From contig NZ_CP114035.2 of the NCBI RefSeq assembly GCF_026898135.2, positions 248,001 through 312,000 of the forward strand: DNA of 64,000 nucleotides, written 5' to 3'. Positions 1 through 64,000 of this stretch are shown here, one piece after another. The notes under the pieces are model-generated. The model was given only the letters and a program-made list of their open reading frames with translations. It was not told the DNA's origin and ran no database searches. Source of the stretch: Pseudomonas fortuita (GTDB lineage: Bacteria > Pseudomonadota > Gammaproteobacteria > Pseudomonadales > Pseudomonadaceae). The translations under genes and the position numbers were made by a program. Positions within the stretch are counted from its first letter, which is position 1. The number at the start of each line of letters is the position of its first letter.

Positions 1-163
1 CGGCATCGGCTACTACACCTGGGAGTCCTACACCTTGCAAAACTACCCGGACATCATCGTCGGCATGCTGCTGATCGGCGTGCTGGGCATGGGTAGCAGT
101 GCCCTGGTCAAGCGCATCGGCGAGCTGGCCACGCCCTGGTACCGCACGCGGAGGGCCGGGTGA
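1..163 (+). CDS. ABC transporter permease, C-terminal fragment (nitrate/sulfonate/taurine type)
   Basis: An open frame runs in from the left edge and ends at the TGA at 161-163. The 53 visible residues hold one hydrophobic segment (IIVGMLLIGVLGMG) followed by a basic tail ending in YRTRRAG. This is how the C-terminus of BPD_transp_1 permeases of the TauC/SsuC type looks: a last membrane helix, then a short cytoplasmic tail. The stop overlaps the start of the ATPase gene by one base (TGATG), so the two are translationally coupled. The substrate cannot be read from this fragment. In P. putida a similar transporter lies beside the asf arylsulfonate genes, so a sulfur substrate is plausible, but that is inference from memory of gene order. 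Confidence 0.8.
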   Translation, partial: GIGYYTWESYTLQNYPDIIVGMLLIGVLGMGSSALVKRIGELATPWYRTRRAG

Positions 164-1014
164 TGAACAGCTTTCAACTTGCGCCAGGGCGTATCGAAGG
201 GCATGGCCTGTCGATACGCCTGGGGCACGGCAGCGACGCGTTCGAGGCCGTGCAGCGCTTGGACTTTGCCGTAGAGCCTGGCGAGTTTGTCTGCATCCTC
301 GGCCCCTCTGGTTGTGGCAAGTCGACGTTGCTCGGCGCCTTGGCCGGGCACCTGGTGCCCAGCAGCGGCCAGTTGAAGGTGGACGGCCAGCCCGTTTCCG
401 GTCCGTCGCCGCAGCGTGGCATGGTATTCCAGCATCACACCTTGCTGCCTTGGCGAAGCGTGCTCGACAACGTGGCCTTCGGCCTGAAGATGCAGGGCCT
501 GGGCCGGGCCGAACGTCACCGGCAAGCACGCGAAATGTTGCAACTGGTAGGGCTGGCCGACTTTGCCGGGCGCTGGCCCAGCCAGCTGTCAGGCGGTATG
601 CAGCAACGGGCCGAAATTGCCCGGGTGCTGATCAACCGCCCGGGGCTATTGCTGATGGATGAACCCTTCGGCGCCCTGGATGCGCAAACCCGTGCACGCA
701 TGCAGGAGCTGTTGCTGGATATCTGGGCAAGCATCCGTACCACCGTGGTGTTCGTCACCCACGATATCGACGAAGCGCTGTTCCTGGCCGACCGTATTCT
801 GGTGATGAGCCCGCGCCCCGGTCGCTTTATCGAAGACATGCGCCTGGACTTTGCGCGGCCACGCCGCACCCGCCTGCTGACCACCCCTGAATTCACCCAC
901 CTCAAGCGTCACTGCCTGGCGTTGCTGCGCCACGAGGAAGGCCGCGAACTGCCGCGCCTGACCCCGTTGGGCCTGCCGGCCACCGACCACCCACCGCTAC
1001 GGATCGCGCTATGA
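163..1014 (+). CDS. ABC transporter ATPase, nitrate/sulfonate/taurine family
   Basis: Protein of 283 aa and cytoplasmic energy-coupling subunit of the importer whose permease ends just upstream. All nucleotide-binding motifs are intact: Walker A GPSGCGKST (about residues 47-55), signature LSGGMQQR (142-149), Walker [13 protein letters not shown] (162-173) and the switch His in VFVTHD (about 200). The LLPW segment after the Q-loop and the DEPFGALD form are typical of the SsuB/TauB/NrtC group. I chose ATG 163, which overlaps the permease stop, over the GTG at 160. The gene overlaps the following HEAT-repeat gene by four bases (ATGA). The tail beyond about residue 240 is family-specific and not diagnostic. 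The substrate is unknown; an aryl or alkyl sulfonate is most likely given the neighbourhood. Confidence 0.93.
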   Translation: MNSFQLAPGRIEGHGLSIRLGHGSDAFEAVQRLDFAVEPGEFVCILGPSGCGKSTLLGALAGHLVPSSGQLKVDGQPVSGPSPQRGMVFQHHTLLPWRSVLDNVAFGLKMQGLGRAERHRQAREMLQLVGLADFAGRWPSQLSGGMQQRAEIARVLINRPGLLLMDEPFGALDAQTRARMQELLLDIWASIRTTVVFVTHDIDEALFLADRILVMSPRPGRFIEDMRLDFARPRRTRLLTTPEFTHLKRHCLALLRHEEGRELPRLTPLGLPATDHPPLRIAL

Positions 1015-1976
1015 CTGACCGAACGACCGACAACCCCGACATCCTTGCCCTGTTGCCTCGCCTTGATGCCACCGACGCTGGCGTGCGCCGCATCGCCCTG
1101 ATCGAGCTGGCCGACCTGGAAGACCCGGATGGCTTGCCTTGGCTCACCGATGCCCTGCTGGTGGACGCCGCCGACGAGGTGCGTGCCGAGGCCGCGCGCC
1201 TGCTTGAGGCCTGGGAAGAACCCGAAGTTGTGCAAGCCCTGTGCGCTGCGCTGGCCGATGTCGCCGAGCCGGTACGGCTGGCAGCAGCGCAGAGCCTCAG
1301 CGAACTCAAGAGCCTTGAAGCCGGTCAGCTGATCCTGCCTTGGGTCAAGCACGCCGATGCCTTCGTCCGCGCCAGTGCCTTGCGAGCCTTGCGCGAGCTG
1401 CGCCTGGAGGATGCTGCCGAACCAGCGCTGCTGGCGCTGGCCGATGACGATGCGGCCGTGCGGCGTGAGGCAGTGGGCATTCTTGGCTGGCTCAAGCACC
1501 AGCCGGCGTTGCTGGCGCTGGCAGGGCTCGCCCAGGCCGAGCCGGACACCGAGGTGCGCCGTGCGGCCATCGGCGCGCTGGGCCTTGCCCGGGACAACTC
1601 GGTGTTGCCTGCGCTGGTGACGGCATTGGCTGACCAGGCCTGGCAAGTGCGCGAGGAAGCCGCCACCACGTTAGGCAAAGTCGGTCAGGACCAAGCAGGC
1701 CCGGCGCTGGTGGATGCCCTTGCCGACGACTTCTGGCAGGTCCGCCTGCGGGCAGCGCGCTCACTGGGTCGGCTGCGCTATGCCGCTGCACTGGACGCGC
1801 TTGGCTTATTGCTGGGCCATGGCATTGCCAACTTGCGCAAGGAGGCAGCGCTGGCGCTGGGCGAGCTGGGCCAGGCGCGTGCCTTGCCGGTGCTGCAGGC
1901 CGCCGAGGCTGACAGCGACCCCGAGGTGCGCAAGGCTGTACGGATTGCCCTGGCGCAATTGCGCGGGGCTGCCTGA
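1011..1976 (+). CDS. HEAT-repeat (PBS-lyase-like) protein in the transporter operon
   Basis: Protein of 321 aa built almost wholly of about ten helical repeats of roughly 31 residues. Recurring signatures are D..VR..A...L (DEVRAEAARLL, AAVRREAVGIL, WQVREEAATTL, WQVRLRAARSL, PEVRKAVRIAL). There is no signal peptide and no membrane segment, so it is cytoplasmic. Such HEAT scaffolds bind other proteins; in phycobilin lyases and the IbpA/NifX world they act as maturation or assembly helpers. No catalytic residues stand out. It starts four bases inside the ATPase gene and its stop overlaps the DUF971 gene by one base. It is therefore locked into the transporter operon and is presumably needed with it. 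Possible roles are assembly of an iron-sulfur or flavin enzyme encoded upstream of the window; this is inference. Confidence 0.9.
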   Translation: MTDRTTDNPDILALLPRLDATDAGVRRIALIELADLEDPDGLPWLTDALLVDAADEVRAEAARLLEAWEEPEVVQALCAALADVAEPVRLAAAQSLSELKSLEAGQLILPWVKHADAFVRASALRALRELRLEDAAEPALLALADDDAAVRREAVGILGWLKHQPALLALAGLAQAEPDTEVRRAAIGALGLARDNSVLPALVTALADQAWQVREEAATTLGKVGQDQAGPALVDALADDFWQVRLRAARSLGRLRYAAALDALGLLLGHGIANLRKEAALALGELGQARALPVLQAAEADSDPEVRKAVRIALAQLRGAA

Positions 1977-2263
1977 TGAACGCCCCGCAAGCCATTCGCA
2001 ACTTGCGCGGGCCAGGGCAGCTGCTGCTGCAATGGGAAGACGGCGAGCACAGCCTCAGCCATACCCGTTTGCGCGGTGCTTGCCCTTGCTCACAATGCCG
2101 TGCGGCGCGGCTGGCGGGGGGGATCAGCCTGGTGCGCGACGATGTGCGGGTGGAGCGGATTACCTCGCAGGGATATGGCGTGCAGCTGGTGTTCAGCGAT
2201 GGGCATGAGCGCGGGATCTACCCTTGGGCTTACTTGCGTGACCTAGTCAGCAAGGGAGGCTGA
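1976..2263 (+). CDS. DUF971 protein (gamma-butyrobetaine hydroxylase-like N-terminal domain)
   Basis: Protein of 95 aa forming a single DUF971 domain, the small beta-rich module also found at the N-terminus of gamma-butyrobetaine dioxygenase. Visible hallmarks are W.DG.....H..LR..CPCSQCR near residues 21-40 and the terminal G.....Y.W.YLR. The two cysteines in CPCSQC (CxxC) could bind metal, as the N-terminal domain of human GBBH binds zinc. No oxygenase domain follows, so it is a stand-alone version. DUF971 proteins elsewhere sit beside iron-sulfur cluster carriers (Mrp/ApbC), which suggests a metal or cluster-handling role. It is the last gene of the overlapping operon. The role in desulfonation is not established. 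Confidence 0.88.
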   Translation: MNAPQAIRNLRGPGQLLLQWEDGEHSLSHTRLRGACPCSQCRAARLAGGISLVRDDVRVERITSQGYGVQLVFSDGHERGIYPWAYLRDLVSKGG

Positions 2264-2329
2264 TCCCTCAGGCTACCGCATCCCCTATAGGAGCAGCCTT
2301 GTATCTGCCCTGAAATTGTCGCCGGTCAT

Positions 2330-3193
2330 TCACAATGCAATCAGCTCCGGCCGCAGCCCTTCCACCCGTCGCCCCGGCGGTGGCAGGTAACCGCCATCCC
2401 CGGTGATCTGGTGCAACACCTTCTCGCGCAGCCCATGCAGTGCCACACCCGTACGTAACCGCGGGTGTGGCAGGTCTATCTCGACCACCGATTTGATCCT
2501 GCCCGGGCGTGGCTCCAGCACCACAACCCGATCAGCCAGGTATGTTGCCTCCTCGGCATCGTGGGTCACCAGCAAAGTTGTGATACCTGCTCGTTCGCGA
2601 ATGGCCAGCAGCTCGTCTTGCAGTTGCTGGCGGGTCAGAGCATCCAGGGCGCCGAACGGCTCGTCGAGCAGCAGGATACGCGGGCTGGCCACAAGGCCAC
2701 GGGCGATCGCCACGCGCTGCGCCATGCCGCCCGATAGCTGGTGTGGATAGGCCGACTCGAAGCCGACCAGTCCCACCAGTTGCACGAATTCATGCACCCG
2801 CCTGGCGCGTTCACCCTGGCTGAGCGACTCGTTGACCAGCCCCAAGGCAATGTTCTGTTCCACGTTCAACCACGGGAACAGCCGGTGCTCCTGGAACACG
2901 ATGCCGCGTTCGCCACCAATGCCGCTGACCGCTTGGCCGTCGACACGGATGCTGCCGCTGTATTCGGTATCAAGCCCCACCAGCAAGCGCAGCAAGGTGG
3001 ATTTGCCACAACCGGATGCGCCGACGATGGCAATGAACTCACCTTCGTTGATCGACAGGTTGAAGTTGCGGATAGCTTCGAACGGCTGGCCGTCCACGCT
3101 GAACACCTTGCCGACCCCCTCGAAGCTGACCAGAGGCGGGGTGCTGTTGGGCTGGTTGGCCGCCTGCAGGTGGGCCGTGTTGAATGCGTTCAT
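2330..3193 (-). CDS. atsC: Sulfate-ester ABC transporter ATPase
   Basis: Protein of 287 aa with Walker A GASGCGKST (about 58-66), signature LSGGM (153-157), Walker [13 protein letters not shown] (173-184) and an LLVTHDAEE H-loop. It belongs to the SsuB/TauB group. The start ATG at 3193 overlaps the permease stop by four bases (ATGA), so longer upstream readings are rejected. It pairs with the fused permease upstream and, on the other strand, with the binding protein AtsR. Together with atsK, sftR, sftP and astA this matches the ats/sft locus described for P. putida S-313, which imports sulfate esters under sulfate limitation. The B/C lettering of permease and ATPase follows my memory of that work and may be swapped. 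Confidence 0.87.
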   Translation of the reverse strand: MNAFNTAHLQAANQPNSTPPLVSFEGVGKVFSVDGQPFEAIRNFNLSINEGEFIAIVGASGCGKSTLLRLLVGLDTEYSGSIRVDGQAVSGIGGERGIVFQEHRLFPWLNVEQNIALGLVNESLSQGERARRVHEFVQLVGLVGFESAYPHQLSGGMAQRVAIARGLVASPRILLLDEPFGALDALTRQQLQDELLAIRERAGITTLLVTHDAEEATYLADRVVVLEPRPGRIKSVVEIDLPHPRLRTGVALHGLREKVLHQITGDGGYLPPPGRRVEGLRPELIAL

Positions 3194-4794
3194 GCGGTTC
3201 TCCAGCGCGTAGCGCGCGATTCGAGGCGTTGTCCAAGGGTGCCGAGCAGGGCGCCGACCAGGCCGATCAGGACCATGGCAGCCATCACCTGGTCCATGCG
3301 GAACAGTTGCTGGGCACCGATCATCAGGCTGGCGATGCCGCCGTCCGACGGCATGAAGTATTCCGCGCCGATGGTGCCCAGCCAGGCGTAGATCAGCGAC
3401 AGGCGCAGGCCGGCGAAAATCGCCGGTGCCGCGCCGGGCAGCACCAGCAGGCGCAGGCGCTGCCACAGGTTCAGGCGCAGGGTGCGGGCCGCTTCGCCCA
3501 GCTGTGGCGACAGGCTGGCGATACCGCGCTGGGTAGCGATCAGCAGCGGGAAGAAGGCGGCCAGGCCAACGAACACAAGCTTGGCCCCTTCACCCAGCCC
3601 GAACCACGCAGTGAGCAAAGGCACCCAAGCAAACAGCGCTACCTGGCGCAAGGCCGACAGGCTCGGCCCGAAGAGGCGTTCGGCTGTGCTGGAGGGCCCC
3701 AGCAGCAATCCGGCCAGCAAGCCCGCGGCGCCGCCCAGCAACAGGCCGCTCAGGGTGCGTTGCAGGCTCAGCAACAAGGCTTGCGGCAGCGACCCATCGG
3801 CCAGGCCGACGAGCAGCGTGCGCACTACCTCCAATGGCGAGGTGAGGATGTTCGGGTCAACCCAGCCGAAGCTGTTGCTGGCCTGCCATAGCACCAATAT
3901 CCCCAGTGGCAGCAGCAGGCTTTGCCAGCCGCGCGGCAGAGGCCCGCGCTGCTGCTCGCCAGTGGCCGGTTGCGGCCAATACAGCAGGCGCTTTTCCAGC
4001 GCTGAGAAGCTGCGCTCCAGCGCGGCGCCGACCAGGCCGATCACCAGGATGCACAGCATCACCAGGTCGAGCATGAACAGCTGTCGCCCCCAAACCATGA
4101 GGTACCCGATCCCTTCGCTGGAGGCCAGCAACTCGACCGCCAACAGCGATGTCCAGCCAGTAGCCAGGGCCAGGCGCACGCCCGTGAGGAAGGCGGGCAG
4201 GGCAGCTGGCAGCAACAGGCGCAGGAACAGCAGGTGCTTTGGCAGGCGCAGAGCCGCAGCGGCCTCGCGCAGTTTTGGCTGGGCATCGCGTACACCCACC
4301 AGCGTGTGCAAGGTCACGGGGACCACCACGGCTTTTACCAGCACCACCAGCTTGAGCAGCTCGCCGATGCCGAAGAACAACATGAACAACGGAATCCAGG
4401 CCAGGGTGGGGACCTGGGCAAGCGCCACGAACGTCGGCAGTACCAGCGTCTGCGCCCGGCGCGAAGCACCCAGCCATACCCCCAGCAGCAGGCCGCTGGC
4501 AATGCCCGCCGCCAACCCCCAGAACAGCCGTTGCAGGCTTATCCACAGGTGCCCCCACAGCTCGCCGGAGCCAAACTCCAGTGCGCTTTGCCACACCAGT
4601 GCCGGTGCCGGCAGGATCTGCTCGCTCATCCAGTGCTGGCGGCTCGCCACCCCCCAAAGCAGTGCAATCATCACAGGCAACAACCAGGGAAGAACCCGTT
4701 TCCCAGAGCGTATGCGATCCCTGTGGGAGCGGCCTTGCGCCGCGAATGGGTCGCGTAGCGGCCCCCCCCGATTCCTGCTCAGCACTCCATTCAT
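3190..4794 (-). CDS. atsB: Sulfate-ester ABC transporter, tandem-duplicated permease
   Basis: Inner-membrane protein of up to 534 aa, twice the length of a normal SsuC/TauC permease. It holds two complete BPD_transp_1 domains in one chain. Each has its own EAA loop: EAAAALRLPKHLLFLRLLLP in the first half and EAARTLRLNLWQRLRLLVLP in the second. A single chain can thus supply both membrane halves of the importer. The start is uncertain. ATG 4794 has a GAGAG seven bases upstream, but codons after it read through a REP palindrome and an eight-G run, giving an arginine-rich 30-residue leader before the first helix (VLPWLLPVMIALLWG). A later start is possible. The gene overlaps atsC and is divergent from atsR. 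Confidence 0.87.
   Translation of the reverse strand: MNGVLSRNRGGPLRDPFAAQGRSHRDRIRSGKRVLPWLLPVMIALLWGVASRQHWMSEQILPAPALVWQSALEFGSGELWGHLWISLQRLFWGLAAGIASGLLLGVWLGASRRAQTLVLPTFVALAQVPTLAWIPLFMLFFGIGELLKLVVLVKAVVVPVTLHTLVGVRDAQPKLREAAAALRLPKHLLFLRLLLPAALPAFLTGVRLALATGWTSLLAVELLASSEGIGYLMVWGRQLFMLDLVMLCILVIGLVGAALERSFSALEKRLLYWPQPATGEQQRGPLPRGWQSLLLPLGILVLWQASNSFGWVDPNILTSPLEVVRTLLVGLADGSLPQALLLSLQRTLSGLLLGGAAGLLAGLLLGPSSTAERLFGPSLSALRQVALFAWVPLLTAWFGLGEGAKLVFVGLAAFFPLLIATQRGIASLSPQLGEAARTLRLNLWQRLRLLVLPGAAPAIFAGLRLSLIYAWLGTIGAEYFMPSDGGIASLMIGAQQLFRMDQVMAAMVLIGLVGALLGTLGQRLESRATRWRTA
4721..4765. repeat. REP palindrome inside the 5' end of atsB
   Basis: Sequence of the common P. putida REP type (TGTGGGAGCGGCCTTGC, GCGAATGGG, then a degenerate GCGTAGCGGCCC hairpin). 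It lies within the first 30 codons of atsB as read from ATG 4794 and abuts the run of eight C (4762-4769). REPs normally lie between genes, so its place here bears directly on where atsB really starts. Confidence 0.85.
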
Positions 4795-5091
4795 CGGCCA
4801 TCTCTCGAAGCGTTGTTAGGTTATTCACTTATGGAATTAAAAAAACAATAAAGTGATCTTCAAGAGATAAGAGCATGCGTTCCCTGCATACGGAAGCCCT
4901 CTTGCGTTGCGTTTTCCTCATATTTTCCATGCGTTTTCCGCAAGCTCCCCGCAGCCCCGCATGTCGCCTGATTTATGCCTTCCAGTTACTGAAAGATGAA
5001 GTTTTGATCTTTGTAGGTTCTAACCAGACCTGCCTAGCTTCTGGCCAAAGCGCCGGCCATCGCCGGTGGCAGCCTGCCAAGGAGCCTTGCC
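4795..5091. promoter_or_regulatory. Divergent atsB/atsR control region
   Basis: This 297-base gap separates the divergent atsBC and atsRK units. Next to atsB lies an AT-rich block (about 4818-4870). Further on, GCGTTTTCC occurs twice (4909-4917 and 4931-4939), 22 bases or about two helical turns apart, with a related GCGTTCCC at 4877. Such phased repeats suit a LysR-type activator (CysB or SftR). AAGGAG just before the ATG at 5092 is the atsR ribosome site. I could not assign a convincing -35/-10 pair by eye. Confidence 0.55.
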
Positions 5092-6129
5092 ATGAAAACC
5101 CCGTTGCGCCACCTGATTACCGCCCTTGGGCTGGCTTTCACCCTCGGTGCCCACGCGGCTGAACCCGCCAAGCCAGAAAGCATTCGCATCGCCGTGCCCG
5201 ACCTCAGTGCCGGCAGCAAGCCCAGCGCCGGTGGCGTGGTCGATGTGCTGCGTGACCAGCAGCTACTGGAGAAGGCATTTGCCAAGGACGGCATCCGCAT
5301 CGACTGGCACTTCTTCAAGGGCGCCGGGCCCGTGGTGAACGAGGCGTTGGCAAACGGCCAGGCTGACTTCGCCTATCTGGGCGATCTGGCCGCGATCGTC
5401 GGCAAGGCCAATGGCCTGGACACCCGCGTGCTGTCGGCTGGCGTGCGTGGGGTCAAGAGCTACCTGGGCGTGGTGCCCGGCTCTGGCATCAAGACCCTGC
5501 AAGACCTCAAGGGCAAGCGCGTGGCGGTGTTCCGCGGCACAGCCAACCAGCTGTCGTTCGCCAGCGCCCTGGCCAGCCAGGGGCTTTCCGAGCGTGAGCT
5601 GAAAGTGATCAACCTGGATTTAAACGCCGCCAATGCTGCGCTGGCCGCCAAACAGATCGACGCCACCTGGGGTTTGTCGAACCTGCTGTCTTTGCGAGAG
5701 CGCGGGCTGGTCGAGCTCCCGGTCAATTCGCGTGACCTGGAAGGGGCCGGCAGCACTCAGGCGGTGCTGCTGGGCACCGGCGATTTCATCCGTAAATACC
5801 CCGAGCTGGTCCAGCGCCTGATCAATGCCCAGCAGCAAGCCAGTGCCTGGCTGCGCGATGAACACAACCGCCAGGCCTATATCGATCTGGTGGCCAGCAA
5901 CGCCAACTGGCCGCGCAACATCCTCAGCGATGACCTGGCCAAGGAAGACCTTGCCCATTACTTCGATCCACGCCTGGACGCTGACTTCGTAGGCCAGCTG
6001 CAGCAGGGCGTAGACCTGGCCGCCAAGGAGCGCCTGATCCGCCGTGGCTTCCAGGTAGCCGACTGGGTCGAGCCACGCTTCCTCGATGCGGCGCTGCAAC
6101 AGGAACAGCCCGTGCAGGCCGCCCGTTGA
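5092..6129 (+). CDS. atsR: Periplasmic sulfate-ester binding protein
   Basis: Protein of 345 aa of the SsuA/TauA/NMT1 solute-binding family. A Sec signal peptide is clear: MKTPLRH, a hydrophobic core, and cleavage after GAHA, leaving a mature start of AEPAKPESIRIA. The body shows the family pattern, including a GGVVDVLRDQQLLEKAF segment, GQADFAYLGDLAAIVGKA (substrate cleft) and LKGKRVAVFRGTANQ. AAGGAG precedes the ATG. The gene is followed after 40 bases by atsK and is divergent from atsBC, giving the full importer in two arms. The role as sulfate-ester receptor follows from the pairing with the AtsK alkylsulfatase. The exact ligand range cannot be read from sequence. Confidence 0.88.
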   Translation: MKTPLRHLITALGLAFTLGAHAAEPAKPESIRIAVPDLSAGSKPSAGGVVDVLRDQQLLEKAFAKDGIRIDWHFFKGAGPVVNEALANGQADFAYLGDLAAIVGKANGLDTRVLSAGVRGVKSYLGVVPGSGIKTLQDLKGKRVAVFRGTANQLSFASALASQGLSERELKVINLDLNAANAALAAKQIDATWGLSNLLSLRERGLVELPVNSRDLEGAGSTQAVLLGTGDFIRKYPELVQRLINAQQQASAWLRDEHNRQAYIDLVASNANWPRNILSDDLAKEDLAHYFDPRLDADFVGQLQQGVDLAAKERLIRRGFQVADWVEPRFLDAALQQEQPVQAAR

Positions 6130-6169
6130 ACCTTCAAAAAACCCGACAATGACCGCAAGGACCATGACC

Positions 6170-7075
6170 ATGAGCAATGCCGCCCTGGCCACCGCGCCAC
6201 AAGCCCTTGAACTCGACATTCACCCGGTTGCCGGCCGTATCGGCGCGGAAATTCGCGGGGTCAGGCTGTCCGCCGACCTCGATGCCGCCACCATCGAGGC
6301 CATCCAGGCTGCACTGGTGCAGCACAAGGTGATCTTCTTCCGTGATCAGACCCACCTGGATGACCAAAGCCAGGAAGGCTTTGCCAAACGGCTTGGCGAG
6401 CCGGTAGCCCACCCCACCGTGCCGGTGGTGGATGGCACCAGCTACCTGCTGCAACTCGATGGCGCCGAAGGCCAGCGGGCCAACTCCTGGCACACCGACG
6501 TGACGTTCGTCGACGCCTACCCCAAGGCTTCGATCCTGCGTAGCGTGGTAGCGCCGGCTTCGGGTGGCGATACCGTTTGGGCCAACACGGCTGCGGCTTA
6601 TCAGGAGCTGCCCGAGCCGCTGCGCGAACTGGCCGACAAGCTGTGGGCGGTGCACAGCAACGAATACGACTACGCCAGCATCAAGCCCGACGTGGACCCG
6701 GCCAAGCTGGAGCGCTACCGCAAGGTGTTCACCTCCACGGTGTACGAAACCGAACACCCGGTGGTGCGCGTACACCCGATCAGCGGAGAGCGGGCGCTGC
6801 AACTGGGGCATTTCGTGAAACGCATCAAAGGCTATTCGCTGGCGGATTCGCAGCACCTGTTTGCTGTGCTGCAAGGGCATGTGACGCGCCTGGAGAACAC
6901 TGTGCGCTGGCGCTGGCAGGCGGGGGATGTGGCGATCTGGGATAACCGCGCGACGCAGCATTATGCGGTGGATGACTACGGGACCCAGCCACGGGTGGTA
7001 CGGCGTGTGACCTTGGCGGGAGAGGTGCCGGTGGGCGTGGATGGCCAATTGAGCCGGACTACCCGCAAGGGCTGA
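6170..7075 (+). CDS. atsK: Alkylsulfatase, 2-oxoglutarate/Fe(II)-dependent sulfate ester dioxygenase
   Basis: Protein of 301 aa, close in length and sequence to the structurally known AtsK of P. putida S-313. It hydroxylates the carbon bearing the sulfate ester of alkyl sulfates using O2 and 2-oxoglutarate, releasing aldehyde and inorganic sulfate. The iron facial triad is present: H108 and D110 in WHTDVTF and H264 in ATQHYA; R275 is the 2-oxoglutarate anchor. With ATG 6170 these numbers fall exactly where they do in AtsK. AAGG lies nine bases upstream. ATGs at 6149 and 6164 are less well spaced. It is cytoplasmic, cotranscribed with atsR, and expected to be induced in sulfate starvation. Confidence 0.93.
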   Translation: MSNAALATAPQALELDIHPVAGRIGAEIRGVRLSADLDAATIEAIQAALVQHKVIFFRDQTHLDDQSQEGFAKRLGEPVAHPTVPVVDGTSYLLQLDGAEGQRANSWHTDVTFVDAYPKASILRSVVAPASGGDTVWANTAAAYQELPEPLRELADKLWAVHSNEYDYASIKPDVDPAKLERYRKVFTSTVYETEHPVVRVHPISGERALQLGHFVKRIKGYSLADSQHLFAVLQGHVTRLENTVRWRWQAGDVAIWDNRATQHYAVDDYGTQPRVVRRVTLAGEVPVGVDGQLSRTTRKG

Positions 7076-7093
7076 GCCCAGTAGAGAACCCTG

Positions 7094-7122
7094 TGTAGGA
7101 GCAGCACAAGGCTGCTCCTACA
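7094..7122. terminator. Hairpin between convergent atsK and sftR
   Basis: A perfect 12-bp stem (TGTAGGAGCAGC / GCTGCTCCTACA) with a five-base loop. It is a REP core sequence placed between two convergent 3' ends, so it probably ends or stabilises both transcripts. There is no long T-run, so true intrinsic termination is uncertain. Confidence 0.6.
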
Positions 7123-7139
7123 TCTGGCTTCGCACGCCT

Positions 7140-8054
7140 TCACATTTCGGTATCACAGGCAATCAACTGCCTGACCAGCCCCTGCGCCAACGGCGACAAG
7201 CCATACCCCACCCGGCTTACCACCCCATAGCGGGTATGGCACGCCTCTTCCTGCTCCGGTGTCAGGTCAGCCAGCTTCAACTGCACCAGCCCGCCCTCGC
7301 GTTGATACGGCCGCAAATTGGCATTGCAGGCAATGCCGATGGTGTCCGAATGCATCACCACATTCAGCAACGCATACCCGTGCTCGCACTCCACCGCTGG
7401 CAAGAAGTCCTGGCGCCCGCTGAGGTCGCTGAGGATCTTGCGGATGTTCGGCGGGCGGAAGGTAGTGGCCATCGGGTAGTCGAACAGGTCGCGTGCCTGC
7501 ACGGCCTCCTGCTCGGTCAGAGGGTGCCCGGCGCGGCAGCAGAAATGCCAGCGTTGTGGCGTCAGCTTGTGCACCTGATAGTCCGGGTCGGACTCGAACT
7601 GGCGCGTGTCGGCGACAAAGAACTCGATCTCTTCGGCAACCAGCTTGCGGTTCAGCGCCTGCCAGTTGTCCACCTGGAAGCAGGTGCGCGCCGCCGGGTA
7701 CTCGGCCACGAAGCGCGCCACCGCCCGCGGCACCAGGCCACCGGCTGGCGCAGGGCCCGAGCCAAAGCGCACCACCCCGGTCGTGGCGCCGTTGAACTGG
7801 TGGATCTCATTGACCAGATTGTGCGCCCCATGCACCAGCCGCCGCGAATGCTCCAGCACCAGCAAGCCTTGGCGGGTGGGCGCCAGTTCCTTGCTGGCGC
7901 GGTCGACCAGGCGGCAGCCGATGTTGTGCTCCAGGGTCTGGATACTGCGGCTGAAGGCCGATTGCGACAGGTTCACCGCCGCCGCAGCGGCCACGAAACT
8001 GCGGTGCTCGACAAGGGCGATGTAGTGGCGCAGCTGACGCAGATCGATATGCAT
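7140..8054 (-). CDS. sftR: LysR-type regulator of sulfate-ester metabolism
   Basis: LysR-family regulator of 304 aa. The N-terminal winged helix (MHIDLRQLRHYIALVEHRS, then LSQSAFSRSIQTLE as the recognition region) is followed by a substrate-binding domain from about residue 90. It lies between atsRK and the divergent sftP-astA pair. That matches the position of SftR, which in P. putida S-313 is needed for use of alkyl and aryl sulfate esters and activates ats and sft/ast genes. The effector is unknown from sequence. Autoregulation is likely because the 192-base gap to sftP must hold both promoters. Confidence 0.87.
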   Translation of the reverse strand: MHIDLRQLRHYIALVEHRSFVAAAAAVNLSQSAFSRSIQTLEHNIGCRLVDRASKELAPTRQGLLVLEHSRRLVHGAHNLVNEIHQFNGATTGVVRFGSGPAPAGGLVPRAVARFVAEYPAARTCFQVDNWQALNRKLVAEEIEFFVADTRQFESDPDYQVHKLTPQRWHFCCRAGHPLTEQEAVQARDLFDYPMATTFRPPNIRKILSDLSGRQDFLPAVECEHGYALLNVVMHSDTIGIACNANLRPYQREGGLVQLKLADLTPEQEEACHTRYGVVSRVGYGLSPLAQGLVRQLIACDTEM

Positions 8055-8246
8055 TTTCTACATTAAAACCTTCGGTCAAATGCAATTGCTGACAAGGGTG
8101 AGTCCCCTTATAAAGGGTGTTACTTATTCCACTAAATATGAATTACAAATATTTATATCACTTAAAAGAATATAAGCCCGACTGACCGCGATTCGGTTCC
8201 GCCAACGGAAATGCTCGCCAGGGCCCACGCCTCAAGGAGCATTTGC
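8055..8246. promoter_or_regulatory. Divergent sftR/sftP control region
   Basis: AT-rich gap with several dyads: CCCTT-ATA-AAGGG at 8105-8117, and AAATAT (8134-8139) paired with ATATTT (8149-8154). An AT-dense block runs to about 8175. These fit a LysR-type binding region serving both sides. AAGGAG at 8234-8239 with a seven-base gap fixes the sftP start at ATG 8247. Confidence 0.55.
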
Positions 8247-10583
8247 ATGTCCGGACTTTCTCGTTGGCCTGCGCGCGCGTCGCGTTTCACCTTGCAACCC
8301 TTGGCCGCCGGCGTGCTACTGGCGGCGTCCTCTGGCAGCTTCGCCGAAGAGCCGGTCAGCGCCACCCCGGCGGTGGAGCAGGAGGCCAAGCTCGGCACCG
8401 TCACGGTCAATGCCCGCCGCCGCGAGGAAACCGCGCAAAGCGTGCCCACGCCGATCAGCGTGCTGGACAGCGAAACCCTGGAAACCCAGCGCATCTACCG
8501 CGTGCAGGATTTGCAACAACTGGTACCCAGCACCAACGTCGCCTACGTGCATGCCCGTCAGTCGAGCATCTCGATCCGTGGCCTGGGCAACAATCCGGCC
8601 AGTGATGGCCTGGAGGGCAGCGTCGGCATCTACCTGGACAACGTCTACCTCGGCCGCCCCGGCATGGCGGTATTCGACCTGCTGGATGTGGAGCAACTGG
8701 AAGTGCTGCGCGGCCCGCAGGGCACGCTATTCGGCAAGAACACTACGGCCGGCGTGCTCAACATCACTACGCGCAAGCCGACCTTCCACCGCGAAGGCAG
8801 CATCCAGCAGTCGATTGGCGAAGACGGCTATCTGCAAACCCAAGGCAGCTTCTCGGGGCCGATCAGCGAGACCCTGGCCGGGCGCATCAGTGCCTACCGC
8901 ACCGAAGACGACGGCTATGTGAAGAACATCCACAACGGTGACGACCTCAACGGCGGCAAGCGCCAAGGCTTCCGCACACAATTGCTGTTCAAGCCCAGCG
9001 AAACATTCAACCTGCGCTGGATTGGCGAATACAACGAAGAAGACTCCAACAACGGCATCCTCAGCCTGTACAGCACCGGCCCCACCATCAATGGCGTCAA
9101 CCGCTACGAAAGCCTGGCCGCCCAGGCGGGCGCGACGCTGGTGTCGGGCAAGGATCGCAAGGTCAATTTCGACGCCGACCAGCAGGTGACGGTGTTCCAG
9201 GGCGGCACTTCGGTGGAGGCCAACTGGACCTTGCCCGATGATTTCACCCTGACTTCGATCACTGCCTACCGCTGGTGGGACTTCACCCCGCGCAACGACG
9301 ATGGTCTTGACGTACCGGTGTTCTACAGCGCCGGGGTTTCGGTACGTGACAAGCAGTACTCGCAGGAAATCCGCCTGGCTTCGCCTACGGGTGGCGCCTT
9401 CGACTACGTGCTGGGTGCCTATTACTTCAAGCAGGACCTGGACAACAAATCCTTTACTTACTACGGGCCGCAGGCGGATGTCTGGAACCTCACACCGGCC
9501 GGTGCGCTGAACAACGTCAACAGCATTGGTGACGGGCACATCGATACCGACAGCTATGCGTTGTTCGCCCAGGGCACCTGGCATGTCACCGACCGCCTGG
9601 ACTTCACCGCCGGCGTGCGCGGTACCTATGAAGAAAAGAGCGCCTGGGTGACCCGCGACGCACCTGACGGCGGCGCCGCTGTAACCGGGGCAGCTGCTGC
9701 CGCGCGCCAAGCCCGGATAGGGGCCTACGATTCGGGCGACCTCAACCAGTACAGCTTCAGCCCTTCCGGCCTGTTGGGCCTGAGCTACCGTTTCAACGAG
9801 CAGCTGCTGGGCTATGCCACCCTGACCCACGGTGAGAAGTCTGGTGGCGTCAACCTTACTGTTGGCGCTGCACCACGGCTGGGCACCGATTCGCTGCTGG
9901 TGGGTACCGAGCGGGTAAACAACGCCGAACTGGGCCTGAAAAGCACCCTGTTCGACGGTCGCCTGCAACTCAACAGCAACCTGTTCTGGGCCGAGGTGCA
10001 TGGCTACCAGGCCAACGTTTACGACCAGATCAACCGCGTGCAGTACCTGGCCAACGCCGGCAGCGTGCGCTCGCGCGGCCTGGAGTTCGAAGCCACGGCG
10101 CTGCCGATCCGCGGCCTCACGGTCAACTTCAACGGCTCGTGGAACGACGTGCGCTACACCGAATACAAGGATGCCCCATGCCCGCCTGAGGTGAGCCTGG
10201 CCAATGCCACCGCCACCTGCGACCTGTCCGGCCACCAGGTGGTCGGCGCCTCCAAGTACATCGCCAACCTCAACACCCAGTACAAGTGGCAAGCCACCGA
10301 GCATGTCGAGCCTTACGTCACTGCCAGCTATGCCTTCCGCTCGAAGGCCGTGGGCACCATCGATGATTCCGATTTCGGCCAGATCCCCAGCTATGCGCTG
10401 GTCAACCTTTCCGCCGGTGTGCGCCTGGACCAGGGCGATGGCGTGGTCGACCTGTCGCTGTGGGTGAAAAACGCCGGCGACAAAACCTACTTCACCAGCC
10501 TGTGGAACTCCGCCAACGGTGGCTATGCCGGCGTGCTCGGCACCCCGCGCACCTTCGGCGCCACCGCCCGTTACGACTTCTGA
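8247..10583 (+). CDS. sftP: TonB-dependent outer-membrane receptor of the sulfate-ester locus
   Basis: Outer-membrane beta-barrel receptor of 778 aa. A signal peptide ends near SGSFA. Then comes a possible TonB box (LGTVTVNARR), a plug domain with IRGLGNNPA, VYLGRPG and VEVLRGPQGTLFGKN-type signatures, and a barrel ending in the terminal aromatic GATARYDF. It resembles the receptors related to FecA/FyuA in layout. ATG 8247 is preceded by AAGGAG; the start 36 bases upstream lacks this and would spoil the signal peptide. It is followed after 17 bases by astA, so the two form an operon. The inferred role is uptake of bulky aryl or alkyl sulfate esters across the outer membrane; siderophore-like sulfonated ligands remain possible. 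Confidence 0.88.
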   Translation: MSGLSRWPARASRFTLQPLAAGVLLAASSGSFAEEPVSATPAVEQEAKLGTVTVNARRREETAQSVPTPISVLDSETLETQRIYRVQDLQQLVPSTNVAYVHARQSSISIRGLGNNPASDGLEGSVGIYLDNVYLGRPGMAVFDLLDVEQLEVLRGPQGTLFGKNTTAGVLNITTRKPTFHREGSIQQSIGEDGYLQTQGSFSGPISETLAGRISAYRTEDDGYVKNIHNGDDLNGGKRQGFRTQLLFKPSETFNLRWIGEYNEEDSNNGILSLYSTGPTINGVNRYESLAAQAGATLVSGKDRKVNFDADQQVTVFQGGTSVEANWTLPDDFTLTSITAYRWWDFTPRNDDGLDVPVFYSAGVSVRDKQYSQEIRLASPTGGAFDYVLGAYYFKQDLDNKSFTYYGPQADVWNLTPAGALNNVNSIGDGHIDTDSYALFAQGTWHVTDRLDFTAGVRGTYEEKSAWVTRDAPDGGAAVTGAAAAARQARIGAYDSGDLNQYSFSPSGLLGLSYRFNEQLLGYATLTHGEKSGGVNLTVGAAPRLGTDSLLVGTERVNNAELGLKSTLFDGRLQLNSNLFWAEVHGYQANVYDQINRVQYLANAGSVRSRGLEFEATALPIRGLTVNFNGSWNDVRYTEYKDAPCPPEVSLANATATCDLSGHQVVGASKYIANLNTQYKWQATEHVEPYVTASYAFRSKAVGTIDDSDFGQIPSYALVNLSAGVRLDQGDGVVDLSLWVKNAGDKTYFTSLWNSANGGYAGVLGTPRTFGATARYDF

Positions 10584-10600
10584 GCACAAGGAGCTTTGCC

Positions 10601-12277
10601 ATGAATGCCAAGACCGAAACCCCTGCACTGCCTGAAGGCGCCTGCCTGACCGCCAAGGTTCCCGAGCGTGACGAGGCGCTGCTCGGCGATGTGGTTGTGA
10701 ACCCGTACCGCCTGGCGCCGCTGACCGCGATCATCCGCGACGGCGGGCGCAGCCTGAGTGATGCGCATGTGCGTGTACTGGGGCGTGGCGAGCGCGGTGT
10801 GGACATTGTCTATGACGTGTCTGACCGTTCGTTGTGGACCTACGGCGGCATCCCGGTATTCGGGCTGTACCCGGACTACGTCAACCAGGTCGAGGTGACC
10901 TACAAGCTCGACGGCGAGCGCATTCGCGAGCAGTACCAGATCTACGCCCCGGCCGTGCGCCTGCCGGTGGTGGCCAGGCAGACCGCCGCGTTGCCGGAAG
11001 TGCAGCCGGTCAAGGTAGCGCCAGGCTTTGAAAAGCGCCTGTACCTGTTCAACCACCTGCAGGGTGACATCCCGGGCGGCCGCGCCTTCAAGTGGAATGC
11101 CCTGGGTGGCGCAGCGGAATGGGACCAGGTGGGCAACAACTGGATTGCCGACAGCAATGGCGATGTGCGCTGGTACCTGGATATCGAACAGATCCACGAC
11201 TCCAACCGTCGCGATGGCTTGGGCGGCACCATGGGCTTCCAGCAGACCCGCGACGGCAAGCTCATCTGGGGCCAGGGCCAGACCTACTCCAAGTACGACC
11301 TGCTGGGTCGGCGCATCTGGCAGCGCAGCCTGCCCGACAAGTTCGCCGACTTCTCCCACGAAATCCGCGAAACCGCCAACGGCACCTACCTGCTGCGGGT
11401 GGGCACCAGCGACTACCGGCGCCCCGACGGCAAACGTTTACGTTCGATTCGCGACCACATCATCGAGGTCAGTGAGGCCGGGGACGTACTGGACTTCTGG
11501 GACCTCAACCAGATCCTCGACCCCTACCGTGGCGACCTGCTGGAAACGTTGGGTAAAGCGGCTATCCAGTTGCCGGAAGGGGTGCAGAAGCAAGACGAGC
11601 GTCTGGCGAATGAACTGGCCGAGGGCGACTTGCCCTTCGGCGACACCCCGGGGGTGGGTACCGGGCGCAACTGGGCACACGTCAATGCCATCGATTACGA
11701 CGCCGATGACGACAGCATCATCGTTTCAGCACGGCATCAGGGCGTGGTGAAGATTGGTCGCGACAAGCAGGTGAAGTGGATTCTGGCCTCGCCCCAAGGC
11801 TGGCCTGAGCGCCTGCGCGATAAAGTGCTGACGCCGGTTGCGAGCGCAAGCTTCGACTGGTCGTGGACCCAGCACACCGCCTGGCTGACCGGCAAAGGCA
11901 CGCTGACGGTGTTCGATAACGGCTGGGGGCGCGACTTTGCGCCAACCAGGCTTGCCGGCAACTACAGCCGGGCGGTGGAGTACCGTATCGACGAGGCCAA
12001 GGGCACGGTCGAGCAGGTGTGGGAGTACGGCAAGGAGCGTGGCGACGAGTGGTACAGCCCGGTGACCTCGGTGGTGGCTTACCGGCCAGAGACCGACACC
12101 CAGTTCATCTATTCGGCTTCGGTGAACTTCCTGACCCCCGAGAAACTGACCACCACCGTGCTCAACGAAGTACGGCGCGGGACCCAGGAGGTGCTGGTGG
12201 AGTTGAAGGTGCATAGCCGGCAGCCGGGCAGTGTTGGCTACCGGGCTCTGGTGATCGACCTGGCCAAGGCATTTTGA
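10601..12277 (+). CDS. astA: Arylsulfate sulfotransferase (ASST family)
   Basis: Protein of 558 aa of the PAPS-independent arylsulfotransferase family, which moves sulfate from one phenolic ester to another phenol through a sulfohistidine. The residues known from the E. coli enzyme have counterparts here: H253 (FSHEIRE), H360 (WAHVNAID), R378 (IIVSARHQ) and H425 (WTQHTAWL). The order and spacing agree with a six-bladed propeller. AAGGAG precedes ATG 10601. Unlike the periplasmic E. coli enzyme, the N-terminus (MNAKTETPALPEG) has no signal peptide and no TAT motif, so a cytoplasmic site is likely. It is cotranscribed with sftP and matches astA of P. putida S-313, which uses this enzyme instead of a sulfatase for aryl sulfates. 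Confidence 0.9.
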   Translation: MNAKTETPALPEGACLTAKVPERDEALLGDVVVNPYRLAPLTAIIRDGGRSLSDAHVRVLGRGERGVDIVYDVSDRSLWTYGGIPVFGLYPDYVNQVEVTYKLDGERIREQYQIYAPAVRLPVVARQTAALPEVQPVKVAPGFEKRLYLFNHLQGDIPGGRAFKWNALGGAAEWDQVGNNWIADSNGDVRWYLDIEQIHDSNRRDGLGGTMGFQQTRDGKLIWGQGQTYSKYDLLGRRIWQRSLPDKFADFSHEIRETANGTYLLRVGTSDYRRPDGKRLRSIRDHIIEVSEAGDVLDFWDLNQILDPYRGDLLETLGKAAIQLPEGVQKQDERLANELAEGDLPFGDTPGVGTGRNWAHVNAIDYDADDDSIIVSARHQGVVKIGRDKQVKWILASPQGWPERLRDKVLTPVASASFDWSWTQHTAWLTGKGTLTVFDNGWGRDFAPTRLAGNYSRAVEYRIDEAKGTVEQVWEYGKERGDEWYSPVTSVVAYRPETDTQFIYSASVNFLTPEKLTTTVLNEVRRGTQEVLVELKVHSRQPGSVGYRALVIDLAKAF

Positions 12278-12316
12278 GCTTGGTAGGCCTGACGCAAATT
12301 TTGTGTTGATGCGTAC

Positions 12317-12536
12317 ATCGAGCGCCGCCCGCGCGGCGCATCGCGAGCTGTGCTCGCTCCTACGTCTGTTTCGGGCCAATAACACCTGCGCCTGCGAGCG
12401 CGAACGCCTTGTGTGTAGGACGCGATATCACGCCATGCGCCAAAGCGTACGCGCGCAAATCCCACAGGAAACATTGGCCCGAAACAAACGTAGGAGCGAG
12501 CGCAGCTCGCGATGCGCCGCGCGGGCGGCGCTCGGT
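12317..12536. repeat. Large inverted-repeat element (MITE-like)
   Basis: Two arms of about 64 bases face each other: 12317-12380 and 12473-12536, with only three or so mismatches, around a 92-base middle. The arms run from a GC-rich end (GAGCGCCGCCCGCGCGGCGC) to an inner end reading TTTCGGGCCAAT. Within each arm GCGAGCTGCGCTCGC is itself a hairpin. Open frames across it are by-products of the repeat. It looks like a non-coding, mobilisable palindromic element unlike the short REPs elsewhere in the window. I saw no flanking target duplication. Confidence 0.85.
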
Positions 12537-12765
12537 CTCACAGGCGCAAAAGCTGTTATGGCAAGCGCCAAACTTTTACATTTCCCACCGCTCGATCGTC
12601 TAACCTGAGGCGGGATTTCCGGACGGACTGTTCAACCATTCGTTCTTTTTTTCGAACAGCCTATTGTCCAACACCCCAGCAGCCGCTTAGCATTCGTTTG
12701 AGATTTCAAACGCTCGATGCCCTGCCTTGGGCGCTTTTCAACAATCAACAATTCGGGAAGCCGAC
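12537..12765 (+). promoter_or_regulatory. gabD upstream region with dyad operators
   Basis: The gap before gabD carries a strong dyad CGTTTGA-GATT-TCAAACG at 12695-12712, about 54 bases before the start, and a looser pair CTGTTC (12629-12634) and GAACAG (12654-12659). The first is a good candidate operator for the GABA-responsive regulator. GGAAG lies just before ATG 12766. Confidence 0.55.
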
Positions 12766-14208
12766 ATGCAGCTCAAAGACGCTCAGTTGTTCCGCCAGCA
12801 AGCCTACATCAATGGTGAGTGGCTGGATGCGGACAATGGCCAGACCATCAAGGTGACCAACCCGGCCACCGGTGAAGTCATCGGCACCGTGCCGAAGATG
12901 GGTACCGCGGAAACCCGCCGTGCCATCGAAGCTGCCGACAAGGCCCTGCCGGCCTGGCGTGCACTGACCGCCAAAGAGCGTTCGGCCAAGCTGCGTCGCT
13001 GGTTCGAACTGATGATCGAGAACCAGGACGACCTGGCTCGCCTGATGACCACCGAACAAGGTAAGCCACTGGCCGAAGCCAAGGGCGAAATCGCCTACGC
13101 CGCCTCGTTCATCGAGTGGTTCGCCGAAGAGGCCAAGCGCGTCTACGGTGACACCATCCCGGGCCACCAGCCAGACAAGCGCCTGATCGTCATCAAGCAG
13201 CCAATCGGTGTTACCGCGGCCATCACCCCGTGGAACTTCCCGGCCGCCATGATCACCCGTAAAGCCGGCCCGGCCCTGGCCGCTGGCTGCACCATGGTGC
13301 TCAAGCCTGCTTCGCAAACCCCTTACTCCGCCCTGGCCCTGGTCGAGCTGGCCCACCGTGCCGGTATCCCGGCTGGCGTGCTGAGCGTCGTGACCGGCAG
13401 CGCTGGCGAAGTTGGCGGCGAACTGACCGGCAACTCCCTGGTACGCAAGCTGTCCTTCACCGGCTCGACCGAAATCGGTCGCCAGCTGATGCAAGAGTGC
13501 GCCAAGGACATCAAGAAGGTTTCCCTGGAGCTGGGTGGTAACGCCCCCTTCATCGTGTTCGACGATGCCGACCTGGACAAGGCGGTTGAAGGCGCGATCA
13601 TCTCCAAGTACCGCAACAACGGCCAGACCTGCGTCTGCGCCAACCGTATCTACGTGCAGGACGGCGTTTATGACGCGTTCGCCCAGAAGCTGGCCGCTGC
13701 AGTTGCCAAGCTGAAGATCGGTAACGGCCTGGAAGACGGCACCACCACGGGCCCGCTGATCGACGGTAAAGCTGTCGCCAAGGTTCAGGAACACATCGAA
13801 GACGCCGTCTCCAAAGGCGCCAAGGTGCTGTCCGGTGGCAAGCTGATCGAAGGCAACTTCTTCGAGCCGACCATCCTGGTCGACGTGCCTAAAACCGCCG
13901 CTGTCGCCAAGGAAGAGACCTTCGGCCCACTGGCGCCGCTGTTCCGCTTCAAAGACGAAGCCGAAGTCATCGCCATGTCCAACGACACCGAGTTCGGCCT
14001 GGCTTCGTACTTCTATGCCCGCGACATGAGCCGTGTGTTCCGTGTTGCCGAAGCCCTGGAATACGGCATGGTGGGTATCAACACCGGCCTGATCTCCAAC
14101 GAAGTGGCACCGTTTGGTGGCATCAAGGCTTCGGGCCTGGGCCGCGAAGGTTCCAAATACGGTATCGAGGACTACCTCGAAATCAAATACCTGTGCATCA
14201 GCGTCTGA
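12766..14208 (+). CDS. gabD: NADP-dependent succinate-semialdehyde dehydrogenase
   Basis: Aldehyde dehydrogenase of 480 aa that oxidises succinate semialdehyde to succinate, the second step of GABA breakdown. The catalytic Cys is C289 in GQTCVC and the general base is E255 in LELGGN. The FTGSTEIGR nucleotide motif and PWNFP are present. The length equals E. coli GabD within a few residues. The ATG at 12766 gives the family N-terminus MQLKDAQLFRQQAYINGEW; an upstream in-frame start adds only non-family residues. A hairpin terminator (14233-14272) separates it from gabT. Codon use is strongly biased to C/G third positions as in a well-expressed gene. Soluble, tetrameric in the family. Confidence 0.96.
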   Translation: MQLKDAQLFRQQAYINGEWLDADNGQTIKVTNPATGEVIGTVPKMGTAETRRAIEAADKALPAWRALTAKERSAKLRRWFELMIENQDDLARLMTTEQGKPLAEAKGEIAYAASFIEWFAEEAKRVYGDTIPGHQPDKRLIVIKQPIGVTAAITPWNFPAAMITRKAGPALAAGCTMVLKPASQTPYSALALVELAHRAGIPAGVLSVVTGSAGEVGGELTGNSLVRKLSFTGSTEIGRQLMQECAKDIKKVSLELGGNAPFIVFDDADLDKAVEGAIISKYRNNGQTCVCANRIYVQDGVYDAFAQKLAAAVAKLKIGNGLEDGTTTGPLIDGKAVAKVQEHIEDAVSKGAKVLSGGKLIEGNFFEPTILVDVPKTAAVAKEETFGPLAPLFRFKDEAEVIAMSNDTEFGLASYFYARDMSRVFRVAEALEYGMVGINTGLISNEVAPFGGIKASGLGREGSKYGIEDYLEIKYLCISV

Positions 14209-14232
14209 TAGCACGGTAAAGGCTTTACCTCT

Positions 14233-14272
14233 GCCAGCGGGGCGCGAGAGCGACGTCTCGCTGGCCTTTTTT
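14233..14272 (+). terminator. Hairpin terminator after gabD
   Basis: GCCAGCG (14233-14239) pairs with CGCTGGC (14259-14265), with an inner CGAGA/TCTCG stem, followed by CTTTTTTA. It is a typical intrinsic terminator, so gabT may be read partly by read-through or from its own promoter in the next 118 bases. Confidence 0.75.
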
Positions 14273-14390
14273 ACATCGCAGTACCTGGTGGCCAGGGCGT
14301 TTACGGCAGTCGATCAACGAATACTGTGCGCGAGCACTCCCAGCCACCCCCGAATAAAAGCGCCATTCCTGTCGGCGCAATGAGGGCATT

Positions 14391-15668
14391 ATGAGCAAGA
14401 CCAACGAATCCTTGATGCAACGTCGTGTAGCTGCCGTCCCACGTGGCGTTGGCCAGATCCACCCGATCTTCGTCGACACCGCGAAGAACTCGACCGTGAT
14501 CGACGTTGAAGGCCGCGAACTGATCGACTTCGCCGGCGGCATCGCAGTACTGAACACCGGCCACCTGCACCCGAAAGTGGTTGCAGCCGTGCAAGAGCAG
14601 CTGACCAAAGTCAGCCACACCTGCTTCCAGGTGCTGGCCTACGAACCCTACGTAGAGCTGTGCGAAAAGATCAACAAGCTGGTCCCAGGCGACTTCGACA
14701 AGAAGACCCTGCTGGTCACCACCGGCTCCGAAGCCGTTGAAAACGCCGTCAAGATCGCCCGTGCTGCCACTGGCCGTGCTGGCGTCATCGCCTTCACCGG
14801 CGGCTACCACGGCCGTACCATGATGACGCTGGGCCTGACCGGCAAGGTCGTGCCGTACTCCGCTGGCATGGGCCTGATGCCAGGCGGCATCTTCCGCGCC
14901 CTGTTCCCGAGCGAACTGCACGGTATCAGCGTTGACGACGCCATTGCTTCGGTCGAGCGCATCTTCAAGAACGACGCCGAGCCGCGTGACATCGCCGCGA
15001 TCATCCTCGAGCCGGTACAAGGCGAAGGCGGCTTCCTGCCAGCGCCGAAAGAGCTGATGAAGCGCCTGCGCGCGCTGTGCGACCAGCACGGCATCCTGCT
15101 GATCGCCGACGAAGTTCAGACGGGTGCTGGCCGTACCGGTACCTTCTTCGCCATGGAACAGATGGGCGTTGCGCCTGACCTGACCACCTTCGCCAAATCC
15201 ATCGCTGGCGGCTTCCCGCTGGCCGGTGTGTGCGGTAAGGCCGAGTACATGGACGCCATCGCCCCGGGCGGCCTGGGCGGCACTTACGCCGGTTCGCCGA
15301 TCGCTTGCGCCGCGGCCCTGGCCGTGATCGAAGTGTTCGAAGAAGAAAAACTGCTGGACCGCAGCAAGGCTGTAGGTGAGCGCCTGACCGCTGGCCTGCG
15401 CGAAATCCAGAAGAAGCACCCGATCATCGGCGACGTCCGTGGTCTGGGCTCGATGATTGCTGTTGAAGTCTTCGAGAAAGGCACTCACACCCCGAACGCT
15501 GCTGCTGTTGGCCAGGTTGTTGCCAAGGCACGCGACAAGGGTCTGATCCTGCTGTCCTGCGGCACCTACGGCAACGTTCTGCGTATCCTGGTACCGCTGA
15601 CTGCCGAAGACGCACTGCTGGACAAAGGCCTGGCCATCATCGAAGAGTGCTTCGCTGAACTCGCTTGA
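14391..15668 (+). CDS. gabT: 4-aminobutyrate aminotransferase
   Basis: Class-III aminotransferase of 425 aa that transfers the amino group of GABA to 2-oxoglutarate, giving succinate semialdehyde for GabD. The PLP lysine is K269 in TTFAKSIAGG. The family motifs TGSEAVENAVKIAR (about 111-124), GGYHGRT and LIADEVQTGAGRTG (about 237-250, Asp binding the pyridine nitrogen) are present. Length and sequence fit GabT rather than the related ornithine or acetylornithine enzymes. It follows gabD by 182 bases, which include a terminator. A GAGGG lies before the ATG. Ends at a strong hairpin terminator. Confidence 0.95.
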   Translation: MSKTNESLMQRRVAAVPRGVGQIHPIFVDTAKNSTVIDVEGRELIDFAGGIAVLNTGHLHPKVVAAVQEQLTKVSHTCFQVLAYEPYVELCEKINKLVPGDFDKKTLLVTTGSEAVENAVKIARAATGRAGVIAFTGGYHGRTMMTLGLTGKVVPYSAGMGLMPGGIFRALFPSELHGISVDDAIASVERIFKNDAEPRDIAAIILEPVQGEGGFLPAPKELMKRLRALCDQHGILLIADEVQTGAGRTGTFFAMEQMGVAPDLTTFAKSIAGGFPLAGVCGKAEYMDAIAPGGLGGTYAGSPIACAAALAVIEVFEEEKLLDRSKAVGERLTAGLREIQKKHPIIGDVRGLGSMIAVEVFEKGTHTPNAAAVGQVVAKARDKGLILLSCGTYGNVLRILVPLTAEDALLDKGLAIIEECFAELA

Positions 15669-15683
15669 TGTGACGCGCTTCTG

Positions 15684-15711
15684 AAAAAACCCGCTTCGGC
15701 GGGTTTTTTTT
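15684..15711 (+). terminator. Intrinsic terminator after gabT
   Basis: AAAAAACCCGC-TTCG-GCGGGTTTTTTTT: a tight stem with a stable tetraloop and a run of eight T. The A-run on the other side makes it potentially bidirectional. Confidence 0.92.
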
Positions 15712-15806
15712 GTGCCCTGAAAAGCCATGTGGCGCTATGGTTGTCGGAGGACTGGCTTTGGAAGCTGCGACGGAACGTGTGTCAGGCTATTCAGGAGTAG
15801 TTGGCG

Positions 15807-17066
15807 ATGAACGCTGCAGACCCCACCCCACCCAGCGTACTGATTGTGGAAGGCGACCCGTGGGTGCGTGACATGCTCAGCGAGATGCTGCTCAGTGTGC
15901 GCTGCGATGCCCGCCTGCAGGTGTGCGCCGATGGGGCGCAGGCACTCAGCGCGCTGTCCAGCAAGCCAGACCTGATTATCGCCGCCCGCGAGCTGGCCGG
16001 TGTCGATGGCCTGGACCTGTTGCGCAAGGTGCGCGCCAAAGGGCCGGGCTTGCCGTTCATCCTCATGAGCAACCGCAGCGACAGCGCCAGTGTGCGCGAG
16101 GTGTTGCCCCTGCACCCCACTGCCTACCTGAGCAAACCCCTGAACCTGGACAACCTGCGCAAGCGCCTGGAAGAGCTGCTGCTGGCCGTTGGCGAAGAAA
16201 TCGCCTGCCCGGTGCCGGCGTTGCAGGCAGGTGCCAGCCTGCCCACCTACCTTGAGCAGCGCCGTGCTACCGCCGATGGCGGGCCGCTGTTGGCCGACGT
16301 GCAGGTGGCGATCAAGCGGGCGCTCAACCCTCAGGGCCTGAACCTGAAGGTGCTCGAAGAGGAAGTGCGTAACGACCCTCAGGTTACCGCCGTCCTTATC
16401 GCGGCTGCCAACAGCGCTGCGTTGCACCGTGAAGCGCCGGTGCAAACCTTGCTGCAGGCCCTGAACAAGCTTGGCAGCACCCAGAGCATGAATCTGATTC
16501 TGGGCATGACCCTCAAGCGCAGTGCACGGCTCAGCGACCCGTTGCTGGCGCAGCACGCGGCCGGGTATTGGCAGCTTTCACTGCATACGGCCGAATATGG
16601 CCGTACATTGGCGCGCATGCTCGAGCTGGACGAAGGGCGCTGCTATTGCGCGGGGTTGCTGCATTGCCTGGGCGACCTGGCCGTGTTGCGCTGCCTGCAA
16701 GAGTGGCGGTTGGCCGGGGGCGAGCTAGACGAACATAACGTGCAGCAATCGCTGGATGAGTTCGGAGCAGCGTTCGGCTCGGCGCTGCGGACACGCTGGC
16801 GTTTGCCGCTGGCCTTGCGCGAATTGATCGCGGCGATCTACCAGTTGGGCGGCGGCGTGTATTCGCGGGAGATCCTGGCCATGAACCTGGCGGGGCAGTT
16901 GTCGCGGCTGCCGGCCGAGCAGGGGCTGGAGAAAGTGGCCAGTGGCAAGACCGCGCGCTTGCTGAAGATGGGCCTGCCGGAGCTGAACCGGCTGCGCAAG
17001 GTGGATAACCCGGAGGTGAAGCCCCAGGAAGAGCCGCCTGTGGCGGAGGCTGAAGCGCCCAGCTGA
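15807..17066 (+). CDS. HDOD-domain protein with degenerate receiver
   Basis: Protein of 419 aa with an N-terminal receiver-like domain (about 8-125) and an HDOD output domain (about 150-360). In the receiver the phosphoacceptor position is Ala (A60 in PDLIIAAREL), and the acidic pocket is weakened (VEGDPW), though K110 in LSKP remains. It is therefore unlikely to be phosphorylated in the normal way. The HDOD part (NAAALHREAP, YWQLSLHTAEYGR, CAGLLHCLGDLAVL) belongs to the catalytically inert HD-like signalling group. AGGAG nine bases before ATG 15807 fixes the start; the TTG at 15801 is rejected. No partner gene is adjacent, but the next two signalling genes concern cyclic di-GMP, which may be its context. 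Function unknown. Confidence 0.88.
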   Translation: MNAADPTPPSVLIVEGDPWVRDMLSEMLLSVRCDARLQVCADGAQALSALSSKPDLIIAARELAGVDGLDLLRKVRAKGPGLPFILMSNRSDSASVREVLPLHPTAYLSKPLNLDNLRKRLEELLLAVGEEIACPVPALQAGASLPTYLEQRRATADGGPLLADVQVAIKRALNPQGLNLKVLEEEVRNDPQVTAVLIAAANSAALHREAPVQTLLQALNKLGSTQSMNLILGMTLKRSARLSDPLLAQHAAGYWQLSLHTAEYGRTLARMLELDEGRCYCAGLLHCLGDLAVLRCLQEWRLAGGELDEHNVQQSLDEFGAAFGSALRTRWRLPLALRELIAAIYQLGGGVYSREILAMNLAGQLSRLPAEQGLEKVASGKTARLLKMGLPELNRLRKVDNPEVKPQEEPPVAEAEAPS

Positions 17067-17119
17067 GATGTTGGGGCCGCTTTGCAGCCCCAGTCATACC
17101 ATTACCTGCGCAGGATGGG

Positions 17120-18106
17120 TCAGCCGCGGACGATCTGGTTCTTGCCTTGCCGCTTGGCTTGGTACATCGCCGCATCGGCCCGGGCATACAGGCTGTCCAG
17201 TGCCACATCTTCTTCGGTCAGCCCGGTCAGCCCCTGGCTCACCGTCACCCCGTACGTCTGCTCACCGTGGATGAAACTCAACCGCTGGATCTGCCGCTGC
17301 AAGCGTTCGGCAATCTGCTCGGCCACCTGCGTATTGCAACCGGGGAACACGGCCGCAAACTCCTCGCCGCCAATGCGCCCGAACAGGTCGCCACGGCGTA
17401 GCACGGCCTTGCCGCTGTCGGCGATGTGTTGCAGTACCTGGTCACCTTCCTGGTGGCCGTAGCTGTCGTTGATGCGTTTGAAGTCGTCGATGTCCAGCAG
17501 CAGGAAGGCCAGCGGTGTACCGTCTTCTCGGGCGCTGTCGAAGGCCTGCTGGGCGCATTCGAAGAAGTGCCTGCGGTTGCTGCTCTGGGTCAGCACGTCA
17601 GTGGTGGCCAGGCGCTGCAGTTCGCCTTCAAGCTGCTTCTTCTCGGTGATGTCTTCGGCGATACCGACAATGATTACCCGGTCGCCCACGTGTTGCTGGT
17701 TGATATAGCACTTGTCGCTCAGCCAGCGCAGTTGCCCGTCGGCATTCAGGATGCGGTACTCGCGGTCTTCCACAGCGCCCTTGAGCAGCACTTGGGCCAG
17801 GCTGCGCTCGGCGAACTCGAGGTCGTCAGGGTAGATACTGTCACGCCATTCGTTGTAATCGGCCAGCAACAGGCTGACCGGGCGGCCGAAGATGCGTTCG
17901 TATGCGGGGCTTACGTACAGCACCTGACGGGTTTCCCAGTCAAATGCCCAGAGCACCGCGTTGACGCTGTCCAGCAACGAACTGAACAGCTGCTCGCGCT
18001 CGCTCAGGCGGGCTACCTCGCCTTGGGCGTGCAGGAGCGCAAGTAAAGTCTTGGCGGCTTCGGGAGGCGGGGTGCCGGGCAATGTCGTTGGAATATTCTT
18101 GGCCAT
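17120..18106 (-). CDS. PAS-GGDEF diguanylate cyclase
   Basis: Soluble protein of 328 aa. A PAS domain of the PAS_3 type with a PAC tail (about 45-155, YRILNADGQLRWLS, IVGIAEDITE) is joined to a GGDEF domain (about 165-328). The active site is intact: GGEEF at 246-250, with LLLDIDDFKRINDSYGH for metal and GTP. The inhibitory site RRGD (237-240) lies the normal distance upstream. It is thus expected to make cyclic di-GMP with product inhibition. The usual DPLTGLxNRR is changed to DVLTQSSNRR. Start ATG 18106 (MAKNIPTTLPG) is preferred to one 45 codons upstream, whose extra residues look non-coding. The signal sensed by the PAS domain is unknown. Confidence 0.9.
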   Translation of the reverse strand: MAKNIPTTLPGTPPPEAAKTLLALLHAQGEVARLSEREQLFSSLLDSVNAVLWAFDWETRQVLYVSPAYERIFGRPVSLLLADYNEWRDSIYPDDLEFAERSLAQVLLKGAVEDREYRILNADGQLRWLSDKCYINQQHVGDRVIIVGIAEDITEKKQLEGELQRLATTDVLTQSSNRRHFFECAQQAFDSAREDGTPLAFLLLDIDDFKRINDSYGHQEGDQVLQHIADSGKAVLRRGDLFGRIGGEEFAAVFPGCNTQVAEQIAERLQRQIQRLSFIHGEQTYGVTVSQGLTGLTEEDVALDSLYARADAAMYQAKRQGKNQIVRG

Positions 18107-18247
18107 GTGCACGAAGCGGGTCTCGACGTAAAAGCGTGCGGCCAGCATCCGGCCCGCCACGCGGGCGATGTGCCAAATTTGAGTGGAGTCGAGGGGGCTA
18201 AGTTCCGAACGGCACGCACCGAAATGGGGCGTGCCGATCAACGGCGG

Positions 18248-19432
18248 TCAGGCGCCGGTCGGGCGCAGGGAGTAGGTCTTGAGTTGTGCTGCGAAGTCGC
18301 GCAGGGCGTGGATGCCGCTGGTTTCGGCCTCGTGTATCCAGTCCTTCATGGCAGCCAGCATGTCGTGGCCGTTGGCGCTGGTGCGCGCCCAGATCTGCTG
18401 CAGGGCCAGGCGCTTTTCGTAAATGGTCTTCAGCGCCTGGCTATGGGCAAGCATGGACTCGATACGCACATGGTGGCGGTCTTCCAACAAGCTGGTTTCA
18501 CGCGACAGCAGGCGCTTGGCGCGGCGGAAGTGGTGGCGCACCGAAGCGTCCACCCGGGCCAGCTCCTGCTTGACCAGCGGGCCGATCACCAGCTTGCGGT
18601 ACTGGGCCATGATCTGGAAGCGGTTGTTGAGGATGGCCATGGCGGTGTCCATGTCCAGGCTTGCCTTGCCGGCCACCCGGTGGGCGATTGGCGCCACGCG
18701 CTGTACCTTGGCCAGGCGCAGCAGGCAGAACAGGCGTATCCACGCCCAGCCCATGTCGAACTCCCAACGCTTGACCGACAGCTTGGCCGAGTTGGGGTAG
18801 GTGTGGTGGTTGTTGTGCAGCTCTTCGCCCCCGATGACGATGCCCCAAGGCACCAGGTTGGTGGCAGCATCGCGGCATTCGAAGTTGCGATAGCCGAGGG
18901 CATGGCCCAGGCCGTTGACCACACCGGCGGCCCAGAATGGAATCCACATCATCTGTACAGCCCAGATGGTGATGCCGGCGGTACCGAACAGCAGCAGGTC
19001 GATCACCGCCATCAGCGCGATCCCACCCAGCTTGTAGCGCGAGTAGAGGTTGCGCTCGATCCAGTCATCCGGGCAGTTTTTGCCATAGATGCGCAGGGTT
19101 TCGGGGTTGCGCGCCTCTTCACGGTACAGCTCGGCACCCTTGCGCAGCACAGTGCCCAGGCCCTTGTACACCGGGCTGTGCGGGTCGTCGGGGGTTTCGC
19201 ACTTGGCGTGATGCTTGCGGTGGACTGCGGTCCATTCACGGGTGTTCTGCGCCGTGGTCAGCCACAGCCAGAAGCGGAAGAAATGCTTGAGCGCGCCATT
19301 GAGCTCCAGGGCCCGGTGCGCGGAGTAGCGATGCAGGTAGACCGTGACGCTGACAATGGTCACGTGGGTCATCAGCAGAGTGATGCCGACCAGTTGCCAG
19401 GCCGACAAGTCGAGCAGGCCGTTATACCACAT
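18248..19432 (-). CDS. desB: Acyl-CoA/fatty acid delta-9 desaturase
   Basis: Membrane di-iron desaturase of 394 aa. The three histidine boxes are HRYSAH (34-39), HRKHH (71-75) and HNNHH (206-210), as in stearoyl-CoA desaturases. Hydrophobic pairs surround them: an N-terminal pair before the first box and two helices at about 135-180. The C-terminal 150 residues are helical and charged, as in Pseudomonas DesB, the inducible acyl-CoA delta-9 desaturase; the symbol is given on that resemblance. The product raises membrane unsaturation, for example in the cold. A GAGGG lies 11 bases before the ATG. The gene stands alone and is divergent from the next one. No desC-like reductase or desT-like regulator is adjacent. 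Confidence 0.88.
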   Translation of the reverse strand: MWYNGLLDLSAWQLVGITLLMTHVTIVSVTVYLHRYSAHRALELNGALKHFFRFWLWLTTAQNTREWTAVHRKHHAKCETPDDPHSPVYKGLGTVLRKGAELYREEARNPETLRIYGKNCPDDWIERNLYSRYKLGGIALMAVIDLLLFGTAGITIWAVQMMWIPFWAAGVVNGLGHALGYRNFECRDAATNLVPWGIVIGGEELHNNHHTYPNSAKLSVKRWEFDMGWAWIRLFCLLRLAKVQRVAPIAHRVAGKASLDMDTAMAILNNRFQIMAQYRKLVIGPLVKQELARVDASVRHHFRRAKRLLSRETSLLEDRHHVRIESMLAHSQALKTIYEKRLALQQIWARTSANGHDMLAAMKDWIHEAETSGIHALRDFAAQLKTYSLRPTGA

Positions 19433-19578
19433 AGATGTAAATACCCTCGAAATGCGGGGGGAAGGGCTGATTATCCCTTGGCGGGGAAATAAAACCAGTC
19501 AACCGTTTAGATAGGAGGTCACGACATGTTTCAGCCTTTATAATGCCCACTCCTTTTTGATGGGCTTTTCCACCCGAC
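19433..19578. promoter_or_regulatory. Divergent desaturase / GGDEF-EAL control region
   Basis: Gap of 146 bases between divergent starts. For the desaturase, TTGACT (minus strand, near 19500) and GATAAT (near 19470) occur but with wide spacing. For the GGDEF-EAL gene, TATAAT at about 19539-19544 is a good -10. No clear operator was found. Confidence 0.4.
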
Positions 19579-21474
19579 ATGTCTGTTTCCGTTCGCGACG
19601 CCTTGCGCATGGCTGCGCTGTATGTGGTGCTCTCGATCCTCTGGCTGGCGCTGGCCGAGGTGATGCTGCACGGCATGGCTGACGATCCCCTGGCACTGGC
19701 CGTGGGGCGGCAGATCAATGTGGTGCTGTGGGTGTTGTTCAGTGCCGTGCTGATCTATGTTTCGAGGGTGCGGCTGCTGAACTTCATCGGCATTGGTGCG
19801 CGCTTGCGCTGCGAGGACCGCGAGCGGCTGCGCATGGCTGCTGCAGTGTTCGACAGTACCCTCGAAGGTGTGCTGGTCACCGACCGCCAGGGCCTGATTG
19901 TGCACGTCAATCGTGCCTTCATGCGCATCACCGGCTACCAGCAGGATGAGGTGATCGGCCAGCGCCCGAGCAAGTTCAAATCGGGCCGCCACGGCCAGGC
20001 GTTCTACCAGCAGATCTTTGCCACCCTGGCCGAGCAGGGGGAGTGGAGCGGCGAAATCTGGAACCGGCGCAAAAGCGGCGAAATCTATCCGCAATGGCAG
20101 ACCATCTGCGCCATCCGCGATGACGACGGTGAGCTGAGCCATTACGTGGCGGTGTTCAGTGATATCAGTGCGATCAAGCATTCGGAGCAGGAACTGGCCT
20201 ACCTGGCCCACCACGATCCGCTCACCGGCCTGCCCAACCGCCTGCTGTTCACCGACCGGGTCGAGCAGGCCCTGGCGGCCGCTCAGGCCAACAAGCGCGG
20301 TTGTGCCCTGCTGCTGTTGGACCTGGACCATTTCCAGAGTATCAACGACGGCCTGGGCCACACCATCGGTGATCAGTTGCTGAAGCTGGTGGGCGAGCGC
20401 CTGGGCGAGGTGCTGGGCAATGGCGTGACCCTGGCACGCCTGGGTGGCGACGAGTTCGGTGTGCTGGCCGAGAACTGCCAGCAGGTCGGCCAGGCGGGCA
20501 AGCTGGCGCAGTGCATTATCGAACGCATGCGCGAGCCGTTCCTGTTCGAGGAAAATCGCCTGTTCATCAGTGCCAGCGTCGGTATCAGCCTGTTCCCCAG
20601 CGACGCCCTGAGCGCCGAGCAGTTGCTGCGTAATGCCGACGCGGCGTTGTACAAGGCCAAAAGCAACGGCAGGGCCTGCTATGCGCTGTACACCGAAGAG
20701 CTGACTGCTCACGCCCAACAGCGGGTCGAGACCGCCGGTGAGCTACGCCGGGCCCTGGAGCAGGATGAGCTGCGGGTGTACTTCCAGCCGGTACATGACC
20801 TGGCGACAGGCCGGCAGGTCGGGGTCGAGACACTGGTGCGCTGGCAGCACCCCCAGCGCGGCCTTGTGCCGCCGGGCGAGTTCATCCCGATTGCCGAGCG
20901 CACCGGGCTGATTGCCGAAATCGACACCTGGGTGCTGCGCCAGGCCTGCCTGCAAATGGTGCAGTGGCAGGCCGAAGGCCGGCAGTTGGCATTTGTGGCG
21001 GTTAACATCTCCAGCCGGCTGTTTGGCCAGCACGAGCTGTACCAGCAGGTTGCCGAAGTGCTGCACGACACCGGCCTGGCGCCGGCGCTGCTGGAGCTGG
21101 AAGTCACCGAGAGCGCCGTGATGGAAGACCCGGAAGTGGCGCTGGAGCAGTTGCACCGTTTGCGCGAGCTGGGCGTGACCCTAGCCATCGACGACTTTGG
21201 CACCGGGTATTCGTCGTTGCTGCGGCTCAAGCGTTTGCCGGTGCAGAAGCTGAAAATTGATCAGGGCTTCGTTGCCGGGTTGCCTCTGGATGAGGATGAC
21301 ATCGCGATCGTGCGGGTAATCATTGCCCTGGCACGCAGCATGGGCATGCAGGTGCATGCCGAGGGCATCGAGCAGGCGGAGCAGGCCAGCTTCCTGCTGC
21401 TGGAGCAGTGTCAGCTGGGGCAGGGGTACTGGTTCGGGCGGCCGGTGCCGGCTGCGGATCTTCGCTGGGATTGA
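19579..21474 (+). CDS. Membrane PAS-GGDEF-EAL cyclic di-GMP protein
   Basis: Protein of 631 aa. Two membrane helices (about 10-33 and 46-66) enclose a short outer loop. Then come a PAS domain with PAC tail (about 85-200), a GGDEF domain (about 205-365) and an EAL domain (about 380-628). The cyclase site is intact (LARLGGDEFG) but there is no RxxD inhibitory site. The phosphodiesterase domain keeps the main residues (ETLVRWQHP in place of EALLRW, NISSRLF, ELEVTES, DDFGTGYSS, KIDQGF, EGIE). The net activity is probably cyclic di-GMP breakdown with the GGDEF domain as a GTP-sensing switch, as in several Pseudomonas relatives, but a dual activity cannot be excluded. It acts at the inner membrane. 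Confidence 0.92.
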   Translation: MSVSVRDALRMAALYVVLSILWLALAEVMLHGMADDPLALAVGRQINVVLWVLFSAVLIYVSRVRLLNFIGIGARLRCEDRERLRMAAAVFDSTLEGVLVTDRQGLIVHVNRAFMRITGYQQDEVIGQRPSKFKSGRHGQAFYQQIFATLAEQGEWSGEIWNRRKSGEIYPQWQTICAIRDDDGELSHYVAVFSDISAIKHSEQELAYLAHHDPLTGLPNRLLFTDRVEQALAAAQANKRGCALLLLDLDHFQSINDGLGHTIGDQLLKLVGERLGEVLGNGVTLARLGGDEFGVLAENCQQVGQAGKLAQCIIERMREPFLFEENRLFISASVGISLFPSDALSAEQLLRNADAALYKAKSNGRACYALYTEELTAHAQQRVETAGELRRALEQDELRVYFQPVHDLATGRQVGVETLVRWQHPQRGLVPPGEFIPIAERTGLIAEIDTWVLRQACLQMVQWQAEGRQLAFVAVNISSRLFGQHELYQQVAEVLHDTGLAPALLELEVTESAVMEDPEVALEQLHRLRELGVTLAIDDFGTGYSSLLRLKRLPVQKLKIDQGFVAGLPLDEDDIAIVRVIIALARSMGMQVHAEGIEQAEQASFLLLEQCQLGQGYWFGRPVPAADLRWD

Positions 21475-21502
21475 GACCCAGGGCCCGCTTTGCGGCCCTC
21501 TT

Positions 21503-22147
21503 CTATCGCTTGTTCAGGCCCTTCGCCAGGCGGTCCCCACCCAGCTGGATCAACGCCACCAACGCCACCAGCATGGCAATCACGGTCAGCATGATCTGGC
21601 TGTCAAAGCGCTGGTAGCCATACCGGTAGGCAATGTCGCCCAAGCCCCCGGCACCGATCGCACCGGCCATGGCCGAGGAGTTGATCAGGGTCACCAGGGT
21701 AATGGTGAACCCCCCGACGATGCCCGGCAGCGCCTCGGGCAACAGCACGTGCCAGACGATGTGCCAACGCCGACAGCCCATGGCCTGTGCAGCTTCCACC
21801 AAACCATGGTCGACTTCGCGCAGGCTGACCTCGGCAATGCGCGCAAAAAACGGCGTGGCGGCAATGGTCAGCGGCACCACCGCCGCCCACACCCCGTAGG
21901 TGGTGCCTACCACCAGGCGGGTGAAGGGGATCAGCGCGACCATCAGGATCAGGAACGGGATCGAGCGGAACAGGTTGACGAAGGCGCCCAGCACCCGGTT
22001 CAGCAACGGTGCCTCGAAGATTCCGCCCTTGTCGCTGGTGACCAGCAGCACCGCCATGGGCACCCCCACCAGCAGGGCGATCAGCGACGACACGCCGACC
22101 ATCAGCAAGGTGTCGAGCAAGCCGTCCAGCAGGCGATCAAACCACAT
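21503..22147 (-). CDS. metI: ABC permease, methionine-type (MetI family)
   Basis: Inner-membrane permease of 214 aa with about five helices and the MetI-type EAA loop ([21 protein letters not shown]). The last visible pattern, [24 protein letters not shown], is the hallmark of MetI proteins. The start ATG 22147 overlaps the end of the metN gene by 11 bases; a start 13 codons upstream is not needed. It completes a MetNIQ importer with the two genes upstream. In this operon, which also encodes two kinds of flavin monooxygenase, the substrate may be a methionine-related or other organosulfur compound rather than methionine itself. Confidence 0.93.
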
Positions 22148-23246
22148 GGCCCAGTACCTCCACGTCCTCGGCCCAGCGGCGGGCACGTTCCAGCAGTTGA
22201 TGGGTGTCGTGCGGCGAATGTTGCACCGACAGGATCAGTTGCCCCAAGGCATGCTCGCCGATGGTTTCCACGCCGCCCTGCAGCAGGCGTACGCGGCCGC
22301 CCAGATCGTTGAACAAAGCAGACAGCTCGGGCTCACCGAGCAGGGTCAGTTTCAGCACTACAGCGCTGTCGCGGCTTACCGGGCTGGCCCGCAAGCTGGC
22401 TTGCAGTGCGGCAGGCAACCTGGCCTGCAACGGCGCTAGCAGGGTTCGGGTGACCTCGTGGCGTGGGGCACCGAACACCCGCCAGACTTCGCCCTGCTCG
22501 ACCACTTCGCCGCGCTCCAGCACGACCACCCGGTGGCAGATATCGCGGATTACCGCCATTTCGTGGGTGATCAGCACGATGGTCAGGCCCAGCCGCCGGT
22601 TGATGTCGCGCAGCAACTCAAGGATCGAAGCGGTGGTTTCCGGGTCCAGCGCCGAGGTAGCTTCGTCGCACAGCAAAATCTCGGGGTCGTGTACCAGCGC
22701 CCGGGCAATGCCGACGCGCTGTTTCTGCCCGCCAGACAGCTGCGCCGGGTACACGTGGTGCTTTTCCTGCAAACCGACCAGCTCAAGCAAAGCGCGCACC
22801 TTGCGCTGGCGCTCGGCCTTGGCCACGCCGGCCACTTTCAACGGCAGTTCGACGTTTTGCCATACGGTCTTGGCCGACATCAGGTTGAAGTGCTGGAAGA
22901 TCATGCCGATGCGCCTGCGCAGCGCCACCAGGTGGTCCTCATCGAAAGGCGCGATGTCCACCTGGTCGATCAGCACCCGGCCCTGGCTGGGTTGCTCCAG
23001 GCGGTTGATGGTACGCAGCAGTGAAGACTTGCCGGCACCGCTGCGGCCGATGATGCCGAAGATCTCGCCATGGCGGATGTTCAGGTCGATGCCTTGCAAG
23101 GCCGGTTGCGGCTGGCCAGGGTAGGTCTTGCCCAGGCCGATAAAGCGTACATGGGCTTCATTGACCTCCGGGCGCAGGGCCTGTTCCTTGACCGGTGGCG
23201 GCGATGGTTGTGGTGCAGGCGCCCTGAGCGCGTGGGCCTGGCGCAT
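22137..23246 (-). CDS. metN: ABC ATPase, methionine-type (MetN family)
   Basis: ATPase of 369 aa. Walker [10 protein letters not shown] (near residue 70), signature LSGGQKQR, Walker [17 protein letters not shown] and H-loop VLITHEMAV are intact. The form DEATSALDP and the C-terminal NIL domain (about 290-365), which binds the transported amino acid and inhibits the importer, mark it as MetN. An extra proline-rich stretch of about 30 residues precedes the ABC domain. It lies one base after metQ and overlaps metI, so translation is coupled. Whether the NIL domain here senses methionine or another sulfur compound cannot be told. Confidence 0.92.
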
Positions 23247-23247
23247 G

Positions 23248-24048
23248 TCAGCCTTCCCAACCGGCTTGGTAGAGCTTGCCGTGGGCTTTGTCCAATGCTG
23301 CGCGCACCACCGGAGAGTGCTGGTAGATGTCGACGAACCTGGCCAGCCGTGGGTCGTCCTTGCTTTGCGGGCGGATGACGAACTGGATCACGTATTCCTT
23401 GTTTTCCAGGCCGTCGAACAGCAATGCCGAGGTGGCATCGAAGGTGTTGGCCAGGCGGATGTAGGCCGGGTAGCCCTGCACCAGGTCGGCGTCGTCGTAG
23501 GCGCGGACCAGCTGAACCGCCTCGACCTGAAGGATTTTCAGCTTTTTCGGGTTGGCGACGATGTCGTCCTCGGTGGCCTTGTAACCAACACCTGGCTTCA
23601 GGGTGATCAGCCCGGCCTTGGCCAGCAGTTGCAGGCCACGGCCGCTGTTGATCGGGTCGTTGGCGATCGCCACGCTGGCGCCCTCAGGCAGCTCGGCAAA
23701 GCTCTTGTACTTTTTCGAGTACAGGCCAACGTTGTTGATGATGCCCGAGGCGTAAGGCACCAGGTTGAAGCCCGCAGCAGCCTTGGCGTTCTCCAGGAAC
23801 GGGATGTGCTGGAAGTAGTTCACGTCGATGTCGCCGCTGTTGAGGCTGACGTTGGGCGCGATCCAGTCGCTGAATTCGATCAGCTTCACTTCCAGGCCTT
23901 GCTTGTGCGCTTCTTCCACGGCGGCTTCCAGCGGAATGGCAAAAGCCGAGGTGGTGCCGATCTTCAGCGGTTCGGCAGCCAGGACACTGGCGGACAGGCC
24001 CAGGGTGAGGGCAATGGCCGCGACGGGCCGGAACAGTTTCTCAAGCAT
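23248..24048 (-). CDS. metQ: Substrate-binding protein, MetQ/NlpA family
   Basis: Protein of 266 aa. Signal peptide [18 protein letters not shown] ends near SVLA-AEP and has no lipobox cysteine, so it is a soluble periplasmic protein and not a lipoprotein as most MetQ are. The body carries the NLPA patterns ([49 protein letters not shown]). ATG 24048 overlaps the stop of the monooxygenase gene by eight bases; a longer reading would add a charged leader and is rejected. It is the receptor for the adjacent MetNI pair. Order monooxygenase-metQ-metN-metI suggests the ligand is also the substrate of the oxygenases. Confidence 0.92.
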
Positions 24049-25432
24049 GGTGCAGGGCTCCAGTCGGGGCAGGGGTTGGGGTAAAGCGGTAGGTCGAGCC
24101 CGGGTGGTCGGCGGGCAGGTGCGGGTGGTCGGCCTGGAACAGCTTTTCGCGCAGGGTGCCTTCGGCATAGGCGGTCTTGTAGCGGCCACGCTGTTGCAAC
24201 TGCGGGATGACCAGGTCGATGAAGTCCTCGAAACTTTCCGGGGTGACGGTGCGGGTCAGGTTGAAACCGTCCAGCCCGGTTTCGTCGATCCAGGCGATCA
24301 ACTGTTCGGCCACCTGTTCCGGTGAGCCGACCAGGGTTACGTAGCGGCCACCCAGGGCGTGCTGTTCAAGCAGGCGACGGCGGGTCCAGGCGCTGTTCTG
24401 CAACTGGCGCGTGGCGGACTGGATGGCATTGCCCTGGCTGAAGCCAATCGGCTCGTCCAGCCCGTAGGCCGCAAAGTCGATGCCGGTGGAGGCGGCGAAG
24501 TGCGCGACGCCGGCCTCGGGGCTTGCATGGCGCAGGTATTCGGCATGCTTGGCCTGGGCCGCTTGCTCGGTAGGGGCGACGATCACCGTGATGCCCATGA
24601 ACACTTTGATCGCTTGCGGGTCGCGCCCGGCGGCCTGGGCGGCAGCGCGCACCTTGTCGACCTGGGCGCGGGTGGCGGCCTTGTCCTGGCCACTGATGAA
24701 CACGCATTCGGCATGGTTGCCGGCGAACGCCAGGCCACGCTGCGAGCTGCCGGCCTGGAACAGTACTGGGGTGCGTTGCGGCGAGGGTTCGCTCAGGTGA
24801 TAGCCCTCGACGTTGTAGAACTCGCCGTGGTGGCTGACCTTGCGCACCTTGTCGGGCCGGGCATAGACGCGCTGCTTGCGGTCTGCGACCACCGCGTCAT
24901 CGGCCCAGCTGCCTTCCAGCAGCTTGTAAAGCACTTGCAGGTATTCGTCGGCCTGGTCGTAGCGACGGTCATGCTCGGGTTGCTGCTCAAGGCCCATGGC
25001 CCGGGCGGCGCTGTCGAGGTAGCCGGTGACGATGTTCCAGCCCACCCGGCCATTGCTCAGGTGGTCGAGGGTGGAAAGCCGCCGGGCGAACAGGTATGGC
25101 GCTTCGTAGGTGAGGTTGGCGGTAAGGCCGAACCCCAGATGGCGGGTGACGGCAGCCATGGCCGAAACCAGCAGCAGCGGGTCGTTGACCGGCAGCTGGA
25201 TCGACTCCTTGAGGGTGACGTCCAGCGACTGGCCGTAGATGTCGTAGGTGCCGACGATGTCGGCAATGAATAGCCCGTCGAACAGGCCGCGCTCCAGCAG
25301 GCGGGCCAGATCGGTCCAGTATTCCAGGGACTTGTACTGGGTCGAGGTATCCCGTGGGTGGGTCCACAGGCCGTGGTTGATGTGCCCGATGCAGTTCATG
25401 TTGAAGGCATTGAGCAGAATCTGCCTGGCCAT
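24041..25432 (-). CDS. FMNH2-dependent monooxygenase, NtaA/SnaA/DszA family
   Basis: Luciferase-like flavin monooxygenase of 463 aa. The N-terminus (LLNAFNMNCIGHINHGLW), LSNGRVGWNIVTGYLDSAARAMG and QAGSSQRGLAFAGNHAE are hallmarks of the group that includes nitrilotriacetate monooxygenase and the dibenzothiophene-sulfone enzyme DszA. Such enzymes use reduced FMN supplied by a separate reductase and cleave C-N or C-S bonds. No flavin reductase is encoded in this operon; SsuE at 40697 is a possible donor. The start overlaps the stop of the acyl-CoA-dehydrogenase-like gene by one base (TGATG), and its stop lies inside metQ. The substrate is not predictable; an organosulfur compound is likely from context. 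Confidence 0.92.
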   Translation of the reverse strand: MARQILLNAFNMNCIGHINHGLWTHPRDTSTQYKSLEYWTDLARLLERGLFDGLFIADIVGTYDIYGQSLDVTLKESIQLPVNDPLLLVSAMAAVTRHLGFGLTANLTYEAPYLFARRLSTLDHLSNGRVGWNIVTGYLDSAARAMGLEQQPEHDRRYDQADEYLQVLYKLLEGSWADDAVVADRKQRVYARPDKVRKVSHHGEFYNVEGYHLSEPSPQRTPVLFQAGSSQRGLAFAGNHAECVFISGQDKAATRAQVDKVRAAAQAAGRDPQAIKVFMGITVIVAPTEQAAQAKHAEYLRHASPEAGVAHFAASTGIDFAAYGLDEPIGFSQGNAIQSATRQLQNSAWTRRRLLEQHALGGRYVTLVGSPEQVAEQLIAWIDETGLDGFNLTRTVTPESFEDFIDLVIPQLQQRGRYKTAYAEGTLREKLFQADHPHLPADHPGSTYRFTPTPAPTGALHHA

Positions 25433-26613
25433 CAGATGGTCCCCCGGCGTGGCGGGTTGGTATCGTTGAGGTAGTAGTTGCCGATGGCGTGATACTTCCA
25501 GCGCACCGGGTCGTGCAGGGTATGCACGCGGGCGTTGCGCCAGTGGCGGTCGAGGTTGTGCTCGGCCAGCGTTGCCTGGCTGCCGCCCAGTTCGAACAGG
25601 GCAGTACCGGCAGCGAGCGAAATCTCGGTGCTGATGGCACGTGCTTCGGCCACGGCAATGGAGGCGGCGGCCACGTTGTCGGCCGTGCTGTCGTCGCGGG
25701 CGCGGTCGAGGTATTCGCCGGCGCGCTCCAGCAGGGCTTCGGCGGCATGCAGACGGATCGCCAGGTGGCCGAAACTCTTCAGCGTCAGCGGGTCATCCGT
25801 AGCCTTGTCCAGGCCCGAGTCGACCCACGGGCGGCTGCGGGTGCGCACGAAGTGCAGGGCATCTTCATAAGCGGCGCGGGCGATGCCAGTGTCGATGGCA
25901 GCATGAAGAATTTGCGCCAGCGGCCCGACCGGCGTGGGGCGCTCGAACGCGCTCTGGAACGGCACCACATCGGCGGCGCTGACGTACACGTTGTCAAACA
26001 CCACCGAACCGCTGCCAGTGGTCCGCTGACCGAAGCCGCTCCAGTCGTCGATCACCTGCAAGCCCTGGCTATCGGCCGGGACGAAGGCCAGCTGCTGCAC
26101 GCCTTGTTCATCGACGACCGAGGTGGGAATGCGCTGGGCGTAGATGGCGCCGGTGGAATAGAACTTGCGGCCGTTGATGCGAAAGCCGTCGCCGTCACGG
26201 CTCAGGCGGGTGGTGCGATCGTTGGCGGTTTTGGTGCCCAGCTCGGCCAGCGCATTGCCGAAGCGCCGGCCGGCGAGTACTTCGGCGTACAGGCGCTGTT
26301 GCTGCTCGGGGGTGCCGTTTACCCGCAGCACTTCCAGGCCGTAGAAATGGTTTTGCGGGATTTGCCCGAGCGAGCCGTCGGCCTGGGCGATACGGGCGAT
26401 GACCTTGGCCAGGGTGACGTGGGACACGCCGGCGCCGCCAAAGGCCTTGGGCACGCTGATGGCCCACAGGCCGGAGCGGGTGAACAGCTCCAGCTCGGTA
26501 TGCGGCAGGCGGCGCTCGCGATCGCGCAGGACGCTGTCGCGGCGCAGTTGCTGGGCGATGTCTTCGGCGACGGCCAGGGCCTGAGCGTCGCTGGTGATGA
26601 TAGCGATTGTCAT
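25432..26613 (-). CDS. Acyl-CoA-dehydrogenase-fold flavin monooxygenase (DszC/SfnC-like), copy A
   Basis: Protein of 393 aa with the acyl-CoA dehydrogenase fold, of the subgroup used as flavin monooxygenases (DszC, SfnC). Markers are LPHTELELFTRSGLWAISVPKAFGGAGV, SLGQIPQNHFYGLEVL, GRKFYSTGA, DDWSGFGQRTTGSGSV, and the end motif HTLHDPVRWKYHAIGNYYL. The catalytic Glu of true acyl-CoA dehydrogenases is not evident, in keeping with oxygenase use. CGGAG precedes ATG 26613. It is about half identical by eye to the gene at 26755 and probably arose by duplication. It forms an operon with the DszA-like gene and metQNI. Likely role: an S-oxidation step before C-S cleavage. Confidence 0.9.
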   Translation of the reverse strand: MTIAIITSDAQALAVAEDIAQQLRRDSVLRDRERRLPHTELELFTRSGLWAISVPKAFGGAGVSHVTLAKVIARIAQADGSLGQIPQNHFYGLEVLRVNGTPEQQQRLYAEVLAGRRFGNALAELGTKTANDRTTRLSRDGDGFRINGRKFYSTGAIYAQRIPTSVVDEQGVQQLAFVPADSQGLQVIDDWSGFGQRTTGSGSVVFDNVYVSAADVVPFQSAFERPTPVGPLAQILHAAIDTGIARAAYEDALHFVRTRSRPWVDSGLDKATDDPLTLKSFGHLAIRLHAAEALLERAGEYLDRARDDSTADNVAAASIAVAEARAISTEISLAAGTALFELGGSQATLAEHNLDRHWRNARVHTLHDPVRWKYHAIGNYYLNDTNPPRRGTI

Positions 26614-26624
26614 AGAGTTCTCCG

Positions 26625-26742
26625 GGGGCCGCTTCGCGGCCCTTCGCGGGCTTGCCCGCTCCCACAGGTAAAGTGATGCCAGTTCAGGCGGCGGTAATCC
26701 TGTGGGACCGGGCAAGCCCGCGAAGGGCTGCGCAGCAGCCCC
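26625..26742. repeat. Inverted pair of REP elements
   Basis: Two facing REPs: 26625-26668 (GGGGCCGCTTCGCGGCCC ... CCCACAGG) and 26699-26742 in reverse, 30 bases apart. They lie between the two DszC-like genes on the same strand, so may attenuate or stabilise the shared transcript. Confidence 0.9.
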
Positions 26743-26754
26743 AAAGGCAGCAAA

Positions 26755-27996
26755 TCAGATCCAGGAATGCCGCGCAGGCAGGGTGCCGTTGAGGTGGTAC
26801 GCGCCCACCGCGTGGTACTTCCAGCGCACCGGGTCGTGCAGGGTGTGCACCCGGGCATTGCGCCAGTGGCGGTCGAGGTTGAACTCGGCAAGGGTGGCGC
26901 GGCTGCCGGCCAGTTCGAACAGCTTCTCGCTGGCCTGCAGGGCAATTTCGGTGGTCAGCACCTTGGCCTCGGCCACCGCAATCGAGGCGCGTGCCGCGCT
27001 GGCTGCGTCGATGGGCGCAGCATTGACCTCGTCGAGTACCCGCGCGGCTCTGCGTAGCAGCGCTTCGGCAGCGTGCAGTTCGAGCTTCAGGCGGCCGATG
27101 TCGGCAATCACATAAGGGTCGTCACTGGCGCGGTCCACGTTGGCTTCGATCCACGGGCGGGACTTTTCCCGCACGAACGTGATCGCATCGTCGATTGCCG
27201 CTTCGGCAATGCCGGCGTCGATCGCCGCCTGGATCAGCTGCGAGGCTGCGCCCTGGATGTTGGGGATGTCACGCTGGCGCCAGTTGTCGATCACCAGCTC
27301 CGCGTCTACCGGCACCTCGTCCAGCAATACAGTGCCGCTGGCGGTGGTGCGCTGGCCGAACCCGGACCAGTCATCGACGATGCGCAGCCCCGGGCTGCCA
27401 CGGCGCACGAACGCCAGGCGCTGACGACCTTCCTCGTCGAGGGCTTTTACCGCCACCCAGTGGGCGAACAGGGCACCGGTGGAATAGAACTTCTCGCCGC
27501 TGATGCGATAGCTGTCGCCGGCGCGGGTGATCCGGGCCTTGAGGGTGAGGGTGTCCTTGGTGCCGCGTTCGGGGCCGGCATTGCCGATGCGCCAGCCGTC
27601 GAGCACGCTGCGGAAGATCAGCGCCTGTTGCGCCTCGGTGGCTGTCAGGCGAATCAGTTGCAGCATGCCGAACTGGTTCTGCGGGATCTGCCCCAGGGCC
27701 GGGTCGGCGGCACTGATCAGGCGGAACACTTCGGCCACGGTTGCGAACGACACGTCGGGGCCGCCGTGGGCCTTGGGTACGCTGATGCTGCCCAGGCCGC
27801 TGCGGGTGAACAGCTCGATCTCCGCCCACGGCAGTTTGCGTTGCTGGTCGCGGCGGGCGGCTTGCTCGCGGGCAACCTCGGCCAGTTCACGGGCCGCTTG
27901 CAGGGCTTCGGCGTCGGTGCGCAGTACCTTGGCCGGCAGCAGCAGGGGCGAGCTGTCGAGATCGCTATGGAATTGGGTATTTGGCTGGCTGGACAT
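26755..27996 (-). CDS. Acyl-CoA-dehydrogenase-fold flavin monooxygenase (DszC/SfnC-like), copy B
   Basis: Protein of 413 aa, paralogue of the gene at 25432. The same blocks recur: LPWAEIELFTRSGLGSISVPKA, ALGQIPQNQFGMLQLI, GEKFYSTGALFA, DDWSGFGQRTTASGTV and HTLHDPVRWKYHAVGAYHL. The N-terminus is about 20 residues longer. AAGGAG lies before ATG 27996, so a longer start at 28110 is rejected. It is the first gene of the putative transcription unit, with a dyad-rich upstream region, and is separated from copy A by a REP pair. Two copies may act on different substrates or form a heteromer. Expected to need reduced flavin from another locus. Confidence 0.9.
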   Translation of the reverse strand: MSSQPNTQFHSDLDSSPLLLPAKVLRTDAEALQAARELAEVAREQAARRDQQRKLPWAEIELFTRSGLGSISVPKAHGGPDVSFATVAEVFRLISAADPALGQIPQNQFGMLQLIRLTATEAQQALIFRSVLDGWRIGNAGPERGTKDTLTLKARITRAGDSYRISGEKFYSTGALFAHWVAVKALDEEGRQRLAFVRRGSPGLRIVDDWSGFGQRTTASGTVLLDEVPVDAELVIDNWRQRDIPNIQGAASQLIQAAIDAGIAEAAIDDAITFVREKSRPWIEANVDRASDDPYVIADIGRLKLELHAAEALLRRAARVLDEVNAAPIDAASAARASIAVAEAKVLTTEIALQASEKLFELAGSRATLAEFNLDRHWRNARVHTLHDPVRWKYHAVGAYHLNGTLPARHSWI

Positions 27997-28216
27997 CAGT
28001 ACCGCTCCTTGGCTGCACTCAATGCCCTGGCGATACGCACTGGGGTGATTGTGATCCTGACCATTCCTGACCTCACAAAAAAGTTGTGTCGCTACAGCTG
28101 GTCGCGACAAATGTGTGCTGGTCCGGTGGTCCGGTTTATATACCCTAATGCTTTATAAAAAGTTTATGAACTAACTCTTTGGAATATGTATAGAAGGAGG
28201 GATTTGTTACAGATGT
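27997..28216 (-). promoter_or_regulatory. Promoter region of the DszC-like/met operon
   Basis: Contains an inverted repeat TGTCGC...GCGACA (28087-28109), a tandem octamer GGTCCGGT twice (28120-28135), and an AT-rich block with TATAAA-like words (about 28136-28190). These are plausible binding sites for a sulfur-starvation activator such as CysB. No -24/-12 sigma-54 element was found. Confidence 0.55.
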
Positions 28217-28315
28217 GCCGGCCCTTTCGCGGGCACGCCCGCTCCCACAGGTACTGCACAGGTATTGAAACCGGTGCGACACCTGTGGGAGCGGGCGTGC
28301 CCGCGAAGAGGCCGG
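28217..28315. repeat. Inverted pair of REP elements
   Basis: GCCGGCCCTTTCGCGGGC...CCCACAGGT (28218-28252) faces its reverse copy (28281-28315). It lies just after the tcyN stop, downstream of the cystine transporter operon, so it can protect or end that transcript. Confidence 0.9.
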
Positions 28316-28322
28316 AACAGGT

Positions 28323-29087
28323 TTACTCGGAGGCGGCAGTGCCGAGGAACTTGCGCAGGAACTGGCGGGTACGCTCTTCCTTCGGCGCCGCAAACAGTGC
28401 CTTGGCCTCGCCCTGTTCCACGATCACGCCCTTGTCGAAGAAGATCACCCGGTTCGCTACGTCCCGGGCAAAGCTCATCTCGTGGGTGACAATGATCATG
28501 GTGCGTTTCTCCTCGGCCAGGCCGCGGATGGTCGCCAGCACTTCACCCACCAGCTCCGGGTCCAGTGCCGAGGTGGGTTCGTCGAACAGGATCACCTCCG
28601 GCTCCATGGCCAGGGCGCGGGCGATGGCCACCCGTTGCTGCTGCCCGCCCGACAGGCGCCGTGGGTAGGCGTCTTCCTTGCCTGCCAGACCGACCTTGGC
28701 CAGCAGGCGCCGGCCCAGTTCGATGGCTTGCTCGCGGGGCGTCTTCTTGACGATCACCGGCCCCTCGATCACGTTCTCCAGGGCGGTACGGTGGGGGAAC
28801 AGGTTGAAGTTCTGGAATACGAACCCGGCCTGCTGGCGCAGGCGGCGTATCGCACTTTGCTGGCCACCCAGCGGGCGGTTGGCATCGATGCTGATGGCGC
28901 CTATCTTGATCTGCCCGGCGTCGGGGGTTTCCAGCAGGTTCAGGCAGCGCAGGAAGGTGGTCTTGCCCGAGCCGCTGGGGCCGATGATGGCCACCACTTC
29001 GCCGGGCTGCACGGTCAGGTCGATGCCGTTGAGCACGGTCTGGCCCTTGAACTGCTTGGTCAGGCCTTTGACTTCAATCATGCTCAT
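28323..29087 (-). CDS. tcyN: Cystine-type ABC transporter ATPase
   Basis: ATPase of 254 aa of the polar amino acid family. Walker [10 protein letters not shown] (about 35-43), signature LSGGQQQR, Walker B VILFDEPTSALDPE and H-loop MIIVTHEM are intact. ATG 29087 overlaps the permease stop by four bases. With the two upstream genes it forms a binding protein-permease-ATPase operon like E. coli TcyJLN (FliY-YecSC), which imports L-cystine and related sulfur amino acids. Position amid sulfur genes supports cystine over other polar amino acids, but the ATPase itself is not substrate-specific. Confidence 0.88.
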   Translation of the reverse strand: MSMIEVKGLTKQFKGQTVLNGIDLTVQPGEVVAIIGPSGSGKTTFLRCLNLLETPDAGQIKIGAISIDANRPLGGQQSAIRRLRQQAGFVFQNFNLFPHRTALENVIEGPVIVKKTPREQAIELGRRLLAKVGLAGKEDAYPRRLSGGQQQRVAIARALAMEPEVILFDEPTSALDPELVGEVLATIRGLAEEKRTMIIVTHEMSFARDVANRVIFFDKGVIVEQGEAKALFAAPKEERTRQFLRKFLGTAASE

Positions 29088-29752
29088 TGCTCCTGGTCAT
29101 GCTGGTTGACCCGCGCTTCCATGCGGTTCTGGAAGTGCGCGAGGATGCTGCACAGCACCCAGTAGATGACCGCGACCGCCACGTACATGGTGAACACTTC
29201 GAAGGTGCGTGCGGTAATCAGCTGCGCCTGGCGGAACAGCTCTGGCACCTGGATGGTCGCGGCCAGCGCAGTGTCCTTGACCAGTGAAATGAAGCTGTTG
29301 CCCAGCGGGGGCAGGGCGGTACGCAAGGCTTGTGGCAGGATCGCCCGGCGCATGGCCTGGACGCGGGTCATGCCGATACTGGCGGCGGCTTCCCACTGGC
29401 CACGGTCGATCGAGGAGATTGCAGCGCGCAGGATCTCGCAAATGTAGGCCGCCATGTTCAGCGAAAGGCCGATCAGCGAAGCCGGGATGGGATCGAGTTC
29501 GATGCCGATCTGCGGCATGCCGAAATAGATCACGAACAACTGCACCAGCAGCGGCGTGCCGCGGAAGAACGACACGTAGATCCGCGCCAGCCAGTTCAGC
29601 GGCAAGAGCTTCGAAAGCCGCATCAGCGCCAGGGCAAAGCCCAGCAGCAGGCCGAAGAACATGCCGCCGACACTGAGCAGCACTGTATAACCCGCGCCCT
29701 TCAGCAGGAAGGGCGCGGAGTCGACAACGAGTTGCAGGCTTTCAGCAATCAT
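29084..29752 (-). CDS. tcyL: Cystine-type ABC transporter permease
   Basis: Inner-membrane permease of 222 aa of the HisM/GlnP family. It has about five helices and the family loop WEAAASIGMTRVQAMRRAILPQALR. FRGTPLLVQLFVIYFGMPQ near residue 63 and NSFISLVKDTALAATIQVPEL near 150 are typical of amino-acid permeases such as YecS/TcyL. It overlaps the binding-protein stop and the ATPase start by four bases each. A homodimer is expected to form the pore. Confidence 0.9.
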   Translation of the reverse strand: MIAESLQLVVDSAPFLLKGAGYTVLLSVGGMFFGLLLGFALALMRLSKLLPLNWLARIYVSFFRGTPLLVQLFVIYFGMPQIGIELDPIPASLIGLSLNMAAYICEILRAAISSIDRGQWEAAASIGMTRVQAMRRAILPQALRTALPPLGNSFISLVKDTALAATIQVPELFRQAQLITARTFEVFTMYVAVAVIYWVLCSILAHFQNRMEARVNQHDQEQ

Positions 29753-30543
29753 TTGGTGACATCGGCACCGAAGTATTTTTCGGACAGCTTGGCCAGTCTG
29801 CCGTCAGCCTTTAGCTTGTCGATGGCCTTGTTGATGGCCGCCAGCAGTTCAGGCTCGCCCTTACGCAGCGCCACGCCGCTTTCCAGGCGCGAGAAGGCAT
29901 CGCCGGCCAGTTCGGTGTCTTTGGCTTTTTGCGCGTATTCCAGCGCGGCCAAGCGGTCGATCAGGATGGCATCGATACGGCCGTTGCGCAGGTCGGCGAA
30001 CTTGCTCGGGTCGTCTTCATAGGTGCGCACTTCGGCTTTCGGGACGTCTTGCTTGACCCACTGTTCGTAGTTGGTGCCCAGGCCCACGCCGACTTTTTTG
30101 CCGGCCAGGTCTTGCGCGGTCTTGATGTTCAGGTCCGCGGCTTTCTTCTTCAGGATCAGGGCCTGGATGCCCGAAACGGTATAGGGCTCAGAGAAATCGT
30201 ATTTCTTCTTGCGCTCCTCGGAGATGGTCACCTGATTGACCACCACGTCCAGGCGCTTGGATTCCAGCGCGGCAAGGATGCCATCCCACTTGGTCGGCTG
30301 GATCTTGGCCTTGACCCCCAGCTCCTTGGCCAGCAGTTCCGAAAGCTCCACTTCGAAGCCCGCCAGCTTGCCGTTCTCGTCCTGGAAACTGAACGGTGGG
30401 TAGGTGCCTTCGAGGCCGACGTTGATCACGCCTTTTTCCTGGATGGTCTTCAACTGCTCGCCGGCGAACGCCTGGCTGAGCAGGCCGGCACCCAGCAGGA
30501 TGGCCAGGCTGGCGTTGAGTAGCGGTTTGGCGAATTTCGACAT
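29749..30543 (-). CDS. tcyJ: Periplasmic cystine-binding protein
   Basis: Protein of 264 aa of solute-binding family 3. Signal peptide MSKFAKPLLNASLAILLGAG ends at QAFA-GEQ. The body has the ligand patterns LEGTYPPFSFQDENGKLAGFEVEL, AALESKRLDVVVNQVTI, YDFSEPYTVSG and GLGTNYEQWV, close to FliY/TcyJ. It is the first gene of the tcyJLN operon and has a promoter region with a long dyad upstream. Divergent from epsC, the enzyme making the O-acetylserine precursor of cysteine, which fits a cystine/cysteine role. Confidence 0.9.
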   Translation of the reverse strand: MSKFAKPLLNASLAILLGAGLLSQAFAGEQLKTIQEKGVINVGLEGTYPPFSFQDENGKLAGFEVELSELLAKELGVKAKIQPTKWDGILAALESKRLDVVVNQVTISEERKKKYDFSEPYTVSGIQALILKKKAADLNIKTAQDLAGKKVGVGLGTNYEQWVKQDVPKAEVRTYEDDPSKFADLRNGRIDAILIDRLAALEYAQKAKDTELAGDAFSRLESGVALRKGEPELLAAINKAIDKLKADGRLAKLSEKYFGADVTK

Positions 30544-30794
30544 GTCAGAGCCCCGCGCTTGTTGTGTAAGTAGTGAGGTGGCGACTATAGGGTTGGCTTT
30601 TTAGGCCAGGAAATACTAAAAAATTATTTTGTTATTCCCTTTTTTGTTTGTGCCAGATGCTGGCTGCTTTGAGGGTAGGCGAGGATGCTCGCTACGTCAT
30701 CGCGGCTTATGCCTGACTTAGCGCAGGATGGAATAAAGCGTTGTTTTTTCCAAGGGACGGATTTGCCGTAGAGTGGGCTGTATGTAAGCAGGGT
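30544..30794. promoter_or_regulatory. Divergent tcyJ/epsC upstream region
   Basis: The tcyJ side carries an AT-rich block (about 30608-30640) with outer half-sites GGAAATA and TATTCCC flanking A/T-rich sequence, and CTATAG (about 30583-30588), which could be the tcyJ -10 on the minus strand. The arrangement fits a CysB-type site. The remaining 150 bases toward epsC show no clear promoter; nothing coding is supported. Confidence 0.5.
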
Positions 30795-30828
30795 GGGCCT
30801 CTTCGCGGGTAAACCCGCGAAAGGGCCT
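30795..30828. repeat. Solo REP hairpin in the epsC leader
   Basis: TTCGCGGG-TAAA-CCCGCGAA (30802-30821) is a perfect stem inside a REP core, 47 bases before the epsC start. Being unpaired and upstream of a gene, it may be part of its 5' leader. Confidence 0.8.
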
Positions 30829-30874
30829 AGCCTGCCGATAAAAATAGTTTGGCCGACTCAGGCAGGAGAAAACC

Positions 30875-31807
30875 GTGAGCGAACAACCTTCATCCGCGCA
30901 CTGGCAGTTGCACAGCATTGTCACTGGCCTGCGTGGCGCCCGTGAGCAGTGGCGCACCCGCAATGGCCGCAGCATTGGCGAGCAGGGCGGGCGCGAGCTG
31001 CCGTCGCGCGAGGCGATGCGGCAGATCCTGGAGCAACTGTGCGGCGCGTTGTTCCCCATGCGCCTTGGGCCTGTGGACCTGCGCGAAGAGAGCGAAGACT
31101 TCTACGTTGGCCATACCCTGGATGCCGCGCTGACTGCATTGCTGACCCAGGCGCGCCTGGAGTTGCGCTATGCCGCCCGGCAAAGCAAGGCTGAGCTGGC
31201 CAGCGTCGATGGCCATGCGTTGAAGCTGATCCAGGGCTTTGCTGCTGCGCTGCCGGAAATGCGGGTGCTGCTCGACACCGACGTGCTGGCCGCCTACCAC
31301 GGCGACCCCGCCGCGCGCAGCGTCGATGAAGTGCTGCTGTGCTACCCGGGTATCCTGGCGATCATCCACCACCGCCTGGCGCACCACCTGTACCGGGCCG
31401 GCCTGCCACTGCTGGCACGGATCAGTTCGGAGCTGGCGCATTCGGCGACCGGTATCGATATTCACCCGGGCGCACAGATCGGCCCGAGCTTCTTCATCGA
31501 CCACGGTACCGGGGTGGTCATTGGTGAAACCGCGATCATCGGCGAGCGCGTGCGTATCTACCAGGCGGTGACCCTGGGCGCCAAACGCTTCCCCAGCGAT
31601 GAGTCCGGCACCCTGCACAAAGGCCTGCCGCGCCATCCGATTGTCGAGGACGATGTGGTGATCTACGCCGGGGCCACGGTGCTGGGGCGTATTACCATCG
31701 GCAAGGGTTCGACCATTGGCGGTAACGTGTGGCTGACCCGCAGTGTGCCTGCTGAAAGCAACATCACCCAGGCCAACCTGCAGCTGGATTGCCAGGACAA
31801 GAATTGA
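30875..31807 (+). CDS. epsC: Serine O-acetyltransferase (EpsC/CysE type)
   Basis: Protein of 310 aa, left-handed beta-helix acyltransferase that makes O-acetylserine from serine and acetyl-CoA, the acceptor for sulfide in cysteine synthesis. The hexapeptide domain runs from about 190 to 300, with GIDIHPGAQIGPSFFIDHGTGVVIGETA carrying the catalytic His-Asp region and IYQAVTLGAKRFP following. The long N-terminal helical domain marks the EpsC subtype (proteobacterial second serine acetyltransferase). The start is GTG 30875 with AGGAG seven bases upstream. A solo REP lies in the leader. The C-terminal tail is short, so cysteine feedback may differ from CysE; this is inference. Also called cysE in some Pseudomonas annotations. 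Confidence 0.9.
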   Translation: MSEQPSSAHWQLHSIVTGLRGAREQWRTRNGRSIGEQGGRELPSREAMRQILEQLCGALFPMRLGPVDLREESEDFYVGHTLDAALTALLTQARLELRYAARQSKAELASVDGHALKLIQGFAAALPEMRVLLDTDVLAAYHGDPAARSVDEVLLCYPGILAIIHHRLAHHLYRAGLPLLARISSELAHSATGIDIHPGAQIGPSFFIDHGTGVVIGETAIIGERVRIYQAVTLGAKRFPSDESGTLHKGLPRHPIVEDDVVIYAGATVLGRITIGKGSTIGGNVWLTRSVPAESNITQANLQLDCQDKN

Positions 31808-31823
31808 TCTAGCATTTGCTTAG

Positions 31824-31933
31824 CCTGTACCGGCCCTTTCGCGGGTAAACCCGCTCCCACAGGTACCCCACAAAGACTGAGGCTTGTGCAGTACCTGTGG
31901 GAGCGGGTTTACCCGCGAAAGGGCCGGTACAGG
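31824..31933. repeat. Perfect inverted REP pair
   Basis: Arms 31824-31866 and 31891-31933 are exact reverse complements over 43 bases, with a 24-base spacer. Perfect identity suggests recent insertion or gene-conversion. It lies between epsC and the transporter gene and can act as a strong cruciform or transcript-end hairpin. Confidence 0.95.
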
Positions 31934-31984
31934 ACAACACCAATCAGCGTCCCAATTCGCATTGAAAACCGATCCATGTTTAAC

Positions 31985-32000
31985 TTGAACGCTTGTTCAA
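31985..32000. promoter_or_regulatory. TTGAAC-N4-GTTCAA palindrome upstream of the BCCT gene
   Basis: A perfect 6-4-6 dyad (TTGAAC GCTT GTTCAA) about 100 bases before the transporter start. It resembles operators of TetR-family regulators, notably BetI-type sites that control choline uptake. The regulator is not encoded next to it. Confidence 0.6.
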
Positions 32001-32097
32001 TGAAAAACGCTGGTCCGCTGCCGGTGTTCAACAGGAGGATTCCTTTGCTGAACCCGTTCATTTCGAACCTCACGTCATTCGACGAGGTGCACGCCCG

Positions 32098-34101
32098 ATG
32101 AGTGCACCGAACACTTCCGCTGCCAATGGCAAAATCCGCATGAACCCCCCGGTGTTCTACTTTGCGGCAAGTTTTATCCTCATCTTTGGCCTGGTGGTCA
32201 TCTCCAACCCGCAAGCCGCAGGCGACTGGCTGCTGGCGGCGCAGAACTGGGCGGCCAATACGGTCGGCTGGTATTACATGTTGGCCATGACGCTGTACCT
32301 GGTCTTCGTGGTGGTCACCGCCTTGTCCGGCTATGGCAAGATCAAGCTCGGTGCCGACCACGACGAACCCGAGTTCAGTTACCTCTCATGGGCCGGCATG
32401 CTGTTTGCCGCCGGTATCAGCATTACCCTGTTCTTCTTCTGTGTCTCCGAGCCGCTGACGCACATGTTGCAGCCGCCCCAGGGCGAAGCGGGCACGGCCG
32501 AGGCCGGGCGCCAGGCGATGCAGATCCTGTTCCTGCACTGGGGCCTGCATGGCTGGGGCGTATTCGCCTTCGTCGGCATGGCGCTGGCCTACTTCGCCTA
32601 CCGCCACAACCTGCCGCTGGCATTACGTTCGGCGCTGTACCCGCTGATTGGCAAGCGCATCAACGGGCCGATTGGCTACGCAGTGGATGGCTTCGGCATC
32701 ATCGCCACGGTGTTCGGCCTGGGTGCCGACATGGGCTTTGGCGTGCTGCATTTGAACGCCGGTCTGGACTACCTGTTCGGCATCAGCCACAGCCAGTGGG
32801 TGCAGGTGATCCTCATCACCCTGATGATGGGCGCGGCGGTGGCCGTGGCCGTCGCCGGGGTAGAGAAGGGGGTGCGGGTGATGAGCGACATCAACCTGTT
32901 CCTCGCCTGCGCGCTGCTGTTGTTCGTATTGTTTGCCGGGCCTACACAGCACCTGTTCAACACGCTGATCCAGAACCTTGGCGATTACCTGGGCGCGTTG
33001 CCACGCAAAAGCTTCGACGTGTATGCCTACGGTGAAAACCGCGACTGGCTGGGCGGCTGGACGGTGTTCTACTGGGCCTGGTGGATTGCCTGGGCACCGT
33101 TCGTGGGCCTGTTCATCGCGCGCATTTCCCGCGGCCGCACCATTCGCGAGTTTGTCTTCGGCGTGCTGCTGATTCCGCTGGGCTTTACCCTGGCGTGGAT
33201 GTCGATTTTCGGTAACAGCGCTCTGGACCAGGTCATCAATCACGGCATGACCGCGCTGGGCCAGTCGGCACTGGATAACCCGTCGATGAGCCTTTACCTG
33301 CTGCTGGAAACCTACCCGTGGAGCAAGGCGGTGATCGCCACCACGGTGTTCATCAGCTTCGTGTTCTTCGTGACGTCGGCCGACTCAGGCACCGTGGTGC
33401 TGTCGACCTTGTCGGCCAAGGGTGGCGATGCAGATGAGGACGGCCCGAACTGGCTGCGTATCTTCTGGGGCGCCATGACTGCACTGATTACCAGCGCACT
33501 GCTGTTCGCGGGCAGCATCGATTCGCTGAAGTCGGCGGTGGTACTGACCTCGTTGCCGTTCTCGCTGATCCTGCTGTGCATGATGTGGGGGCTGCACAAG
33601 GCGTTCTACCTGGAGTCGCAACGGCAGATCGCGCAGATGCACTCGCTGGCCCCGTTCGCCCAGTCACGTCGCGGCCGTGGCGGCTGGCGCCAGCGCCTGA
33701 GCCAGGCGGTGCACTTCCCGTCGCGTGATGAGGTGTACCGCTTCATGGACGACGTGGTGCGCCCGGCGATTGCCGATGTGCGTGAAGTGTTCGAGCAGAA
33801 GGGCCTGGTGCTGATCACCCAGGATGACCCGAGCCATGACAACGTCAGCCTGAAAATTGGCCATGGCGAGGAGCAGCCGTTCATTTACCAGGTGCAGATG
33901 CGTGGCTATTTCACGCCATCGTTCGCCCTGGGTGGGTTGGGTGCGCAGGAGTTGAAGAACCGCCGCTATTACCGTGCGGAGGTGCACTTGAGCGAAGGCA
34001 GCCAGAATTATGACCTGGTGGGCTACAGCAAAGAGCAGATCATCAACGACATCCTCGACCAGTACGAGCGGCACATGCAGTACCTGCATCTGGTCCGTTA
34101 G
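32098..34101 (+). CDS. BCCT-family transporter (choline/betaine type, BetT-like)
   Basis: Inner-membrane secondary transporter of 667 aa with about 12 helices. The BCCT signature is GWTVFYWAWWIAWAPFVGLF. Ten residues later comes the RGRTIREF loop. A cytoplasmic C-terminal domain of about 130 residues (from about 535) is like that of proton-coupled, osmosensitive BetT. Substrates of such carriers are quaternary amines: choline, betaine, carnitine, also dimethylsulfoniopropionate. The sulfur-rich setting makes choline-O-sulfate or a sulfonium compound worth testing, but choline is the default. ATG 32098 has GAGG 10 bases upstream; an in-frame start at 31993 would lie over the palindrome and is rejected. 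Confidence 0.9.
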   Translation: MSAPNTSAANGKIRMNPPVFYFAASFILIFGLVVISNPQAAGDWLLAAQNWAANTVGWYYMLAMTLYLVFVVVTALSGYGKIKLGADHDEPEFSYLSWAGMLFAAGISITLFFFCVSEPLTHMLQPPQGEAGTAEAGRQAMQILFLHWGLHGWGVFAFVGMALAYFAYRHNLPLALRSALYPLIGKRINGPIGYAVDGFGIIATVFGLGADMGFGVLHLNAGLDYLFGISHSQWVQVILITLMMGAAVAVAVAGVEKGVRVMSDINLFLACALLLFVLFAGPTQHLFNTLIQNLGDYLGALPRKSFDVYAYGENRDWLGGWTVFYWAWWIAWAPFVGLFIARISRGRTIREFVFGVLLIPLGFTLAWMSIFGNSALDQVINHGMTALGQSALDNPSMSLYLLLETYPWSKAVIATTVFISFVFFVTSADSGTVVLSTLSAKGGDADEDGPNWLRIFWGAMTALITSALLFAGSIDSLKSAVVLTSLPFSLILLCMMWGLHKAFYLESQRQIAQMHSLAPFAQSRRGRGGWRQRLSQAVHFPSRDEVYRFMDDVVRPAIADVREVFEQKGLVLITQDDPSHDNVSLKIGHGEEQPFIYQVQMRGYFTPSFALGGLGAQELKNRRYYRAEVHLSEGSQNYDLVGYSKEQIINDILDQYERHMQYLHLVR

Positions 34102-34107
34102 ATCGCC

Positions 34108-34210
34108 GGGGCCGCTTTGCGGCCCATTCGCAGCACAAGGCTGCTCCTACAAGGATACGTGATCCCTTGCAGGAGCAGCCTTGTGCTGCGAATAGAGGCC
34201 AAAGGCCTCC
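34108..34210. repeat. Inverted pair of REP elements
   Basis: GGGGCCGCTTTGCGGCCC...CTGCTCCTACAAGG faces a partly diverged reverse copy ending GAGGCCAAAGGCCTCC. It fills the space between the convergent BCCT and tauD genes. Confidence 0.88.
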
Positions 34211-34219
34211 CAAAATCTG

Positions 34220-35101
<882 letters not shown>

Positions 35102-35941
35102 TCAGTGGCTCTGCCCGTGCCAGGGCACCAGTTTGCGTTGCAGGGCCCGCAGGCTCATTTCCAGGGCGAAGGCGATCAGGGCGATCAGCAAAATGCCCAG
35201 CACCACCACATCGGTGACCAGGAACTGCGCCGCCGACTGGACCATGAAGCCCAGGCCGCTGGTGGCGGCAATCAGCTCGGCGGCTACCAGTGTCGACCAG
35301 CCGACCCCCAGGCCGATGCGGATGCCGGTGAGGATGTCGGGCAGCGCACTGGGCAGGATCACATGGCGGATCAGTTGGGCCTTGGTCGCGCCCAGCGACT
35401 GCGCCGCCCGCAGCTTGGCCGGGTCGACCGTGCGCACACCGGTGGCGGTGGCAATGGCGATCGGGGCGAAGATCGCCAGGTAGATCAGCAGCACCTTCGA
35501 CAGCTCGCCGATACCGCACCAGATGACGATCAACGGCAGGTAGGCCAGCGGCGGGATGGGCCGGTAGAACTCGATCAGCGGGTCGAGGATGCCACGGGCC
35601 ACGCGGTTGTAGCCGATGGCGATGCCGACCGGGATCGCGGTCAGGGTCGCGGCCACCAGCGCCAGGCCGATACGGCCCAGGCTTGCGCCCAGGTGCTGCC
35701 ACAGGCTGGCGTCCATGTAGCCCTGGGTCAGCAGGGTCCAGGCCCTGGCCAGGATGTCGCCGGGCGAGGGCAGGAACAGGGGCTCGATCCAGCCGGCGGC
35801 CGTCACCAGCCACCAGACCAGCAGCAGGCTGGCCAAGGTCAGGGTGCTGATCCAGCGAGTGGACAGTGGTCGGCGCAGCTTGGCGGCGGGCCGGGTTTGT
35901 GCGGTGTGTTTGCCGGCGACCGGCAGGTCCAGGCTGCTCAT
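35102..35941 (-). CDS. tauC: Taurine ABC transporter permease
   Basis: Inner-membrane permease of 279 aa of the BPD_transp_1 type, with six likely helices. After a basic N-terminus, the first helix ([19 protein letters not shown]) is followed by the family phrase FLPSPGDIL. The EAA loop is [39 protein letters not shown] is typical of TauC. ATG 35941 overlaps tauB by four bases. Part of the taurine importer. Confidence 0.93.
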
Positions 35942-36726
35942 GCGCGCTCCTGCAGGCTTTGGCGTTGGGAGAACACCCGCGCCAGTACATGCTCGCGGGT
36001 TTCGATAAAGGCGGGGTCGGACTTGATGGCCCGGGCCGATTCGCCAGCGGCATAGCGCTGGCCGAAGTCCAGTTGCAGGCGTTCCACCACGCGCCCCGGG
36101 TTGGGCGCCAGCAGTACCAGCTCGCTGGCGAGGAACACCGCTTCTTCGATGTCGTGGGTAATCAGGAACACCGGCTTGGCGGTGCGCTGCCACACCTGAA
36201 GCAGCAGTTCCTGCATCTGCTCGCGGGTGAACGCGTCGAGGGCGCCGAACGGTTCATCCATCAGCAATACCCGTGGGTCGGCCGCCAGCGCGCGGGCCAG
36301 GCCAACGCGCTGCTTCTGCCCACCGGACAATTGCCAGATGCGCCGCTCACCGAAGCCATCAAGGTCGACGAGGGCGAGCATTTCCCGGGCCTTGGCCTCA
36401 CGCTGGGCGCGGGGCACGCCGGCCAGTTCGAGGCCGAAGGCGACATTGCCCAGCACGTTCTGCCATGGCAGCAGGGCATCATCCTGGAACACCACGCCGC
36501 GCTCGGCACCAGGGCCTTGCACCGGTACGCCGTCGAGGGTGATGCGCCCGCCGCTGGGGGCGACAAAGCCGGCGATCAGGTTGAGCAGTGAGGTCTTGCC
36601 GCTGCCGGAAGGCCCCAGGGCCACCAGCAGCTGGCGTGGCCCCAGGCTCAGGTTGATGTCGGCCAGCACCGGGGTGCTGGCGCCAGGGTACTGTGCGCTG
36701 ATGCGCTCCAGCTCGAGCAAGGCCAT
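35938..36726 (-). CDS. tauB: Taurine ABC transporter ATPase
   Basis: ATPase of 262 aa. Walker [10 protein letters not shown] (about 38-46), signature LSGGQKQR, Walker [13 protein letters not shown] and H-loop FLITHDIEE are intact. [16 protein letters not shown] is a group marker for TauB/SsuB. GGAG precedes ATG 36726, 13 bases after tauA. It overlaps tauC by four bases, so all the membrane and ATPase parts are coupled. Named by position within tauABCD. Confidence 0.94.
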
Positions 36727-36739
36727 GACGGGCTCCGGA

Positions 36740-37711
36740 TCAGTTTGGAAGGAACTTGGCGCTGACGTACGGCGAGTAGTCCGGCAGTACGGCGTCGACC
36801 TTGCCTTGCTGCTTGAGGAAGTTGGCCGTGTCGGTCAGTGCCTGGGTGGTCGGCGCGCCCAGGGCGTTGGCCTGGTCTGCGGCCAGTGGGTAGACGTTGC
36901 CCTCCAGCAGCACCGGGATGTCGCTGGCCTTGGCGCCGGACAGCTTCACCAGCTTGTCTACGTTGCCCTTGTCGGCCAGCCAGGCTTTCGGGTCCTTGCG
37001 GTAGTCGGCGTAGGCATCGAGGGTGACTTTGGCAAACGCTTTGACCACCTCGGGGTGCTTCTCGGCGAAGTCTTTGCGCACAATCCAGGCATCGAAAGTA
37101 GGTGCGCCTTTCTGGGCCAGTTCGCCAGAGGTGATCAGCACCTTGCCATTTTCCTTGGCCACGCCCAAGGCTGGGTCCCAGACGTAGGTGGCGTCGATGT
37201 CACCACGTTTCCAGGCGGCAATGATGGCCGGCGGCGCCAGGTTGAGGATCTGGACCTTGGAGGGGTCGATGTTCCAGCTTTTCAGGGCGGCCAGCAGGCT
37301 GTAGTGGCCGGTGGAAACGAACGGCACGGCGACCTTCTTGCCGATCAGGTCTTGTGGCGTCTTGATGCTGTCGCGGGCGACCAAGGCTTCACCGGCACCA
37401 ATCTGGGTGGCGATGAGGAAGGTTTCGACCGGCAGTTTGCGGGTGGCGGCAGCGGCCAGCGGGCTGGAGCCCAGGTAGCCGATCTGCACGTCGCCGCTGG
37501 CCACCGCAGTGATCACGTCTGCGCCGTTATCGAATTTGCGCCAGTCGATGCTGGCCTTGCTGGCTTTTTCGTAGTCGCCATCGACCTGGGCCACTTTGGC
37601 CGGGTCGACGGTGGTCTGATAGGCCACGGTCAGGTCGGCGGCCTGAGCAAACCAGCTGGTGCTGGCGAGGGTCAGGGCAGCGAACAGGCGCAGCGGAGCG
37701 TGCGGGATCAT
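36740..37711 (-). CDS. tauA: Periplasmic taurine-binding protein
   Basis: Protein of 323 aa. Signal peptide [17 protein letters not shown] ends at FAQA-ADL. Family patterns include [39 protein letters not shown] and [19 protein letters not shown], as in TauA. GAGAGG lies before ATG 37711; a start seven codons earlier is unlikely. First gene of the tauABCD operon, whose upstream region is AT-rich. Receptor for taurine and perhaps related C2 sulfonates. Confidence 0.94.
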
Positions 37712-37836
37712 GGTGGACCTCTCGTCAGGCAATCAGGGTGTTGGATGGCGAGAAGACTAAATGATCTAAGAATTTCTAAATAAATAACTTTTTTGCATTA
37801 GCTTAGGAGCCAAATGCTTTAAGCCCAAGGGGAGTG
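37712..37836 (-). promoter_or_regulatory. tauA promoter region
   Basis: AT-rich stretch (about 37757-37808). On the minus strand the words CTAAG ... GTTATTTATTTAGAAATT ... CTTAG form an outer dyad around an A/T core, resembling the blocks before lsfA, ssuE and tcyJ. It is probably a CysB-dependent, sulfate-repressed promoter. No separate tauR gene is adjacent. Confidence 0.5.
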
Positions 37837-37965
37837 CGGTCTTTGTGGGAGCGGCCTTGTGTCGCGATGGGCCGCAATGCGGCCCCGGCATTTTACGCGG
37901 CGAAGCTGAAGTCCTGGGGCCGCTTCGCGCCCCATCGCGACACAAGGCCGCTCCCACAAAGACCG
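37837..37965. repeat. Inverted pair of REP elements
   Basis: Arms 37837-37886 and 37916-37965 match over about 50 bases (CGGTCTTTGTGGGAGCGG... and reverse) with small differences in the GGCCCC hairpin. Here the pair lies between two divergent promoters, where REPs are less usual. Confidence 0.92.
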
Positions 37966-38364
37966 TAAAAGGCCGCCGCTTCTGTGGGGCAACCTGCCCA
38001 GTGGCGAAATCAGAGCGGGCTGCTAGGCTTTGTCGTCCCTATAGAACGATACGGTATTAGGTTATGAGCAAACGTTTGCAAATAACTTATGGTTATCAAT
38101 GGCGAGGCTGCTACAACGTTTGGCAGTAAAGGTTCCAACCATATTCCGTAAAAATCTTACCAATTCATAAAACGGTCATTTTGGATTTATAGGATTGTCA
38201 TTATCCTGTAGCGCAGCTGGCGTCTTAGACCAAAGTCGCGAAACGTTTAGAAACGATTGACTTAGTGGTCACGCTTTGGGACTAAATCGCCAATCCACGG
38301 TGAGAAGGGGCAGCAGATCCCTCCGCCAGAGATACACAAAAATTAGAACGTAGAGGAGCAAAAC
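37966..38364 (+). promoter_or_regulatory. oprE upstream region with a 12-bp perfect palindrome
   Basis: This 399-base stretch has no supported gene. It is AT-rich compared with its surroundings. GCAAACGTTTGC (38068-38079) is a perfect palindrome identical to the core of LacI/PurR-type operators. AACGTTTAG and AAACGATTG words recur near 38245. The long leader before the porin and AGAGGAGC just before ATG 38365 suit a strongly expressed, regulated gene. Confidence 0.6.
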
Positions 38365-39693
38365 ATGTACAAGTCCAGCCTGGCCCTGGCCGTGGCACTG
38401 GGGGTTCTCGCCCAACAAGCAGGCGCTGCCGGTTTCGTCGAAGACAGCAAACTGTCGCTTAGCTCGCGCACCATGTACTTCAACAACGACAACCGTGACG
38501 GTGGCGCTGACAACCGTGAATCGGGTCAGGGCTTCAAGCTCGACTACCTGTCCGGTTTCACTGAAGGCACCGTTGGTTTCGGTGTGGACGTCCAGGCCCT
38601 GTGGGGTATTCACCTGGATGGTGGCCGCGGCAAGCACCCTGACAACAGCTCCTTCTTCCCAAGCGACACCGACGGTTCGGCTGTAAGCCAGTGGGCCCGT
38701 GTGGGTGGTAACGCCAAGGCACGCTTCTCGAAGACCGAAGTTCACTACGGTAGCGCCCTGGCGCCGAACCTGCCGATCCTGGTCTCCAACGATGGCCGTC
38801 TGCTGCCGCAAACCTTCGAGGGTGGCACCATCCAGTCGAAGGAAATCGACAACCTGACCATTAACGCCGGTCAGCTGACCCACGCCATGGGCCGTGCTTC
38901 GAGCAACCGTACCGGCCTGTCGGTAGCGGGTGCTACCCAGGACAGCAACAAGTTCCGTTACGGCGGCCTGGACTACAAGCTCACGCCAGACCTGACCCTG
39001 CAGTACTACTACTCGAACCTGGAAGACTTCTACAAGCAGCACTTCCTGGGCGCGACTCACGTGTTCAAGATCGCTGACGACCAGTCGTTCAAGACCGACC
39101 TGCGCTACTTCGACAGCAGCAGCGACGGCAAGAACGGCGAGGCCGGCTACCGCTTCAACAACAACGGTGGCTATGCCAAGAACACTGGCGAGGTCGACAA
39201 CAAGACCTGGTCCGCGATGTTCACCTACACCCTGGGTGGCCACTCGCTGATGCTCGGCCATCAGCGCGTCAATGACGACGGTGGCTTCGTCTGGCTGAAC
39301 CAGGGCAGCGTGGTAGATGGTAATGGCCGCAACGAAGGCGCCGGCGGTTCCAGCTTCTACCTGTTCACTGACAGCATGATCAACCAGTTCGCCAAGGCCG
39401 GTGAAAACACCACCTTCGGTCAGTACGCCTACGACTTCGCTCGCCTGGGCGTGCCGGGCCTGAAAGCATCGGTTGCCTACCTGAAAGGTGAAGACGGTAA
39501 AAATGCCAACGGCAACGGCCACTTCAGCGAGTGGGAGCGTGATGCCCGTATCGACTACGTGATCCAGGACGGCACCTTCAAGGGCCTGGGCGCCAGCCTG
39601 CGTCACGGTGTGTACCGCGGCACCGGCACCAGTTCGCTGGCTGACCAGGATCAGACCCGTCTGATCTTCAACTACACTTACAACTTCCTGTAA
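38365..39693 (+). CDS. oprE: OprD-family outer-membrane porin
   Basis: Porin of 442 aa. Signal peptide MYKSSLALAVALGVLAQQAGA ends before AGFVEDSKL. The mature protein shows the OprD layout: LSSRTMYFNNDNRD, QGFKLDYLSGFTEGTVGFGVD, SDGSAVSQWARVGGNAKARFSKTEV and alternating strands up to the C-terminal FNYTYNFL. OprD family members take up amino acids and aromatic or organic acids. I use oprE from recollection of the locus in P. putida; the family call is much firmer than the symbol. Between tauA and lsfA, it may admit sulfonates. It has strongly biased codons and a terminator, so is likely abundant. Confidence 0.85.
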   Translation: MYKSSLALAVALGVLAQQAGAAGFVEDSKLSLSSRTMYFNNDNRDGGADNRESGQGFKLDYLSGFTEGTVGFGVDVQALWGIHLDGGRGKHPDNSSFFPSDTDGSAVSQWARVGGNAKARFSKTEVHYGSALAPNLPILVSNDGRLLPQTFEGGTIQSKEIDNLTINAGQLTHAMGRASSNRTGLSVAGATQDSNKFRYGGLDYKLTPDLTLQYYYSNLEDFYKQHFLGATHVFKIADDQSFKTDLRYFDSSSDGKNGEAGYRFNNNGGYAKNTGEVDNKTWSAMFTYTLGGHSLMLGHQRVNDDGGFVWLNQGSVVDGNGRNEGAGGSSFYLFTDSMINQFAKAGENTTFGQYAYDFARLGVPGLKASVAYLKGEDGKNANGNGHFSEWERDARIDYVIQDGTFKGLGASLRHGVYRGTGTSSLADQDQTRLIFNYTYNFL

Positions 39694-39710
39694 GCCGTAG
39701 CTGAACAAGA

Positions 39711-39736
39711 AGCCTCGCGTGATGCGAGGCTTTTTT
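39711..39736 (+). terminator. Intrinsic terminator after oprE
   Basis: AGCCTCGC-GTGA-TGCGAGGCT stem followed by TTTTTT; a classic rho-independent terminator. Confidence 0.92.
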
Positions 39737-39858
39737 GTGCCTGCAAATTTGTATGCATTATGGTTATAAATAAATCGTTATTTATTCTTTTTGTTTTTAA
39801 CCGAATGCAGGCACATTGAACCCATACGGTACAGAACCCAGCCAAGGAGCCGCAGCCC
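39737..39858 (+). promoter_or_regulatory. lsfA promoter region
   Basis: AATAAAT-CGTT-ATTTATT at 39769-39786 is a perfect dyad in an AT-rich block, about 75 bases before the lsfA start. It is the clearest of the AT-rich dyads that precede sulfur-starvation genes here. AAGGAG lies before the ATG. Confidence 0.6.
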
Positions 39859-40497
39859 ATGAGCCTTAAACTCGGCGATATCGCCCCCGATTTCGAACAG
39901 GATTCCAGCGAAGGCAAAATTCGCTTCCACGAGTGGCTGGGCAACAGCTGGGGGGTGTTGTTCTCCCATCCGGCCGACTTCACCCCGGTGTGCACCACCG
40001 AGCTGGGCCTGACCGCCAAACTCAAGGACGACTTCGCCAAGCGCGGGGTCAAGGCCATCGCCCTGTCGGTAGACCCGGTCGACTCGCACCATAAGTGGAT
40101 CGAGGACATCAACGAAACCCAGAACACGGTGGTCAACTTCCCGATCATTGCCGATGCCGACCGCAAGGTGTCCGACCTGTACGACCTGATTCACCCGAAC
40201 GCCAGTGACACCCTGACTGTGCGCTCGCTGTTCGTCATCGACCCGAACAAAAAGGTACGCCTGACCATCACTTATCCGGCCAGTACCGGGCGCAACTTCA
40301 ATGAGATCCTGCGGGTGATCGACTCGCTGCAGCTGACCGACAACCACAAAGTCGCCACACCCGGTAACTGGCAGGACGGCGATGAGGTGGTGATCGTGCC
40401 TTCGCTCAAAGATGAGGAAGAGATCAAGCAGCGCTTCCCCAGAGGATATCGGGCGGTCAAACCCTATCTGCGCCTGACCCCTCAGCCAAACCGTTAA
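39859..40497 (+). CDS. lsfA: 1-Cys peroxiredoxin, sulfate-starvation induced
   Basis: Peroxiredoxin of 212 aa of the Prx6 class. The peroxidatic Cys is C45 in FTPVCTTE; there is no other cysteine in the protein, so it works by the 1-Cys mechanism with an outside reductant. The long C-terminal dimerisation arm (PGNWQDGDEVVIVPSL) is typical of the class. LsfA was first found in P. putida as a low-sulfur induced protein, and its place before ssuEADCBF agrees. It likely removes peroxides made when flavin and iron oxygenases run uncoupled during sulfur scavenging; this is inference. Ends at a good terminator. Confidence 0.95.
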   Translation: MSLKLGDIAPDFEQDSSEGKIRFHEWLGNSWGVLFSHPADFTPVCTTELGLTAKLKDDFAKRGVKAIALSVDPVDSHHKWIEDINETQNTVVNFPIIADADRKVSDLYDLIHPNASDTLTVRSLFVIDPNKKVRLTITYPASTGRNFNEILRVIDSLQLTDNHKVATPGNWQDGDEVVIVPSLKDEEEIKQRFPRGYRAVKPYLRLTPQPNR

Positions 40498-40539
40498 TGG
40501 ATTCCTCGTTGCATTGCTCTTAGCCAAGCAGGGATTTTC

Positions 40540-40563
40540 GGGCCGTTTCGACGGCCCTTTTTT
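40540..40563 (+). terminator. Intrinsic terminator after lsfA
   Basis: GGGCCGT-TTCG-ACGGCCC stem with TTTTTT following. It separates lsfA from ssuE, which therefore has its own promoter. Confidence 0.92.
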
Positions 40564-40696
40564 ATGCCTGCGCAGAATGTGTGGGCCGCGTCGCGAGCAA
40601 AGACAATAATGGAATAAACAAATGAAAAAATATGATTTCTAGATATATGTAGCAGCTGTTAATGTCACCTCCAACAGAACACAAGGAAGCGCAGCA
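40564..40696 (+). promoter_or_regulatory. ssu operon promoter region
   Basis: AT-rich block (about 40600-40655) containing GGAATAAACAAATG and TATGATTTCTAGATATATG. TAGATAT may be the -10. It resembles the upstream regions of tauA, tcyJ and lsfA and is the expected CysB-dependent promoter of ssuEADCBF. AAGGA precedes ATG 40697. Confidence 0.5.
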
Positions 40697-41290
40697 ATGC
40701 TGGTTGTCTCAATCGGTGGTAGCCCAAGTCTCCGTTCACGCTCCGGCGTGCTGCTAGAGCGTTCACGCCAGTGGCTACAGGACCGTGGCGTCGAGGTGGT
40801 GACGTTCCAGGTACGTGACTTCCCCGCCGAAGACCTGCTGCACGCCCGCTTCGACAGCCCGCATGTGCAGCACTTCCAGCAGCTGGTAGCCCAGGCCGAT
40901 GGCCTGATCGTTTCCACCCCGGTGTACAAGGCTTCGTTTGCCGGTGCCCTTAAAACTTTGCTCGACCTGCTGCCCGAACGCGCCCTGGCCCACAAGATCG
41001 TGTTGCCAATCGCCACCGGCGGCAGCATCGCCCACATGCTGGCGGTGGATTACGCATTGAAGCCGGTGCTGTCGGCACTCAAGGCGCAAGAGACCCTGCA
41101 AGGGATCTTCGCCGACGACAGCCAGGTGGCTTACGCAGAAGGCACCAAGCCCGCGCAGTTGGTACAAGCGCTGGAAGAGCGCCTGCACGACTCGCTTGAA
41201 ACCTTCCACGTTGCCTTGGCCCGTCGGCCACGCCCCGTGGCCCCCGGTGTGCTGAACGAACGCCTGATCAGCGCCCGCTGGAGCATTTGA
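40697..41290 (+). CDS. ssuE: NAD(P)H-dependent FMN reductase
   Basis: Flavodoxin-fold reductase of 197 aa. The FMN phosphate loop is [11 protein letters not shown] near the N-terminus; [21 protein letters not shown] is the family signature. It supplies FMNH2 to the SsuD monooxygenase. It may also serve the DszA- and DszC-like enzymes encoded at 24-28 kb, which lack a reductase of their own. First gene of ssuEADCBF; 85 bases to ssuA. Soluble. Confidence 0.95.
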
Positions 41291-41375
41291 ACGGCACTAC
41301 CCGCTTCACCACCTTACTGGCCCGACAACGAGGCAAGCAGGTGCAACCCGAACCTCATTCGCACAGGAGAGCGCC

Positions 41376-42341
41376 ATGCGCACAGTCTTCTTGCGTCGCG
41401 GTCTGGTCGCCCTGTTTGCGGCGGCTGTGTCCTTCGGCGCCATTACCCAAGCCCAGGCCGAAAGCCTGCGTATCGGTTACCAGAAATACGGCACCCTGGT
41501 GCTGCTCAAGGCCAAGGGCACGCTGGAGAAGCGCCTGGCCGAGCAAGGCGTGCAGGTGCAGTGGACCGAATTCCCCGGCGGCCCGCAGCTGCTTGAAGGG
41601 CTGAACGTCGGCTCCATCGACTTTGGTGTTACCGGCGAGACCCCACCCGTATTTGCCCAGGCCGCCGGCGCTGATCTGCTCTACGTGGCCTACGAGCCGC
41701 CCGCGCCGCACAGCGAGGCGATCCTGGTGCCCAAGGGGTCGCCAATCCAGTCGGTCAAGGAACTCAAGGGCAAGAAAGTCGCCCTCAACAAAGGCTCCAA
41801 CGTGCACTACCTGCTGGTCCGTGCACTGGAAGACGCCGGCCTCACGTACAGCGATATCCAGCCGGTCTACCTGCCCCCGGCCGATGCCCGCGCCGCATTC
41901 GAGCGTGGCAGCGTCGATGCCTGGGTGATCTGGGACCCGTACCAGGCCGCCGCCGAACAACAGTTGCAGGCGCGCACCCTGCGTGATGGCAAGGGCCTGG
42001 TCGACAACCACCAGTTCTACCTGGCCACCCGCAACTATGCGACCCAGCACCCGACGGTGATCAACACCTTGGTCGAAGAAGTGCGCGCGGTGGGCGAGTG
42101 GTCCCAGGCCAACCCGCAGGAAGTGACCGATCAGGTCGCACCGCTGCTCGGCCTGCCCGCAGACATCACCCTGACCTCGGTCAAGCGCCAAGGCTACGGT
42201 GCTGCACCGCTGACCCCCGAGGTAGTGGCCGCGCAACAGAAAGTCGCCGACACCTTCCAGGCGCTCAAGCTCATACCCAAGCCGCTGAGCATCAAGGACG
42301 TGATCTGGACACCCCCGGCCAAGGTCGCTAGCGCGCCTTGA
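41376..42341 (+). CDS. ssuA: Periplasmic alkanesulfonate-binding protein
   Basis: Protein of 321 aa. Signal peptide MRTVFLRRGLVALFAAAVSF ends near AQA-ESL. LRIGYQKYGTLVLLKAKGTLE, FGVTGETPPVFAQAAGADL and VDAWVIWDPYQAAAEQQL match SsuA. AGGAGA precedes ATG 41376. Receptor of the SsuABC importer for aliphatic sulfonates. The distance to ssuD is 59 bases. Confidence 0.95.
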   Translation: MRTVFLRRGLVALFAAAVSFGAITQAQAESLRIGYQKYGTLVLLKAKGTLEKRLAEQGVQVQWTEFPGGPQLLEGLNVGSIDFGVTGETPPVFAQAAGADLLYVAYEPPAPHSEAILVPKGSPIQSVKELKGKKVALNKGSNVHYLLVRALEDAGLTYSDIQPVYLPPADARAAFERGSVDAWVIWDPYQAAAEQQLQARTLRDGKGLVDNHQFYLATRNYATQHPTVINTLVEEVRAVGEWSQANPQEVTDQVAPLLGLPADITLTSVKRQGYGAAPLTPEVVAAQQKVADTFQALKLIPKPLSIKDVIWTPPAKVASAP

Positions 42342-42400
42342 TTGATTCGCCCGTGCCGGGGCGCCGCCCTGGCTGAGCCACCCTTGAGGAGACAACTCCA

Positions 42401-43549
42401 ATGAGCCTTAACATTTTCTGGTTCCTCCCGACCCACGGTGACGGCAAGTACCTGGGCACTTCCGACGGCGCGCGTGCGGTCGACCACGGTTACCTGCAGC
42501 AGATCGCGCAGGCCGCCGACCGCCTTGGTTTTGGTGGGGTGCTGATACCTACCGGGCGCTCCTGCGAGGACTCGTGGCTGGTGGCAGCGTCGCTGATTCC
42601 TGTGACCCAGCATCTGAAATTCCTGGTTGCCCTGCGCCCAGGGATCATTTCGCCGACCGTGGCAGCACGTCAGGCTGCAACGTTGGACCGCCTGTCCAAT
42701 GGCCGTGCGCTGTTCAACCTGGTGACCGGTGGCGACCCGGATGAGCTGGCCGGTGATGGCCTGCACCTGAACCACCAGGAGCGCTACGAAGCCTCGGTCG
42801 AGTTCACCCGTATCTGGCGCAAGGTGCTGGAAGGCGAAAACGTCGATTACGACGGCAAGCACATCCAGGTGAAGGGCGCCAAGCTGCTCTACCCGCCGAT
42901 TCAGCAACCACGCCCGCCGCTGTATTTCGGCGGTTCGTCCGAGGCCGCCCAAGACCTGGCCGCCGAACAGGTCGAGTTGTACCTGACCTGGGGCGAGCCA
43001 CCGTCAGCCGTTGCCGAAAAGATCGCCCAGGTGCGCGAAAAAGCCGCTGCTCAAGGCCGTGAAGTACGCTTCGGTATCCGCCTGCACGTGATCGTGCGCG
43101 AAACCAACGAAGAAGCGTGGGCCGCCGCCGACCGCCTGATTTCGCACCTGGATGATGACACCATCGCCCGTGCCCAGGCCTCGCTGGCGCGCTTCGACTC
43201 GGTGGGCCAGCAGCGCATGGCTGCCCTGCATGGCGGCAACCGTGACAACCTGGAAGTCAGCCCCAACCTGTGGGCAGGCGTTGGCCTGGTACGTGGCGGT
43301 GCCGGCACCGCACTGGTAGGCGATGGCCCGACTGTCGCGGCGCGGGTGAAGGAATATGCCGACCTGGGGATCGATACCTTCATCTTCTCGGGTTATCCAC
43401 ACCTGGAAGAGTCGTATCGGGTTGCCGAACTGCTCTTCCCGCACCTTGATGTACAGCGCCCGGAGCAACCCAAAACCGGTGGCTACGTAAGCCCGTTCGG
43501 CGAGATGGTGGCCAACGACATCCTGCCCAAGTCCGTGTCACAGAGCTGA
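42401..43549 (+). CDS. ssuD: FMNH2-dependent alkanesulfonate monooxygenase
   Basis: Luciferase-like enzyme of 382 aa that cleaves C1-substituted alkanesulfonates to aldehyde and sulfite using O2 and FMNH2 from SsuE. The N-terminus ([16 protein letters not shown]) and [10 protein letters not shown] with the conserved Cys C55 are almost as in E. coli Ssu[15 protein letters not shown] and [21 protein letters not shown] are further signatures. The GAGGAG before ATG 42401 fixes the start. Ten bases separate it from ssuC. Cytoplasmic. Confidence 0.96.
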
Positions 43550-43559
43550 GGGCCGGGCC

Positions 43560-44357
43560 ATGAGTCGTGCAACTTCCTCCACCCTGACCCAGCGCCTGGC
43601 GCCGTGGGCACTGCCGGTGCTGCTGCTGGCAGTCTGGCAACTGGCGGTCAGCGCTGGCTGGCTGTCGACGCGCATCCTGCCGGCACCTAGCGCTGTCGTC
43701 AGCGCCGGCGTCGAGCTGGTGCGCAGCGGCGATATCTGGACACACCTGGCCATCAGTGGCTGGCGTGCCGGCCTGGGCTTCGCCATCGGCGGCAGCATCG
43801 GCCTGGTGCTGGGCTTTATCACTGGCCTGTCGAACTGGGGCGAACGCCTGCTCGACAGCTCGGTGCAGATGATCCGCAACGTGCCGCACCTGGCGCTGAT
43901 CCCGCTGGTGATCCTGTGGTTCGGTATCGACGAGTCGGCAAAGATCTTCCTGGTCGCGCTGGGCACGCTGTTCCCGATTTACCTGAACACTTACCACGGT
44001 ATCCGCAATGTCGACCCGGCGCTGGTAGAAATGGCGCGCAGCTATGGCTTGTCCGGCTTCGGCCTGTTCCGCCAGGTGATCTTGCCGGGTGCACTGCCAT
44101 CGATCCTGGTGGGCGTGCGTTTCGCACTGGGCTTCATGTGGCTGACCCTGATCGTGGCCGAGACCATTTCGGCGAACGCCGGCATCGGTTACCTGGCGAT
44201 GAACGCCCGGGAGTTCTTGCAGACCGACGTGGTGGTACTGGCCATCGTCCTGTATGCCGTGCTTGGCAAACTCGCCGACCTCGCCGCTCGCGGCCTGGAA
44301 CGTGTGTGGCTGCGCTGGCACCCGGCCTATCAAGTGGCCAAGAAGGAGGGCGCATGA
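43560..44357 (+). CDS. ssuC: Alkanesulfonate ABC transporter permease
   Basis: Inner-membrane permease of 265 aa with six helices. [12 protein letters not shown] after the first helix and the loop [21 protein letters not shown] (EAA type) identify the SsuC group. It follows ssuD by 10 bases and overlaps ssuB by four bases. Membrane half of SsuABC; works as a homodimer. Confidence 0.95.
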
Positions 44358-45166
44358 CCGTGCTCAAGGAACAGCCGCCACGCCTGTTGCGTGGCATCCC
44401 GCTGGCCTCTAACGGCCTGCGCAAGACCTTTGGCCAGCGCGAAGTATTGAAGGGCATCGACCTGCACATTCCGGCGGGGCAGTTCGTTGCCATCGTCGGC
44501 CGCAGCGGCTGCGGCAAAAGCACCCTGCTGCGGCTGCTGGCCGGGCTCGACCAGCCTACGGCCGGGCAGTTGCTGGCCGGCGCTGCGCCGCTGGAAGAGG
44601 CCCGCGAAGAAACCCGCCTGATGTTCCAGGACGCACGCTTGCTGCCGTGGAAGAAGGTGATCGACAACGTTGGCCTGGGCCTGTCGGGTGACTGGCGCCC
44701 ACGTGCGCTGGAAGCGCTGGAGGCGGTTGGCCTGGCCGACCGCGCCAATGAATGGCCGGCAGCCCTGTCGGGTGGCCAAAAACAGCGCGTGGCCCTGGCG
44801 CGGGCGCTGATCCACCAGCCACGCCTGCTGCTGCTGGACGAGCCGCTGGGTGCGCTGGATGCATTGACCCGTATCGAGATGCAGCAACTGATAGAACGCC
44901 TGTGGCGTCAGCACGGCTTCACCGTGCTGCTGGTCACTCACGATGTCAGCGAGGCGGTAGCCGTAGCTGACCGGGTGATCCTGATCGAGGACGGCGAGGT
45001 CGGGCTCGACCTCACCGTCGACCTGGCACGGCCCCGCGCGCGTGGTTCGCACCGCCTGGCCGCGCTGGAAAGCGAAGTGCTCAACCGTGTTCTGTCGGCC
45101 CCGGGCACTGCGCCCGAGCCGGATCCTGTAGCCCCTCTGCCCACGCAGCTGCGTTGGGCGCACTGA
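44354..45166 (+). CDS. ssuB: Alkanesulfonate ABC transporter ATPase
   Basis: ATPase of 270 aa. Walker [10 protein letters not shown], signature LSGGQKQR, Walker [13 protein letters not shown] and H-loop LLVTHDVSE are intact. [18 protein letters not shown] is the SsuB-type Q-loop. ATG 44354 overlaps the ssuC stop (ATGA). The C-terminal 40 residues are proline-rich and variable in the family. Works with SsuA and SsuC. Confidence 0.95.
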
Positions 45167-45210
45167 ATGACTCACTCACCAGACTGAAGCCATAGAGAAG
45201 GAATGACATC

Positions 45211-45426
45211 ATGACCATCAAAGCCATCAACGTCCGCAACCAGTTCAAAGGCACCGTGAAAGAGATCCTCGAAGGCCCGGTACTGTCGGAAATCGACGTG
45301 CAGACTGCCTCGGGTATCGTCACTTCGGTCATCACCACCCGCTCGGTAAAAGAGCTGGAGCTTCAGGTCGGCAGCGAAGTGATTGCCTTTGTGAAGTCGA
45401 CTGAAGTGTCTATCGCCAAGCTGTGA
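45211..45426 (+). CDS. ssuF: Molybdopterin-binding (TOBE-like) protein
   Basis: Small protein of 71 aa forming one Mop/TOBE domain: MTIKAINVRNQFKGTVKEI, then VLSEIDVQ, ITTRSVKELELQVGSEVIAFVKSTEVSIAK. It is the last gene of ssu operons in Pseudomonas, where it is called ssuF and is needed for full use of some sulfonates. Mop domains bind molybdate or tungstate; why sulfonate use needs it is not settled. It may buffer oxyanions taken up with sulfonates. GAAGGAATG precedes the ATG. Confidence 0.93.
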   Translation: MTIKAINVRNQFKGTVKEILEGPVLSEIDVQTASGIVTSVITTRSVKELELQVGSEVIAFVKSTEVSIAKL

Positions 45427-45437
45427 TGCTGCTCGAT

Positions 45438-45545
45438 ATTGGGGCTGCTTGGCAGCCCTATCGCGACACAAGGCCGCTCCTACACGGGAATGCGATCTCC
45501 TGTAGGAGCGGCCTTGCCGCGAATGGGCCGCAACGCGGCCCCAAT
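45438..45545. repeat. Inverted pair of REP elements
   Basis: ATTGGGGCTGCTTGGCAGCCC ... CTCCTACA faces GTAGGAGCGGCC ... GGCCGCAACGCGGCCCCAAT. It lies between the convergent ssu and tetR ends, acting as a likely bidirectional transcript end. Confidence 0.9.
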
Positions 45546-45549
45546 AACT

Positions 45550-46182
45550 TCAGCAGGAACGCTTGGCCAGAAACGGCGGCAGGTATAACCCCAGATACGC
45601 CTCGAACACCCGCTTGCCTTCTTCGGCCATGCGCGGTGTGATCGCCTCATGCAGCTGCACCGACCGCGCATACACCCGGTCACTCAGCTCCATGGCCAGC
45701 GCAAACACGTCCACATCCAGCGGCATCACCGGCAGGTGAAAATGCTGGTCGAACAACTTGTGCATCAAGTCGCCCAGTTCCATGTCGTGCTGCCGATCGG
45801 CCTGCACCACCTCGCTCAGGCCATGCTGCGCCAGAATCAGCTGCCGCGCCGCCGCATCCTCGTTGTAGATATCAAGCATGCGCTCTTCGATCAGCCGTGA
45901 CAGTTCGTGCCAGGTGCTGAACGCGCTGCTGTCGATCGCTGCGCCCAGCGCTTCGCGAAACGCCCGGTGCACATCGGCCGTCAGCGCTTCCAGCAAGGCC
46001 GGCACGCTGGCGAAAAAGTGATACACCGACGACGGCGGAATCTGTGCCCGCTCAGCCACGCTGTAGATGGAAAGTGCTGCCACCCCTTGTTCGGCCAGCA
46101 GCTCACGCGCAGCCGCCAGGATCGCCTCGATCCTGGCCTGGCTGCTGGCGCGCGGCTTGCGCGGGGTGGCGGTGCGGTTCAT
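45550..46182 (-). CDS. TetR-family regulator coupled to gshA
   Basis: Regulator of 210 aa. The N-terminal helix-turn-helix (EAILAAARELLAEQGVAALSIYSVAERAQIPPSSVYHFF) is a classic TetR domain; the C-terminal 150 residues are the ligand and dimer domain (TetR_C of unknown class). ATG 46182 overlaps the gshA stop by one base (TGATG), so it is translated with gshA. A REP pair lies past its stop. Target genes and ligand are unknown; autoregulation of gshA or control of glutathione-related genes is conceivable. It ends with a single cysteine as last residue (KRSC), which is unusual. Confidence 0.9.
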   Translation of the reverse strand: MNRTATPRKPRASSQARIEAILAAARELLAEQGVAALSIYSVAERAQIPPSSVYHFFASVPALLEALTADVHRAFREALGAAIDSSAFSTWHELSRLIEERMLDIYNEDAAARQLILAQHGLSEVVQADRQHDMELGDLMHKLFDQHFHLPVMPLDVDVFALAMELSDRVYARSVQLHEAITPRMAEEGKRVFEAYLGLYLPPFLAKRSC

Positions 46183-47759
46183 CAGTTGCTGATTGCCAGG
46201 ATGCTGGCCTGGTAGGCGCCGACGAACAGGTCGAAGTCACCGACTTCGTCTTGTTCCAGCTCGGACTGCTTGGCCAGCGATTCGCGGGCCAGCGTTTCGA
46301 ATGCCTGCTGCTTGTCATTGCTCAGAGGTTGCTCGCGGAAAGCCTCGGCGTGCACACGGCTTTGGCGCAGCGAGAACTGGACGAAGCTTTCGTCATGCTC
46401 GGTCATGCGTGCCAGCACCTGGGCCGACGGGGTCAGCGAGGCATCGTCGACCTTGGCCTGCTGGGCATCCAGCGCCTTGGCGTGCTCATCAGAGCCTTGC
46501 GCCTGGTCGAGCAGGTTGGCCAATTGGCGGATGCGCTCGATCAGCTCGCCGGCCCAGCCTTTCAGGCTGATCGGCTGGCCATTGCGGTGCAGCTCCAGGC
46601 CCGGGCGGCGACCTTCCTTGACCACGGTCAGGAAGTTGTCGGTGCACTGGCCGCACTCGCCGTTGTCCAGCTGAGGGCTGTCTTCCAGGGCGCAGAACAG
46701 CAGGAACGCGTCGAGGAAGCGTGCCTCGGTCAGGTCGATACCTACCGGCAGGAACGGGTTGATGTCCAGGCAACGCACTTCCACGTACTGCACGCCACGC
46801 GAAGTCAGGGCCTGTATCGGCCGCTCGCCGGTGTAGGTAACGCGCTTGGGGCGGATGTTCGAGTAGTACTCGTTCTCGATCTGCAGAATGTTGGTGTTCA
46901 GCTGCACCCATTCGCCGTCCACGTGCGTACCGACCTCAACATAAGGCGGGTAGGGCGTGCCCACGGCCTTGCGCAGGCTGTCGGTGTAGCTGGCCAGGTT
47001 GTTGTAGCAAGGCGTGAGGCCGGCCTGGGCGTTGCTCTGGTAGCCCAGGTCGCTCATGCGCAGGCTGGTGGCATAGGGCAGGAACAGGGTTTCGGCGTCC
47101 AGCTCTTCGAGCTGGTGCGGGCGGCCACGCAGGAAGCCTTTGTCCAGCGCCGGCGAGGCGCCGAACAGGTACATCAGCAGCCAGCTGTAGCGGCGGAAGT
47201 TGCGGATCAGCGCGATGTAGGCCGACGACTGGTAGTCGCGGTCGTCTAGCGTGCTGCCTTCGGCTTCGCGCAGCAGTGGCCACAGGGCTTCGGGCAGCGA
47301 GAAGTTGTAATGTATGCCGGCAATGCACTGCATGGTGCGGCCGTAGCGCAGGGCCAGGCCCTTGCGGTACACGTGCTTGAGCTTGCCGATGTTCGAGTTG
47401 CCGTACTCGGCGATCGGGATGTCCTCCTCGGCCGGCAGCGTGCACGGCATCGAAGGGCTCCACAGGTATTCGTCGCCCAGCTTGCTGTAGACGAAACGGT
47501 GGGTCTCTTCGAGGCTTTCGAGCACCTTGGCCGGGTCGGCCAGCGCAGGGGTGATGAACTCCAGCAACGACTCGGAATAATCGGTGGTGATCTGCTCGTT
47601 GGTCAGCGCCGATCCCAGTGCTTCCGGGTGCGGGGTCTGGGCCAGGCGACCTTCATCGGTCACGCGCAGGCATTCGCGCTCAATACCGTGCAGGCACTGC
47701 TTGAGCAGGGGAAGATTGGCGCCGAGCAGGCTCAGGCGGCGGTTGAGGAGTTCGCTCAA
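46182..47759 (-). CDS. gshA: Glutamate-cysteine ligase
   Basis: Protein of 525 aa that joins glutamate and cysteine, the first and limiting step of glutathione synthesis. The GshA class-1 patterns are present: [48 protein letters not shown] and [11 protein letters not shown]. The start is most likely TTG 47759 (reading [17 protein letters not shown], the usual N-terminus), with AAGGA about seven bases upstream. GTG 47774 is possible but adds five non-family residues and lacks a good ribosome site. A rare TTG start may hold expression down. The stop is coupled to the TetR gene. Cytoplasmic. Confidence 0.93.
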
Positions 47760-47913
47760 GATGTATTCCTTCACGCGTCAGTCGCCCCAATATGGGGGTA
47801 GAGATAACGGTCTACAAGGGTAGGAAGAAAGGAACTGGCGTTGTCGCCTGGTTTACGCGGGTTCCAGCAGTGCCAGCGCACTGCTGAAAATACCGCAGAT
47901 ACTGCTTGGTGAG

Positions 47914-48296
47914 CTAGAGAACCGCGAAGGTTCCTTGCGCTTTTGCCACCAGCTTGTCGCCCTGGACTACGTCGGCGTCGACCACCAGGGTTCGCCGCCC
48001 GGCGTGCAGCACACGGGCGGTACACAGCACTTCGCCATCGCTGACGGCGCGCATGTAGTTGATCTTGCACTCGATGGTGACGCTTTGCTGGTCAAAGCCA
48101 TGGCTGGCCGAGCAGGCCAGGCCCATGGCGATGTCCACCAGGCTGAAGATCGCCCCGCCGTGCAGCTTCTGGCCACGGTTGCGCAAGTGCGGCTCCAGCG
48201 GCAGGGCCACCTCTGCAACACCCGTGTCCAGGCGTTGCAGGCGGCAGCCCAGCAGCTGGCTGAAGGCGCTTTCGACGTATTCGCGGGGTACGTCCA

Positions 48297-48297
<1 letters not shown>
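47914..48297 (-). CDS. Hotdog-fold thioesterase (PaaI-like)
   Basis: Protein of 127 aa with the 4HBT hotdog fold. LHGGAIFSLVDIAMGLAC holds the catalytic-site region (HGG, then D), and VTIECKINYMRAV is the beta-strand marker of the PaaI group. It hydrolyses an acyl-CoA, identity unknown. The start ATG 48297 overlaps the tex stop by one base (TGATG), so it is coupled to tex. The stretch of 154 bases between it and gshA holds no clear feature. Confidence 0.9.
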
Positions 48298-50621
<2,324 letters not shown>

Positions 50622-50838
50622 GTAAACCACCTGACATTTGTGAATACGGGGGTCGCCTGTGGGCTTTTATCCCGGCGGCGCTGGATGAAAGCCGCGCATT
50701 ATACCCATCGCAAACGGCTTGCGGTGATGGCGCCCAGCCAGCTGGAACTGGCGCCGGGGGAAAAATCTGCTAACAATGCTCACGCAACGTGCAGCAATGG
50801 CTACGCCATAATGCGCGGCGATATCAGAGGAGTTATTC

Positions 50839-51579
50839 ATGACCGGCACCGCAAACACCGCTGAAGGTGACAAGATTCTCATCGTCGACGACGATCCGGG
50901 GCTCAGCAGCCTGCTGGAACGTTTCTTCACCAGCAAGGGCTACCGTGCCCGCGCGGTGCCCAACACCGAGCAGATGGACCGCCTGCTGCAGCGCGAGGTG
51001 TTCAACCTGGTGGTGCTCGACCTGATGCTGCCGGGCGAGGATGGCCTGTCTGCGTGCAAGCGCCTGCGCCAGCAGAACAACCAGATCCCGATCATCATGC
51101 TCACCGCCAAGGGCGACGAGCTGAGCCGTATCAAGGGCCTGGAACTGGGCGCTGACGACTACCTGGGCAAGCCGTTCAACCCAGATGAGCTGATGGCCCG
51201 CGTCAAGGCGGTGTTGCGCCGCCAGGCGCCTGCCGTGCCGGGTGCGCCGGGCAGTGAGGACGAATCGGTCACCTTCGGCGACTACGAGCTGTCGCTGGCC
51301 ACCCGCGAACTCAAGCGTGGCGACGAAGTGCACATGCTCACCACCGGCGAGTTCGCCGTGCTGAAGGCCCTGGTGATGCACGCCCGCGAGCCGCTGACCC
51401 GCGACAAGCTGATGAACCTGGCCCGTGGTCGGGAGTGGGATGCACTGGAGCGTTCCATCGACGTGCAGATTTCGCGCCTGCGCCGCATGATCGAGCCGGA
51501 CCCGTCCAAGCCGCGTTACATCCAGACCGTCTGGGGCGTGGGCTACGTGTTCGTGCCAGACGGAAACGCGGGCAAATGA
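50839..51579 (+). CDS. ompR: Response regulator OmpR
   Basis: Protein of 246 aa. The receiver (about 11-125) has the acidic pair VDDDPG, phosphoacceptor D61 in VVLDLMLPGEDGL, T in IIMLTAKG and K in LGKPFNP. The winged-helix output (about 145-240) contains LTTGEFAVLKAL and DVQISRLRRMIEPDPSKPRYIQTVWGVGYVF. It is the partner of EnvZ 13 bases downstream. In Pseudomonas the pair responds to osmotic and envelope conditions. AGAGGAG precedes the ATG. Confidence 0.96.
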   Translation: MTGTANTAEGDKILIVDDDPGLSSLLERFFTSKGYRARAVPNTEQMDRLLQREVFNLVVLDLMLPGEDGLSACKRLRQQNNQIPIIMLTAKGDELSRIKGLELGADDYLGKPFNPDELMARVKAVLRRQAPAVPGAPGSEDESVTFGDYELSLATRELKRGDEVHMLTTGEFAVLKALVMHAREPLTRDKLMNLARGREWDALERSIDVQISRLRRMIEPDPSKPRYIQTVWGVGYVFVPDGNAGK

Positions 51580-51592
51580 TGCTGCGTCGTCC

Positions 51593-52906
51593 ATGAAAAC
51601 ACCGCTCTGGTTTCCGCAGAGTTTCTTCGCCCGCACCCTGTGGCTGGTGTTGATCGTCGTCCTGTTCAGCAAGGCTTTGACCCTGGTCTACCTGCTGATG
51701 AACGAGGACGTGCTGGTCGACCGTCAGTACAGCCACGGTGTGGCGTTGACCTTGCGCGCCTATTGGGCTGCCGACGAAGAAAACCGCGACAGGATTGCCG
51801 AAGCGGCGGGCCTCATCCGCGTGACCGGGTCGGGTGTGCCCGAGGGTGAGCAGCACTGGCCCTACAGTGAAATCTACCAACGGCAGATGCAGGCGGAGCT
51901 GGGCGAAGACACCGAGGTGCGGCTGCGCATCCATGCGCCACCGGCGTTGTGGGTCAATGCGCCAAGCCTGGGCCCTGGCTGGCTGAAAGTGCCACTGTAC
52001 CCACACCCGCTGCGTGGGCAGAAAATCTGGAACGTGCTGGGTTGGTTCCTGGCGATCGGCCTGTTGTCCACCGCGTCGGCCTGGATCTTCGTGCGCCAGT
52101 TGAACCAGCCGCTCAAGCGCCTGGTGTTCGCCGCTCGTCAGCTGGGCCAGGGGCGCAGTGTGCGTCTGCCGATCAGCGACACGCCCAGCGAGATGACCGA
52201 GGTATACAAGGCCTTCAACCAGATGGCCGAAGATGTCGAACAAGCCGGGCGCGAGCGCGAGCTGATGCTGGCCGGGGTTTCCCACGACCTGCGCACACCG
52301 TTGACGCGTCTGCGCCTGTCGTTGTCATTGCTGAACAGCGACAGCGACCTGAGTGACGACATGGTTCGCGATATCGAGGACATGGATGCGATCCTCGATC
52401 AGTTCCTGGCCTTCATCCGCGATGGCCGTGACGAGCCGGTGGAAGAGGTCGACCTGGCTGACCTGGTGCGTGAAGTCGTGGCGCCGTACAACCAGCCGAA
52501 AGAACGTGTGCGCCTGTGCCTGGAGCCAATTCCTCCATTCCCGCTGCGTCGCGTTTCGCTCAAGCGCATGTTGGGCAACCTCATCGGCAACGCCCTGCAC
52601 CATGCTGGCAAGGGGGTCGAAGTGGCGGCCTATGTGTCGGGTGACGAGAGCGCACCGTACGTGGTGCTGAGCGTGCTGGACCGTGGCACCGGGATCGATG
52701 AGTCGGAGCTGGAGACCATCTTCAATCCGTTCATTCGTGGGGATCGGGCACGGGGCGGCAAGGGCACCGGGCTGGGGCTGGCGATCGTCAAGCGGATCGC
52801 CGCCCAGCATGGCGGGAATGTGGAACTGCGTAATCGGTCTGGCGGGGGGATCGAAGCGCGGGTGCGGTTGCCGCTGGGGCTATTGCTGCCGCGTAATGCT
52901 GTATGA
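51593..52906 (+). CDS. envZ: Osmosensor histidine kinase EnvZ
   Basis: Inner-membrane kinase of 437 aa. Two helices (about 13-36 and 148-168) enclose a periplasmic domain of about 110 residues. A HAMP domain follows (about 168-222). The phosphorylated His is H231 in GVSHDLRTPLTRLRL, and the ATP-binding domain has N-box NLIGNALHHA, DRGTGID and GGKGTGLGLAIVKRI. It phosphorylates OmpR. Starts 13 bases after ompR; an operon is sure. The ribosome site is weak, so coupling to ompR is likely. Confidence 0.96.
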   Translation: MKTPLWFPQSFFARTLWLVLIVVLFSKALTLVYLLMNEDVLVDRQYSHGVALTLRAYWAADEENRDRIAEAAGLIRVTGSGVPEGEQHWPYSEIYQRQMQAELGEDTEVRLRIHAPPALWVNAPSLGPGWLKVPLYPHPLRGQKIWNVLGWFLAIGLLSTASAWIFVRQLNQPLKRLVFAARQLGQGRSVRLPISDTPSEMTEVYKAFNQMAEDVEQAGRERELMLAGVSHDLRTPLTRLRLSLSLLNSDSDLSDDMVRDIEDMDAILDQFLAFIRDGRDEPVEEVDLADLVREVVAPYNQPKERVRLCLEPIPPFPLRRVSLKRMLGNLIGNALHHAGKGVEVAAYVSGDESAPYVVLSVLDRGTGIDESELETIFNPFIRGDRARGGKGTGLGLAIVKRIAAQHGGNVELRNRSGGGIEARVRLPLGLLLPRNAV

Positions 52907-52920
52907 ATCTGGTTGACCGC

Positions 52921-53022
52921 ACCGGCCCTATCGTCGGCAAGCCAGCTCCCACAGGTAATCTACAAGCCTGGAGGTTGTGGTCATCCTGTGGGAGCTGGCT
53001 TGCCGGCGATAGGGCCAGTACA
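52921..53022. repeat. Inverted pair of REP-like elements
   Basis: ACCGGCCCTATCGTCGGCAAGCCAGCTCCCACAGGT faces its near reverse copy (about 52985-53022). The core differs from the other REPs (GCCAGCTCCCACAG), so it is a second REP subtype. Lies between convergent envZ and rimK. Confidence 0.88.
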
Positions 53023-53030
53023 GGCTTGAA

Positions 53031-53936
53031 TCAGCCCTTGCCTTTGGTCCGGGTCTGATTCGGCCCGCCGTTCTTCTCCAGGTGCTCGATGATCATCCCG
53101 GCCACGTTTTTGCCGGTGGTTACCTCGATCCCCTCCAGCCCCGGCGACGAGTTCACCTCCATCACCAATGGCCCATGGTTGGACCGCAGGATATCCACCC
53201 CCGCCACGCTCAAACCCATCACCTTGGCCGCCCGGATCGCGGTAATCCGCTCTTCAGGGGTGATTTTTATCAGGCTGGCGACGCCCCCCCGATGCAGGTT
53301 GGAGCGGAACTCGCCCGGCTTGGCCTGACGCTTCATCGAGGCAATCACCTTGTCTCCCACCACGAAGCAGCGAATGTCGGCCCCGCCAGCCTCCTTGATG
53401 TACTCCTGAACCATGATGTTCTGCTTGAGCCCCATGAACGCCTCGATCACCGACTCGGCAGCCTGGGTGGTTTCGCACAGCACCACGCCAATGCCCTGGG
53501 TGCCCTCCAGCACCTTGATTACCAACGGCGCGCCATTAACCATCTGGATCAGGTCGGGAATGTCGTCGGGTGAATGGGCGAAGCCGGTAATGGGCAGGCC
53601 GATTCCGCGACGCGACAGCAATTGCAGCGAGCGCAGTTTGTCGCGCGAACGGGCAATGGCTACCGATTCGTTGAGCGGGTACACGCCCATCATTTCGAAC
53701 TGGCGCAGCACTGCGCAGCCGTAAAAGGTGACGGAAGCGCCGATGCGCGGGATCACGGCATCGAAGCCCTCCAGCGGCTTGCCGCGGTAATGGATCTGCG
53801 GCTTGTGGCTGGCAATGTTCATGTAGGCCCGCAGGGTATCGATCACCACCATTTCGTGGCCACGCTGGGTACCGGCTTCGACCAGGCGGCGGGTGGAATA
53901 CAGACGCGGATTGCGCGACAGCACAGCGATCTTCAT
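53031..53936 (-). CDS. rimK: Ribosomal protein S6 glutamate ligase
   Basis: ATP-grasp ligase of 301 aa that adds glutamates to the C-terminus of ribosomal protein S6. The N-terminus is [24 protein letters not shown]-grasp motifs are [17 protein letters not shown] (about 137-153), [21 protein letters not shown] and the metal ligands in [18 protein letters not shown] 53936 overlaps the rimB stop by four bases; longer readings enter rimB out of frame. In Pseudomonas, RimK with RimA and RimB remodels ribosomes and affects motility and cyclic di-GMP-linked behaviour. An RQ/K-rich tail ends the protein. Confidence 0.96.
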
Positions 53937-54415
53937 GCAGCACCTGTGACAGGGGAAAGGGTGGCCGGGAAGGCCGGTTTGTCTTGTACGTACTTCAGGC
54001 CAGGGTTGACCACCAGCTGGCCGTGGATCAGGGCCTTGGAACCGAGCAGCAGGCGGTAACGCATGTTCTTGCGGCAGGCGAGTGTGAACTCCACCTCCCA
54101 CACACCATCGCCCAGCGCCAGTGACGTGCGAATGACGTAGCGGGTCTGGGCGTGCCCGTTGGAGCTCTTGATGGTCTTCATGGTCACCAGTGGCGCCTCG
54201 CAGCGGCGGTGGCGCAACTGCACCACAGAGCCCAGGTGCGCCGTGAAGCGGACCCAGGGCTGGCCGTCGCGCTCGAACGGTTCCACTTCGGTAGCGTGCA
54301 GGCTGGAGGTGCTGGCACCAGTGTCGATCTTGGCGCGCAGCCCTGCCACGCCAAGGTCGGGCAGGGCTATCCATTCACGCAGGCCGATCACTTTCAAATG
54401 GTCAAATGTCTTCAC
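53933..54415 (-). CDS. rimB: RimB, retropepsin-like ATP-dependent zinc protease family protein
   Basis: Protein of 160 aa with a single pepsin-like half: [17 protein letters not shown] contains the DTGA(S/T) active-site triad of retropepsin-type proteases. Family (formerly DUF785) members accompany rimK. RimB in Pseudomonas is reported to act on S6 polyglutamate tails together with RimK. The start is taken as GTG 54415 (reading [15 protein letters not shown], the normal family N-terminus) with AGGGTG upstream. ATG 54454 in frame is possible but lacks a ribosome site. It overlaps rimK by four bases. No rimA gene lies beside it. Confidence 0.87.
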
Positions 54416-54524
54416 GAAGCGCACCCTGCGAATGAGGTGGTGAACTGTAAGCATGGCGGGGACTTTTTGCATCCGTATGTGAAGGTAGTACAGTTCGATG
54501 AAAGACAGAATCCGAGGTAACGGG

Positions 54525-54926
54525 ATGGCACAAAAAGCCGAAGACGACGACAAGGTTCGCCTGGACAAGTGGCTATGGGCGGCGCGTTTCTACAAGACGC
54601 GGGCGCTGGCCAAGGCAGCGATCGAGAGCGGCAAGGTGCATTGCCGGGGCGAGCGTTGCAAGCCAGGCAAGGAGCCGCGAGTGGGCGACGAATTTGTGCT
54701 GCGCACCGGGTTCGATGAGCGCACCGTGGTGGTGAAGGCGTTGTCGGTGGTGCGGCGTGGGGCGCCAGAAGCGCAGACGCTGTACGAGGAAACCGAAGAA
54801 AGCCTGCGCCGCCGTGAGCAGGCGGCCGAAATGCGCAAGGCGGGCGCCATGGGGGTGACTACCGATGGGCGGCCAACCAAGAAGCAGCGGCGGCAGATTC
54901 ACCAGTTGCATGGGAGCTATGAATAG
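54525..54926 (+). CDS. hslR: Heat-shock ribosome-associated protein Hsp15 (S4 domain)
   Basis: Protein of 133 aa. An S4 RNA-binding domain occupies about residues 9-75: VRLDKWLWAARFYKTRALA, GKVHCRGERCKPGKEPRVGDE. A basic helix-rich tail (RRREQAAEMRKAG, KKQRRQIHQLHG) follows. Hsp15 binds blocked 50S subunits carrying a nascent chain and frees them. ATG 54525 has GAGG 10 bases upstream. It is divergent from rimB (109-base gap) and shares no operon. Its companion heat-shock gene hslO lies 1 kb on. Confidence 0.95.
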   Translation: MAQKAEDDDKVRLDKWLWAARFYKTRALAKAAIESGKVHCRGERCKPGKEPRVGDEFVLRTGFDERTVVVKALSVVRRGAPEAQTLYEETEESLRRREQAAEMRKAGAMGVTTDGRPTKKQRRQIHQLHGSYE

Positions 54927-54927
54927 C

Positions 54928-55035
54928 CGGGGCCGCTTAGCGGCCCATCGCCGGCAAGCCAGCGCCCACAGCGCTTTGTGGGAGCGGCCATGCCGGGGCG
55001 CCGGACCGGTCGGAAAGGGCTGCGTAGCAGCCCCA
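54928..55035. repeat. Degenerate REP pair
   Basis: GGGGCCGCTTAGCGGCCCATCGCCGGCAAG followed by a diverged partner (TTGTGGGAGCGGCCATGCC ... GGGCTGCGTAGCAGCCCC). The arms no longer match well, indicating an old insertion between the convergent hslR and PAP2 genes. Confidence 0.75.
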
Positions 55036-55040
55036 AGGGT

Positions 55041-55835
55041 CTAGCGGAGCACGGCCATCCGCCCGACAAGCGGTAACCTGGCCAGCAGGTTGAACAACGG
55101 TGCAGTCCAGCGCATCAACGCCTCACTGCCCTTGGCCGCCAGCGGCGTGTAATAGCTCCAGCCCAACGCCAGCACTGCCATCAGCAACCCGCCGATGTAG
55201 TCATCCTGCCCCCAGTGGGCGCCGGCCACCAGGCGCGGCAGCATGAACAGCACCGCCAGCCCCCAGATCACCAGGTACTGCACCAGGCGGCGGCTGAACA
55301 CGCTCATGAACAGCGCCCAGATCAGCAGTACCGAGGCGTGATCCCCCGGGAAACTCTTGCTGGAACGGTCCTTGAGCTCCCAGGCGGCTTCCAGGTTCGG
55401 GTAGTAGTCACTCAGGTGCACCACCTCGTCGAACATCATCGACGGGCTCTTGTGCTGCCAGCCAGCTGCATCCACCCACTTGGAAAACAGCGCGCGAATC
55501 ACCACTAAGAGGAGTAGCGTGACCAGAAAGCCGAAAAACGCTTGGCGAACCTGAGCTGCCTTGAACACCCAGTCACCACGGATGAGCACTGCCAGCAGGA
55601 TCAGGCCGACGACGATGTCGAACGGGCGCAGGCTGCCGACGGTCCAGATGTAGCGCCAGGTGGTGCTGTCGGCCAAGGGCGCATTCAGGCTGCGGAACAG
55701 CCACTCGTCGAAAGTCAGGCACAGGATCTGGCCAAAAGGCCATAACCAGAAACACAGTAGAGCGACGGAAAGCAGCGTACAGGCTGCCAATGGCCCCCAG
55801 GACCACCTTGCTTGGAACAGTGGTCGATTGTCCAT
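55041..55835 (-). CDS. PAP2-family membrane phosphatase
   Basis: Membrane protein of 264 aa with about six helices. PAP2 catalytic motifs are KDRSSKSFPGDHAS (central motif, here PGDH for the usual PSGH) and RLVAGAHWGQDD (third motif with the nucleophile-assisting His). The first motif, KxxxxxxRP, is not obvious. Such enzymes act on undecaprenyl diphosphate, lipid A or phosphatidic acid at the outer face of the inner membrane. The layout, with a 60-residue insert between the first helices and the active site, resembles lipid A/LpxT-like members, but I am not certain. The nearby gap (55836-55956) holds its promoter. Stands alone. Confidence 0.85.
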   Translation of the reverse strand: MDNRPLFQARWSWGPLAACTLLSVALLCFWLWPFGQILCLTFDEWLFRSLNAPLADSTTWRYIWTVGSLRPFDIVVGLILLAVLIRGDWVFKAAQVRQAFFGFLVTLLLLVVIRALFSKWVDAAGWQHKSPSMMFDEVVHLSDYYPNLEAAWELKDRSSKSFPGDHASVLLIWALFMSVFSRRLVQYLVIWGLAVLFMLPRLVAGAHWGQDDYIGGLLMAVLALGWSYYTPLAAKGSEALMRWTAPLFNLLARLPLVGRMAVLR

Positions 55836-55956
55836 AAAATACCTCTATTGCAAACAGGAAATCGGAGCGCCTTGTGAGCGCTCTGTAACGGGTTCTCGCA
55901 GGTTCTCGACAACCCTTGTAACCATTTTGTCATCATTTTTTAGATAGCCGAAACCT

Positions 55957-56856
55957 ATGAGCGATTTGCCTGATACCGATTTCACCCAACGTTTCATCTT
56001 CGACGAGCGCGATGTGCGCGGCGAGTGGGTGTCTCTCGATGACAGCTATGCCGCAGTGTTGGCGCGTCACAAATACCCTCAGCCGGTCAAGGCGCTGCTC
56101 GGCGAGCTGATGGCCGCCACCGCGTTGCTGGTGGGCGCGATGAAGTTTGATGGCTTGCTGATTTTGCAGGCGCGCTCGGCTGGGCCGATTCCGCTGCTGA
56201 TGGTGGAATGTTCCGGCGACCGGGAAATCCGCGGCATGGCCCGCTACGAAGCGGACCAGATCCCCGCGGATGCCACACTGTCGCAGCTGATGCCCGACGG
56301 CCACCTGACCCTGACCATCGACCCGATCAAGGGCCAGCGCTACCAGGGTACTGTCGACCTTGATGGCGCCAACCTGTCGGAATGTTTCACCAACTACTTC
56401 GTCCAGTCCCAGCAGCTGAACACGCGCTTCTGGCTCAACGCCGAAAACGGCAAGGCCCGCGGTCTGCTGCTGCAGCAGCTGCCGCGTGATCGCCAGCCGG
56501 ATGATGAAGAGCGTGAGGACAGCTGGCAGCACGTGGTGGCCCTGGCCAAGACCCTCAAGCCTGAAGAGTGGGCTGAAAACAACGAAACGTTGCTGCATCG
56601 CCTGTACCATGAAGATGCCGTGCGCCTGTTCGACATCCAGCCGTTGCGCTTCAATTGCAGCTGTTCGCGTGAGCGTTCCGGCAATGCGCTGGTCAGCCTT
56701 GGCGAACAGGACGCCAAGGCATTGGTGGAAGAGTGCGGCGGCCAGGTGGAGATCGATTGCCAGTTCTGCAACGAGCGCTATTTCTTCGATGCCAGCGATG
56801 TGGCGCAACTGTTTGCCGGTGGCGGCACAGACGTGGCCTCAGAAACTCGCCACTGA
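55957..56856 (+). CDS. hslO: Redox-regulated chaperone Hsp33
   Basis: Protein of 299 aa. The C-terminal zinc switch has the four cysteines as CSCS (near 232-235) and CQFC (near 265-268): the CxC and CxxC pairs that bind zinc when reduced and form disulfides on oxidation. The N-terminal fold is normal ([22 protein letters not shown]). It is a holdase that protects proteins under oxidative and heat stress. Stands alone before pckA with a stem-loop behind it. Confidence 0.96.
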
Positions 56857-56877
56857 AACGTTTAATCACAGGACAAT

Positions 56878-56931
56878 CTCCTGTCGAATTGCGCAAAAGC
56901 GCAGTTCTGACAGGAGGGGCCTACTTTTTTT
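56878..56931 (+). terminator. Nested stem-loop between hslO and pckA
   Basis: CTCCTGTC (56878-56885) pairs with GACAGGAG (56909-56916) around an inner GCGC-AAAA-GCGC. A run of seven T follows 10 bases later. It may end hslO transcripts or be a leader structure of pckA. The T-run is displaced from the stem, so termination is uncertain. The pckA promoter probably lies at about 56920-57000 (TTGGGC...TATAAT-like GGCATAATCC). Confidence 0.6.
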
Positions 56932-57035
56932 GGGCGTTTCTGGCATAATCCGGCCACTTTTTTCGCTGTAGTAGTTTTTTCAAGACAACTACAAAACGTT
57001 TGGAGCACTCGGCCTCGGGCCGGATGGGGTATCTC

Positions 57036-58577
57036 ATGACGCAAGCCAACAACACCGTGTACACCGACCTGAGCGTCGATGAGCTGGTAAAAGAAGCGCT
57101 GCAACGCGGTGAAGGCGTACTAGCCGATACTGGCGCACTGGTCGTGGAGACTGGTCACCGTACTGGCCGTTCGCCGGCTGACCGTTTCATCGTCGAAGAA
57201 CCTTCCACTCAGGATGCTATTTCCTGGGGCCCGATCAACCGCAAGTTCCCGGCCGACAAGTTCGACGCCCTGTGGGACCGCGTCGAGGCGTTCAACAACG
57301 CCCAGGATCACTTCGTTTCCTACGTTCACGTAGGGGCAGCCGTCGACCACTACCTGCCGGTGAAGATGACCACCCAGACCGCCTGGCAGAACCTGTTCGG
57401 CCGTTGCCTGTTCATCAACCCGGAGCAGTACAACCCGGCGCGCCGCGACCAGTGGCAGGTGCTCAACGTTGCCAACTTCGTGTGCGAGCCTGAGCGTGAT
57501 GGCACCAACTCCGACGGCTGCGTCATCATCAACTTCGCCGCCAAGAAGGTGCTGATCGCAGGCATGCGCTATGCCGGCGAAATGAAGAAAGCCATGTTCT
57601 CGGTGCAGAACTTCCTGCTGCCGGCTGCCGACGTACTGCCAATGCACTGCGCGGCCAACATCGGCGAAGAAGGCGATGTGACCCTGTTCTTCGGCCTGTC
57701 CGGCACTGGCAAGACCACCCTGTCGGCCGACGAAAGCCGTTACCTGATCGGTGACGACGAGCACGGCTGGGGCGAAGGCGTTGTCTTCAACATGGAAGGC
57801 GGCTGCTACGCCAAGTGCATCGACCTGTCCGAGAAGAACGAGCCGGTCATCTGGAAAGCCATCAAGCACGGCGCAGTGCTGGAAAACGTCGTTCTCGACG
57901 CCAACAAGCACGCCGACTACACCGACGTCAGCCTGACCCAGAACAGCCGTGCTGCCTACCCGCTGGAGCACGTTGCCAAGCGTTCCGAAGCGAACCTGGG
58001 CGGCGAGCCTAATGCGGTCATCTTCCTGACCTGCGACCTGACCGGTGTTCTGCCTCCGGTTTCGATCCTGAACAACGAGCAGGCGGCCTACCACTTCCTG
58101 TCCGGTTACACCGCGCTGGTCGGTTCTACCGAAATGGGTTCGGGCGGCGGCATCAAGTCGACCTTCTCCACCTGCTTCGGCGCACCGTTCTTCCCGCGCC
58201 CGGCTGGCGAGTACGCCGAGCTGCTGATCAAGCGTATCAACGGCTTCAACTCCAAGGTCTACCTGGTAAACACCGGCTGGACCGGCGGTGGCTACGGTGT
58301 TGGCAAGCGCTTCAGCATCCCGACTACCCGCGCGGTGATCGCTGCAATCCAGAGCGGCGCGCTGGTCGGTGCCGAAACCGAGCACCTGGACATCATCAAC
58401 CTGGACGTACCAAAAGTCGTCCCAGGTGTTGAAACCGAGCTGCTCAACCCACGCACCAACTGGGCTGACAAAGCTGCCTACGACGAGGCCGCCAAAGGCC
58501 TGGCCAAGCTGTTCATCGAAAACTTCAAGAAGTTCGAAGTTTCCGACGCCATCAAGGCTGCTGGCCCACAGCTGTAA
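57036..58577 (+). CDS. pckA: Phosphoenolpyruvate carboxykinase (ATP)
   Basis: Protein of 513 aa that turns oxaloacetate into phosphoenolpyruvate for gluconeogenesis. The kinase-1a loop GLSGTGKT is at 220-227; the metal-binding region is ADESR with D232; FVCEPERDG and RSPADRF are further markers of the ATP-type enzyme. The ATG at 57036 ([18 protein letters not shown]) is preferred; a TTG 12 codons upstream reads through the leader and has no ribosome site. Strongly biased codons suggest high expression. Ends with a good terminator. Cytoplasmic. Confidence 0.96.
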
Positions 58578-58600
58578 GCTGAGCCCAGCGCTACAAGAAG

Positions 58601-58627
58601 GCCGCCCTTTGGGGCGGCTTTTTTTTT
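58601..58627 (+). terminator. Intrinsic terminator after pckA
   Basis: GCCGCCC-TTTG-GGGCGGC stem followed by nine T. Textbook rho-independent terminator. Confidence 0.93.
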
Positions 58628-58636
58628 GAACGATAT

Positions 58637-58726
58637 CCTGAGCCGGCCTCTTCGCGGGTAAACCCGCTCCCACAGATACGGCGATTTCTGTGGGAGCGGG
58701 TTTACCCGCGAAGAGGCCGGCTCAGG
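58637..58726. repeat. Perfect inverted REP pair
   Basis: Arms 58637-58676 and 58687-58726 are exact reverse complements over 40 bases with only 10 bases between, so the whole is a 90-base near-perfect palindrome. The same REP subtype as at 31824 and 30795 (GCGGGTAAACCCGC). It lies right after the pckA terminator. Confidence 0.95.
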
Positions 58727-58789
58727 CAGCGGAAATCTGGAATTTCTGTTTCACTGTCAGCAACATTTGCGAAGACAAGAGCCAGACAG

Positions 58790-59230
58790 ATGACCGAATC
58801 CCCTCAGCGCACTGCCTTCTACCACTTCCACCCCATCCTCACCCGCCCTTCGGACAACGACGTCAATGGCCATATCGCCGGTGCTACCGTGCATGGCTTT
58901 TTCGAAACGGCGATCCAGGCCTTCCTCGCCGAACAGGCCGAGGTGGACCTGCGTGACGGTGAACTGGCGGCATTCGTGGTCAGTTCGGCTGCGGATTTCT
59001 ATGCGCTGCCAGGCTTTCCCGACGTGCTCGAAGTGGGCTTGGGAGTGACGCGCCTGGCGGGTAGTACGGTGGAGTACCGCCTGGCGCTGTTCCGCCCGGG
59101 GGAACCGGAGGCGTGTGCTGCAGGCACGGTAGTGCAGGTGTTCATCGAGCGTGCCAGTGGTCGTCCTGCGGTGCTGCCTGAACCGCTGCAAGTGGTCCTG
59201 TCTGGCCTGGTACTGGAACAGCAGGCATAA
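58790..59230 (+). CDS. Acyl-CoA thioesterase, 4HBT family
   Basis: Protein of 146 aa with the YbgC/FadM-like hotdog fold: TRPSDNDVNGHIAGATVHGFFETAI carries the active-site D..D.NGH region (the usual D.D..GH). Hydrolyses acyl-CoA thioesters; substrate unknown. The ribosome site before ATG 58790 is weak (AAGAGCC). No operon partner; convergent with the glycine-zipper gene through a shared terminator. Confidence 0.88.
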   Translation: MTESPQRTAFYHFHPILTRPSDNDVNGHIAGATVHGFFETAIQAFLAEQAEVDLRDGELAAFVVSSAADFYALPGFPDVLEVGLGVTRLAGSTVEYRLALFRPGEPEACAAGTVVQVFIERASGRPAVLPEPLQVVLSGLVLEQQA

Positions 59231-59260
59231 AAAAGCCCCGCCGGCAGGGGCGGGGCTTTT
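59231..59260. terminator. Bidirectional terminator
   Basis: AAAAGCCCCGCC-GGCAGG-GGCGGGGCTTTT: long GC stem with A-run on one side and T-run on the other, between convergent genes. Confidence 0.92.
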
Positions 59261-59284
59261 GCTGCCGGGGCAGGGCCCGCGGCA

Positions 59285-59764
59285 TCAGTCGCGCCAGTGG
59301 CGCTTGTGCTTGCGGTGGCCGTAGTGGCGACCACGGTCGTAGTGGCGACGGTCGTCGTAGCCGCGACGGTAGCGGCGATCATCATGACGCTCGTCTTCGT
59401 CGGCTTTGTTGCCCATGTAGTTACCCAGCGCGCCACCGGCACCACCGCCGGCTGCTGCGCCAATGTAGCTACCGGTGGTGCCGCCCACCGAGCGACCGAC
59501 CACGTTACCGCCTGCAGCGCCCAGTGCGCCGCCGATAGCGGCCTCGCCACGCTGGCGCTTGTCGGCACCCAGGGCACCGCCGGCTGCGCCGCCCAGACCG
59601 GCACCAATGGCGCCGCCGGTGCTACCGCCGATGGAGTTACCCACTACGGAGCCGAGTACTCCACCCAATGCGCCGCCAATGCCGGCCTCGGTATTGCCGC
59701 CTGCCATGGCAACGCCGCTGAGCAAGCTGAAAGACAACAACAAAATCGAGGAGTACTTCTTCAT
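59285..59764 (-). CDS. Glycine-zipper outer-envelope protein
   Basis: Protein of 159 aa. Signal peptide MKKYSSILLLSFSLLSGVA ends at AMA-GGN. The mature part (about 28-115) is nearly all GxxxG glycine-zipper repeats (GGALGGVLGSVVGNSIGG, GAAAGGGAGGALG), as in OmpA-like glycine-zipper and 17-kDa antigen-type proteins, which pack into membranes. The end (about 120-159) is very rich in Arg, His, Asp and Tyr (DDRRYRRGYDDRRHYDRGRH), basic at neutral pH. No cysteine at the cleavage site, so not a lipoprotein. GAGG lies before ATG 59764. Function unknown; envelope stress or metal binding by the His/Asp tail is conceivable. Confidence 0.85.
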   Translation of the reverse strand: MKKYSSILLLSFSLLSGVAMAGGNTEAGIGGALGGVLGSVVGNSIGGSTGGAIGAGLGGAAGGALGADKRQRGEAAIGGALGAAGGNVVGRSVGGTTGSYIGAAAGGGAGGALGNYMGNKADEDERHDDRRYRRGYDDRRHYDRGRHYGHRKHKRHWRD

Positions 59765-59921
59765 CAAGAGAGCCTCATAGGGATGACGAGGCGAATTTGA
59801 GGCTAAGCGGCGTGGCTGGCAACGGAAATCCGACGAGTAACACGAGTTGTACACAATTCTCTAAGTTACTGTATTTGCTGTGAAACTTTATCGTTTTTCG
59901 GCTGTCTGAGACCTTTATGAC

Positions 59922-59956
59922 AAAGCCCTGAACCGCCATGGAACAGGGCTTTTTTC
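59922..59956. terminator. Hairpin with T-run after the oxidoreductase operon
   Basis: AAAGCCCTG (59922-59930) pairs with CAGGGCTTT, followed on the + strand by TTTTTT. It lies just past the 3' end of the minus-strand oxidoreductase gene. On that strand the T-run is short (CAGGGCTTTG), so it would be a weak terminator for it. Confidence 0.7.
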
Positions 59957-59960
59957 GTTT

Positions 59961-62306
<2,346 letters not shown>

Positions 62307-62311
62307 TGCTG

Positions 62312-63142
62312 TTACGACTCCGCCGCCGGGCTGAAGACCCGCGGTGCGCTGTGCTTGGGCAAATGGATGAGGTTGAGGTTGTGCTTGCGTGCCCATTGCA
62401 GGGCAAGGCCGGTGGGCGCCGATAGGCTGACCAGGGTCTGGAGGCCGGCACGCAGTACTTTCTGGATCAGCTCCAGGCTGCAGCGGCTGGTGACGATGGC
62501 CAAGCCGCCCTGGCTGTCGATGCCTTGGCGCAGCAGGGCGCCGATCAGTTTGTCGAGGGCGTTGTGCCGGCCGATGTCTTCGCGGCCGAGCAAAAGCTCG
62601 CCATGGCGGTCCATGAACAGGGCTGCATGCACAGCCCCGCAATGCTGGCCCAGCGGTTGGAAGGCATCGATGCGTTCACGCAGGCCCACCAGCCACTGGG
62701 CCGGGGGCAGGGGCGCACCCGGCAGCACGGCCAGGTCCGGCAGCGCCTGCTCCAGGGCTTCGACACCACACAGGCCGCAACCACTGGTGCCGGCCAGTTG
62801 GCGGCGCTGGTTTTTCAGGTTCCAGAACGCCCGGCTGGAAATTTCCAGGTCGGCATACATTGCCGAACCGCTGCCGGAGAGCTTCAGGTCGTAGATGTCT
62901 GCTGTCCCTTCGACAATGCCGCTGCCAACACTGAAACCGACGGCGAAGTCCTCCAGGTCGGTGGGGCTTACCAGCATCACCGCCTGATTGAGGCCGTTGT
63001 AGACAATGGCCAGGGCCACTTCTTCGGCCAGCGGTGTGCTGTCGCGTCTGGCGTCGGTTAACTGGACGTAATCGTAGGTGTTGCTGGCGGCGGGCATGGA
63101 CAAAGGCGATGAGGCCGCGCAGACCGGAGGTTTGCTGTTCAT
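62312..63142 (-). CDS. fdhD: FdhD sulfur carrier for molybdenum cofactor
   Basis: Protein of 276 aa that passes sulfur from IscS to the molybdenum cofactor of formate-dehydrogenase-like enzymes. The key CxxC is C122-C125 in SGCGLCGVE. Family motifs EDFAVGFSVGSGIV, CGAVHAALF, EDIGRHNALDKLIG and SRCSLELIQKVLRAG are present. It is five bases upstream of the YdeP-type gene, which it should activate. ATG 63142 is used; the ribosome site is weak, and ATG at codon 16 is an alternative. A disulfide-free first Cys (C8) in the leader is probably not important. Confidence 0.94.
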   Translation of the reverse strand: MNSKPPVCAASSPLSMPAASNTYDYVQLTDARRDSTPLAEEVALAIVYNGLNQAVMLVSPTDLEDFAVGFSVGSGIVEGTADIYDLKLSGSGSAMYADLEISSRAFWNLKNQRRQLAGTSGCGLCGVEALEQALPDLAVLPGAPLPPAQWLVGLRERIDAFQPLGQHCGAVHAALFMDRHGELLLGREDIGRHNALDKLIGALLRQGIDSQGGLAIVTSRCSLELIQKVLRAGLQTLVSLSAPTGLALQWARKHNLNLIHLPKHSAPRVFSPAAES

Positions 63143-63319
63143 CGGGGCGTTGAATACCGGCGGCTTTCTGATAGCACAAGCCTAGGCTTGCGGGCCGGCG
63201 GCGTCTAATCGCTAGGGTCTATGCCTTGATAGACCGCGTCGATTGGTCGCACAGGGGGCGGGAGTGGAAAAGCTGGCCTAGACTCGTGAGTCCAAGGTTT
63301 CGTCTACAAGGAGAGCGCA

Positions 63320-63760
63320 ATGAGCCTGTTCAGTTTCGTGAAGGAAGCCGGCGAGAAGTTGATCGACCTGCTGACCCCCGGCAATGCCAATGCCGAGGAG
63401 CAGCTCAAGAAGCACGTGGAGAGTGTCGGCCTGGGAAACCCGAACATCAAAGCCACTGTAGAGGGAGACAAGATCATCCTCAAGGGTGAGGTGGCCAGCC
63501 AGGAGGAGAAGGAAAAGATCATTCTTGCAGCCGGTAACATCAATGGTGTGGCCAGCGTGGATGACCAGATTACAGTGACAGGGCCAGTGGTGAAGGCGGC
63601 CAGGTTCATTACGGTGAAAAAGGGCGACACGCTATCGGCCATTTCAGTCGTGGTGTACGGCAACGCCAACCAGTACAACAAGATTTTCGAGGCCAACAAG
63701 CCGATGCTGTCGCACCCGGACAAGATTTATCCGGGGCAGGTGCTACGTATTCCTGACTGA
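63320..63760 (+). CDS. BON-LysM protein (Kbp/YgaU type)
   Basis: Protein of 146 aa with a BON domain (about 28-90, EEQLKKHVESVGLG, VEGDKIILKGEVAS) and a C-terminal LysM domain (about 97-145, FITVKKGDTLSAISVVVYGNANQYNKIFEAN). It has no signal peptide. The closest known relative is E. coli Kbp (YgaU), a cytoplasmic potassium-binding protein induced by osmotic stress and stationary phase. AAGGAGAG precedes ATG 63320. The 178-base gap before it probably holds its promoter; words typical of a sigma-S promoter (TAGACTCGTG...) are only suggestive. Confidence 0.9.
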   Translation: MSLFSFVKEAGEKLIDLLTPGNANAEEQLKKHVESVGLGNPNIKATVEGDKIILKGEVASQEEKEKIILAAGNINGVASVDDQITVTGPVVKAARFITVKKGDTLSAISVVVYGNANQYNKIFEANKPMLSHPDKIYPGQVLRIPD

Positions 63761-63770
63761 TCTTCGCAGC

Positions 63771-63870
63771 CTGGACCGGCCTCTTCCGGGACAAGCCCCC
63801 CCATAGCTTTACCGCTGAACCTGAACCCAGCGGCCAACTTGTGGGAGCGGGCTTGTCCCGCGAATGGGGC
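63771..63870. repeat. Degenerate REP pair
   Basis: GACCGGCCTCTTCCGGGACAAGCCCCCCC then, in reverse, GTGGGAGCGGGCTTGTCCCGCGAATGGGGCC. The first arm has decayed (a C-run and lost CTCCCAC). Lies between convergent genes. Confidence 0.78.
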
Positions 63871-63871
63871 C

Positions 63872-64000
63872 TCATAGGCCTACCAGTAACTCCCGGTAAT
63901 CCTCGACGGCCGCAAACTCTTCGGTATCCCGCGGCCCTGCCTTGCTATCCGGCTGGCGCACCGCCAGCAGGTGCCCCACGCCAAACTGCCGCGCACTGCG
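63872..64000 (-). CDS. C-terminal fragment of an unrecognised protein
   Basis: On the minus strand the frame is open from the right edge to TGA at 63872-63874, giving 42 residues that start RSARQFGVGHLLAV and end DYRELLVGL. Third-position G/C bias supports coding. FGVGHLLAV recalls the RQC region of RecQ-like helicases, but this is weak and I do not assign a function. The stop lies at the edge of a REP. Confidence 0.65.
   Translation of the reverse strand, partial: RSARQFGVGHLLAVRQPDSKAGPRDTEEFAAVEDYRELLVGL

Follow-up and report, generated by a model that had tools for sequence, protein, structure and literature searches.

The six genes from sfnB1 to metI are best explained overall as a putative organosulfur acquisition module used under sulfate starvation, an explanation that we regard as probable. 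It is built on the gene content of the unit and its conservation, a sulfur-poor protein composition, a sulfur-related neighbourhood, a motif shared with tauA, an altered receptor pocket and the linkage of that receptor to a luciferase-like monooxygenase gene (LLM). From these observations we infer the order of the reactions, the class of the ligand and the source of FMNH2. Positions are those of the window, the whole 64,000-nucleotide stretch of DNA that was analysed.

The minus strand carries all six genes (21503-27996), in the order given by the initial annotation: sfnB1 (its copy B), a REP pair, sfnB2 (its copy A), LLM (its DszA-like gene), metQ, metN and metI. The tight packing that it described from sfnB2 to metI is also present, with overlaps of 1 base (sfnB2/LLM), 8 bases (LLM/metQ) and 11 bases (metN/metI) and a single 1-base gap between metQ and metN. 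The REP pair was recovered by an inverted-repeat search, with 44-nt arms that are 91% complementary, and the 141-nt intergenic RNA between sfnB1 and sfnB2 has a fold of -103 kcal/mol (z -9.7). Among 78 loci, 8 have more than 80 bp between sfnB1 and sfnB2, and 37 have more than 80 bp between LLM and metQ. Rfam gave nothing at the gathering threshold in the 12 kb scanned, and sigma-70 and terminator scans gave numbers of matches at about the chance level.

Table 1. Features of the six-gene unit and its surroundings in the window
Feature	Position	Strand	Basis or remark
metI-type permease	21503..22147	-	NF008049 232 bits, cut-off 212 passed
metN-type ATPase with C-terminal NIL domain	22137..23246	-	PF00005, PF09383
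metQ-type substrate-binding protein, rewritten pocket	23248..24048	-	PF03180 242 bits; pocket alignment
LLM, luciferase-like FMN-dependent monooxygenase, NtaA/DmoA family	24041..25432	-	TIGR03860
sfnB2 (copy A), oxygenase of the SfnB family, 393 aa	25432..26613	-	TIGR04022
REP-type inverted repeat pair, sfnB1-sfnB2 gap	26625..26742		Repeat search, RNA fold
sfnB1 (copy B), flavin-dependent oxygenase of the SfnB family with an acyl-CoA dehydrogenase fold, 413 aa	26755..27996	-	TIGR04022, Pfam acyl-CoA dehydrogenase domains
Conserved upstream block, TTCTATnCATATTCCnAA..AGTTAGTT to ACCGGACCACCGGAC	28121..28195	-	Approximately -199 to -125 relative to the sfnB1 start codon
tcyN, tcyL, tcyJ, cystine importer, separate unit	28323..30543	-	NF008428, NF011680, NF008426 over cut-off
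Serine acetyltransferase EpsC/CysE	30875..31807	+	NF041874 166 bits, cut-off 150
Taurine operon tauABCD	34220..37711	-	Neighbouring context
ssuE FMN reductase, first of ssuEADCB	40697..41290	+	TIGR03567 247 bits, over cut-off

The importer has the same three components as the MetNIQ methionine importer, with PF03180, ABC and BPD domains, and its MetQ keeps the arginine and the aromatic/histidine cage. It differs in the replacement of the clamp asparagines, in a MetQ that falls below the TIGR00363 cut-off and in its genetic tie to oxygenases. With pocket positions assigned by sequence alignment (N. meningitidis numbering), all 121 altered MetQ sequences keep Arg156 and have Ile at the N238 position, Tyr at the N213 position (a gap in another alignment; Asn in none), Trp in place of Y81 and Phe in place of Y103, whereas the Asn/Asn pair is intact in both canonical MetQ proteins that the genome encodes. 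The N238A change (N229A in E. coli) alone cuts L-methionine binding more than 1e5-fold (PMC6739813, PMC12357092). The aligned residues indicate that the receptor pocket is changed and that the ligand is probably not methionine. A changed receptor had been proposed earlier from the lack of a lipobox. MetQ indeed has none, since it contains no Cys (nor any internal Met), but the argument fails because Cys is likewise absent from both canonical MetQ proteins when these are translated from their probable start codons; the conclusion nevertheless holds on the loss of both clamp asparagines.

The TIGR00363 score of MetQ is 154 bits against a cut-off of 228.9, which the canonical pair just pass (232 and 229 bits); NF008285 (cut-off 374) does not discriminate, since all three proteins fail it. 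Two features of MetN were uninformative as signals: its score below the TIGR02314 cut-off (317 against 500 bits), since the best MetN of the genome (375) is also below, and its loss of the transinhibition residue N295, which the canonical MetN also lacks. The predicted MetQ structure (mean pLDDT 67.9) was too weak to use. An LLM gene lies at most 1.5 kb away in 16 of 19 altered-pocket MetQ loci, compared with 1 of 30 canonical ones; the 19 form a single clade and were retrieved by their similarity to the window MetQ (10 from Pseudomonadaceae, with two wrong-strand rows in the underlying alignment, A2), and the 30 are those of 44 matches that were given a locus.

The DszC and DszA labels of the initial annotation do not survive comparison with curated families. 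SfnB1 and SfnB2 score 605 and 623 bits against the SfnB model TIGR04022, above its curated cut-off of 430.9, and 207 and 232 bits against the DszC model NF043015, far below its cut-off of 850. By sequence, sfnB2 is an ancient paralogue of sfnB1. LLM passes the cut-off of the NtaA/DmoA family, which includes DmoA, LadA, HcbA1, DszA/BdsA and YtnJ (TIGR03860, 552 bits against 279.7), and is nearer to the solved relatives DmoA (6AK1, 494 bits) and LadA (3B9N, 477 bits) than to HcbA1 (354), riboflavin lyase (327) or a DszA-type PDB protein (267). It has four of the five functionally important LadA residues C14, H17, Y63, H138 and H311: C14, H17 and Y63 are common to DmoA and LadA, H311 is as in LadA (Leu in DmoA), and the Tyr at position 138 matches DmoA, LadA having His there. 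Unlike its family relatives, LLM is tied to a MetQ-type importer and has no flavin reductase adjacent. Since both labels fail, the sulfone substrate of the two-step path first suggested does not follow; what stands of that path is an importer joined with putative S-oxidising and C-S-cleaving flavoenzymes.

The SfnB proteins share acyl-CoA dehydrogenase domains with the group D enzymes (Dms1-3, MsuC and DszC), and FMNH2 dependence is expected of them. In A. baylyi, Dms1-3 work with MsuE to oxidise the sulfur of thioethers, and the consecutive locus tags of dms1 and dms2 suggest a neighbouring pair, as for SfnB1 and SfnB2 (PMC13352529). The pair here differs from the group D set in consisting of paralogues, 52% identical, in one operon with MetNIQ. 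After the Dms1-3 precedent, SfnB1 and SfnB2 would be FMNH2-dependent oxygenases of organic sulfur. In a P. protegens transcriptome study, the SfnB pair PFL_0244/0245, which would be orthologous to that of the window, is grouped with sulfur-starvation genes (PMC12892942). As noted earlier, there is no flavin reductase within the six-gene unit. This absence is unremarkable, since in Acinetobacter a single MsuE serves many oxygenases of this kind (PMC13352529) and the window itself contains ssuE, 12.7 kb away from where sfnB1 starts; its product is a candidate source of FMNH2 for the unit.

Control of the operon by sulfur is suggested by its tau, ssu and Tcy neighbours, by the Cys/Met-poor SfnB pair and by the tauA-like upstream block, and in the source strain the signal would be sulfate starvation. 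Mean Cys+Met content is 0.15% for SfnB1 (n=78), 0.05% for SfnB2 (n=78) and 0.05% for MetQ (n=75), against 2.55-3.78% for three proteins unrelated to sulfur that are encoded nearby (n=10-12 each). In the window, SfnB1 has no Cys and one internal Met, and SfnB2 has neither. LLM (1.74%) and MetN (1.44%) are moderately poor and MetI (3.74%) is not sulfur-poor. The poverty of MetQ is weak evidence, since the canonical MetQ proteins, with 1 and 2 internal Met, are sulfur-poor too. The ssuEADCB and tauABCD operons provide import and desulfonation under sulfate starvation. They resemble the unit in lying in the same window and in a similar Cys/Met poverty (0.82%, nine proteins), but differ in having sulfonate substrates and a binding protein of another family. 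Upstream of the unit, and in its orientation, tcyN, tcyL and tcyJ are all present in 70 of 80 loci.

The upstream block was defined by an alignment of 79 upstream regions, that of the window among them, and a position weight matrix (PWM) was made from it. With 3 and 2 mismatches allowed, its parts each match the window once, and at 2 mismatches the first occurs nowhere else in the genome. The next-best PWM match in the window lies before tauA (37783-37808, score 16.6); scores above 16 arose in none of 200 simulated windows and in 0.15% of random 300-bp stretches of 60% AT. The third match, before the OprD porin gene between tau and ssu, scores 8.0 (a mean of 0.01 expected per window), and there is none before ssuE. 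Stretches of the same genome with SfnB or LLM paralogues (L062-L065) gave no score above 4, and L068 and L069 gave only 5.9 and 4.8.

Of the 80 best-matching named loci, 76 have all six genes with order and strand kept, so the arrangement is far above chance. The remaining four comprise three loci cut by contig ends (L092, L126 and L130) and L114, which is without the SfnB pair. The same order occurs in 12 of 16 Pseudomonadaceae loci chosen across genera, and 76 of the 198 Pseudomonadaceae genomes sampled have an LLM of 64% identity or more. The operon is common in Pseudomonas, not rare. Five loci from outside the Pseudomonadaceae all have LLM and MetNI, and four have an SfnB-type gene. L114 and L173 retain LLM-MetQNI but have no SfnB genes, which are therefore not essential to the core. 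A class-wide LLM search (E 1e-150) found the genome's own copy only among 321 genomes, a draw of many lineages that included some small genomes; an order-wide search with MetQ alignment A3 (E 1e-60) matched 7 of 244, all of the same family. Genes neighbouring the distant loci gave no useful hint of a substrate. The earlier description of the system as undescribed is apt for its function within the literature searched (chiefly non-subscription, and using KT2440 and PAO1 locus tags), where no functional study and no transcriptional or biochemical data on the operon were found, but not for the operon itself, which is widespread with family-level annotation.

Several known activities could in theory be served by such a unit. 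One is salvage of methionine derivatives, in which MetNIQ imports methionine or its sulfoxide or sulfone and the oxygenases act on these or on methanethiol-derived compounds. The family membership of MetQ, MetN and MetI and the retained arginine and cage fit this, but the absence of either clamp Asn from all 121 MetQ sequences, and the presence in the genome of two other full-length MetQ proteins with the canonical pair, make it unlikely. Oxidation of DMS and DMSO by Dms-type SfnB1 and SfnB2, with the importer incidental, is improbable. It would agree with the oxidation of both compounds by Dms1-3, group D flavin enzymes, with the consecutive tags of dms1 and dms2 in ADP1 and with growth of P. 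putida KT2440 on DMS (PMC13352529). However, PP_2762 is named as the one P. putida gene homologous to dms2 and dms3, and no group C enzyme oxidised DMS in that study (PMC13352529). Moreover, the next SfnB-type paralogue in the genome analysed here (C1:2287k), a candidate counterpart of PP_2762, shares about 40% identity with each copy, a binding-protein importer should be needless for DMS, and LLM-MetQNI is found without SfnB genes in L114 and L173.

The likeness of LLM to LadA, its second-best solved relative, together with the shared His311, raises long-chain alkane hydroxylation, the activity under which the P. aeruginosa counterpart PA2348 is annotated (K20938) in a table of PMC8274868. 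We consider this role highly improbable: residue 138 is Tyr, and alkane use would be out of place in a sulfur-related neighbourhood, linked to MetQNI and beside SfnB proteins that are poor in sulfur. The least probable is a 4S-like desulfurisation of dibenzothiophene-type aromatics by DszC, DszA and other enzymes. A remote similarity to DszC and DszA speaks for it, but both enzyme types fall in other families, there is no DszB-type desulfinase among the six genes, and the functional DszC residues H92, Y96 and S163 are Gln, Asn and Thr here.

In an organosulfur acquisition module, the MetQ-type receptor, with its methionine amino/carboxyl clamp replaced, would capture an organosulfur compound, most likely a carboxylate-bearing thioether or sulfoxide without a free methionine-like alpha-amino acid head, for import by MetNI. 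A shared reductase of the SsuE or MsuE type would feed FMNH2 to SfnB1 and SfnB2, which would oxygenate the substrate sulfur, and the DmoA/LadA-like LLM would then oxidatively cut a C-S bond to give an aldehyde or keto acid and a small sulfur product, which could pass through MsuC/SsuD to sulfite and then cysteine. More tentatively, and with less than even confidence in the whole, the clampless MetQ proteins may form a subfamily for a thioether or sulfoxide carboxylate that is not an amino acid (des-amino or N-blocked), such as a methylthio-carboxylate or a methionine hydroxy or oxo analogue, serving dedicated import and oxidative C-S cleavage, in which each of the two ancient SfnB paralogues would act in turn on one and the same sulfur, in a system widespread in Pseudomonas and occasionally passed to other families.

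The salvage of S-alkylcysteines by CmoO and CmoJ in B. subtilis, whose operon also holds an importer, offers a parallel. There too, S-oxidation is followed by flavin-dependent C-S cleavage, but by two flavoenzymes acting on N-acetylated S-alkylcysteines (PMC10863075); the six genes here include no acetyltransferase or deacetylase.

Since LLM and the operon are so widely spread, the unit probably acts on an organosulfur compound that is common in the environment. The pocket represents a natural receptor family in which a key methionine-binding residue is replaced in every one of 121 sequences. The identity of its ligand would give a function to three oxygenases named by family only (SfnB, NtaA/DmoA, LadA) and would show how a MetNIQ importer was re-aimed.

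The six-gene operon sfnB1-sfnB2-LLM-metQ-metN-metI, in which LLM encodes a luciferase-like FMN-dependent monooxygenase, is real and conserved. Six genes on one strand, the first followed by a REP pair and the others overlapping or one base apart, had been described in the initial annotation, and this layout is borne out. The names on the closest relatives of the LLM (P. putida, P. asiatica, P. inefficax and others) indicate the Pseudomonas putida group, and the window is C1:248001-312000 of a complete genome of 6.31 Mb. A scan of named genomes confirmed at least 568 stretches, of which the best 80 loci were kept (LLM identity 76-95%; by title, 79 Pseudomonas and one Pantoea). The complete set, in the same order and strand, is present in 76 of these best 80; three of the remaining four (L092, L126 and L130) end at contig ends, and the fourth, L114, carries LLM-MetQNI but no SfnB pair. 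Upstream, on the strand of the operon, 70 of the best 80 also have the cystine importer genes tcyJ, tcyL and tcyN. Within the Pseudomonadaceae, LLM at 64% identity or more occurs in 76 of 198 genomes, and 12 of 16 such LLM loci hand-picked across genera have the six genes in order, the exceptions being L060 (permuted), L054 (no same-strand MetNI) and L052 and L053 (MetQ-LLM, incomplete set). A sister set, 39-56% identical, directly adjoins the main operon in L049 and L059.

Coordinates of the operon and associated features
Feature	Coordinates	Strand	Remark
Six-gene operon, REP pair included	window 21503-27996	minus	
Second REP-type inverted repeat	window 28214-28319		arms of 50 nt with 86% complementarity; separates tcyN from the conserved block upstream of sfnB1
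OprD-family porin and 1-Cys peroxiredoxin	window 38365-40497		between tau and ssu operons
Sister set, MetQ-, MetI-, LLM- and SfnB-type genes	L049:12937-17170; L059:14027-18281		
Second LLM of the genome	G000:C1:3442592-3443938 (L062)		55% identical to window LLM
Tandem 336-bp units, four copies (97% matches)	G000:C1:108562-109907 (L013:1289-2634)		outside window; 3' side of a canonical metQ

In this genome, transcript ratios may be set by the REP hairpin that separates sfnB1 from sfnB2, though the gap between these genes exceeds 80 bp in only 8 of 78 loci and most loci have no space for such a hairpin. Spacing also varies between LLM and metQ, which are more than 80 bp apart in 37 of the 78 loci. 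With the second REP-type repeat, sfnB1 is flanked on both sides by such elements.

The receptor departs from the methionine-binding MetQ proteins at defined positions. In Neisseria meningitidis MetQ, the amino and carboxyl groups of the ligand are held by R156, N213 and N238, the thioether is packed by Y81, F98, H100 and Y103, and N238A (E. coli N229A) weakens L-Met binding more than 1e5-fold (PMC6739813, PMC12357092). When the window MetQ is aligned with the best 120 of 1279 homologues found, R156 is Arg and N238 is Ile in 121/121; N213 aligns with Tyr in 121/121, whilst in a second alignment its position falls on a gap rather than on the Tyr of the QGYP motif, with no Asn there in either. 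In the cage, Y81 is Trp, H100 His and Y103 Phe in 121/121, and F98 is Phe in 120/121, the exception being Tyr. From these residue counts, the window-type MetQ is predicted to keep the carboxylate Arg and the aromatic cage and to have lost the free-amino-acid clamp. Both canonical MetQ proteins of this genome retain Asn/Asn and pass TIGR00363 (232 and 229 bits; cut-off 228.9), which the window MetQ fails (154). Sister-operon receptors have a different pocket again (Phe, Tyr, Tyr, Phe, Arg, Phe, Glu), unlike both types. L171 and L172, which come from a different family within the same class, have three MetQ-type receptor genes, of two pocket types, surrounding a single MetNI, a single LLM and a pair of SfnB genes. 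Beyond the full canonical metQ at L013 lie three further copies of its last 42 or so codons, one of them with an internal stop.

Receptor change and oxygenase linkage occur together, and this is the main new result. By one 1.5-kb proximity rule for both classes, an LLM lies near 1 of 30 loci with the canonical pocket, these being the matches that were assigned one (30 of 44, from 28 of 120 genomes). Among the 14 others are three altered-type copies and two sister-operon receptors. The lone positive, L195, belongs to an LLM locus, as its second MetQ gene. For the altered pocket, which has neither clamp Asn, the figure is 16 of 19, all the matches of that search (15 of 349 genomes). Since these 19 form a single clade, 10 are from Pseudomonadaceae and the search alignment contained two wrong-strand rows, they are not 19 independent events. 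Over a wider search range, all five non-Pseudomonadaceae genomes have LLM (52-69% identity) with MetNI, and four of the five an SfnB-type gene.

The two DszC-like proteins both score above the cut-off of the SfnB equivalog model TIGR04022 (605 and 623 bits against 431). DszC identity was rejected for both, the DszC model giving 207 and 232 bits against a cut-off of 850. In DszC numbering, SfnB2 keeps N129, W205, H388 and H391, but position 92 is Gln, 96 is Asn and 163 is Thr. The LLM, which is the DszA-like protein, exceeds the NtaA/DmoA cut-off (TIGR03860, 552 bits; cut-off 280), and among proteins of solved structure it scores highest against DmoA (494 bits), followed by LadA (477), HcbA1 (354), riboflavin lyase (327) and DszA/BdsA (267). 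It has C14, H17 and Y63 in common with both DmoA and LadA, whereas His311 is as in LadA (Leu in DmoA) and Tyr138 as in DmoA (His in LadA), so that the residues do not settle the choice between the two. We take the positions compared in both proteins to be functional sites. In the 20-kb stretch around the second LLM, no MetQ- or SfnB-type neighbours were found.

SfnB1 and SfnB2 are 52% identical, and the next SfnB-type paralogue in the genome is about 40% identical to each. The duplication is probably old, with both copies retained, because in a tree of 20 rows each copy clusters with counterparts from other genera and two genomes of another family (support 97/96 for SfnB1 and 86/98 for SfnB2, the latter falling short of the tree program's star; long branches among the outer rows were flagged).

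The window also contains tauABCD, ssuEADCB (SsuE over cut-off) and a serine acetyltransferase, as well as the cystine importer; its 1-Cys peroxiredoxin is presumably lsfA. In the window, SfnB2 and MetQ lack Cys and internal Met altogether, and SfnB1 has one Met. Averaged over the orthologues from the 80 loci, Cys+Met makes up 0.15% for SfnB1 (n=78), 0.05% for SfnB2 (n=78) and MetQ (n=75), 1.74% for LLM (n=80), 1.44% for MetN (n=78) and 3.74% for MetI (n=78); for nearby sulfur genes it is 0.11% (TcyJ, n=70), 2.05% (TcyN, n=70) and 1.44% (EpsC, n=69), and for nearby non-sulfur genes 2.55% (EAL, n=11), 3.71% (DesA, n=10) and 3.78% (BetT, n=12). Since both canonical MetQ proteins are likewise sulfur-poor, the low-sulfur signal rests on SfnB1 and SfnB2. 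Low sulfur content is a known trend in proteins of sulfur acquisition (PMC7661421).

The 79 upstream regions that were aligned, among them that of the window, share a strongly conserved block, which relative to the sfnB1 start runs from about -199 to -125. A PWM of 26 columns built on the first part of this block scores 45.9 at its own site in the 64-kb window, then 16.6 before tauA, 8.0 before the OprD porin and 3.2 next, with no match ahead of ssuE. None of 200 first-order Markov windows exceeds 16 (mean count above 8, 0.01), and 0.15% of 2000 random 300-bp stretches at 60% AT do. In L062-L065, four further stretches that hold SfnB or LLM paralogues, nothing scores above 4; L068 and L069 give 5.9 and 4.8. 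We infer CysB-type control of the operon. The SfnB gene pair PFL_0244/0245 of Pseudomonas protegens, which we infer to belong to the same operon, is reported to fall by as much as 300-fold when gacS is mutated, alongside other sulfur-starvation genes (PMC12892942).

The Acinetobacter baylyi group D enzymes Dms1-3 (the name SfnB is absent from the paper) oxidise DMS and DMSO, all receive electrons from a single MsuE, and on DMS show an induction of about 400- to 1200-fold relative to sulfate (PMC13352529). Flavin enzymes including DmoA, SfnG, DszA, YxeK and CmoJ cleave C-S bonds of several organosulfur compounds (PMC10863075). On these precedents we propose that an organosulfur compound would be imported, then S-oxygenated by SfnB1/SfnB2, and finally cleaved at C-S by the LLM, with products passing on to sulfite. 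The occurrence of LLM-MetQNI without SfnB in L114 and L173 suggests that LLM and receptor form the core of the system, and that the SfnB pair widens or primes its substrate range.
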